Shown: piece by piece, positions 1-64,000 of the stretch
How the letters are laid out: each line of letters starts with the position of its first letter
How positions within the stretch are numbered: the first letter of the stretch is position 1
DNA from: Ianthella basta
Lineage: Eukaryota > Porifera > Demospongiae > Verongiida > Ianthellidae
Assembly (NCBI GenBank): GCA_964019415.1
Contig: OZ025871.1
Span: 5,764,213 to 5,828,212, forward strand
Direction of reading: 5' to 3'
DNA: 64,000 nucleotides
The notes under the pieces: model-generated
Database searches by the model: none
The model's input: the letters and a program-made list of their open reading frames with translations, nothing else
What the model was told of the DNA's origin: nothing
Translations under genes and position numbers: made by a program

Positions 1-517
1 TGCCAAAGCCTGGTGAGATGGCCCGGAGGGCCGGGAGGACCCGGGAGCCATGGTCTTGGGGGAGGTGGAGGGTCGTGTACAAAACTGCGATGGTGGGGAG
101 GGAATGATAGTGGGAGGCTGAGTGGTGGTGGGAAAGGGTGGGTATTGAGGCGGGGACAATGCTGTGGTGTGAATGGTTTGGGAGGACCTTCTGGTCTTGC
201 TGCTAGTTCTCGATGAAGTTTGTGTGTCTGGTTGTCGAAAAAAGGAGTGGGGCGTGTTGGGGGAGCAGAGTTGATTCTCCAAGGAAGGTTCCTCTTCTCA
301 CATGCCTGTGTGAGCATCTCTAACGCTGTTGTAGGACCCTCACAAGACATATACTTCCATTTCCCTGTGAACTCACTGTTAGGGATAGGTTGCGTGATGG
401 TTAGATGTTTCAGGGGTATCCCCGGGCACTCATTTGCGATCTGACATCCTCAATTTGGTGAGTTACTGGGATCTTTCTGATAAACAGGGTAGATTTCTTT
501 GTCTTCTGTTGGGCGCG
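1..517 (-). mobile_element. Degraded downstream part of a minus-strand retroelement
   Basis: This lies directly downstream (minus strand) of the PHD-finger ORF1 and runs off the window edge. Minus-strand frames are broken by stops. A Ser/His/Pro-rich stretch is readable near 1-230, but no endonuclease or reverse transcriptase motif is visible. The forward ORFs here are Gly-rich shadows. Assignment to the same element rests on position and on composition (GC- and CpG-richer than the following AT-rich DNA). Confidence 0.4.
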
Positions 518-1042
518 TTACTTTTCATCAGCACCTCTAAGCCTACTTTGGACTTCCTTTGTGGCCTTGCGTGAGCCATTGCCATCATCTTTGGTAGCCT
601 CGTGTGCTGAAGTCGTTTCGTCTGCTATTGAGCTGGTTTCAGTGTCCATATCGGCCGTTGCGCTTTTCGCGCTGGCATGTTCCGGGGCGCTATCATGGCT
701 CTCCAGGAGCTCCAGTCTCCTGGTCAGGTCCTGATTGTCGGTTTCCAGAGAGTGCAGCCTCTCGTTGAGGATCTTCACTGTGTGGAGGAGCTCTTGCACA
801 GCTGAGGAGAGGGCCAGACATCTGTCACAGCTCCAGGGTCTCGACGCGCCGTCTTCCCTCGCTTCAGCCACTTCTTCCTCGGTGAGAGACAGGCACCCGA
901 AGTGGAACCATCCTCTGCAGGGGCCATCACAGCGTATTCCTTCCTCTTCGTTTCCCCGACTACCGCAGTTCCCGCAAGGCAACGCAGATGATGTTGCGTC
1001 CTCACCTCTTCTGGCGGCATCCGACCTCTTCTTTGGGGGCAT
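518..1042 (-). CDS. Retroelement ORF1-like protein with PHD finger and coiled coil
   Basis: 174-residue minus-strand ORF. Residues about 23-75 hold a C4HC3 PHD-type zinc finger: CGNCGS near the start, a GIRCDGPCRGWFHFGC core, and WSCDRC at the end. A predicted coiled coil follows (about residues 80-115, leucine-rich with ERLHSLE and RRLELLE), then an acidic Ser/Thr-rich tail. PHD fingers followed by coiled coils are known in ORF1 proteins of some CR1/L2-like non-LTR retrotransposons, which is the preferred reading. A host chromatin protein is less likely, because the ORF is intronless, short, and sits in a patch of distinct base composition beside a TCAA microsatellite. The start at 1042 gives a basic N-terminus (MPPKKRSD). 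Confidence 0.6.
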   Translation of the reverse strand: MPPKKRSDAARRGEDATSSALPCGNCGSRGNEEEGIRCDGPCRGWFHFGCLSLTEEEVAEAREDGASRPWSCDRCLALSSAVQELLHTVKILNERLHSLETDNQDLTRRLELLESHDSAPEHASAKSATADMDTETSSIADETTSAHEATKDDGNGSRKATKEVQSRLRGADEK

Positions 1043-1210
1043 GGTTCAGGCGATTCGAGTGGTGCCGGACGGTACCTGGGGCGAACCTGGGATACGAAGA
1101 GTATGTTGAATAGGGTGTTTGGCCCGTTTGATACGCAGGGTTTCCAGATTTCAAGAGCGCAAGTCTACTCGCAAGTCTACTCCTTCCCGCTCGATTTGAC
1201 ATAATATAAT

Positions 1211-1212
1211 TA

Positions 1213-1253
<41 letters not shown>
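1211..1253. repeat. (TTGA)n microsatellite
   Basis: Uninterrupted TTGA tetranucleotide run at the outer edge of the PHD-ORF1 element. The same tetranucleotide forms the 3' tails of the retroelement at 28.5-30.76 kb and the fragment at 62.0-62.33 kb. The tract therefore probably derives from non-LTR retroelement tails or insertions into one. Confidence 0.85.
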
Positions 1254-1254
<1 letters not shown>

Positions 1255-1257
1255 ATA

Positions 1258-1356
1258 TTCAAGAACGAGTTTGAGGAATTTGTAATATTTTCATATGCTA
1301 TGCTATGAAAGCAATTGTGAGCAATTATGGGCTGATCTGTATTATTATATGTGTCA
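1258..1356. repeat. ~100 bp direct repeat, copy 1
   Basis: Begins attcaagaacgagtttgagg and matches 3163-3252 with few differences, including the shared tract ctgatctgtattatta. Same orientation in both places. Origin unknown. Confidence 0.7.
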
Positions 1357-3162
1357 AGTGTGAGTTCTTTGTTACAGTTTTGTTCCCTCTTTTTCTATGC
1401 TGATTCAGCAATTAACTTTTGCCAATAATTGTCAGTTATTTGGCTGCTGTGCTGTTGTCCCACTGATGGCCATGTGCCATTTGCTGCACAGAATGATATT
1501 TCTATAATATTCCGCACCTAAGACACATTGAAAGTTGTGAAAATGTGTCAATGCCTAGCTGTGCTTTTGATACATAGCGTAATGGAACAGCAGCCTTTCC
1601 TGACAGGATTGATCTGCCTTTTGTTTGGTATACATCACAGACACACATGACATGCAACTAAAGGATCTCCACATGTTAGTCTTTTACTTTAGCTGTGTCT
1701 CCACCGTGTATTGTGATTAATTAATTATTATACGACGTGGTGACAATCGTATCCATATTGTGTGAGTTCAAGTTTCCTGTATGATAACAACGTATCTATG
1801 CATTCCTCATTACAATTAGTGAATAACATAATACAGTTGGTTAATTTGCTGAAGAAAGTGACATTGGTAATACTGTGAAGGAATGACGGTCACCTTATTT
1901 GTGACAGTTATTGAAATTTTTATTACAGTCATGTGTAGCTACATATTATAGTAATTTCCAGTTTGATGTGTAGACTGTCAGTGAAATGTTCTCAGGGATA
2001 AGTTCGCATCCATCCGTGATGCTGACTGCATTTCTGATGTGCCTTCTCACTGGTTAGACTGTTAATTGTTTTGCTTCCTTCATTTGAGTGGATATACGTA
2101 TGGTGTAAGCTGTGTTCCAGGCATGCCTGGTAATAGAACTGTTGTATTTGTTCTCTGTTTGGCCATGTTGCCTCATGGGTTTAATAGATTGTGTGTTTGT
2201 CATTAAGCACTAGCTAATTTATTTGAGCACTTGCAAGACTAAACATAAGCATAGCTAAAACCAGTTATGGATCAACAAGTGAGCTGTGTTTGTCATTGAT
2301 AGAGTAATAGTCGACTGTTATTATTCATATGCGCCAGTGCCAGTGCAAAGTGCAGTGATTTTTGCTGTAGTGTTTCACATAGTGGAGACTGAGGAAGTTA
2401 AATTACACTTTATTTAAATAATGAATTCTAGGATCTTTGAGCTTACCTAATACATTGGCCTACAGCAACATGATTGGAGAGATAAGTGTACACCATGAGA
2501 ACTACCGAACAGACAGTTGTTTCCTATGATACTTGAATTACATGCTGGATTGCTGAAGTAAGTAATGAAAGAATGAGTCTAGATGGCTGGGACAACACAG
2601 CGGTAAGTAGTCTAGCTGTTTGACTGCGTGAAAGTAGTTGTACATGGTGTTTCCAGTTGACTCTGTGAGATGGAGTATTCAAGGTTGTCTGCACAGCGCA
2701 AGATGCCATAGATGCGATCCTCCCAGTGACAGCCATGCCTGACGGCACAAGCAGACCATCAATATAAATGTGAAGAGAAATAGACTTAATGTTATGGAAT
2801 GCTATTGTCGACGTGTCAAAAGCATCATTCAAGCATCAATTCATGCATTATATATTCTTTCTGTAGATAGCAGTTGGTGACAGCTTTCATTGCCCCTGAA
2901 TACAGACTAGTGCAACAGCACGGCTTGAAGCCAACTACAAGTTTTGGGTCACAAACAGATACTCCATGACCAAATATGCAGAAAGAACAGACCACCCAAA
3001 ACCTTTGCGAAGATGAAATGCATTAGCAATTTCATCACAATTGGCTGAAATGGATGGATGTTTACTGTATACTTTACTGATACTTTTTTGATGCGTGTAA
3101 GTAGGATTCAGCGGCAACAGTTGGGTTGGCAATTTCTATTATAGTCCATTAGATACTAGAAT
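1357..3162. other. AT-rich non-coding DNA, no gene seen
   Basis: No ORF with recognisable content and no convincing splice-bounded exon. Probably intron of NLR gene A, whose NACHT exon would lie left of the window, but this is inferred from the order of exons in gene C. Confidence 0.5.
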
Positions 3163-3252
3163 ATTCAAGAATGAATTTGAGGAATTTGTAATATTTTCAT
3201 TATTCTGTGAAGGTGTGAGCGATTATAGACTGATCTGTATTATTACGTGTGT
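3163..3252. repeat. ~100 bp direct repeat, copy 2
   Basis: Matches 1258-1356 in the same orientation. Followed by anonymous AT-rich sequence up to the pentanucleotide array. Confidence 0.7.
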
Positions 3253-3686
3253 AAGAAAAAAGATGAAAGGGACTCTAAGGAGTGTGAATAGTTTACTTGA
3301 AGACGCTCAACAGTTATAGAGCTGAATAATGTATGATTTTGTGAGGCCCCAACTCTTGCAAACACTTTGAACATACAATGGAATGACAAGCCTGCTAGCT
3401 GCATCCTTTGAGTGAGTCACATGCTGTTTGTCACCTATAGTAGTGTACCCAATATCTTCTGCCATTCCTCACTCTCTATGCTCACAGGTACTCTTTGGGG
3501 TTTCTCTGTGTTGCATATTAAATGACATGGTAGTATGTAATTCAGTGTCTACTACTTTCAGCTCATCGTCACGAGAGTTGTGATTGGTTGAAATATTGTC
3601 AGCATCGTCAGCATATTGCATCACCACTGTGATTCATACTAGTGAATCATCTGCTGATGGTGTTGGTGGAAACTTGATCTGCCTTG

Positions 3687-3914
3687 CATTTGTATTGTAT
3701 TGTATTGTATTGTATTGTATTGTATTGTATTGTGTTGTGTTGTGTTGTGTTGTGTTGTATTGTAGTGTATTGTATTGTAATGTATTGTAATGTATTGTAT
3801 TGTATTGTATTGTATTGTATTGTATTGTATTGTATTGTATTGTATTGTATTGTATTGTATTGTATTGTATTGTATTGTATTGTATTGTATTGTATTGTAT
3901 TGTATTGTATTGTT
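3687..3914. repeat. (TGTAT)n pentanucleotide array, about 225 bp
   Basis: Tandem TGTAT units with an internal block of TGTGT and TGTAA variants around 3730-3790. The right-hand part is nearly perfect. Because the unit is 5 bp, all frames on both strands stay open, which produces Tyr/Cys/Ile/Val repeat ORFs that are not genes. Confidence 0.95.
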
Positions 3915-4070
3915 GCCACTAGACTGAAACTAGTCCCTTATGGGACACCCTCCATTTACTTGAAAGGCCTGCCCAATCTTTGGCACGTACACTGAGGCTG
4001 GTGTTTGACAGCAGTGTGGCAGCAATTAGCATAATGTATTCACCATTGTTGCTTGCAGTTTAAATAGAAT

Positions 4071-5174
4071 GGGACCCCGTAAAACCCGGAATGGCAGGAA
4101 AGGAATAGGGAACGGGGAATGTCCATATACATTGTATTTTAAGCGAAATAGCAACCTTATTGCATTAGCAATGTAATGAAAAGGGTACTGATAGTGCATG
4201 GAAAATGGTTAGTTTTACATTACTCTAATACCAAACTCATCTAACAGATGGGCTACGTGTACACTAGTAAGAGACATGTCCCTTGGAACTACAAGCTTTG
4301 CTGTTTCAAAAGATGGATGCTTCTTCTGTTCACAGCTGAGGGCAAAATGGTAGTGTATATTCTCCTCTGCTGTTGTGCATTTCAGCTCTCTCGTGAAAGG
4401 ATCCTTGTAGTGCCGTCTTTCTCAAAATTTGATCGCCAAATCATGGGGTGGAGGGGGAACACTCACTGTGTTGACTCTGACGGCACCACCACAGCCACAA
4501 CAACTCCTTACTGTTGTGCTTTTTAAGATGAAGTGTATTGGCAAGTTGGTGACATCTACCAGAAAGGGTGGTGCGCTGTGTGGTGGAATGTGCCTCATAG
4601 TTGATAATAATGCTGGTGTTTGTAACTGAGGTGGACGCAGAGAGACAGGTGTGGAAGTTGCCAGAGCATGTGCTTCTGGAATTCTTTGAGCCCAAAACCA
4701 CCATTCAATTAGAACAGTTGGGGAGGATTGGCTTGTCTGCTGGGGAAGTGTGTATTTTAACCAAACCTCCAGTATCTGGTTTCAACTAGTATACTTGGAG
4801 GGGATTGATGAATGTGACTGCAAGGGAAGTGATATATTATTACCAAGCCTCAACTGGTTTACATTGTGTACACCAATGACACAGCAACTTTACCCAATCT
4901 GGCAATCACTTCCCAGACTGAGCAGTGGTTACCTAGGATACGAACTGTATGTCCCATAATAGTTGTGTACAGTTTTGGTCCGTATCCTAGGTAACCACTC
5001 CCATGGTTTTGGAACACACTGCAAGTTTTGTTTTAGTATATTAAAATGCCTTGCATTGTTAATACAATATGGTTGCTATTTCACTTAGACAGCAACATTT
5101 ATATAATGATCATTCCCCATTCCCCATTTCCCGTTCCCCATTCCTTCCTGCCATTCCGGGTTTTATGGGGTCCC
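4071..5174. mobile_element. Non-autonomous terminal-inverted-repeat DNA element, 1.1 kb
   Basis: The left end starts GGGACCCCGTAAAACCCGGA and the right end is its near-perfect reverse complement (ending ggttttatggggtccc). The inverted similarity extends roughly 100 bp, through the gttgctatttc motif. Flanks are aaatagaat on the left and gaatagaat on the right, consistent with an 8-9 bp target-site duplication of the hAT or Mutator kind. No transposase ORF is inside. A smaller inverted pair (ggttacctaggatacg / cgtatcctaggtaacc) lies at about 4929-4998. Confidence 0.75.
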
Positions 5175-6461
5175 GAATAGAATTGAGATTTAGATCTGTA
5201 GTTGGTGTGTCAAAGCCCTTGCTGAGGTCGGGACAGAAGTGTACGTCTACACCATGCATAATATATGTTGCTGTGGAGTAGGTGTCTGTGTTACAGTGGT
5301 TCCCTATTTTAGCATTCATATATATCCCCATTGGCACAGTCACATCTCTCTTATGTATTGCATTCACGGCTGCCTGCAACTGGTGATAAAGTCTTCCTTC
5401 AGGTGTGGATCAGACGTATAGTGGGGAGATATTAGGCCCTCATGCAATAACAACTGCATAGCACTGCCAGTCCCTACGCTTTGCAACCCATATCTGCACC
5501 AGTGTGGCATTTAAGGCAAAACTGGAACAGCTGGTCCCAGATTTTACGTTGTACAATGTAGATTCCATCGCTTTACAGGAAACAAGGAGGAACATAGAAT
5601 CTCACCCTATTGGTACCGCTCTCCGATGCTATGTTGTGCACTCTTAACAAACGAATGGGCTTTGTAGGTGGGAAGAAGGCTACATCCTTACCTTCAAACA
5701 TCAGTCGCCCCTAGATCATGTCACTGTAATTTCCTTCCGCTTCAGCAAGTTGGAACTACCTGTCTCACAGTGAGACTGAGATATGATTCATCACCTTCAC
5801 TTGATGGTTGAAGCGTGCGCAGAATGGCTTGGGAGGGTGGGAACCTGCCATATTAAGGAGCTATTTTTTCAGTGAATATGATAGATTGAGTAATAATCTA
5901 GGCATGCGCTGTACATTCCTTAACAGCCATCCTCCTGTACTCCACTGTTGATGTCTTTAGTTGTAACCTCAGTGATGCGTATTGAACTGCACTACAAGTG
6001 CACTTACTGAGGACCTTGTGTGATAACACAGTTCCATTCCTTTGCCATTGTTTTCTGCTAGAGTTGTTTCAGGAGATGACGTATGGTTGTACCGTGATAG
6101 GAACAATAGTGTTTAATGTCATACTGAAGTCCATTCTTGTTCTTGGGTCTCCTGGTGTCACTTTGCTGAGAAGGACTACTGTTCTTTGTTAAGATTTCCT
6201 AAGACTGCAATTGTCTACATTGCTCATTAGTCATTAGTGTGGTATTGTTTTAGCTTTCATTTTGGATAGCTGATGGACACAAATGGGTTGAAATGTGCAG
6301 TGCTGTAACTGTTACAGGTGCACTGAGATTACTGTTCTGTTGTCCACTCAGAATTACTTGTGTTAACGAGCTGCATTAAACTGAACTGCACATTATGTTG
6401 CCAGTCATGCATGTGGTTGTATGCTGTTTCCTAATTTGTGTCATATCCATTTCTTCTGTAG
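5175..6461. other. Intronic-type DNA, nothing recognised
   Basis: No ORF of interest and no repeat identified by eye. It ends in a pyrimidine-rich acceptor (ttcttctgtag) before the exon at 6462. Confidence 0.5.
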
Positions 6462-22634
<16,173 letters not shown>

Positions 22635-23089
22635 AGAAGACAGGACTGAAGAGAGGTCACATGGACTGTGTGTGGTGAAGTGCTTTTTGAACTCACTTTA
22701 CATCTTTGCAGTTTTCTATTTCAGTTAGCAAATTAATGTTTGAAACACTGTAGATGTACAGTATCACATCAGGTCACACACAATGCATGGTTCTCATAAC
22801 TCTTTATTAGAAGCAACACTCGTTTTGTAATTATGCAATGTAATGAAAAGGCCTATAGGTTTATATCATGTAGTGTATTGCAGTCACAATAGTAAGTAAC
22901 CACGTGTACTATAAAATGAAGAGGAAAAGTTTTAATTTGTTAGAATCAGTTATGCAACAGAGGGATCAGAGCTTGAGCAGCCAACTGTGCATGAGGTACA
23001 GACAGCAATGGTGTACATGTGCATTTGTGTGCATTTGTATGTAATTATTATTGTTTGTTGGCATGTGTATGTGTGAGTGTGCATGAGTG

Positions 23090-23091
23090 TG

Positions 23092-23134
<43 letters not shown>

Positions 23135-23135
23135 T

Positions 23136-23232
<97 letters not shown>
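23090..23232. repeat. (GT)n microsatellite, ~140 bp
   Basis: GT dinucleotide tract with a short interruption (gggtttgtgttt) near 23130. About 460 bp downstream of gene A's stop codon. Confidence 0.97.
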
Positions 23233-24574
23233 AAGTATAATTATATAATTATGTTTTTTGTGATGTCTCCCAATGTACAATTGTGGGCAAGGAGTAGAGA
23301 AGGAAGTGTGTGTGTATGTGCATGTATGTGTGTCCACTGCCCTAATTATAATGCCATGTATAATATACTACTGTACAGGTCCTAACCTTATGCTTCTTGT
23401 ATCTCATGGGCATGCACGAAATAGGAAGTGACTCTTTAGTATGTAGAATTCATTTATATGGCTATGATATAATTGTGCTCTTCCCACATACACAGTCATG
23501 CACATGTGCACATTGGGACACAAGCACACACCATCCCATAACAGTCCGGATCCCTAGCTACAAATTCCCATTACTGCACTGGTCGATCAGAGCAGAAGGA
23601 CACTCTCGCACTAGACAACTGCAGAGTGGTGTGAAGCAGTAAGAAATATATTGTAGCAGCTATTTCAGATTCTCTTGCGACATATATAATCAAGGTGTGC
23701 ATTGCACTATAGTTATTATTATAGTTATTAATGTCACAGGCTGTTCACTTCCAACACAATTGCTCATATTCTTAATTATTCTGCCTTTTGCAAGAACTAG
23801 TGCAGAAGCTACATACATGTTCACAAGCATTTTTATGCATGCTGTGAATTGCATTATACCATAATGTGGCTTTCTTTTGCTTCTGTTGTTGTGAACTGTA
23901 TTAATTTTATACTTCATACAGTGTGATTGTACAAATTTTAAGGGTATAATTGTTATAGAAGCAGAGCAATGTTATAAGGGCTTAGCTATATACTCCCAAT
24001 TTATTACTTGTAACCAGGCAATCATTAAATTTGTTTTATCAGCCTGCTGAATAAAAGGACAGCCTGGGTGCTCTCGCTATTTACTTAACAGAGTCTGAGG
24101 AAGTCTAAGAAACCAACAGTATGGTTAATTTGGAGGAAGTTCAGCTGTTCACACTTAACAATTGAATCACAGTACCTGGCACCTTATAGCAATTGCTAAC
24201 TGACAGCAATCACTAAATGTCAAGCTGACCTTACTCCCTTATATGGGTTGCATTAGCTAATAGTGTCCCACACTGTCCTTCAGTAGGCTGAGGCATCAAA
24301 ATGACAGCCAGGCTACACTAGGCTGTTGCCTGTTCTGTTACAGGAGGACCAATAAGAAGTTTTTACTCATGATGAGCTTTCATTTTGTATGAACTAATCA
24401 TTATGCACCCTGACTTGGAATGACTTTGTGTTGTATGTGTCCTACTGTTAGTGTACTGAACCACTCTCTTCACTAACCTTGGCCCGCCACGATTCCTAGC
24501 TGGACTAGCATTCCTCAAATATCATACTGTTTGCCTGTACACCATCTAATGTGTTCTGTGTGTTCTTCAAGCCC
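23233..24574. other. Intergenic or intronic DNA with one 210 bp repeat
   Basis: No coding content recognised. Positions 23876-24092 form one copy of a ~210 bp repeat (begins ttgcttctgttgttgtg, ends gctatttactta) whose second copy at 25018-25224 lies inside the duplicated block. Confidence 0.6.
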
Positions 24575-25017
24575 ATATACCCTGTCTGTTAGTGTCTTGT
24601 TTTCCTCCTTGGATGTGGAGATCCTCTGAACTATATGTAGTGCCTACTGAGTCCACAGATCTGGAGTGTCTGCAGAACCAAATTTACTATCACAGAAACT
24701 ACGCTACATGCACAGTACTCATACTCCTGGCCCACTGTGTACTGGTTTTACTGAGTCCTATTGTTGGTGTGAGGTCTTGTTACAGTTAAACCTCTCCTAA
24801 ACACCTTGGGACAGTTCTCTGTCATCACTCACTGTAAACATGTGGCTCCACATTGCATGGGCTATAATGGACCCTTCCCCTACAGTATATTGCTGTAAAG
24901 TATGATGACGGGTGTTGTCAGAACGTCTCCTAGTAATCTTGAACCCGACACTTTCCCTCCTCTGCTGATGCCCATTGTGTGGCCAGTTGTATCTTGTAAG
25001 CGTCATACTTAACAATG

Positions 25018-25224
25018 GCTCTGCTTCTGTTGTTGTGTACTGTTATGCTTCATACAGTGTGATTGTACAAATTTAAAGAGTATATTATAAAAGCAGAGCA
25101 AATGATATAAGGGCTTAGCTATATACTCCCAATTTATCACTTGTAACCAGGCTATTATTAAATTTGTTGGCTCAGCCTTCTGAATAAAAGGACAGTCTGG
25201 GTGCTCTAGCTATTTACTTAAAAC
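25018..25224 (+). repeat. 210 bp repeat inserted in duplication copy 2
   Basis: Matches 23876-24092 through gggcttagctatatactccc and the segment gctatttactta. It is absent from the corresponding point of copy 1, so it entered after, or was carried with, the duplication. Confidence 0.85.
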
Positions 25225-25598
25225 AGAAACACTCCACACAAACAACACGCTCAGGCAATCGTAGGATAGACTTTGTATGTATGTGCTCTGTTTGAACTGT
25301 TTGCCAGTGTCATCTAAGAACAGGAGAACCTTGTCTTTGTGCACTGGTACCGTTGGCCGTAGTACGTACCTCAACGTCTTGTAGCAGGTCAATTCTGCTC
25401 ACATTCACTGTATGCCATAGACTGATGTGGTGTTGTGTCTGTTCTTGTCTGTATGTCACTGTATTGTGATAGCAGTGGTGCTGATTTCAGTACCTGATAT
25501 AGACTGTGTGCTGGTGCCCATATATGTGCAGGTACACTGCAGTGTTTGTACACACACACACACACACAAATGCCCGCTATCTACCTACCCCTCTCTAG

Positions 25599-25715
25599 CA
25601 CCCTCAGACTGTCCTGGCAGGCAGGACCCCAGGGGAGGAAGAGGAGGACAAGGAGGAGGAGGGGACCTCTCCACCTGTAAAGAAGAGTAGAAAGCTGGTG
25701 CAGGGCCAGGAGGAG
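25599..25715 (+). CDS. Tail copy B: acidic exon, 117 bp
   Basis: Paralogue of 18898-19014 with the same splice borders, length and phase. Substitutions include KKSRKL for KKSRQL. It could be used as an alternative 3' tail of gene A or belong to a separate truncated copy; no LRR-like exons precede it locally. Confidence 0.55.
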
Positions 25716-25781
25716 GTGGGTGTGGAGAGGTGCCTGCATGGTACTGTCAATTCACACTGTACTACTTCCTGTTTGGTACAG

Positions 25782-26078
25782 GATGGTAGGAATGGTCAGT
25801 TGGAAGACCCCACCTCACAAGCATCGCCAAATGATGGCGCTTCTATCCCCTCCTCTGCAACAGTAGTCATTGACCTGAGTGATGACTCACAGATGAGCTC
25901 CAGCCACAGTTACTCACAGTATGAGGATGAGTACGTTATGCCACCCACACCACGGGAGTTCACTCGAGTGGGCGGGTCACCTGACTGGGGAGAGTGCTCA
26001 GCCCGCACCAACCTCAGCTACATTCACCCACTGAATGCCAAGTACTTGAAGAGAGCCACCATTAGTCCAGAGGAGAAG
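25782..26078 (+). CDS. Tail copy B: SIM exon, 297 bp
   Basis: Paralogue of 19081-19377, same length and phase. VVIDLSDD is conserved, while the upstream linker differs (NGQLEDPTSQASPND). No stop or frameshift, consistent with continued function or very recent duplication. Confidence 0.6.
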
Positions 26079-26121
26079 GTTGGTCTGGGCAGGTGGTGGT
26101 CTACTATCTTCCAATAAACAG

Positions 26122-26948
26122 GGCACTAGTCTAGTCCCAACCACTCCCACTACTGCCCACCTGAACACTGAGCAGTTGTCGACAACATTTCCAGCCATCT
26201 TGTTTGCCCAACACTCACTCCCATCCCAACCTGTCTCCATGGCAATGACCAGTCAAGCACTGCCAACTGTTTACACCGCTGCTCATGCTACTGTTGCTCC
26301 TGAGATGCACAGTCAAGGCAGACTAGGACACCACAGCATGCACCAACACCCCGAGGTGGTGTGGGGCAGCATCAAATGCAGCAGTTAGCAGCCTCACAGT
26401 ATCAACAACAGCAGCAGATTTCTACCAGTGAGGCGGGGCCTACTGGCTCCTCCTCCTCCAATCCCAGTCCCTACTGCAGCTCCTACAGAATTGATTGCCC
26501 AGTGACTGGCATGCCACAGGGTGTGGCATCAGCCCCCTCTTTGGCACAGGCACATACACAAGTGCAATATGCCAACCTACTTCAGCAACAGCAGATGTTG
26601 TTTAACCAATGGTATGGCATGATGCTGCAGGGAGCCATGCTGGGTCTTCACCCTTCTACCATGATGACCTTGGAGCAGTACCAGGCCTACCAGACTGCAC
26701 TGCAGGGCACTCAGGTGCAGCAGTTGAGGCAGATGGGGCAGACGGCACAGCAGCCCACCACTCCTGAGGTGGGTGTGGTGCAGCAGGCAATGGTGCACCA
26801 GATACCTTCCCACCTCACATCACTACACGACTCCTCTGTGAGACAGACTCCCTGCCAGTCAATGAGGAGCCAATTGTCTGCAGGGGACCCTCCCTTACAA
26901 GATGCAGTGCAGTGGTTGGGCATATGTGTTGAGACTTCGAACTACTGA
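26122..26948 (+). CDS. Tail copy B: Gln-rich terminal exon (one apparent frameshift)
   Basis: Acceptor ccaataaacag; phase 0 matches the SIM exon. The first frame (GTSLVPTTPTTAHLNTEQ...) runs to about 26340 and then needs a one-base shift to enter the long Gln-rich frame ending at 26948. That frame has QQ runs, YANLLQQQQMLFNQWYG and a Met/Gln-rich segment, resembling activation-domain-like sequence. Its end contains the copy of exon 20172-20283 with both splice sites lost, so it reads through to a TGA. The shift may be a real mutation, an assembly error, or a missed splice. Confidence 0.45.
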
Positions 26949-27000
26949 GGGCACCACTGAAGTAAAGTACATGTCTTTGTTGACACTGCTTCAGTGACAC

Positions 27001-27237
27001 TCAGAAAGGGTTGGTTCTCTAATACCAGCTTCACAACAGGGTTGAAAACCTTGCCGACGTTTCGACCAGATGCTTTGGCCTTCCAGAAGCCCTCAGTCAT
27101 CTTCGCCCTGAAGAAGACCAGAGCATCTGGTTGAAACGTCAGCAAGGTTTTCAACCCTGTTGTGAAGCTGGTATTAGAGAACCAACCCTTTCTGATGCCT
27201 GAGCCAGCTGAGAAGCCCTCACTTCATTCAGTGACAC
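27001..27237. mobile_element. Foldback MITE with ~74 bp arms
   Basis: Arms 27001-27074 and 27122-27195 are reverse complements with about two mismatches, starting TCAGAAAGGGTTGGTTCTC. An 11 bp direct repeat ttcagtgacac occurs just before 27001 and at 27227-27237 and may mark the insertion boundary. The intact arms suggest a young element. Confidence 0.75.
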
Positions 27238-27762
27238 TGTCACTAACACACCAACCAGCTACACATACAACACTACAGGACAGTCATTTGTATATCAACA
27301 AAATGTTGTTTATTGGAAATGATGTGTTTACAGTATGAGCTTCTCCAAACTGACCAACAGGTGTTCCCACTGTTGTGGCTCATGTCATGTTGATATAGTG
27401 AACTGCATGGGTACAACTACTATAGACTGGACAGGCAGTAGTGGAGCAGTTTGTCTAACCATGAGCCCTCTGTACTTGGATATGATTGGCATATTTGCTC
27501 ATCAATTGATGGTCTGCCGTGGTGATACCCAGTTTCCAGAAAGTTCACATAATTTGTTAAACAAAATGTACTGTACATAGTAACCTACTGTGTTAAGTTT
27601 CAACTGCAGTTAGCTATAGTGGCCGATAGTTACATTTTAATGGTAACATTCAGAATGTTTTAGTATATGCTCTGCATGTGTAGAGTGCTGTGTGCTGTAA
27701 TGGTTTTAAATGTTTGTGAATTATGTGCAGTTTTGCATTATTTATATTGGCACTGTCTGCAG
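27238..27762. other. Non-coding DNA, no gene seen
   Basis: Nothing recognised apart from the acceptor region (cactgtctgcag) that ends it. Confidence 0.45.
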
Positions 27763-27837
27763 ACCCTGATGGATCAGGTCCCTCTGTTGGTGGACCTCCA
27801 TTGTCAAAGGAAAGCAAAGGAGACAACACAGGGCAAG
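27763..27837 (+). CDS. Alternative tail exon, 75 bp
   Basis: Acceptor cactgtctgcag, donor CAAG|gtatgc; phase 1 in and out. It encodes DPDGSGPSVGGPPLSKESKG-type linker. Its phase matches an incoming phase-1 exon such as 20172-20283, so it could be an alternative to 22210-22469. Confidence 0.5.
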
Positions 27838-27877
27838 GTATGCCTCCATCTACTACTGATGTTATGGATAGCCCGCA

Positions 27878-27878
<1 letters not shown>

Positions 27879-27964
<86 letters not shown>

Positions 27965-28052
27965 GGGTGTGGGTGTGTGTGTGTGTGTGTGGGTGTGTGT
28001 GTGGGTGTGTGTGGGTGTGTGCGTGTGTGTGTGTGTGCGTGTGTGTGTGTGT
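27879..28052. repeat. (GT)n tract with GGGT interruptions, ~170 bp
   Basis: Pure GT to about 27954, then GT with repeated gggtgt interruptions to about 28052. Intronic between two tail exons. Confidence 0.95.
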
Positions 28053-28160
28053 AACCATTGTACATCACAAATGACCATAGCTTGAACTGAAGTGAGTCCA
28101 ACTAGATTTGGCCATTATGTCATGTGCCATGTTTGCTGTATGTTCTTCCCCTGCATGCAG

Positions 28161-28243
28161 GCAGCAGAAAGGGCAAACGGAGTGCTACAGAAGGTGCTCC
28201 TTTCTTGGCAAAGAAGGGGAGAGGCAACTCTGACCATTTGTAA
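28161..28243 (+). CDS. Alternative terminal exon with basic C-terminus
   Basis: Acceptor ccctgcatgcag; phase 1 in matches 27763-27837. It encodes GSRKGKRSATEG, then AKKGRGNSDHL and TAA at 28241-28243, again a basic nuclear-localisation-like end. Similar remnants lie near 36240-36300 and 40605-40660 (agtgctccct... aaga-gtgg/ggagaggcaac), suggesting that this terminal exon has been copied elsewhere in the locus. Confidence 0.55.
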
Positions 28244-28284
28244 ATGGACGCACACACATATATAGGTACTGTATATGCTGAGTG

Positions 28285-28285
<1 letters not shown>

Positions 28286-28372
<87 letters not shown>

Positions 28373-28385
28373 CACACACACACAA
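28286..28385. repeat. (CA)n microsatellite, ~100 bp
   Basis: Opposite orientation to the GT tract at 27879-28052. The two flank the terminal exon 28161-28243. Confidence 0.97.
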
Positions 28386-28437
28386 ATACATGCTGTTCAC
28401 TCCTTGTCCTGTCTCCAATTCTCCCAGCACTTCAGAC

Positions 28438-28541
28438 ACACCACAGGACCACTCCCCAATGTGCACCTTCCCTCAGCACCTTTTCCCACCACTGATGTAG
28501 CCCCACCCACATACAATGTAGCCCCACCCACATCCAATGTA
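28438..28541 (+). CDS. Possible Pro-rich exon with short internal repeats, interrupted by a retroelement
   Basis: After an acceptor-like tctcccag the frame reads HFRHTTGPLPN then DVAPPTYNVAPPTSNV, a repeated VAPPT-N unit (gtagccccacccacat). The unit resumes after the retroelement at about 30760 (acccacccacatccactgta). The element therefore seems to have inserted inside a small tandem repeat that may be coding. Coding status is weak. Confidence 0.3.
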
Positions 28542-30760
28542 GGGTGGAACAGCTGGTGGAGGAGAGGAGAGGGGGTTGCCCACTGGAGAGACTGGCCCTA
28601 AAGAACAGAAGAAGAATTTCAGTGAAAAGCTGTGTCTACCACTCTCATCAGAAGAGATTCGCTGGGCACTTAATAAAGTGAAGAAAGATGCTACCCCCGG
28701 TCAAGATGGCATTGGGGTGGAGATGATGTTGGCTGAACCTTTGTTTGAAGTATGGATGACTTTGTTCCAAGTATGCTGGGAATCTGGCCTAGTACCATCT
28801 GTATGGAAGGAGAGCTTGGTTGTACCAGTTCCAAAGAAGTCCCCTATCGGTGTCTGCGAAACTACCAATTTCCGAGGTATTGCCCTCACTTCTACAGTGA
28901 GTAAAGTCATGTGTACAGTTTTGAACAACCGGTTGTCATGTGTTGCAGAAGATGAAGGGTTAATTGCTGAGGAACAGGCAGGTTTCAGGAAGCATAGAGG
29001 GTGCAGGGACCAGGTGCTAGCGCTAGTGTTATTGAGTCAGATGGAAGTGGCAAAAAAGGCAGAAGGGATGATGGTGGCTTTTATTGATTTCTCAAAAGCA
29101 TACGACAGGGTGGATAGGGGACAGCTATGGAGGTGTCTTGAGGGTCTTGGTATCGGTGGTAGCTTCTTGCAGTTTTTGAAAGCTCTCTACAACGGTACCT
29201 CATGTCGTGTGAAAGTCGACAACAAACAGAGTGACGAGTTCTCAGTGATCAGTGGGCTTAGACAGGGATGTGTGCTGTCACCTCTGCTATTCTCATTATA
29301 CATCAATGCCCTAGTAGACACCTTGAAGAAACATGACTGTGGTATCCAATGTGGAAATGATATCATCCCAGGTCTGCTTTTTGCGGATGACACAGCATTG
29401 CTGGCACCGGATGAGGAAGGTCTTATAAGGAGTCTGAATTGCATGGTACAGTGGTGTGCTGAGTGGGGAGTGAAGATTAATGTGGCCAAATGTGGAATTA
29501 TGCATGTGAGGAAGAAGACTGTGGAGAGGTCAAATTTGAATTTTGTTATTGATGGTGAAGAAGTTCCTGTGGTGAGCAGCTACAAGTACCTGGGATGTAT
29601 AGTGGATGAGTTCTTAGAAATGAAGGAGATGATTGAGGATAAAGCAATGGCAGGGAAGAAGGCATTAGGGGCATGGTTTCAGAGATGTACAGTAGAGTTG
29701 GGAGACATTGGTATTGGGACATTTAGGAAATTGATGACTTCACTAGTGGACTCCACCATGTTGTATGGAGCTGAGGTTTGGGGTTGTTGTCGGAACTTAC
29801 AATCAGTACAACAAGTGCAATTGAGAGCAGCCCGTTTATTCTTTGGAGTTGGGACTCTCCACCCCCGAACATCACTGCTGCTGGAGCTAGGAGACCTCCC
29901 AGTGGTATGGCTGGCGAGGATAAGATGTATGGTTTTTTGGCTCAAGATTTTGACTAGTGCAGCATATGATGGAAGGTTGCTGAAAAGAGTGTCTGTCGAG
30001 GCTATAAGACTCAACAAGGGTACATGGATAAAGAAAATGACTGCCTGCTGTAACGATTTTGGTTGGCAAGATGTGGGAGTGGAGCAGGTTAAAGATATGT
30101 CAGAGAATGAGTTGAAGAGAATGTTGGAGAGTGTGGCGTGGAGGAGAGTAAGAAAAGAATGGAGTCAGGAATTAGAGAACAAACCAAAGCTGTCGATGCT
30201 GAAGAAGATTGTGGAGTATGAAGAAGAATCTAGTTGTGCAAATGTGAAGATGAAAAGTGAGAGGAGGGTCTTGATCAAGCTGAGGGGAGGTACTGCACCG
30301 TTTCAAATGGAGACGGGCAGATGGCATGGATTGAAGAGGGAAGAAAGAGTATGCAAAGAGTGCGACAGTGGAGAGGTGGAAGATGTGGTCCATTGGCTGA
30401 TCAGGTGCCCAGCCTGGATTGGACATCGTGAGGCACTTTTGAAACAATGTCATGATCATTCCTCCAATTCTGATGAAGATACCACAGCAAGACTCCTGTG
30501 CCTGGCTTGCCACAACCACAAGATAGCAGCAGATATTCACACCATGTGGAAGGCGCGTTTTGGCACATAGGCCAGAATGAATTCCCTATACCCTGCAGGC
30601 CCTTAACTGATTTGTATATTGTATATGTGAAGGACATCATCTAAACAGTTTTATGTAAATGTTTGTATATATAGTGCTGCTTTGGGCCAGCCTGGGCCCT
30701 AGTGCTGTATGGCATGATGCACTCAAATATTGATTGATTGCTTGATCGATTGATTGATCT
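28542..30760 (+). mobile_element. 5'-truncated non-LTR retrotransposon with (TTGA)n-type tail
   Basis: It contains the RT ORF, a ~190 bp 3' UTR and a tail attgattgattgcttgatcgattgattgatc ending near 30758. Both flanks carry the acccacccacatcca-tgta repeat unit, which marks the insertion site. The endonuclease and any ORF1 are missing, as expected from incomplete reverse transcription. Confidence 0.8.
28576..30570 (+). CDS. Non-LTR reverse transcriptase, CR1/Rex-like, intact 664-residue frame
   Basis: One open frame, no stops. RT motifs in order: a VPKK-NFRGIAL finger segment (residues about 78-100), GFRKHRGCRDQ, motif A AFIDFSKAYDRVD, motif B GLRQGCVLSPLLFSLYIN, motif C LLFADDTALLA, then SYKYLGCIVD and MLYGAEVWG. 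Near the C-terminus a CKECDSG...VVHWLIRC zinc-binding-like cluster is found, as in several CR1-group elements. No endonuclease domain, so this is the C-terminal part of ORF2. The frame begins without ATG and simply marks truncation. Intactness suggests recent insertion. Confidence 0.85.
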   Translation: MPTGETGPKEQKKNFSEKLCLPLSSEEIRWALNKVKKDATPGQDGIGVEMMLAEPLFEVWMTLFQVCWESGLVPSVWKESLVVPVPKKSPIGVCETTNFRGIALTSTVSKVMCTVLNNRLSCVAEDEGLIAEEQAGFRKHRGCRDQVLALVLLSQMEVAKKAEGMMVAFIDFSKAYDRVDRGQLWRCLEGLGIGGSFLQFLKALYNGTSCRVKVDNKQSDEFSVISGLRQGCVLSPLLFSLYINALVDTLKKHDCGIQCGNDIIPGLLFADDTALLAPDEEGLIRSLNCMVQWCAEWGVKINVAKCGIMHVRKKTVERSNLNFVIDGEEVPVVSSYKYLGCIVDEFLEMKEMIEDKAMAGKKALGAWFQRCTVELGDIGIGTFRKLMTSLVDSTMLYGAEVWGCCRNLQSVQQVQLRAARLFFGVGTLHPRTSLLLELGDLPVVWLARIRCMVFWLKILTSAAYDGRLLKRVSVEAIRLNKGTWIKKMTACCNDFGWQDVGVEQVKDMSENELKRMLESVAWRRVRKEWSQELENKPKLSMLKKIVEYEEESSCANVKMKSERRVLIKLRGGTAPFQMETGRWHGLKREERVCKECDSGEVEDVVHWLIRCPAWIGHREALLKQCHDHSSNSDEDTTARLLCLACHNHKIAADIHTMWKARFGT

Positions 30761-30886
30761 GACCCACCCACATCCACTGTAGCTGCATCCCTCAACAGAG
30801 TCAACAGCAGAAGCTAACAGGTGTGTGTGTTGCTATAGCAACTAGTTGTATTTGCATTCATCATGCACTCTAGTGTTTGTTGTACA

Positions 30887-31344
30887 GGCCTGTCACGCCG
30901 TAAAAGTTCCCCCCGCCAAAATGGTTCCGCCGGGCCAAAAACGGCAGAAAATGGCTGCCGTAATGGTTCCGCCGTAGTGACAAAGTCCCTTTCGTCTCCC
31001 GATATTCGTTGTTGTGGTGGATCTTGAGCGCGCAGCGAAGACATGTCAGCTGAAATCGTCTATTCATTGAACAAAATCGTCTACTCGTCAAACGAAATCG
31101 CCTATAAATCGTACCAAAGCGCCCATCTAATGAACGAAATCGCCCTTTCATCGAACGAAACATGTTATCCTGGATTGAGAAAGCGTCCCAGCCTAGGGAA
31201 AGACGTCAGGGTACAAGTACACGACGAATCTGCCCGTCAATCCGCGCTGGCGTTAGTAATTTAGCAGAGGGGGAACCATTTCGGTTGCCGTTTCAGTTCG
31301 CGGGGGGCCTAATTATGGGGGGGCCAAATTTGGCATGACAGGCC
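30887..31344. mobile_element. CpG-rich TIR element with 21 bp tandem repeats
   Basis: Ends are GGCCTGTCACGCC on the left and GGCATGACAGGCC on the right (inverted). Further inverted similarity includes cgccaaaatggttccgcc / ggaaccatttcgg. Internally, 31053-31157 has five degenerate 21 bp repeats. CpG density is far above the surroundings, suggesting recent arrival in a methylated, CpG-decaying genome. No transposase. Confidence 0.6.
31053..31157. repeat. Five 21 bp tandem repeats
   Basis: Units begin aaatcg(t/c)c and end (g)aac(g/a) or similar. Because 21 is a multiple of three, both strands show 7-residue periodic frames (IVYSSNE-like forward, RFRSLDG-like reverse). Confidence 0.8.
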
Positions 31345-31712
31345 ACTCCCTATTGTATCCCCTACAACCACACTCTCCTGCTGTGTGTCTGGTTGAGTGA
31401 CTGCCAGCATCATGTCTCCACTGTCCTGACCACAGTACCTACCCACTCCTCACACCAACTACATGTCTGAAGGACACTCATGAAATAGGAGGCCACACCT
31501 CAGTGGACTACTAATACCAACGTCATTGTACCCTTCCAACAGACACATGTAAACACACACACACACCTCATGCGAGTCTGTAGTCCACACTTTGTACCAA
31601 GTCTGATTATGACCAGTCCACCTTCTAGACAACCCTCTTTGTCTCCTTGTGGCATCCACTCAACTCTTTCATAATGCTAGTAATGGACACTCTCTCTTGC
31701 CTCTCTTTATAG

Positions 31713-31947
31713 ACTCCACCCACTACCAATCACCAGGAGGTGCAAGCACAAACCCACACCACTGCCTGCAACACTCCTCCCAGTATATACAATAGGGATA
31801 CCCCCTTCCACTTCTGCCCCCAGTCCCTCCTCCACAGACCACTCCTCTTGTCGTTGTCCCCCCCCCCCACCCCCCACAGCATCAGTTCCCCTTCTACCTC
31901 TGCCCCCACCTCCTCTTCCCCGGACCACTCCCCCCAGCAGCAGTCAG
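31713..31947 (+). CDS. Possible Pro/Ser/Thr-rich exon, 235 bp
   Basis: Acceptor ctctctttatag, donor CAGTCAG|gtagtc; open phase 0, exits phase 1. It encodes PPTTNHQEVQAQTH..., then PPPTPHSISSPSTSAPTSSS and QQQS. It may be a tail exon of the duplicated NLR tail. C-runs inside make frame assignment fragile. Confidence 0.35.
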
Positions 31948-32325
31948 GTAGTCTACTGCAGAGTGTGCACACCTCACCCACTGCATGATCCCAATTTCTT
32001 CTGCTCCATCTAGCAGGCTATCCCGCTAGACCAACCCAGGGTAGAATGGTGCTCGTTGACATGTTGTTACACAGTGCACAGGTCTTAACCGAGAACGAGG
32101 GTCTTAGTGACCTTCGTTCACTTTGAGATGTTAGAATTGAATGGACAGGTGATCTAGGACACATATGTAGTGAGACTGCCTGTCCTTATATTCAGTGTGA
32201 ACCTCTGTGTGGTGTGTTGTGCATGCACCACAGTGACTTCAGGTGTAGGTGGTGAGTGAATGCTGATTCAATCAAGTACATAGCGCCTTTCTAGCCAGCT
32301 AGACCCTTCAACTGGTGGAATGTGA

Positions 32326-32428
<103 letters not shown>

Positions 32429-32497
32429 CAAGCATATGCATTTTGTTCCAGTTGGTGTCTTCCATTCACCTGATGACCTCTCACCTTTTTTGTACAG

Positions 32498-32683
32498 TCC
32501 ACTGGTAATGCAGCTCAAGCCAATCATGGATCACAAGACCTAGGTTGTCTCAGTGCAGGAGAGCTAATGACAGGATTGCCAAGGATAATTTCTTGCCTGT
32601 TACTAGGCTTAGCTGGACCAAAGTTTGCGGTACTCGACGTTGAGATTTTATTGTATCCTTTTAGCAGTTGTTTGCATAACTAG
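32498..32683 (+). CDS. Possible terminal exon, 62 codons
   Basis: Acceptor ttttttgtacag followed by an open frame (STGNAAQANHGSQDLG...) to TAG at 32681-32683. The second half is hydrophobic. A donor-like ctag|gttgtc at about 32545 would shorten it. No homologue recognised. Confidence 0.25.
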   Translation, partial: STGNAAQANHGSQDLGCLSAGELMTGLPRIISCLLLGLAGPKFAVLDVEILLYPFSSCLHN

Positions 32684-33595
32684 TAGGGAAGTGTGTGATT
32701 TCTGTGACAAAGTGACACCAGTAATGTTTCCTTGTAGCAGCTATGATGACTTTGTGGTATTTGTACACTACATCTTGGAATATGAATGCATGGCTATGTA
32801 GTGTGTGAGTGAGCATTGCATTATATGTGTCAATTTCCTACAAGTCACAAGGGACATCACACACTACATCTGTGCTGTGTGGCACTGTTTATGTAGGTGT
32901 GTGTGTGGTGAATTTTGCAACAGTATATAACTGTTACTAATAATTAACTGCATCAATCCACTTTAATTAAATTAATGCAGCCTGGTTTCCATCTTCATGC
33001 ATTGTGCTATATATTAATGAACACTGTCATGTATTGTGCATTAGCTATAGTAGCTGCACAATTGCAAGTATATAGCTTTATATAGGGCCACACAGTACAT
33101 ACTTGTCAACATTCATCATATAATTAAGTGTACTGCTGTGTTCACACAAACACTAATTCTGCATATAATTGTGTATAGCTATAGCCTGCAGCCCTGTGAA
33201 TGTATTGTACTTCACAATTGTTTGACAGATCTAGAGTTACAATCTTGCATGGCAATATTATGCACTGATGTCACCTCAAATACTTAGTGATAACAGTATG
33301 TAGTTCTGTCAATTCTGATGGTGTAATTCAAGTAAGCTGAGAGTGGATACCATGAATAGGATGTTGGTGTTTAGCAGAAGGTTGTTGACAAGGAATAAGC
33401 AACAGTTACTAAAACGTTTTATAAAACTATAATAATTTGGAGGCCAGGAGTGAGCAGACAAAGGTATACTATAATTATAATAATATTATAGTGCATCCAA
33501 TTGATGAGTGCATGCATGTCTTTTTTATAGTATGTATGATGTAGTCAGTGCACCAAGGGCAAATATACATTACAGGTGAGCTATAGAGGTAGATG
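32684..33595. other. AT-rich DNA, no gene seen
   Basis: TATA/ATTA-rich with short CA/TG patches. No splice-bounded ORF. Confidence 0.55.
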
Positions 33596-34400
33596 GATTG
33601 AGAGGAATGCCTGCCCTGCCCTGTACATGTGTGGCAGCAGTATTGATTAGAGTGAATGAAGCTGGAGCAGTAGCATTGGAAGTTATTGACATCAAAGAAA
33701 CAACTAGCTATAGGCTTGGTCATAGAATGACAGCAGTACAGGTGTGGTATATGTACATGGACCCTATGAGATATGTTAAACAGTCAAGCAAATCATGTGT
33801 GGTTCAGACTACATGCAAACACATACATGGACACACGTACAGGAATGCCTGCCCTGTGTGACAGTAGTACAAGTGTCAGGTTGAATGCATGAAGCTTGAG
33901 CAGTGGCATGGGAAGTTACTGACGTCAAATGAAACAATTAACCATGAGATGGTTGCTGCAATGAGCAATGTGCAATGAGCCTCAATGACATTACATCAGA
34001 AACAACTATGTTTGGTCACAGAATGACAACCGTACAGCAACACATGAAAATGTGTGGATAATGCTTGGTCTGTGTGATAACAGTATCACACACTACATGA
34101 AGCCTACTCTCTGGAATTTAGAGTGACTACAGCAATTGAGAACAATGCTTCAAGGGTATTAGTGCCATCAGTATTGCAATAACTGAACCTTCAACAGTGT
34201 AGTGGCTGGTGTTATGTGTTTAATGTAAGTTAAATAATGCTGCATTGTTATTGCATGCAGTATGTGCATGTGTCTTGGTTCCAGTTGTCGTGTACAGGTG
34301 TGGTATATATGTTACCCCGTATATACATGGACCCTATGAGATACCTTAAACAGTTAAGCAAATCACGTGTGGTTCAGACCACATGCAAACATGAGCTTCA
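33596..34400 (+). repeat. Imperfect tandem duplication
   Basis: Segment 33600-33826 (ggaatgcctgccctg ... caggtgtggtatatgtac ... catgcaaacac) is repeated in pieces at 33838-34030 and 34295-34395 with insertions. Same orientation. No coding content. Confidence 0.7.
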
Positions 34401-36200
34401 TACATACCTTCATGGTACACAAGGCTGACAAAAGGTGCAGGTTCTTGTTTGTTTGTGCCAAGCCTGGTACCCACAACCAGCACCATGCAGTAGCCTAGTA
34501 AGGTTATCATTCATCATATCCTATTTCTAGCTCAACTTGTTTATAAACAGCTTTTACATATTTCACTAAATTGCACAAAGCTTAAGGTAAGCGTTATTTT
34601 CCTTCTGCCTCCTTGCCACCAATTGTATTGAATATCTCAATATGCAAAAGGTGGTCAAGACTATTGTAACATTTTTAAAATATCCACAAATCGACAAAGA
34701 AATGAAACATGCCACAAATGTATCTCATCAGTACTGCACAATTAGTATAATAAGAAAAGTAAACACAAACCATTGCACTAAGGCACACACATCTTTGTGT
34801 ATATGCACATGTAGTGACTTTCAGCTCACCAACATGTCACTGCATGTGCATACACTCTATAGCTGCTGCCCACACACAGACATGTGGAGAAAGCCATGCA
34901 CTCTGTATGCTCTCAAGTCACAGCCCACACTGACAACCACAAGCCACTTGTATAGCTAACTTGTGAGGGTCACTCAACTTGCCTGTACTTCTCACACTTG
35001 AGGTTATGTAGGGACAACAGAGAGAGACTGTAACATAAATTATGCTAGAAAACAGGCACAGTGTCTGAGCTCTGACTGCATGCAGTGTATAAAGAGCAAA
35101 AACTAATGATTAATGAGCATATGAGCTTTTAAGGATATACAATAATGTCTAGTTTTAATATAATATCAGTATGATTGATTCCATAATATGTCCATAGCCA
35201 TGGACACATTATGGAATCAATTAGAAGATCATTCTTGTTTTGGGGTATGTCCTCATGCATACATAACATACAATTAGTGCAAGTTAGTGCACACTGTGAT
35301 GTTTAGCATATGTAACAATCACTAGTACTGTATGCTGACATGTACAGTGGAAAGGCCACACACTACATATAAGTATTGCATGCACACATGCATATGGATG
35401 CACACATACACAACCATTGCATGTCCATTCACATTGTAAGTTACACAAGCACTGTCTACGTAAGCCCACTTTATATACTCCCATGCATAATTACTAACCC
35501 CTTGCCTGTCTACAGAACTAGTACCGCCAGTGCTATATAGCTCTTTAGAAAGACAAGCACCATGGGACCAAACCACACTACACACCCTTCACAGTATCAG
35601 CTAGCTCCTCCCACAGCTGTCATGACCCCAGTCACCTCCATGCAGTGTTGCCCCACCCATTTTCAATGAGGATCCTTCTGCATCAATAGGGGAAAGCGTG
35701 CACATATGTCCATGTCAGCATTCCCCCTTACTGCGGTCCACATACTATTAGTCCTATTTATGTGCACTTTGCAGTGAACCCATTGCATGCAAGTGTAATT
35801 GTGGATGACCCAGAGAGTCCCAAATCCAGTCCCACTTTGACACAGACATGAGGTAGATGTTAATGCTGAATGGGGACTTGTGTGCTGTGATCCTCTTACC
35901 AGGAATGACCTCATTGTGCTCTGCCAAGACCAAGTTCATTTTAAGCAGTAGATATACAATGCAGCCACTTATATAAGTATCCAGTGAGTTGACCACATCT
36001 CTTTAATGATATATACACATTCTTTGATCTGGCACACTACACAATATAGCCAAATTCTCAATCAGGATTACTTGAGCAATATCAAAATAATTTATTACAA
36101 TAAGCATGTCCCCCAATGAGAACTGACCAGCAATTCTGAGGATGTAAGGCATATTGTGTACAATATTATAGTTGGTTGCTTTAGTCTTTAACCTGGTGTG
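34401..36200. other. Non-coding DNA with one palindrome
   Basis: No gene recognised. An acceptor-like ctgtctacag at about 35515 followed by PTAVMTPVTSMQ-type frames (35590-35670) could be another decayed tail exon, but it has an early stop. The palindrome at 35174-35221 is listed separately. Confidence 0.4.
35174..35221. repeat. Short palindrome, 21 bp arms
   Basis: attgattccataatatgtcca and its reverse complement with one mismatch, separated by 6 bases. It could extrude as a cruciform or be a very small foldback element. Confidence 0.85.
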
Positions 36201-37750
36201 CATTCTAATTAACAGGCCATGGAAATGGCAAGTGTAGAACAAGAGAGAGTGCTCCCTCTGCAGCAAAGAAGTGGAGGGGCAACTGCTAACAAGTGATGAT
36301 GGTGTGGTGTTCTTTGCAAATGATCATGTGAGTCCTTAGTTGTTAAACATACAACATAGTAGAAGAGTACCTGTGTTGTACTTTATAACAGTTCCTGCTG
36401 AACACTTCTTCCTATATAAGCTGTTAATCAATCAGTCTCCATTTTTTATGTTATATATAATGTGGTAAATGTTTACTGCCTCATGGCATGTATGCATGAT
36501 GTACTATATACAATACTCCATAGCTATTAAGCTAAAAGGCTATTACACTGGATAACCAAGCCAACTTAAATTGACCAATACCTTCATTGATTGAACATAC
36601 CACCACTGCTTCTATAGCTATTTAGTCCAAAATTAATGTGTCAAAGTTGTACTGTCTTTTTAAATGTGTACAATTAAGTCTTAAAACAATGCACTCTTTC
36701 TGGGCCCATGATTGCAAGGTTGCCTACTCAGTCTGAAGTAATGTGATGGACTGTTGGTGACTGTGGGTATAATAATACTGTATGTGAGCAATTTGGACCA
36801 AACACTAGTCATGTTGAAAAGTGGTCTTTGGTATTGTTTGCATTTCTGCCTTTATCACTATATCCTGTTATGGTGAATGGTTTATGCATGTAAGACTACG
36901 GTACTTGGATTAGCTTTCAGTCATTTGTATCTGTTTGTTGCACAACTCGTACTAATTTGCACTTAACTAGGTAATGATTGTGTACTGTCAAGAAGCAGCT
37001 CCAGGTCCAAGTGATACAAAATTGGTTAGCTTCAAATAAGATGGTAGTTATCATGTTAGCTACGTACAGCAGATAGCAGTGTTAAGACTTCAGCGTGACC
37101 TCCATAATAAAGTGTGTCAACTTGCTCTGCCTGGTGGTAGCTAGTTAGCTAGCTAGCTAGCTAGCTAGGCCATCACCTATCAGTCGGCAGCCGCTTGATA
37201 CTATAAAGCTAAAATGATGAGCTAGCGGCTACCTCAACTGAAAACAGTTTTAAAATACCCATGTAGCTACAGTAATCTAAAAGTTGGCGAATCCATTCAT
37301 CTTTCAACTATGGCAGTGAATGAAGGCCAATCCAGCTAATAATATAAAGTCATGGAGCGATAATTGTGACGTCATAGTCGCCATTTGTGAAATTCCCCTC
37401 ATCTTCTCTGTCTCGCTGTGTAACTGTGTGAACACGATCGGTGTTTTGGATCTTTCCTCACGATCTGTGTAGCCACAGAGAACGCCAAGACGGTGTGACA
37501 ACTTGTATTCTTGGTCCTTCATGGAATTTCCAACTTACACTGATAGGTAAGGTGTTTTTTTTATCAAACTTTACCGCCTGAGAACGGTGGCTACATCCAT
37601 CAAACGTCGCCCTTTACTAATGCCTATCGGCTCTAATCTCGCTTGCTTTCTCTGTTACTCATTGTTGTGTCATGCCACTTCATCATGCACTTAACTGGTT
37701 TGTTTCGTACCGCCTCCTGTACACGTGTAGCTCTGCTATTTGGTAGAAAC
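36200..37750 (+). repeat. Duplicated 5' block, copy 1
   Basis: Matches 40540-41380 in the same order. It comprises a terminal-exon remnant (gagtgctccctctgcagc...), a stretch with gtgtgacctcc and gtagctacagtaatcta, then the promoter-like region and 5' UTR-like sequence. Copy 1 is longer because of insertions. Confidence 0.75.
37340..37551 (+). promoter_or_regulatory. Promoter-like region, copy 1, with candidate noncoding first exon
   Basis: CRE TGACGTCA at 37367-37374, then tagtcgccatttg (YY1-type GCCAT core) and CpG-richer sequence. A consensus donor gatag|gtaagg near 37549 suggests a noncoding first exon. The paralogous copy at 41020-41450 leads directly to a coding exon of gene C. Confidence 0.45.
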
Positions 37751-38085
37751 AGTTAGTTAGATAGATCTCAGACTGATTGGCTTGTATTAGACTTAGCATT
37801 GAGAAGAGATCCTTTCATGGAGTGTGGCGTCTTCTGTCTTTGCTCTACTATCAGCACGTCACTGAACAGCTCTGTGGGTTTGTACGTACATGTGTCACTG
37901 GGCCTTGAGTGTTTCATACTGTAATGGATGGATGGGTTTGAAAAGCAAATAGCTAGTGATGTGACATCACTATAGGCAGTGCTACTTTGCACATTATGGC
38001 AATCACCCAGTATTGCTGTTAGCTACTGCTTAACCATTTTGTATAACTACTCTGAAAATAGTATGTATAGATTATGTAGAGGTGT

Positions 38086-38787
38086 AGCGTCGTTCCCAGT
38101 CCATTCAAGTATATTAGTGTGGGGGGAAAAGGACGGCCTGGGAACCACTGTTTGCGAATGCGCAATAATTTTTCAGCAAATAACTAGCTTGTAAGAGCTA
38201 CAGCTCTAGTTATTTGCCTGCCTTGCCTTAGAGAAGATGTATGGCAAGGCTGTCACGAAGAGCGCGGCTTCTGGAAGCTTCCACGCTGCGGATATCCCTT
38301 TGCACCCGTATACGTAGCAGCCAGCAGGCTGGGGCAGAATGGCTCAGCTTACAATAGCAGAGAAATGCTATTTTGGAATGTGACGGAGAGTCAGACAGGC
38401 TCACATGTATGCAATAGTCGGCGCACAACCTTACCGCGAGCCGTATTAGATCCAGACAACGTTAGCGAGACTGCTTTCCTCCCGTCAGTGCCGTGTGCAG
38501 TGTTTGAAAATCACTGGCACCGCATATCGAAGCATCTTAGCAAACTGAGTAACGTCGTCAATTTTCTGCCCAAGCTGGACTGTTTCCGACTTTTCTGAGT
38601 GTTTCCTTGCTGTCCATTTCATGGTTTACCTATACTCTTCTACGTGTAGATTACGGAAACATATACTATGTTTCCCAGTGCCCCCTTCTCCCCCAGTTTT
38701 GGGGGGGGGGGGACAGTGATGCCCAGGCTGTCCTTTCTGCCCACGCACTAATTAACACAGACGGCCTGGGAACGAGGCTAGGCAGTG
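38086..38787. mobile_element. TIR element, ~700 bp, CpG-rich
   Basis: The left end (cgttcccagtccattcaag...) and the reverse complement of the right end (cgttcccaggccgtctgtg...) align over about 70 bp, including ttagtg, aaaggac and cctggg-a-cactgt. The interior (38230-38600) has high CpG. A related end lies at 46667-46775. No transposase frame. Confidence 0.55.
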
Positions 38788-40129
38788 CTAAAAGAGTGTG
38801 ACAAGAGACCATAGTGAGTGTGGTGTGGTGCAAAACAAAGAGATACTGCATATGGAAGACACAGCGATGTGAGGGGATAGCAATTAGCAAGAAGGGGTGC
38901 CTGTAGCACTGTCCTCACTGCATACAACACAGAGATTATAACAGCATAGAGTCCAGTCTGTCTGTCCAGTTCTGTGAAGCCCTACAACTACACTTGTGTA
39001 CTCACTGGTCTGGTCTGTGGGCATCACTGCTATGGGCTGTGGTGGTCACTAATTGAAGAGGTGGGAATCACTATTTGCTAATGGAGATTGTGTGATTTTA
39101 GCAGTTGAGGGGCTTGAGGTAAAACAGCATTATGAGGAGAACTATGTGACTGGTTGTGCTAAACCTGCTGCACCTAACACATAATGACCTCTTTGCTACT
39201 GAAGCACTAATCAGCCTGTGCACTTAAAAATTAAGGGGAGGGACATTAACTTGTTACTACCAATATGGGTACATGACTCCATAAACAGTATCGAGGCCCC
39301 CTTAGTTTCCAAACTCTTCTGCCTTTGCAGGGGGAGTTAGGAGAAGGAGGGTTACAAGAAGTGTGCCAAAAGCACTGTCCCCACTACCTACCACACAGAG
39401 ACTGTATCAGCATATAGTCCACATCCCACTCTCTCTCCCTGACAAGGGTCCATTTTGTTACTTTGACTGTAGCACACAACTAGGAGCAATGTACAGTATG
39501 TGCCATTACAGGTACTGTATGTACAGTGTAGAGCCACATAGTACCTGAGTGGAGTACATGTTGCACACACATACACACACACACATGTACATACAGAGTT
39601 AATAACAAAACTGAGGCAATAACAGACAAGGTAGAGGGGTTAGCAAGGGATGGGAGGGGTAGAGGGAGGGTGGGAAAGGGGGAAGAAAGGGAGGGTAACG
39701 GAGGGTGACGAGGGGTAAGGGAATATGAACGGAATGGCAGAGGGATGCAGGAAGTGGTAGAGTAGAGAGGGGTGGGGAGTGACCAGACACTGGTACGTCC
39801 ACAGCTGCAGTAGAGTGTTCAGTGATATACCATTGTACATGTACAGGAATAACCACTGCCACACAAACTGGTATGAAGCTATAAGGAAGGGTACACACAT
39901 AACAGGATTCAATTAACACACACCTCAGGGCACACTGAGGGAGGGCAGGAAATGCTAAAAATAAGAGGTCACTGCAAAGCTTCAGGGGGGAGGGGAGGGG
40001 GGGGGGGGAAGAAATACTAAACAATACAAAACAAAACAAGGGGGCAAGTGAGAACACTGCCGCTACAGTGAGGGACACAGATGAAGAAGACAACAAGGTC
40101 AACAACCAAACCAATGGTGCACTGCACAC
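38788..40129. other. Non-coding DNA with G-rich low complexity
   Basis: 39640-39790 is a purine-rich (gggagg)n-like stretch and 39985-40008 a G run. The large minus-strand frame at 39599-40288 is mostly translation of this tract. No gene apart from the CH exon that follows. Confidence 0.5.
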
Positions 40130-40326
40130 CTTCAGGGTCCAGCAGTTTCTCCACACTGAGCTCATCCTGTACAGTGTCCAATGTCTGCTGCAAGTTGTCC
40201 AGTGACATAGCCTCGTCCACTTGGCTGGTGTAGTGGAGAACAATGGGATGGTGGTGATGGAGGATGGAGCAGAGCACAGTGCCGACACTCCAACTAGAGG
40301 TGAACTTGGTCACTTCAACCTCATAA
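40130..40326 (-). CDS. Calponin-homology domain exon, 197 bp
   Basis: Minus strand, acceptor ctccttccacag, donor GAAG|gtgtgc; phase 2 in, phase 1 out. It encodes VTKFTSSWSVGTVLCSILHH, then DNLQQTLDTVQDELSVEKLLDPE. The W-DG--LC-L-HHH-P pattern, NL--A and final LLDPE match the core of a CH domain of the actin-binding or MICAL/spectrin type. The exact protein cannot be named. It lies opposite to the NLR genes and close to their promoter. The usual Asp-Gly after Trp is Val-Gly here. Confidence 0.65.
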
Positions 40327-41019
40327 CTGTGGAAGGAGCCAACAAGACACATCACACAATATTTTAGAAACTGGTACAACACAACAAGATCATATGGAAA
40401 TTAAGACTACAATGAAACCTGTCTAATGAGACCACTTCTGGACCAGAAATGTCTGACCTTACAACCAAGGTGGATCCGGAGCTGCTTTAAGAAGATGTAA
40501 AACAATTCTGAGGATGCAACTGTTACAGTGCATGTGGACAAATTATTTAGCTAGCTAGCTACCTGGTGTGCCTTCTGATTAGCTAATAGGCAATGGCAAA
40601 AGCAAATGTAGAGTGCTCCCTCACCAGCAATGAAGGGGAGAAGCAACTGCTAACAAGGGATGATGGTGTGATGTTATTTGAGTGAGTCTTAGTGGTTAAA
40701 AGTACAAGTTAGTAGACATGTCCTTGCAATGTATCTGATGTCCGAAACTGCTCCACACTTCTTCCTAAGCTGTTGATCGATGAGTCTCTACTGACCACCA
40801 CATGGCATTGACATGTATAGTTAAGACTTCAGTGTGACCTCTGTACTAAAGTGTGCCAGTTTGCTCTGCCTAATGTTAGCTAATGTTATTACTTGCAATT
40901 GAGGACAGTCACTTGATGCTGAATGAGCTAGCTACCTCGATCAACTGAAAACATTTTCAAATGTCCATGTAGCTACAGTAATCTATATTGTTGGCAAGTC
41001 CAGAAAATCATAAAAACCA
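40327..41019. other. Duplicated 5' block, copy 2 (non-coding part)
   Basis: 40540-41380 aligns to 36200-37750. It includes a remnant of the basic terminal exon near 40605-40660. Confidence 0.6.
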
Positions 41020-41450
41020 TGCAATCACGTCACATAGCCGCCATTTCCGGAATTCCCTCCACTTCTCTGGGCTACTGTGAATACGATTCCTAGTGGTGGC
41101 TTTGGATCCTTCCTCACGATCTGTGTTGTCACTTCAAACGCCAAGACGGTGCGACAACTTATACACTTCGTTTTTCATGGGATTTCACCAACCGTTTACA
41201 GCCTGCCTGAGAATCGTATCTACTCCCATCAAATGTCGCCGTGTGGCTGCTCTAATCTCGCTTCCTTCTCTGTTAATCATTTATTTGCCATGTCTCTTCT
41301 CTCTGTACGTGTATGTTATGTTACCTGTGCCGCCTTCTTTACACGTGTATTTAGCTATCCTACGTGTTAGATAGCTGTTAGCTACAGCTATGATGAGCTA
41401 TGAGCTATAATGTCTCTGTCCTGCTCCCTCATCCTATCCTGCTGTAGACC
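41020..41450 (+). promoter_or_regulatory. Promoter-like region, copy 2, upstream of gene C
   Basis: CACGTCA at 41026-41032 (CRE-like), then tagccgccatttccggaa, which combines a YY1-type GCCGCCAT and an ETS-type CCGGAA. It is followed by 5' UTR-like sequence alignable with 37400-37740 and an acceptor (cctgctgtag) three bases before the ATG at 41451. Copy 1 has the full TGACGTCA while copy 2 has gained the ETS site. Confidence 0.5.
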
Positions 41451-41730
41451 ATGAGACCCGATCGGTGTAGAGTCTATACTGCACCTGTCCGCCACCTCCC
41501 TCATACACCCTACATCCTGGTCTACTTCAATGATGCTACACTCGGACGTGTTGGAGAACAGATGAAGCTCCTTCTACTAACACAGATTATGGTTGTCTTC
41601 ATTCTGTATCTACTCCTTTTACTAACACTGACAGTTGTTCTCAGTCTGTATTTTCTATATCTGTTGGCTGTGGAAGAGCTCAGCACATCTCCAACACCGT
41701 TGATGTCAGGTAGTGGAATGCTAGTATCAG
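41451..41730 (+). CDS. Gene C alternative first coding exon I (membrane segment)
   Basis: ATG in good context (gaccATGAGA) with an in-frame TAG two codons upstream. It encodes about 93 residues with a strongly hydrophobic stretch, LLLLTQIMVVFILYLLLLLT onward to LYFLYLLAV (residues about 44-78), then a Ser/Pro-rich end. The donor is tcag|gtaggt at 41730 or tcag|gtagtg at 41709; both leave phase 1. Phase 1 joins exon III at 44911 but not exon II, whose joined frame would stop, so exons I and II look mutually exclusive. Confidence 0.5.
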
Positions 41731-43255
41731 GTAGGTGCAATGAGTGTTGTATGTACAAGAGTTAGTGAAGGGAGGAATGGGGTAGACCTGAGGATTGTAT
41801 ATATGTTACCATACTGCTGTTGAGAGATCTCAATGATGTCATACAGTTTGTTATCCAGTTGCTGCTGTTGGCATATTATAATTATGGTAATGATCTAATC
41901 TGGAGTAATGAATGTTGCTTTCTTCACTTCCTTTGTGGTTGGATGAAGTGTGAGCAGTTAATGTTATTCACTCTTTCTGAATTACTACTCTCAGTTGTGC
42001 AGACATTTTACGGTATTTGTATTGGAACTGGTGACTTTGAACCACTACCAAACATGTGCCTACATGTGATAATATGGATATGTGATAAGGTGAGGAAGAG
42101 TGGCCGATGTGCTGTTGTGTGGTCATGTCAATATGTTGTATGCTGCAGTCAATGCATGACTCCATTCTTGTAATGTGTGATCAAGAGTACACTGACTTAG
42201 CATAGGCAATTGCAATCACAGAATGCTGGACATGTTTCCTAATGATCTTAGTATGTACAAGCTGATTTGTTGATGATCATGGCGTCAAGAAAGTCGCTAG
42301 TTTCCACTAACTTGGCAGGTGAATTGCTCACTGCAGCCACTGAACAACTCACATAGTGCAGGGTGTGCTCTTATGTTAGTGGAACCTTGTCATCATTCTG
42401 TGATGGCCTTAATGGCGTGGTCTTTGGCTGCTGTATGTTGGCTAGTTGGTTTATATATAGGGTGAGAAGGGTGAACAAGTCAGGTTGGCTACTTGGCTGA
42501 ACCTCCACTGTAGGGTGTAAGTCAGGGTCTAATACCGGCCAAGTGATGGCTTTTCCCTCCCTCACCTATTCGTTTCAGTCATGGCTTATGCATTGGGTTG
42601 GTCATCAGTATATAATTATAATAATTAATGGAACAGATTATAGCATCAATTGATTAACCCAATACAGGCACTTTTACTCATGTGTGTATACACAATCTGA
42701 CCATCCTGATAGCACCTGCAATCGTCATTGATCGAGACTCTCACTTCTGTTGCTTGCATGTATATGCCCTGGAGTGTCTCCTTCATTCAGGACTCAATAT
42801 TGAATACACATGATATGATTAAGTTGCTGTACAATTTTTCTAATAATGTATGTACGTACAGTGGTCACAATATTCTGCAACCACCAACTAACATAAGATG
42901 CTAGTCACCATATGGTGGAATTGATGGTGACGGTAGCGGGGATGTTCATACTGATGTTACACAATGTGAGCATTTGGTCACATGACTGAAAATGGCCGAC
43001 ATCATGTTTCTTGTAATTAGCTTGCACCATTTCCAGCATCTTCAAGGATCTTTTTGGTCCTCCAGCGCATGTGTTGTTTCTGTCAAGAGCATCTGCATAG
43101 GAGTGCAAGATTGCAATCCAAGGTGTTTTCTGTGGCTACAAACCTAGTCAGTAACACCTGACAGTTTCCTTTATCATCACCCCTGTACTCGGTGCTGTGT
43201 TGTCACCCTAATGGCACCATTGTTTGCAACATACATTTCATCCACCTCTAGTTTC
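41731..43255. other. Intron with one minus-strand CH exon
   Basis: A hydrophobic open frame (41820-42173) has no splice support. A small ATG-to-donor candidate near 42280 (gatcATGGCG ... ggcag|gtgaat) is not supported by homology. Confidence 0.4.
42386..42507 (-). CDS. Candidate C-terminal exon of a calponin-homology domain, 122 bp
   Basis: Minus strand, acceptor cttacaccctacag; phase 1 in; probable donor AAG|gttcca (weak). It encodes VEVQPSSQPDLFTLLTLYIN then QLANIQQP. Joined to the phase-1 end of exon 40326-40130 it would read LLDPE-VEVQ...PDLFTLLTLYINQL, matching how CH domains end (LLDPEDV...PDE-S--TYV). On the minus strand, however, it lies upstream of that exon, so the order is inverted. 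Confidence 0.45.
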
Positions 43256-44250
43256 TAGTCTCGCGTAGCCAGACCGCCATTTTGGTCACATGCAGACTCC
43301 ACCCTCCCAAAAAAATGGTCTGGGGACATTAGGCCCCTTCGGTTTAGTGCAGGAAGTCAGCGAAAAGTCGGACCGTCGCTAATTAATAAACTCGTATACG
43401 GCGAAGAGGTCAGCTTGTCACCTCAAGGTTGTGGTCGCAGCCACGGAGGTGTCAGGGCCACACGTGACTCAAAAGAATGCAGTAATTCAATTAAGCACAC
43501 AAACACGTATAGAAGGAGTGCAGTCAGTACTCCACTCTTTCTCTCTGTAGTTTCGCGCAGCAACAAGATGAGCAGGACCTGGGCAGAGGAATATACAGGC
43601 ACCACATCAGAGGCACTCATGCAGAGCTGCAGAGTAAAGACTTTAAAACTCTGCCACATACAGTATACACAAACCATCACACAACGACAGTAACAATTGC
43701 AACCATAATTGTTAAACTAATGTCAAAGGGACACAAAGAGTGCACTGTCTCTTTGTGTCCAGTGTGCATGTGGTCCCTTTGACATTAGTTTAACAATAAA
43801 TATTATGGTTGCAATTGTTACTGTCGTTGTGTGATGGTTTGTGTACACTGTATGTGGCAGAGTTTTCAAGTCCTTACTCTGCAGCACTGCGTGAGTGCCT
43901 CTGATGTGGTGCCTGTATATTCCTCTGCCCAGGTCCTGCTCATCTTGCTGCTGCACGAAACTACAGAGAGAAAGAGTGGAATACTGACTCCACTCCTATA
44001 CGTGTTTGTGTGCTTAATTGAACTACTGCATTCCTTTGAGTCACGTGTGGCCCTGACACCTCCGTGGCTGCGACCACAACCTTGAGGTGACAAGCTGACC
44101 TCTTTGCCGTATACGGGCTTATTAATTAGCGACAGTCTGACTTTTCGCTGACTTTCTGCACTAAACTGAAGGCCTAATGTCCCCAGACCATCTTTTTGGG
44201 AGGGTGGAGTCTGCATGTGACCAAAATGGCAGTCTGCCTACGCGAGACTA
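43256..44250. mobile_element. Mutator-like foldback element, 995 bp, 9 bp target duplication
   Basis: Two arms of about 480 bp are near-perfect inverted repeats around a centre near 43740-43765. Termini are TAGTCTCGCG and CGCGAGACTA. Identical 9 bp flanks tctagtttc lie at 43247-43255 and 44251-44259, the target duplication size typical of Mutator-like elements. No transposase. The arms contain splice-like and CpG-rich sequence and differ by a few percent. Its minus/plus ORFs are mirror copies of each other. Confidence 0.85.
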
Positions 44251-44575
44251 TCTAGTTTCTACCGGTCATCACCATTACTTTGACTGTCATTGTCACCTTG
44301 ATGGTAGATAACATGTAGTGTGACTGACAAATTGTGACCGTAATGTCACCACCATTTCTACTGCAGTTTTATTGCTGCCTACAGTAGCCTACCTCCCCTA
44401 AACCCCTGCTACTATATACCAACACAGTACAGGGTACCTTCTTAGATCTGAAATATTGAATGACAGTAATAGTGCTGGTATCATACCGAAGTAGGCCATT
44501 ATATTGTACTGTGTTAGTGTTTGTGGAACAGTCATGAACAGACTATTACTAAATGTAATGTACTGTTTCTTGTAG

Positions 44576-44810
44576 GTGTACATGATTCCTGACAAGGTGG
44601 GCAGTCTATCCCATCACTTGCTAGGCAGGAAATGTTGCAAGAGATTTAAATTGGTTCTGAAACAGATGGCTGCAACAGTTGCCAAGTCCCTTCAGCAAGC
44701 TGTGGTGGCTGGTCTGTTCATCTTCCAAGTCCTTTCATCACTTCTATCGATAGCTGTGCACTCTTGTTCAGCTGAGAGCAAGAGAAGTCACAGTGCAGCT
44801 GCATCAGCAG
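44576..44810 (+). CDS. Gene C alternative first coding exon II (membrane segment)
   Basis: Acceptor tttcttgtag at 44575, with TAG in frame just before it; first ATG at 44582; donor TCAGCAG|gtacag; leaves phase 1. It encodes MIPDKVGSLSHHLLGRK, a basic part and a hydrophobic segment AVVAGLFIFQVLSSLLSIAV. Same exit phase as exon I, hence interchangeable with it. Confidence 0.55.
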
Positions 44811-47800
44811 GTACAGTGAATGGTATGCTAGCAACTGGTCTTCCTATATGTGCATTGTATAATTATTTTACACATTTTACACTAGTGATGTCTGTTACTG
44901 TCAATTGTAGTGTCAAGCTGCCGGCACTGGAAGAACTGCATTTCCAAGTACATCTTTGCTCTCACTCCTTTGAGTCTAGTCATTGCATCCATTTCAGTTA
45001 GGAAGAGGTCAGTTCTGATGATAAATGCACATCATGCTAGCCGTTGTCATTGTATGTTGTTGCCATGCATTATGTGATGCACAAGGGCTGTCACAGAAAT
45101 GGAGCGGCTGGAGCAATTGTGCATTTGAAGGCTGACCAGCCTATGGGTAGTGGTTACCTCCTACCTCCTGTACTGGGAAGACCACAGATGTGTTGAATAA
45201 CGTGTTAAGTGTTAACCATTAGCATAAAAATTTGTTAAGATATAGAGGTGTTTCAGGAATCCACAATGTATGTGTATAGAGGTGTCACTGTGTATAAATA
45301 ATGTGCTTCTTGGCAACCTAATGTGTGTAGGAAGCCCATTTAGTGATGAAATGCATGTATGATGCTCCCTTAATACACATTGATCTCATTTCATTACATT
45401 TTTCCATGTTCCAATATGATCTTGCCATAATTTAGAGGTTGATGTGGGCGATAAGATGATGTTAACGGATTAATTGCCTTGTACCATGCTTGCTGCTCCA
45501 TTGCTTGTTGAATGAGAATGGTCGGGTCTGATGAAGACTTTTAATTTAATTGCGCTTTGATATATGCACATGGCCAAGTATGTATCATAATGATTCAGTA
45601 GGACCCCTATAATGTGGATACCCTTCGGAACAAGAAAAGAATTCCGATTATAGTGTGTCGACCCTGATTTTATGGGAAGGTTACATTAGTAAAATAGGAT
45701 GAATTAATCATTGGGACAATTAACAGTACATTTGGGTAAAATAGGATGGGACAATTAACAGTGTCCACATTGGAGCGGTGTCCACTATTCAGTGGAGTGG
45801 TGTCCACTATTCAGGGGTGTCCACAAGGCTGGATTCCACTGTACCTATTTTAGCTATTATTATCCTGGTAAACTGAATATTGGAACGTACTTGCTGATGC
45901 ATACATCATTATGTAGCTTCAATTTCATTGAATATAGTTTTGCTATACCATTCCAATACATTTTGCACCAATTTTAGTGGAATGCTATTTATTTAATTAT
46001 GCAATGGATATGTAACTTCACTGCTAACAGATTTTGCATTTCTACTTTGTAGCTGCCAAATGGACCAGGTCGTTACTAATGTGTTAACTGGTGGGCTAGC
46101 TCCACAAGTGCAAACAGCCAAGAAGGGTGCCAGGAGGAAGTGTGGTTGTTCTTTAAAGTCATTCTCCATTCAGTGGAACTATGAGATACCAGTGAGTACC
46201 ATGACACTCCAGCTGCATACTACTGCAGCTAGCACAGTGTCATGTTTGTGTCCATAGTCATTTCCATCACTCCTTGTTACAATGCTCTCCTCACAGATCC
46301 TACCTTTGTTGGCTCAGGCTGTATCTGTTACATTTCTCAGCCTCCTGTTGATCTTAGCTGGAGATGTAGAGGTCAACCCTGGCCCAGGAAAGGGGAAGGA
46401 GAGGGCAGCATCAGGTTTGTTTTGGAAGCATTGTGGCAATGAGTGTTGTGGGAAACTGTTCTTCTGACTGACACCCAATTAATCTAATATGTGAAACTTA
46501 GCATTGCTACCTGTATTTCTTCACCATATATATGTTGATATGATTATTTGTATGAACAAGTAATGGATTGGAAACTTGGCATGTCAGTTACAATTTGCAT
46601 GTGAGCAGATTTAAGTAAAATGACACTTAGACAGGATATTGGGGCTATATTCCACCAGTACATTAGCCTCGTTCCCAGGCTGTCTGTGTTAATTGCTGCA
46701 TGGGCAGTAAGGACAGCTGGGCACCACTGTTCGGATGCCCCCCCCCCAAAAAAAAAACTGGAGGGGGGGCACCAAAGACCATCATATATGTACCGTAAAT
46801 CTAGCAGAGCATTGCAAACTTTTGGTTAGTCCCCCCCAAATCTGAAAGTCTCTTAAAATGCTTAGTTTTGATTTTTAGAAATCTTGTCTTTGAGGATAAA
46901 ACCGGACCGGCCGGACTGGGTGCTACGGCCCTGTAACTGTTCGCGCTTAAGCTTTAAACGCCATAGACGGTTAGCAAACATTTGCGTGCAGAATTCGTGG
47001 GGCTCACCAAGTTCTATGTCGCTCATGTCACTTTTCTAAGACAGGGAACGAAGTCCTTCCATGATTGAAAGCGTTGTGTGAAGCAAGTCGCCAAACTGTT
47101 GGGTGTTATCCCACTGCTTTCTGTATGTCTTCAGACCAGAGGTGGTGTGGTTGCCTGTTCTACATCTTTCGGATGCAGAAGACACCTATGCTCCGCACGG
47201 AGCGACGTTTGGAAGCCAGTTTCAAAGTCCTTCCCTCGGTCTTTCCGGCGCGAGAGAGGCAAAGCAAAAGGCCGACAATATAAATTCTCTATCTTCAATA
47301 CATCCGTTGATACATTTTTATATAAATGTAAGCACAGTTATACTGCCGCAGTTAACGTATTATATAAACATACCGACATATATACCACCGGAAGTGGGAC
47401 ACGAAGCCATACAACACAATGTCAAAACGAAAACAATATAGGGGCTGCCGCAGGCAGCCCCTAAAAAGTGCAGGAACTAGAATAATAAAAATTTTCTACA
47501 AAAATAGTAAGGATGTAGGGATGGCATAAAAAGGACAGAAACAAGTAAAGGCTGTTACACAGTGGAGTATTAACCATTGTCCCTACATTCAAGGGTGTAG
47601 GACTATGCGACATTCTTGCATGTAGGGACCATTGTTAATGTTCCACTGTGTAACAGCCTTTGCTTGTTTCTGTCCTTTTTATGCCATCCCTACATCCTTA
47701 CTATTTTGTAGAAAATTTTTATTATTTCTTAATTAATTCAAGTGAACACAAAAAGTACAGGAGTGCAGAGATTGATCTGTTCATGTATGATAGTCCATAT

Positions 47801-50800
47801 GAGCCCATGTAATGTGCAGGATAGAGAAGTGGATATATAAAGTTAAGCTTTGTGTGGAAGCCATATTGTTTACTTAAGACATAACCCACATGTGTATCTC
47901 ATGCTGTGTACTTTGAGCTGTCATAACACATATGCTAATTTGGACTCTTCCTTCACCATAGATGCATCCCTACCTTCCTTAGTGTCAGTAGTTCTCCAGA
48001 AATATGAAGATGAATTTTGTGAAGTTATTGAAGCCAAATGCAATCTGCTTCAATTGGTGCGCAAAGGTGTGATTACACAAGATATTGAAAGACGTATCAT
48101 AGCCAGCAATGATGCTGATGGCAGAGAGATCTTGTTTGATCACCTCAAGCATCACAGCAGTGTGGAAGCTCTGTTGGAGTACTGTAAGGTAGCCTATAAA
48201 GCAACTGGCTATCCTAACATGCAGAAACTGGCAGAAAAGATCATGTCAGAGCTACCACAAGGAGGTTGGTTTGAGATATCTGTGTATCAGTGCCCTGTGC
48301 ATGTGTTCAGTATTCATGTTGCTGTGTATGTACACATTTTATACATCTGTTGGTGTGACGGACTGCCATGAACCCCCTTGTTAGTGACTATTTATAGGCC
48401 TTTGTTGTATCCTTGTGGTTGTATCCCCTTGTGTAGTTTGTGTTATAATGGTGCTATGTTCTAGCATGGTTTTATACTCGGAACCGCGGTCTAGAATAGT
48501 GTTCATGTGCTTATGTTGTAATGTATGATGTAATGTTAGGCGATAGACTAGCGACTGTGTGTTAGCTTGCAGCTGCTGTGTGTATATTGCCCTTGTGTTG
48601 GTGGTGATTTGAGTTTGCATTTGCGATGATTCGTAAGTGTACGCTCCCTGCAACAACTGTTCTATAACAGCCGGATAGGTTGGGATAGTACCGACTGTTT
48701 TGTGTTCTCAGTGCATTAGTAAAATGAAAGGAATTACAGAAACTAGACCAGGCTGAGTTAACCTTATAGGCTCGAACCTAAACATTGCAACATGCACTTG
48801 TATGTATAGTTAAAATGGCGGCACATGGAGACTAAATGACTTGAGCCACGTGCGCGTGCTTTGTGGCATTGTCACTGCCAAAAGGTGAAGATGATGTGAG
48901 GATAGTTCGACACTGTCTCCAAGAATACCGGGGCTCCTGTTTGCCAGTTCAAGAACATATGCAGGCGTGTATGCATGGACGATGAGCATGAAAATGAAGG
49001 AAGACGATGAGAATGGCGAGTTTCCGTATGCTGTAAAGCTTAGAGATTAATTATTTGCCTCTACCTCAGTAGCAATTCGAACGAGAGTCTATAGACTCTT
49101 GTCCAAATTGCTTCTTTTCCATGGACTAGTACAGATTGGTATTAGGGAGAAAGTGAGCGAATACGTGCAGAACTTTAACGGTTGATTGTGGGCGTCGGCG
49201 CTACAAGGAGACAGGAAAAGCAAGCCAGGTAAGGTCCAACTACTGCTATAGGTCCTCTGAGAAAGGCAGTCTGCTAGAAGGTTTGTAGCAAACAAAAACA
49301 GCTCTTAAACTGTGCCAATTTCTATGATGAGTAAACTCTTCATTCCGCTTACGTGTTTACATATTTATGATGAGTAAACTCGTCATTCGTGCCTAAAGGG
49401 TTAATTCTATCTAGGAACTATTTTTATGGTAGAAGACTCTTGCAAGGCTATGAATAACTAAGTCATTAGGCTGTAACGTCATGCAGAGGAGATAATGCTG
49501 TGAATGAATGATGTCAGTGATGATACGGTAACTCCCTGTCTCTAACTCTGCGTGCAAGAAATAACCACTGCGTAAATTATGGTAAAAAGGTTAATTAATA
49601 TGTCATAACTAGGGAATTATGAGTCTACCAAGGCACATATGTAGTTGAGAGTCTTCAAAGACATGCATTGCTATTGATTACATTGGCTCATGGGTCTTTT
49701 CAGATCCCGTTTTAGAAATGCCCTGCTTATTGTCTGCCTCCATGTAATGATGTACAGTCAGAAGTCATCAGCTGAATTAAATGCAATTACTTCTTTGTCT
49801 TTCTAACCATACTCTGCAGATGACAAAGGAGGAGGAATAGGGCAGCCAGGTGGAGTGTCTTCTATGCCATCCAATAGAGAAATGGAGGTTAGCTCAGCTG
49901 AACCATAAAGATTGTTTGCTGTGTCTCTGTATGTGTGTGTGGGTTATGTGCCTGTCAACATCATAGCTGGAGAAATTTACTAAATAATTTGCTGTTGTAT
50001 TCAAGTTACTAAGAAATGTTGCATTTAATCTTTTTATTTGCTAAGTTTAGAATGGATGATTCTATGGCCATAATGAAGTTGGATCTCTGTCTGTGGTCTT
50101 CATTCTGTACATATCATTGCCATGGCAACTCGCTTATATTTGCTGTTGCTAAATTTTGAGATTATGCACAGGAGTGTAAATCTTATAGCCTCCATGGGCA
50201 GAGTGTGTGTGTGTGTGGGGCGGGGTCTAAGAACTGGTTGATCCCTATGATATCATGTTACATTATAGAATGCCAGTTATTTACTGTATGTTGAAGTATG
50301 TGTCTGCGTAATAACAAGTGTTGAACTGTATCAGTCAAATCAGTTGTGTCTCCCTCTTCCTTGTGGACTGACTCACTATATACTAAGGATGTAGATGTGA
50401 CTAGGAAGAGCAGCTAACTCTATTTCCTATTCACTCAGTTGGATCTACAGTATAACACTTAAATGCTTCCCAATCAATGTTTGAGGAGATTTAGAGCAGA
50501 AGACACATGGGCACTGTGCCACTAATACTGCTAAATGTCTGCCATCTCCCATTCATGGACTATATCAATCCTCGTTGCTATCATCTTATCTTTACACTTA
50601 CCTAGTGCTACACTCTACCTGGAAAACATGGTCTATGCTACTTACTAGATACACCCCTAACCCTATACCTACAATATGTGGGCACCCGGGAACTGACTGT
50701 CAGTCAGAGCCCTGGCTTGGTGCTAAGGGCACTTTACCCACCTAGGAGACATTTGACCTTTAACCTCTAACTTATGCTATGGTATCCTATTTGGCCTCAC

Positions 50801-53800
50801 TTGAGTACAGGGTCAGCATCCCTTTCATGTCTTCTGAGGTAGACAATATGCAAAGAGAAAATTAAGGAAAAGGAAAAATACATAGCCATTCCATCAACAC
50901 CTGCAACCGACTCTTGCCTGCCTGCCATGAGTACTGAATTGTGCGTGTGCAGACGTCCCATGCCATGAGTGTATAGCTGATCATGGCTTCCACTTTCCAT
51001 GCTTTGACCTTGTTATTATAGATGATCGCATTTGCTGGTATGCCTGTGCCACCATTTTTGATGATGTCATTAACCTCGTCTAAAGCCACTAAACTTCAAT
51101 TAATGTCTGCCACCTCCTCTTCATGGATTATAATAATACTCCTTGTTACCCTCTACCTGACTACAGGGTCTATGCTATTTGCTAGATACCCACCTATGCT
51201 ATTTGCCAGACACCCCTGGTGCCCACATACATACCTACAGTATGTGGGCACCAGGGAGCTGACTGTAAGGTGGAGCACTGGCTTGGTGTTAAGGGCACTG
51301 GACCCACCTCAGTAACTGTAGACCTTGCCCTATTTGGTCACTCCTGGGGGACCAGCCTATATCCCTTCAGGGGTATACCCCCAGTTGATATCAAAATTTT
51401 GTGTTATGTATTTACGTACACATACCCCTGTGCAGCCGTGCACCACTAGCAGCATACCAATACAGTACTTACATAGATGTAGGCCAGGGAGGAAAGATAA
51501 AAAGAAGGAAGAAGAAGAGAAAAACTTGCAGAGCAAAAGTGCAGGCATGCGAAAGAAATACTCATCAGAGCATTAACTACAGTTAAATAGCAGAGCATTA
51601 AATACAGTTAAATACAGTTACACCTTGGGTTTGCTCACAATTCTTCCTGCGATAATTGCCCATGTTGGGGATGAGGATGGATGTAGCCCTTATAGGCAGG
51701 TAACCAGGGCTGGAAAGACCATTGCAGCCTTCAGGGCAACACTCTCCATGGCTGTAGCATCACTGAATGCTTCGAGGAGATGGGAAATTTGTCAATAAAA
51801 CTCACTCCTGCCTTTCTTCTTGGTACTTTGAACAAATGGCACCTCCTGGGAACAACTTCTTCATATGCCTCAGCAATTCTCATGGAAAATGCACCGCCAT
51901 TTCAGTCGCCACACATGAAGTTGAGATGCATGGGGGGAGTCAGTGAACAGAGGGAGGTCAAAGGAGGTATTCACCGTATGGGGGGTGTCTTCCTCAACAA
52001 GAACTTCAACTGTCCCTTTTTGGGGGGAGGTAGGAGCATTCCATTCTTCCCCTGAGTCAGGATCAAGGGAAAATGGGGATGGCGAGGGTGGCCGCATGGA
52101 CCTGCTAGGTGATGTGTCAACATATTCATTGGTCGTGAGATTTTGGCACTGATTCGTGTGCTTCGGGAGGCAGCCTGAGCTCTTTCTGTCATGTGGCAGT
52201 TAGTGCAATGCCCACTACCGGTACATCAGCAGCATGTAGCATTGCAGCTTCTGACGATGATCGGACTGGCTGAACAATCACATGACACTGAATCAGCCAT
52301 TTTCTCCTCCTCACACTTTCTTCATCAACGTGTCAACAACATACATGCCGGATGATGAAGACTAGCCAACATACATGCTGGATGATGAAGGCTAGCCTAA
52401 CTGTAAGTGTTTGATTGATTAGTTTGACAAAACCACCAAATAGCACGATTTAATGCAATATCATTTTGGAAAATGTAACATGGATAACACATAATACATG
52501 TTAGTAGTTGCATGGTCATAGTTGTTGGAACTGTTGAAAGTGTGGATTATCTATTATCCATATGGGATACTGCTATTCAATATTCCATTCTCATGTTATT
52601 TGACCTGATCTTTAATGCCAATGAAGAGTCATACTCTTCTTATGATAAGGTCAGATCATTGTAGTTGGCCGCCGTAACGTACAGGCCAGGCTAGGTTGAA
52701 AATAGAGGTAATCACTGGATTTGAACAGCCTTCTATATACACCAGTATTAGAGTCTCGGAAGGCTGAAGGGCCTGAGACCCTATTAATGACAACACTGGT
52801 GTAGAGGGTTGGTTGGTATAAAATCCAGTGATTGTCTCTTTCTTCAACCTAGCCTGGCCTGTCCGTTACCCATAGCCCTTTGTAATGCACTGACCTACAG
52901 TAGCTCATGCCAATGAAATCACGCTTATGACTTATATCCTTCCTCCCTTATCTGCTCTTATGAAACCACAAGTGTTTAAATGAGTAACTAGTTATCCTAC
53001 CATCCATCAGTACACCACACTGATGAGCCCTTATCAGGGTGAAACAGCCCTAAGGCTTGTATCTTTGTAGAATGACTAGCTGGGGAAGGTGATCACTGCA
53101 TGGTTGCCATCAGTAAAGATCCAGCCCCTGCCTCCTGAGACACCAATACTTGTGTAGAGGCTGGTCGTCATAAAGTTCAGTATTTACCCATTGATTCTTA
53201 TGAAGCGCCCACTGTGGATTGCTTAAGCGAAGTGGCCAACAAAAATTTAATAATTAGTTGAGCAGATGTGCATTGAATCGTTGCCACTCAATTAATTTTG
53301 ATGTATATACTTATTTCTCTGTCAGAAAGTGTTCTTTACAAATAGTACAATTCCCTGTCCAACCATTGTATCCCAGCTAGTGACAAGCAAAGTGAACCCA
53401 GATGTGATTGACATGTGTAAATAAACCATAAAAGTGATCAACATATCATATCATCTGCTGTCAAAAACAAAATGGAGGATCCCAGCTGTGCTAGGTAAAA
53501 ACAGTCTGGATTGACAGCCTGCCAGCGTTATGGGGCCAAAAAGAACAAGCAGGGTGATCCTAAGTTAGGGAATGACAATGACTGTTACAGATTTGGAACC
53601 TGGAATGTGAGATCTTTGACAGGGAAAGAGATTGAGCTGATTGAAGAAATGAAGAAGTACAGATTGGATGTGTTAGGAGTAAGTGAAGGGAAGATGAGAG
53701 GAAATGGAATGAAAACAGTAGATGGTATGACTTGTGTGTACTCTGGTGTGCAGCAGGGAAGAGCTAAGGCTGGTGTAGCTATTTACATGGTGGAAGAATT

Positions 53801-56800
53801 GGCGATGTGCATTAAGGAGTGGAAGTGTATTAATGAGAGATTGGTGCTAGTGAGGCTGAAGATAAAGGAGGAATGGGTGTGCTTTGTCCAAGTGTATGCC
53901 CCAACAGAAAACTGCTCTGTTGAAGATAAGGAAGAGTTTTTTGATACCCTGCAGGAGACAGTGTCGGGCCTACAAAGAAAAGATAAAATAATAATACTGG
54001 GAGATTTCAATGCTAGAGTGGGGAATAAAAGAGGAGAATGGAGAGAGGTGATTGGAGGGTGTGGTGAAGAGACATGTAATGATAATGGAAAGAGGTTGCT
54101 TGAGTTCTGTGCTACAAATGGGTTGATTATCTCTAACACATGGTACCTACACAAAGAAATACATCAATTTACATGGGAATGCAGAGGTAGAGGGCTAAAA
54201 TCAATTCTGGATTACTTCCTAGTAAGAAGAGAAGATAGGAGAAGGGTTAAGGATACCAAGGTTGTGAGAGGGGCAGAAATCGGTAGTGATCATTATTTAG
54301 TGCTGCTGAAGTTGACAAAAAGGCCTCACATAAGGCAGGAGGTAAGGCGAAGTGATCACAGAAGGCTGCACTTAAACAGATGGTAGCTCAAAGAGAAGGA
54401 AGCACAATGGAGATTCAGGATGAAGTTAGAAAGGAGACTGGATAGGGCAAGATACTGGGAGGGCAGCAATGTAGAGGAAGTCTGGGGAGAGTTTAAGAAG
54501 AATGTAATGGAAACTGCAGCTGAGGTGTGTGGAACAAAACAGTACAGAAATGCTCAGAAAAGAACTAGATGGTGGAATGAGGAGGTGAAGCAGGCAATAA
54601 AGAATAAGAAGGTGGCTTACTTGAAGTGGCTGCAGCAACAGACATTGGAGGCAAAGGAGAGGTATCAAGAGGCGAAAAAGGAAGCTAAAAGAGTGGTGAG
54701 ACAAGCAAGAAATGAGGAGTGGATTGAGCTTGGCAGATCACTAGAGGATGACTTTCAAAAGAATCAGAAAAGGTTTTGGAGTAGGGTCCGCATGTGTAAT
54801 GAAAATAAAGCAGATGTAGCTGGGAAAATATGTGATGAGAGTGGCCAGTTGATAGTAGATGATGCGGGAGTTCGTAACCGATGGAAGGCTTATTATAGTG
54901 ACTTACTGCAAGAAGATGCCCAAGGCCAGAATGGTAACCAAGTAGATAGGGAGGTGCAACTTGATGAAGAAGAGAGGGCACCAATTGCAGTTGAGGAAGT
55001 AGAAGTGGCCATATCGAAGTTGAAAAACGGAAAGTCACCAGGTATATGTGGAATTAGTGCAGAGATGTTGAAAGCTGGAAGGACTGTAGTGGTGAAGTGG
55101 TTACATAGGATAATGAGCCTTGCATGGGAGAATGGACAAGTACCAGAAGACTGGCGACGAGCTGTAATCGTGCCAGTACATAAGAAAGGAAGCAAAGTAA
55201 AGTGTGAGAACTACCGTGGCATAAGCCTGTTGAGTATCCCAAGCAAGGCCTATGCGAGGATACTGGATGAAAGGATAAGAAGCGTGACAGACAGCAAGGT
55301 ACTTGAGGCTCAGGGGGGCTTTAGAAAGGGCAGAAGTTGCACGGATCAGCTCTTTACCATAAGAAAATTGAGTGAGAAGATGATAGAGAAGAACAAGAAG
55401 ATGGTGGTGGCATGTGTGGATTTGGAAAAGGCGTATGACAGGGTGGGTAGAGATAAGTTATGGAAAGTGCTAGAGGAATATGGTGTGAAGGGAAGACTGC
55501 TGAGGGCCATTAGATCATTGTACAAGAAGAGTGAAGGGTGTGTCAGAGTAAAGGATGAATTGTCAAGCTGGTTCCCAATAACACAAGGAGTGAGGCAGGG
55601 CTGTGTCATGTCACCATGGCTGTTTAATGTCTTCATGGATAAGATAGTGAGGGAAGGAATGGAGAATTTTGTTGGAGGTGTGAAGATGTCAACTATGAAG
55701 TGGGTGTAGTGCTATTTGCAGATGACGTGATGCTACTAACAGAGAGGAAGGAGGACATGGAGGCAAATTTGAAGGAGTTGAAGAAGGCAATGAGTAACTG
55801 GGGAATGAAGATACATTGGGGCAAGACTAAAGTGATGATGGTTAGTAGGAAAGGAGAAGAATGCAAAGTGTGTGTGGATGGGGAAGAGATAGAACAAGTG
55901 CAGAATATGAAATACCTAGGAGCTATCCTGAGTGCAGATGGGACATGTGAAGAGGAAATTGAACAGAGAGTGGGAGCAGCAGCCAGAGTGATAGGAGCAT
56001 TGTGGAAGGAGGTGTTGGAAAGGAAGGAGTTGAAGAAAGCTACGAAGATGAGGGTGTACAATGCGATAGTGCTACCAACCATGCTGTATGGCAGTGAGAC
56101 ATGGACAGTGATGAAGAGACATGAGAGCAGACTAGGGGCAACAGAGATGGCTTACCTGAGAAGAGTCGAAGGAGTGACAAGGATGGACCGAGTAAGAAAT
56201 GCAGATGTGAGAGAGGCAGTTGGACAAGAGGAGGTGATGGAGAAAGTAAAAAGGAAACAAAGAGCATGGAAGGAGAAGCTGGAGCAGATGGAAGACAACA
56301 GATTAGTGAAGAAGGTGCACACTGAGGAAATTGCAGGGAAAAGGCCAAGAGGAAGACCTAGAAAGAAATGGATTGACAGTTTCTAGCTACAGATTTGAAT
56401 AATACTACATATTGACTATAGACTATGCATACGTAGATGTTACACTGAACTATGACAATGTCATAAATTTTTAAATACTGTAAAGATAGCGGCGACCTCC
56501 TGCATAGGAGATAAGCTGTGGTGATTGATTACTTGATTGAAGTGATCAACGTTTGATCCTTCAAATTGATCTGATTCATTCCTAGCTTTTGGTATACTAT
56601 AGACATGTACTACTGGTAGACTGTGAGCTTGCAAGACTACACAATGTAATTTTAAGGACAAATTGATTCATTGACCTAATGTTTACAGCAGATGTGTTTT
56701 GAATCAACTGTAGATGGTATTATCGTGAACATGTGACTGATCTTGTGTCATGCAACACACAACATTGTATGCTTTGTTATGGTTAACTTATAATACCATA

Positions 56801-59800
56801 TGTTTGTATTGTCTTCTGTATATAGATGGTGCTGCTGTTCTTCAGGAAAGTAGAAGCCTACAATGACCAAATGCAAATTGTACTAGACAATTTCAGCAGG
56901 GATCACACAATGAAGTTTGTAAAGCTTGCAATGGCTCCGTTCAAATTAGGCTATGAGAAACAGCAGCAGAGATTTGTTGAAGCAGTATGCGACCCAGAAG
57001 GTGTGGACAAGGTGTTAACACTTGTCAAAGGCAAAGTGAAATACGATGATCTTCCTAACATGATTAAACAGTTTAAGCTCCTAGTCCTAAGTGGTGCTCC
57101 TGGTGTTGGAAAGAGCACACTAGCACGGAAGTTGTGTCAAGATATATCTAAGAAGTGTAAGCAACATGACTATCAATTGGTGCTTCTGTTGGAGCTGCGC
57201 AATCTAATTGATTATGTTGGTAGACCTGAGGAGTTTCAAACCAAACACTTGCTGGAGCACTTCAGTGGCCTAATGTGTAAAGGATGCACACCAGAGGTGG
57301 TGGCTAGGGCAATTGAAAAAGACCTTGGTGAAGGAGTGCTCCTCATCCTAGACGGCTATGATGAGTTGTCTGCCCCACTTCGCCAGTGTCCATTTTTCCA
57401 CCACCTTCTGACACACTCCCTTCAGTCTCCCCTTTCCAGCTGTGACATTGTACTAACATCCAGGTCAATAGTCACCAGCGAAATATATCAGCATATGGAT
57501 AAGTCTAAGGCTATTAGGCATTTTGTGAATGTTGAGGTGCTTGGATTTGGAAAGGTTGAAATAAAGAATTATGCTCGGCAATACTTTGAGGAGCAAGGCC
57601 GACCTGACCTGCTGGACTCATTTCTGGATAAGTTGGAGCAGTTTCCCCAAATGAAGGGCCTCCACTCTAACCCAGTGGTCCTGTCTATACTTTGTGTTGT
57701 GTACCTATCCCAGGAAAACCTCCCCCTTACTCTGACTGAGGTTTATGATGCTTTTATCTGTGAGAAGTTATTGCTCAATTCAAGGTCTTCAGACACTCAA
57801 GCTGACTCTGTCTTACACCTTTCTGATGAGCATGATTTTTATCAACTCTGCAGCATTGCTTATACCTGTGTTGTTGAACAAAAGGTCATATTTACATCAT
57901 CAGAACTCGAGGGTCTTTCAGCAAGGTACTCAAATCGTGAAAGTGGGTGTGGTCTCTTAACAGCACGCCCTGTGGGTAAGTTGAGGTGTAAAGATGCCGC
58001 AGTGGACAGTTTCTATTTTCTCCATCTGACCATTCAAGAGTTCCTCAGTGCCATCCACATTTCCAGGCAGGATATTTCAGTTCAACAGGAGATCTGGGAC
58101 AAGTACCTTGGACAACCCCACATGGCTCAAGTGTGGAAATTCTTTTGTGGGGTAACCAAACTAGAGACTTTTGATGCGCTCCACCTCACGTCAAAGGTAA
58201 AAGACCAGGACTTCTTATTGCAGTCACTTTACGAGTCACAAAATAGTGATGTGACTAGTGCTGCAATGAAGAATGCATTCAATGACAGTCCAGAAGTGAA
58301 GCCAAGGACTCCTTACAGTGCTGTGGCTTATGGGTACTGTCTGCAGCATCACCAGAGCATGAAGAAACTCACCGTTGTCTGCCGTAAAGACATTCGGGTT
58401 CACATTGGTAATCTTCTCTCTCCTGTACTCCAGTCAGCTTCTGGCTTGCATCTGACAGTCAGTAAATGTCACCCTAAAGGTGAACCTTGATGCATGCAAC
58501 TATTGCATATGTGTTCACTCTGCCTTGGTAGCAGCACTTGTTAGATCATGTATGTAGCTGAATGCCACTTCAAGGTGTATTTTATTGCTGAGATAGAAGT
58601 AGTGACCCATGCATGGAGGATTATACTGGATTATGTGTGCTATTATCCATGTTATTCATTCATTAGGACATTCCTGAATGTAGATAATACTGAATAACGT
58701 GTAACCTACTGGGGTAAATTATGTATTATTACTTGTCACACAAGTTTGCTACATATACAGTAATTGCAGTTTCTGTAGATTGTGCTGCAGCACAATCATT
58801 ATGAATGTAGATTTATCTAGTCCTTCTGTCACAAATGGTACATGTCAGGAGACCAAGTAGTGATCTCAAGAACCTGATGCTACACTTTGCTGGAGATGAG
58901 CAATCTGGTGTATATGGTAATGATCACAGAACCCAACCATGAACAGAAATTAACTGCATGTGGAGTCTTTAGGTTTCTTATTAGGGGCCACCTTTATCGC
59001 TGACTTGTTGCATGTTTTCTTACAGATTCAATTACTTTAGAGTGAGCTTTCATGTTCTCCTGTCATTAGTTTGTCCTGTGTATAAGGTACACTTATTCAG
59101 CCTTAATCTTGAATTGTGAAAAATTGGTTATTAGTACTTACTACATTGTATAAAGCATAGCTGTTTTAGATTGAATGACTGTCATGTACATTCTGACCTA
59201 TATATAAACAGTGAACTGTAGTGGTATGAATGATTAAAGGTCACTAATGACTTGTGATTCTACACAATTACTCAAAGAATATAAACAGCCATCTATAATT
59301 AGCAAGGATGATATGAAAATGTTGACCATGTTTGGTATATGCTATGCAGTGTTGGTTCATTTTCCTCCTCCATGATCTGTTCAGATTGGGTAGAAGCTGC
59401 CAAATCTCTGACAATGTGTATGCATGAAGAAAGAGGTATGAATAACAAATAAGTATAATATTTTTTACTACTTTCCTAGCCTAAATGCTCTGGCACTAGT
59501 GTGTATCCCAGAGGAGGGTGGCCATGTATCACGTGGCAGTAGCTATAGGAAGCGTGTGTGTAGTGAATTTATACAGAAATACAATGTAATGTACTGTACT
59601 GTAGGTCGACCCTCTCTTTCTTGCTCGAACTTGCTGGTATCCACATACATTGCATACTATTCGAAGCAGTGATGAAGCTGAATCTATAATCGATTCTACT
59701 TCTCTTATACCCCTATGTCGCTGAGGTGGTAAACAGCAGAGAAGAGATATAGGGGAGCTTCTTCATGTACAAGCAAACATAGTAGGAAGTATGGAGGAGG

Positions 59801-62800
59801 AGTGCAAAACTGATCACCCTTCTGCAGAGATAACACATAAAACTGCCAACGTACTCTTTTTCCTGGTCGCTTGCAGCCACTGTGCAACATACTGCATAGT
59901 ATTATTCATAAGTGGTGACATCAATGGTTTGCTTAGCACTGAATGAAGACGTCAAACTTATACAATTGTAATATTATGTGCATTGTGACATAGCCTTTTG
60001 TTTAGTTCTGATGATTCTTTGTGAGCATTAAGTTTCTACCCATACTCTGTTCCTGCTGTTAACAGTACATGTGGATATTATTGTTAGTCTTGCTATGCTG
60101 TGCCTTGTATGGTGTTTCCTTGTGTATCCCCAACAGCTGAGCAGCCTGTTACTACTTTAAACTTTGAAGGTGAAAGACATGGGGTACCACTTGATCTAGT
60201 GGTCCTGGCGCTGATTTACTGCAACACCGCAGTGAACTACCGCCACATTTCAGACCCCACACAAGTGAGATCAGCAACATGCAGTGTGCATTGCATGTAC
60301 GAAGCATTTAGTTAGAGCACAATTGACATGCACTTCAGCATTGTGCTATGATTTATTTTTAGTAATGTCATTGCAGAGATACTGTGTGCCACCTTCTCTT
60401 TTAACTGTGCGTGAGTTAACTTCATTTACTAAGCAGGATTGTGCAATCTTAGTGGAATCTAATGCACTGAAGATTAATGATTGTACCATCCAAAGCATAT
60501 GTGACACACACTAGGTTTTTGGTGTTGAGTGGAAATAGTGTAGGAATCAATCTGCATAAGCATCTACTGTACCCATTTTATGCTATTCATTCCAACGTTA
60601 ACTAAATGTCAATTTGGCATGCGGGATATTGCATAGCACTCCCTTATTTATTTCACTACTGCTCCCACTGTAGGAACAGCCCACTGAAATTATGTGTCAT
60701 TTAACACTTCCATTAGATCTTTGTTCTCCACACTGTCACTCAGATCACCTGATGACTGTGTACATTATCTCAATACAATTGTGAAGTTGTGCAGAGTACC
60801 GTATATCGCAAAATGTTCGCGACCAATAATTTTTGCGAATTTTGCGAATAAAGCAATTCGCGAAAATTTCTGTAGCAAATTTTATATGCATATATTACCT
60901 ATAATATAATAATAACTTGTGTACGTGCGTGGTGTCATAATAAAATGGCGGATCAACCAAACAGCGTGTAGCTCTTTCGTTTGCTTGATTTCAGAAGCGA
61001 TTGCTCCTGCTATTTACACTAAGAAGGCTTTGATGTCCACCTTGTAGAGTCTCCTTCACGAAATTTTTATTCGCGAACATTTCTGACATCCATTTTGGCA
61101 GCGATTCGCGTAATTTTTAGGTCACGAAATTTGCGAAATACGGTATTGTATCTATGGTTAATTGTTGCCAGTTCTGTGAAACAGTTATTCGTGTCCAGAT
61201 CTACATATAGAATATAGCTGGTGCTAATGTGCTTCATATGACAATCTCCAATGGATAGCTATTATCTTCTATTATTGGGGCGAGATCCTTGGGACTGAGC
61301 CCCTTACCTTACGAGTAGTGCGGTGGCTGTGTCTTTTTATGTCATGCATCTGTTTGGGCCACGGGGGAAAGTTTTAGTTTAATACTTTGGTCAGGGGTCT
61401 GCAGCGCGTGTAGGTGTATGTACATACACCGTTTAGTCCCCAAATTTACCACCATTTATAACAGCCACTTTGCATCTCTTAAGCCTTGTGATCACGCTAT
61501 CATGCACATCATCATACACAATGGATAGTGTCAATACAATGTCCTATATACTGTCAATAGCATAGACACTCGACCCTACTTATGGGCATTAGGTACGGCA
61601 TGCTACAGCTATGGATATGGTTCGTAGGCTGTCAGACAAGCAAGACTACCAAGTTGACCTAAAATGTATAACAGCACGTATGCATGGAAGAGACAGCACT
61701 AGGCAACAGAAGAGCATCTGTAGCTGTTTAATCAGTGCATGAATCAGTGAAACACTGCATGGTGCTTCCTCAGGCTCACCCCACAATGCTTTGCATTCAC
61801 TAGTATTTTGCTATTTTAATGCCAGCTGTGGGCAGCCCCTACACCTTTTGATATTTGCAGTTCTGGGTATGGCTACATACTATGTTTCCAATGGTATTTA
61901 ATGAATTGTTGTCTGTTAATAATGTCCATGGTTCTGACCCACACACACACAACAAACACACAAATGAATGTTTTGAGAAGAGTACAAGGAGTAAGTAGAA
62001 TGGAGAGAATAAGGAGTGAACACATTAGACAGCATCTTGGGCAGGAAAGTGTATTAGAGGTGATAAGGAGAAGGCAGGAAAATTGGAAGGGCAAACTGAA
62101 TGAGATGAGCAGCGACAGAGTGACAAAGAAGGTGTATGTAGGAGAGATTGAAGGAAGAAGGCCGAGAGGTAGACCAAGGATGAGATGGAGTGATAATTTT
62201 AAGTGATTTATGTACTGGTATGTAATGTTCAGACTGATGTATGTTGCCTTAAGACAGCTTGTTTTTTAGGGATGACCTCCAGAAACTGGAGATATGTATC
62301 CTTCATGATCATTGATTGATTGATTGATTGATTGGTTCTGACCCTTGGCTACTTCTGCTGTCTCACACACCAGACCCTCTGCAGGGAAGTCTGGTGTGTG
62401 AGACTATAACTCTGCTGGTGGTTCTAGTTTCAACTTTCTGAGTTCATCAGCAAATAGTCTTGCATCCAGTCCCTAGTTCTCTGTGACCATATTGTTGTGC
62501 AATCACAATTCTATGTACGAATGCACATTAATAGGGGCTGGCATGCAAGACTACTTGGCAAGCACTCATAAAGAACCATGCAATACAGCAGAACCTGTAT
62601 GGGTAGAGGTTTGGACTTGACATAGCTTATTTTTAGGCATTAGCCAACAGCTTATAGCTACGTACATCAATCAGTTTTGAAGTGAGACTCTTGCAATGGT
62701 GCCACTGCACAGGCTCAGTTGATGACAGTAGGATCACTGGGTTTACACCATCAGCCAACTACACCAGTGATGTTCGAGCAGGGCTGAGGGGTAGGGGGGG

Positions 62801-63559
62801 GGCAAAAGTCCCTATTAAATGCAGCCAGTGATTCCCTCCCTCTATCATCTTAAACATCCAGACAGCTGTCCATCCAAAGATGGACAGCTGTCTGTGGCTC
62901 TCTCTTTTAGGATGTTAGGACTTCCAGAGTTTTGATGTGCAACTTATGCTTTTGGGGATCATCCCTCTGCAGAAACGTTTCTGCCCGAGATCTTAGTCTT
63001 CACCATCTGCTGACCCATTATGATGAACTGCATCTGTGTTAGATTGTGCTTGGTTCAATTCAACATCCTCTAGTTCCCTTGGAACCTGTCCCAGCTCTTT
63101 AATCAAGTTGCTAATCGAATCCATTTGTCACCTTCAAAGAAGCAGCACAGACATTGGTGGTTCATTGGTGGTTCAATAACAGCCTGAATGAAAGCATAGC
63201 TGCTTAGCCTTCACTCCTTCTTCTGTCTCATTGTAAGCCGTCCCTCCTTTCACCACCTCCTGCTCTCACAGACTACATAATCTAGAAAGTTCATATGCTC
63301 ATGTGTACTTCACCTCCTTGCTCACTGCAGAGCCTGAGCCGTGACCTTCTGGACAAGATGGCTACATCACTAGCTCAGGACAAGACAATGACAAAGCTGG
63401 AATTGACTGGTTATGATGTCTTTGGGCGCACCAGCCTAACAGCTAAGGAAGATGTCAAGATATTCACCCACCAACTCCTGTTGGGCCTCAGCAACAACAC
63501 TGCATTGACAGATTTGTCACTGAGTCTACCACCACAGTGCTGGGACTGGCCTTGTGATG
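44582..63559 (+). CDS. NLR gene C: membrane-like leader, 2A site, CARD/Death-fold, NACHT, LRR-like exon (partial)
   Basis: Model: 44582-44810 (or exon I), 44911-45007, 46053-46191, 46297-46414, 47962-48264, 49820-49887, 56826-58479, 60137-60264, then 63331-63559, with more beyond the window. All junctions are in phase; from the ATG at 44582 to 60264 it sums to 2736 bp, exactly 912 codons. Product order: two hydrophobic segments, a basic linker, a third hydrophobic segment ending in a 2A-like site, a Death-fold domain, NACHT ATPase, winged-helix region, LRR-like module. By family knowledge it is a cytosolic pattern sensor; the leader would be released by ribosome skipping. A terminal exon at 60377 offers an LRR-less end. 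Confidence 0.75.
44911..45007 (+). CDS. Gene C exon III, hydrophobic, 97 bp
   Basis: Acceptor tcaattgtag, donor AAGAG|gtcagt; phase 1 in, phase 2 out. It encodes a Cys-containing part (CRHWKNC) and YIFALTPLSLVIASISV followed by RKR, the look of a transmembrane helix with a positive cytosolic flank. Confidence 0.6.
45600..45845. repeat. Degenerate repeat with ggtgtccactattcag units
   Basis: 45600-45680 (aggacccctataatgtgg...) and 45765-45845 contain short reiterated gtgtccac-attcag tracts. Intronic, no coding role seen. Confidence 0.5.
46053..46191 (+). CDS. Gene C exon IV, basic Cys-containing linker, 139 bp
   Basis: Acceptor tctactttgtag, donor ATACCA|gtgagt; phase 2 in, phase 0 out. It contains MDQVVTNVLTGGLAPQ and AKKGARRKCGCSLK. 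The ATG at 46060 is itself in a good context (gccaaATGG) and could be an internal or alternative start, giving a much shorter leader. Confidence 0.65.
46297..46414 (+). CDS. Gene C exon V: 2A ribosome-skipping peptide
   Basis: Acceptor ctctcctcacag, donor TCAG|gtttgt; phase 0 in, phase 1 out. It encodes a hydrophobic run (LLAQAVSVTFLSLLLILA) that passes directly into GDVEVNPGP, a full match to the 2A consensus D-V/I-E-x-N-P-G|P. The break would fall between Gly and Pro at about 46383/46384, after 184 residues from exon II or 201 from exon I. 2A-like sequences at the N-termini of NLR proteins and in non-LTR elements are known in invertebrates. This one is in frame with a Death-fold and NACHT and has no RT nearby. 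Confidence 0.85.
46667..46800 (+). mobile_element. End of a TIR element related to 38086-38787
   Basis: ttagcctcgttcccaggctg ... gtgttaatt ... aaggacagctggg matches the right end of the 38 kb element (inverted). A possible opposite end is near 47040-47055 (gacagggaacgaag). A C/A homopolymer run follows. Confidence 0.5.
46801..47479. other. Intronic DNA, CpG-richer, no gene assigned
   Basis: Overlapping frames at 47065-47464 have basic, low-information content and no splice context. A short inverted repeat ggggctgccgcaggcagcccc lies at about 47441-47461. Confidence 0.4.
47480..47735. mobile_element. Foldback MITE, ~100 bp arms
   Basis: Left arm (aataataaaaattttctac ... acacagtgga ... ccctacat) and right arm are near-perfect reverse complements around a ~40 bp centre near 47590-47625. 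No coding capacity. Confidence 0.8.
47962..48264 (+). CDS. Gene C exon VI: CARD/Death-fold domain
   Basis: Acceptor cttcaccatag, donor CAAGGAG|gttggt; phase 1 in and out, 101 residues. Amphipathic helices: VSVVLQKYEDEFCEVIE, KCNLLQLVRKGVITQDIERR, DGREILFDHLKHH, SSVEALLEYCKVAYKATGY, then MQKLAEKIMSEL. Leucine spacing and the LV-KGVIT-DIE-RI segment fit a CARD or closely related Death-fold, the standard NLR adaptor-binding domain. Death rather than CARD cannot be excluded. Confidence 0.75.
48265..49819. other. Intron, no gene seen
   Basis: An aaaatggcggcacatgg patch with cacgtgcgcgtg near 48812-48855 is CpG-rich and could be regulatory or transposon-derived. A repeated atgatgagtaaactc motif occurs at 49324 and 49367. 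Confidence 0.45.
49820..49887 (+). CDS. Gene C exon VII, linker, 68 bp
   Basis: Acceptor catactctgcag, donor ATGGAG|gttagc; phase 1 in, phase 0 out. It encodes DDKGGGIGQPGGVSSMPSNR-, a Gly-rich flexible linker between Death-fold and NACHT. Confidence 0.6.
50540..51330 (+). repeat. Pair of ~220 bp direct repeats
   Basis: 50535-50760 and 51100-51325 share gtctgccatctcc-type starts, atgtgggcacc-gggaactgactgt and cttggtg-taagggcact. Same orientation; intronic. Confidence 0.75.
51640..52100 (-). pseudogene. Decayed retroelement ORF, N-terminal type fragment
   Basis: A minus-strand broken frame reads EAFSDATAMESVALKAAMVF then PALVTCL, resembling a conserved segment before RT in some invertebrate retroelement proteins. 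A Pro/Glu/Thr-rich segment lies upstream (52097-51870). Stops and a frameshift are present. Confidence 0.4.
52672..52870. mobile_element. Foldback MITE, ~75 bp arms
   Basis: acaggccaggctaggttga ... caccagt and its reverse complement flank a short centre. Arms have several mismatches. A related right-half sequence recurs near 53140-53195. Confidence 0.7.
53511..54386 (+). pseudogene. Retroelement AP-endonuclease domain
   Basis: 291 residues with GTWNVRSL, LGVSEG, VQVYAPTE, ILGDFNARVG, SILDYFLV and GSDHYLVLL, i.e. the Asn, Glu, Asp-Asn and Ser-Asp-His catalytic motifs of exonuclease-endonuclease-phosphatase domains, all present. It ends at a TAG after HLNRW; the next codons continue in the same frame into the RT part. 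Confidence 0.85.
54387..55709 (+). pseudogene. Retroelement reverse transcriptase, N-terminal two-thirds
   Basis: Same frame as the endonuclease. Motifs: VIVPVHKKGSKVKCENYRGI, GFRKGRSCTDQ, CVDLEKAYDRV (motif A), GVRQGCVMSPWLFNVFMD (motif B). The frame then stops just before motif C because of an indel near 55680. Confidence 0.85.
55700..56386 (+). pseudogene. Reverse transcriptase, C-terminal part (shifted frame)
   Basis: Begins VVLFADDVMLL (motif C, catalytic Asp pair), then MKYLGAILSADG, MLYGSETW and MAYLRRVEGV. The C-terminus is GKRPRGRPRKKWIDSF, an AT-hook-like basic end. A one-base indel before it separates it from the upstream frame. Confidence 0.85.
56826..58479 (+). CDS. Gene C exon VIII: NACHT ATPase and winged-helix region
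   Basis: Acceptor cttctgtatatag, donor AAAG|gtgaac; phase 0 in, phase 1 out, 551 residues. Walker A GAPGVGKST at residues 90-98; Walker B VLLILDGYDEL at about 171-181; sensor-1 DIVLTSRS at about 207-214; GLHSNPVVLSILC (the Pro-containing NACHT motif); and FLHLTIQEFLSAI, the winged-helix motif. All key residues are intact. NACHT proteins oligomerise on ligand sensing by ADP/ATP exchange. It is encoded in a single large exon, as is common for NLRs. Confidence 0.95.
58480..60136. other. Intron, no gene seen
   Basis: AT-rich with no splice-bounded ORF; small shadows only. Confidence 0.55.
60137..60264 (+). CDS. Gene C exon IX, 128 bp NLR module
   Basis: Acceptor gtatccccaacag, donor CACAA|gtgaga; phase 1 in, phase 0 out. 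It shares the VPLDLVV core and position with the 131 bp exons of gene A, one codon shorter and more diverged. Confidence 0.65.
60377..60514 (+). CDS. Possible alternative terminal exon of gene C
   Basis: Acceptor aatgtcattgcag; phase 0 matches exon IX. 45 residues (RYCVPPSLLTVRELTSF..., CTIQSICDTH) then TAG at 60512-60514. Used, it would end the protein at 957 residues without the LRR-like exon at 63331. Confidence 0.45.
   Translation, partial: RYCVPPSLLTVRELTSFTKQDCAILVESNALKINDCTIQSICDTH
60797..61145. mobile_element. MITE with TACCGTATTTCGC-type ends, 349 bp
   Basis: Starts taccgtatatcgcaaaatg and ends catttgcgaaatacggta-like (inverted). The interior is rich in ttcgcgaa and contains aaaatggcggatc. 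TA at the ends is compatible with Tc1/mariner-type insertion. Distinctly higher CpG than the surroundings. Confidence 0.7.
61146..61959. other. Unassigned DNA
   Basis: 61260-61420 is GC-richer (ggggcgagatccttgggac... gcagcgcgtgtaggtg) and looks like an insertion, but no ends were identified. Confidence 0.4.
61960..62206 (+). pseudogene. Retroelement 3' fragment (C-terminus of RT ORF)
   Basis: The frame from about 61967 reads NVLRRVQGVSRMERIRSEHI and ends GRRPRGRPRMRWSDNFK, aligning with the C-terminus of the element at 53461-56400 (LRRVEGVTRMDRVR, PRGRPRKKWIDSF). Diverged, so a related family or older copy, 5' truncated. Confidence 0.75.
62311..62334. repeat. (TTGA)n tail of the retroelement fragment
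   Basis: attgattgattgattgattgg follows the ~105 bp 3' UTR of the fragment, as in the 28.5 kb element. Confidence 0.8.
62360..62404. repeat. Perfect 16 bp hairpin
   Basis: gtctcacacaccagac and its exact reverse complement separated by 13 bases. Confidence 0.85.
62859..62894. repeat. Perfect 16 bp hairpin with 4-base loop
   Basis: cagacagctgtccatc / gatggacagctgtctg. The motif agacagctgtctgtgg also occurs near 11761. Probably a small repeat-derived palindrome. Confidence 0.8.
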
Positions 63560-64000
63560 GTGAGTTGAATGACAGTGTTTGATGTGTCACACTGACCTTG
63601 TAAGCTGTGATCATTGTCTGGATACTGTAATGTGTACAGCTTGTCATACATTGCCTTTAGTGGTCCAGGCTCTCTGCAACTAGTGCTGGTAATGATAATA
63701 ACAAGTGCAGATACTGACTTGAAGGGTCTCAAACTGTTCTCCTTACAACCTGCACTGTGTGCTACCTGGGTCCTAGTGTTTCATATTGTTGTAGCTTTCT
63801 AGTTGTTTGTGACAGCTTGATATTGTCCACTTGTGGTTTGATGTACTATTCACTCACACACCTGTCATTTCACTAGGAAACTTACATACATGGTATTAAT
63901 GCAAGTAGAGATTCACTCACTTGTTGTTGATGTAATAGTAATAGTACGTAGTAGGTAATTGTACTTGACTGCCAACCATGGTACAACCCATGCAGTTCCA
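63196..64000 (+). repeat. Segmental duplicate of 12052-12870
   Basis: Same order and orientation as the gene A block, introns included. The duplication is cut by the window edge, so its true length is unknown. Confidence 0.85.
63331..63559 (+). CDS. Gene C exon X: LRR-like module, 229 bp
   Basis: Acceptor ctcactgcag, donor gatg|gtgagt; phase 0 in, phase 1 out. Starts SLSRDLLDKM as in gene A's 12190 exon and carries six extra residues around VFGRTSLTAKED. Gene C continues off the right edge. Confidence 0.75.

Follow-up and report, generated by a model that had tools for sequence, protein, structure and literature searches.

In the sea urchin receptor SpNLR2A, a 2A sequence of 26 residues lies at the very N-terminus and doubles as a signal sequence (Roulston et al. 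2016, PMC4981915). The same paper notes some NLRs with 2A "within the N-terminal region", and its abstract, early text and Discussion describe no long leader. 2A (StopGo) has been portrayed as mostly a viral device that cellular genes seldom carry (Li et al. 2026, PMC12846837). Here we describe a locus of the sponge Ianthella basta in a window of 64,000 nucleotides (the whole stretch of DNA that was analysed), which belongs to a large innate-immune receptor gene family that appears to encode a membrane-like leader and an internal sensor, split by a virus-like skipping signal. Like SpNLR2A (PMC4981915), it combines a 2A core and a leucine-rich upstream context with a position at the 5' end of an NLR gene, before the death-fold and NACHT parts, and with a potential dual location of the product (here a prediction from sequence). 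Unlike the sea urchin sequence, which comprises about 26 residues at the extreme N-terminus, the 2A site ends a 235-residue, five-exon leader. The first hydrophobic segment of this leader starts only at residue 92, which makes it unlike an N-terminal signal peptide; it appears to exceed the short skipping leader of the sea urchin receptors in both length and complexity.

The core D(V/I)ExNPGP and a leucine-rich hexapeptide ending in AG are shared with viral 2A/StopGo sequences (PMC12846837), from which the site differs in lying in a cellular immune gene, not a viral polyprotein, and in having Val as x. An expanded CARD/Death-NACHT-LRR repertoire is shared with the NLRs of other sponges (Dysidea avara, PMC12909245; Ephydatia muelleri), and the NACHT domain is about 30% identical to E. 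muelleri proteins. When the whole gene model was used as a query, the protein matches fell on the NACHT part and extended to the CARD in at least one case (P0044), and none spanned the leader by coverage. None of the 117 protein matches, including 4 from E. muelleri, contained a 2A core; single NACHT exons, whose silence carries little weight, make up most of the remainder. The 2A sequences of APE-type non-LTR retrotransposons, on which Odon and colleagues are said to have reported in 2013, resemble the present site in having the same core, in being abundant in the genome and in standing behind a hydrophobic leader at several loci. They are followed by endonuclease or PHD-like parts, whereas the 2A of the window is followed by CARD and NACHT, with no in-frame endonuclease or reverse transcriptase downstream. 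Our literature search found neither long 2A leaders on NLRs nor 2A in sponge NLRs; a profile-HMM study of cellular 2A (Rao et al., cited in PMC12846837) might describe them.

Structure of the predicted leader

The features of the locus are collected in Table 1, where omega denotes dN/dS with bootstrap ranges as given in the text. The initial annotation had started the leader at ATG 44582 and arrived at an upstream product of about 184–201 residues. This ATG was rejected, as it is kept in just 15 of the 22 copies and lost in 7, and a start exon missing from that annotation was located upstream by a donor-phase scan, correcting the product to 235 residues (49 from the start exon and 186 more). 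Another candidate start, Met 31 of exon 1, was likewise rejected, being present in 12 of the 22 copies; between 42060 and 44600 a start exon was sought with no convincing result, and scanning codons further 5' left an ambiguous picture.

Every one of the genome-wide matches to exon 0 lies on the + strand of C4, and the distant leader families yielded no start exon. Each of the 28 matches precedes an exon-1 copy, at a start-to-start distance of 1.3–6.6 kb, with the ATG present in 27, the donor GT in all 28 and a stop-free frame in 26. As omega is 0.52 both in the real frame of exon 0 and in frame +1, support for the real frame comes from its openness only.

Table 1 Predicted features of the locus, in window positions
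Feature	Positions	Strand	Evidence
Exon 0, start exon (49 codons from ATG; donor AAG|GTGAGG, phase 0)	41943–42089	+	28 genome-wide matches
Exon 1, first hydrophobic segment	44576–44810	+	Splice sites 22/22; frame open 22/22; omega 0.52
Exon 2, second (weaker) hydrophobic segment	44911–45007	+	Frame open 22/22; omega 0.50
Exon 3, basic loop	46053–46191	+	Frame open 22/22; splice sites 22/22; omega 0.69
Exon 4, third hydrophobic segment and 2A site	46297–46414	+	Frame, splice sites and omega across 22 paralogs
2A/StopGo core DVEVNPGP	46363–46386	+	Identical peptide in 22/22 copies
Predicted skip point	Between Gly codon 46381–46383 and Pro codon 46384–46386	+	
Exon 5, predicted CARD	47962–48264	+	Phase matches exon 4; predicted CARD fold
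Exon 6, putative linker, in frame after exon 5	49820–49887	+	Splice signals by eye; frame open
NACHT exon	56846–58490	+	Acceptor CAG by eye; 3' limit is the open-frame end
Possible LRR-like exon region near window end	63286–63579	+	By-eye likeness to a stretch of locus L039; unproven

Among the 22 aligned paralogs, all leader splice sites were kept in every copy, including the exon-2 acceptor and both splice sites of exon 4, except the exon-2 donor (20/22; AT in L051 and L066). Some copies may be dead, since a stop interrupts two of the 28 start exons, the ATG is missing from one, and the exon-2 donor has been lost in two of the 22 paralogs. Joining exons 1–4 of the 22 paralogs gave a frame of 179 leader codons with no stops, compared to 200 and 153 in the shifted frames, and the exon lengths differ among paralogs only by multiples of three.

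Membrane character was judged by hydropathy, with a segment cut-off of 1.6. We confirmed the earlier reading of up to three hydrophobic segments upstream of the 2A: segments 1 and 3 lie above the cut-off in all 22 copies, while the weak second segment does so in 18, falling below it in the other 4 and also in the C11 leader (1.49). The view that the predicted upstream product is longer than a simple signal peptide was likewise borne out by a multi-exon leader that stands in frame before an intact, conserved 2A core. The distribution of charges suggests that the loop at residues 156–206 is cytosolic and the end of the third segment lumenal, a topology in which a non-skipped NLR would lie on the lumenal side, not tethered in the cytosol.

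Exon 4 encodes ILPLLAQAVSVTFLSLLLILAGDVEVNPGP in frame with the upstream hydrophobic exons, as initially proposed, and the joined frame is open in all 22 paralogs. The site conforms to the core definition (D/G/C/N)(V/I)ExNPGP, and by-eye comparison places the hexapeptide LLILAG before the D in the leucine-rich StopGo class ending in (A/S/C)G (PMC12846837). With up to one mismatch allowed, the 2A pattern occurs once in the window and in none of 100 shuffles; in total, 360 pattern sites were counted, compared to 0 in the control.

Downstream exons

The initial annotation had also placed Death-fold and NACHT exons in frame after the 2A. An in-frame, phase-matched exon 5 is indeed present, but by predicted fold its domain is a CARD. 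The exon gave no useful match to Pfam or to a PDB sequence profile, and a Foldseek search with its model listed a Pyrin domain first by E-value (E 0.84), with no row below 0.001. The NACHT exon was found as well (Pfam PF05729, E 2.4e-19, on 56856–58490), so that a NACHT and an N-terminal death-fold domain, both traits of NLRs, are present. The frame, however, was followed only to the linker, because the phases of linker and NACHT exon mismatch, and an exon between the two is probably absent from the gene model. Element-like frames (53499–56386) occupy part of the interval from putative exon 6 to the NACHT exon. The LRR-like region has no Pfam match and was not scored by the LRR expression; the gene may extend past the window.

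Selection on the leader

Across the whole leader region dN/dS is 0.50 (0.38–0.66), and it is 0.57 (0.42–0.76) for exons 1–3, 0.30 for exon 4 before the 2A and 0.17 for the 2A plus tail. These ratios show the leader exons to be under purifying selection. The bootstrap range is 0.27–0.95 for exon 2 and 0.35–1.33 for exon 3, which alone fails to reject neutrality, and the leaders of L067–L069 gave pairwise dN/dS values of 0.32–0.37.

Pairwise identity of introns 1–4 was 0.87, 0.77, 0.91 and 0.64, compared to 0.91–0.95 for the exons. Some introns match as closely as exons (intron 3, 0.913).

Distribution of 2A leaders in the genome

A 2A site follows 1.6–7.8 kb after 28 of the 29 exon-1 copies; the remaining copy (C4:8146202), which has a CARD exon, lacks any exact 2A site within reach, and no exon-1 match accompanies two of the 2A sites. 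The C4 array holds 30 2A sites. Of 59 CARD exons, 45 are preceded by a same-strand 2A site no more than 8 kb upstream, compared to one of 59 with a site on the 3' side and no opposite-strand pairs, and six of the 14 without a site within 8 kb have one at 8.0–14.3 kb. In 13 of 13 further loci inspected, a candidate phase-1 donor lies 7–10 bases past the 2A core, which is the phase of the CARD exon. A NACHT domain downstream of the 2A was also found at L039, L040 and L041 (Pfam E 9.4e-19, 1.3e-17 and 5.2e-20). Overall, 2A appears to form part of probably more than a hundred loci of the genome, and the pairing of 2A with NACHT was followed in four genes, namely these three and that of the window.

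A three-sequence comparison without filters aligned the leaders of the window and of C11 as a single block of 168 residues (32%, E 2.3e-18). Exons 1, 3 and 4 recur in the same order in all six type-a loci (L024, L026, L032, L033, L036 and L073), in which exon 2 was not found, and all four leader exons are present in L068 and L069 as in L067, the source of those queries. Further type-a leaders lie on C2, and 83 leaders of a second type are near full length. This second leader is unrelated, and 62 of its 72 homologues keep the 2A core; it has no clear Pfam or PDB relative, and its structure model is poor (pLDDT 54), so that no fold is claimed. No homology beyond the part adjoining the 2A was found when the leader families were compared with each other or with the retrotransposon leaders selected.

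Discussion

The sequence establishes one frame through exons 0–6, conserved exons under purifying selection and linkage to CARD and NACHT exons. We consider it likely that this is a cellular two-product gene, in which one spliced mRNA encodes, in a single frame, a leader ending in 2A and then a CARD-NACHT receptor. At the 2A, after the third hydrophobic segment, most ribosomes would leave the Gly-Pro bond unformed and release the leader, which is probably an ER or plasma-membrane protein, and translation would continue into a cytosolic NLR beginning at Pro; equal co-production of the two may be of benefit. A minority of ribosomes would instead produce the fusion, with the leader taking it into the membrane system. 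Entry of a leader into the ER can suppress 2A activity (PMC2978324), which would shift the balance towards the fusion.

An alternative explanation, which we regard as unlikely, is a short leader of the sea urchin type: from ATG 46282, which lies in frame immediately 5' of exon 4, translation would yield a 2A signal sequence of 34 residues, and this would divide the NLR between the cytosol and the secretory route. The stretch is stop-free to the 2A, would encode MLSSQILPLLAQAVSVTFLSLLLILAGDVEVNPG and resembles the 26-residue SpNLR2A sequences (PMC4981915). However, this ATG is kept in 17 of the 22 copies and lost in 5, compared to an acceptor AG (46295–46296) kept in all 22, which led us to reject the short leader as the main form, and exons 0–3 are open and constrained; this ATG could still be an alternative start in some copies. 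It is rather improbable that the 2A core no longer skips and that the leader is a membrane-tethering N-terminus of a constitutive fusion, even though ER entry of the part upstream of a 2A can inhibit skipping (PMC2978324) and transmembrane domains are mentioned in NLR architectures of the sponges Dysidea avara and Amphimedon (PMC12909245). The identity of the core in all 22 copies, its omega together with the tail and its retention by most homologues of the unrelated second leader would be hard to explain were skipping irrelevant.

That the leader exons form a separate gene or a duplicated passenger, to which the 2A exon is not spliced, gains something from the likeness of the introns among recent duplicates, but the same exon order recurs in paralogs only about a third identical, the donor phases are compatible and the frame is open over all junctions in 22 of 22 copies; we hold this to be very improbable. 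Retrotransposon ORFs with 2A are common in the genome (17 of the 30 loci L009–L038 were classed as retrotransposon-like, partly by eye), yet a remnant exonized by chance is barely credible here, with no retrotransposon ORF seen around exon 4, 2A sites recurring with CARD exons and leaders unlike the retrotransposon leaders compared, save for the stretch adjoining the 2A (E 0.016).

Going beyond the two-product gene itself, we tentatively raise a possibility that remains somewhat doubtful: the NLR loci of this lineage may be true cellular polyprotein genes, in which 2A fixes the ratio of a dedicated multi-pass membrane partner and its NLR made from one mRNA. The leader would then be a functional receptor subunit and not serve for targeting, and 2A would have been joined to each of two leader families that are unrelated. 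If skipping does take place, 2A would serve animals not only for signal-peptide switching but also for the production of two proteins from a single gene. The naturally paired leaders and receptors of these loci could then help to find out where NLR sensing happens and whether NLRs include membrane partners.

The 2A site and its genomic setting

The 2A core DVEVNPGP noted in the initial annotation had no second match in the window when up to one mismatch was allowed, and did not occur in 100 shuffles. Across the genome (209 Mb, 96 contigs), the 8-residue 2A pattern was matched 360 times (173 forward, 187 reverse; reversed control 0) and its form with Val at position x 63 times (control 0). Thirty of these 63 Val-type sites form an array on the + strand of the window's own contig, C4 (3.96-8.19 Mb), and the window gene is a member. 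NACHT exons are abundant in the genome (102 of the 469 first-look candidates scored), and the named relatives of the window gene model were four NACHT proteins from Ephydatia muelleri, a demosponge (30-33% identity), which makes a sponge source likely. The original observation holds, and the anatomy extends past that first description. 2A sites on NLRs are of a known kind; the variant with a long leader is new as far as our literature searches reach.

Coordinates of the 2A gene and other features (positions without a prefix refer to the window; C and L denote contigs and comparison loci)
Feature	Position	Strand	Description
Exon 0	41943-42089	+	candidate start exon
2A core	46363-46386	+	in exon 4
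Intron stretch	43258-44246		~1 kb, between exon 0 and exon 1; with a pair of similar ORF-like stretches, one on each strand
Paralog-matched stretches	35526-37730; 40023-42061		both matched by paralog stretches, 72-90%
Open frame	53499-56386		reverse-transcriptase/endonuclease-like (by eye); between putative exon 6 and NACHT exon
Open frame	28543-30570		reverse-transcriptase/endonuclease-like (by eye)
Open frame	518-1045	-	PHD-finger-like cysteine pattern (by eye)
Start-exon copy, L044	C4:6835499-6835645	+	TAA at codon 8
Start-exon copy, L118	C4:4921713-4921859	+	TAA at codon 8
Second 2A leader	L040:9377-9820	-	single exon, ~145 residues, MPIS..W start
Cathepsin-like exon, L098	C6:3134550-3134706		Ser at expected catalytic Cys; one of three neighbouring C6 matches

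Conservation of the leader in the C4 array

The proposed joining of upstream exons to the 2A exon is supported by paralogs: exons 1, 2, 3 and 4 recur in this order across the C4 array. A 2A site lies within 9 kb after 28 of the 29 exon-1 matches (hand count), and two 2A sites of the array have no exon-1 match. The exception, C4:8146202 (L048), has the start exon, exon 1 and the CARD exon with no exact 2A pattern in reach, and is a candidate for natural loss of the site.

Twenty-two of the 30 array copies (window, L043-L046, L050-L066) were aligned; the other eight (2A sites at C4:4936175, 5066733, 5874677, 6202647, 6766272, 7292293, 7377290 and 7608013) were excluded because of a missing exon 1, a long stretch or incomplete locus sequence. 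Splice sites of exons 1-4 were intact in all 22, save for an AT at the exon-2 donor of L051 and L066, which may therefore be defective copies. The joined leader frame contained no stop over 196 codons in any copy, compared with 200 and 153 stops in the shifted frames (179 codons before the core), and all indels among the leader exons were multiples of three. By a simple counting method that ignores transition bias, leader dN/dS was 0.50 overall (bootstrap 0.38-0.66), falling from 0.57 in exons 1-3 to 0.30 in the pre-core part of exon 4 and 0.17 in the core and tail; as an internal yardstick, shifted frames gave 0.88 and 0.97 against 0.55 in frame. Exon 3 by itself (0.69; 0.35-1.33) spans 1 and is not decisive. 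Intron 3 was as similar as the exons (0.913), with introns 1, 2 and 4 lower (0.87, 0.77 and 0.64). Judged from these alignments, the window leader is real.

Translation start

The initial placement of the leader start at ATG 44582 was not borne out, this ATG being absent from 7 of 22 copies. Two other candidates were rejected: ATG 46282 before exon 4 is missing in 5 of 22 copies, and at exon-1 residue 31 the Met is replaced by Ile or Thr in 10 of 22. None of the three is a conserved start. A scan for open frames that begin with ATG and run into a phase-0 donor left a single paralog-supported candidate, exon 0. It matches 28 places in the genome, all on the + strand of C4 and each with an exon-1 copy 1.3-6.6 kb downstream; the ATG is kept in 27, the donor GT in 28 and an open frame in 26, and one copy (L123) has a 15-base deletion. 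Among 25 distinct sequences, two stops fell in frame versus 102 and 138 in the shifted frames, and dN/dS was 0.52 in both the true frame and frame +1, giving no discrimination. With a TAA in two of the start-exon copies, part of the array may be inactive.

The intron stretch listed in the table is absent from the compared paralogs L043-L046 and L048, and also from L047. The paralog matches of the two stretches near exon 0 suggest local duplication around the start exon.

Relatives of the leader and a second leader family

Outside C4, leaders with the same four exons were found at L067-L069 (C11, C7 and C2), the C11-type queries deriving from L067 itself, with pairwise dN/dS of 0.32-0.37. The C11 and window leaders align in a single stretch of 168 residues at 32% identity (E 2.3e-18, three-sequence comparison). 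In type-a loci (L024, L026, L032, L033, L036, L073), exons 1, 3 and 4 occurred in order in six of six loci examined and exon 2 was not detected; exon 0, sought genome-wide, was confined to the C4 family. A candidate phase-1 donor, the phase that the CARD exon requires, lies at most 10 bases after the core in 13 of 13 further loci (L021, L024-L026, L032, L036, L039-L041, L067-L069, L073), which are paralogs and not independent cases. By these comparisons, the window leader is a protein family and no recent passenger.

A second leader, exemplified by L040, was found in the C2 and C4 arrays. It has a basic stretch (KKKGRKK) and then a hydrophobic end running into the 2A; the NLR behind it, followed at L040, has a Death domain (E 3.1e-6). 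Genome-wide it has 111 matches, 83 of them near full length (hand count) and three of these with an internal stop. Homologues in the protein collection formed 72 clusters at E <0.001, 62 of which keep the core, and five copies gave a constraint ratio of 0.46, with no non-synonymous change in the core. Comparison of the two leaders detected no relationship; two apparently unrelated leaders therefore end in the same 2A device.

2A sites in retrotransposon-like frames

2A sites of two classes occur in this genome. The first 30 of the 360 loci in contig order (L009-L038) were classed, partly by eye, as 11 NLR (L021, L024-L026, L032-L038; L025 on weak similarity), 17 retrotransposon-like and two unclear (L015, L030). 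Six loci (L010, L011, L016, L020, L028, L029) hold non-LTR retrotransposon-like ORFs with the 2A between a leader and endonuclease or PHD-like parts, a layout like that of the NLR genes; their leaders have an early hydrophobic segment (KD maximum >1.7).

Proposed mechanism

From exon 0 to NPG the joined product would be 235 residues long, its hydrophobic segments lying at 92-110, 137-155 and 207-225; hydropathy exceeded 1.6 for segments 1 and 3 in 22 of 22 copies and for segment 2 in 18. Basic residues precede segment 1 and sit between segments 2 and 3. Topology can be read from charges by the positive-inside rule, which suggests that these basic regions face the cytosol and that the leader end is lumenal; a leader-NLR fusion would therefore be lumenal or outside. 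The whole mechanism (skipping, topology and ratio) is inferred from the sequence and from published work on other genes. Together, the core and the L-rich hexapeptide before it fit a viral 2A class, one representative of which was active in reticulocyte lysate (PMC12846837). For a 26-residue sea urchin NLR 2A, skipping in vitro was estimated at 80%, and its non-skipping mutant was located in the Golgi (PMC4981915). By analogy, the leader would be released by most ribosomes, which would go on to translate the CARD-NACHT part as a separate protein with Pro as its first residue, and the remaining ribosomes would yield the fusion. Because the 2A reaction can be depressed when the part upstream of it enters the ER (PMC2978324), the ratio of skipping to fusion could vary with leader targeting.
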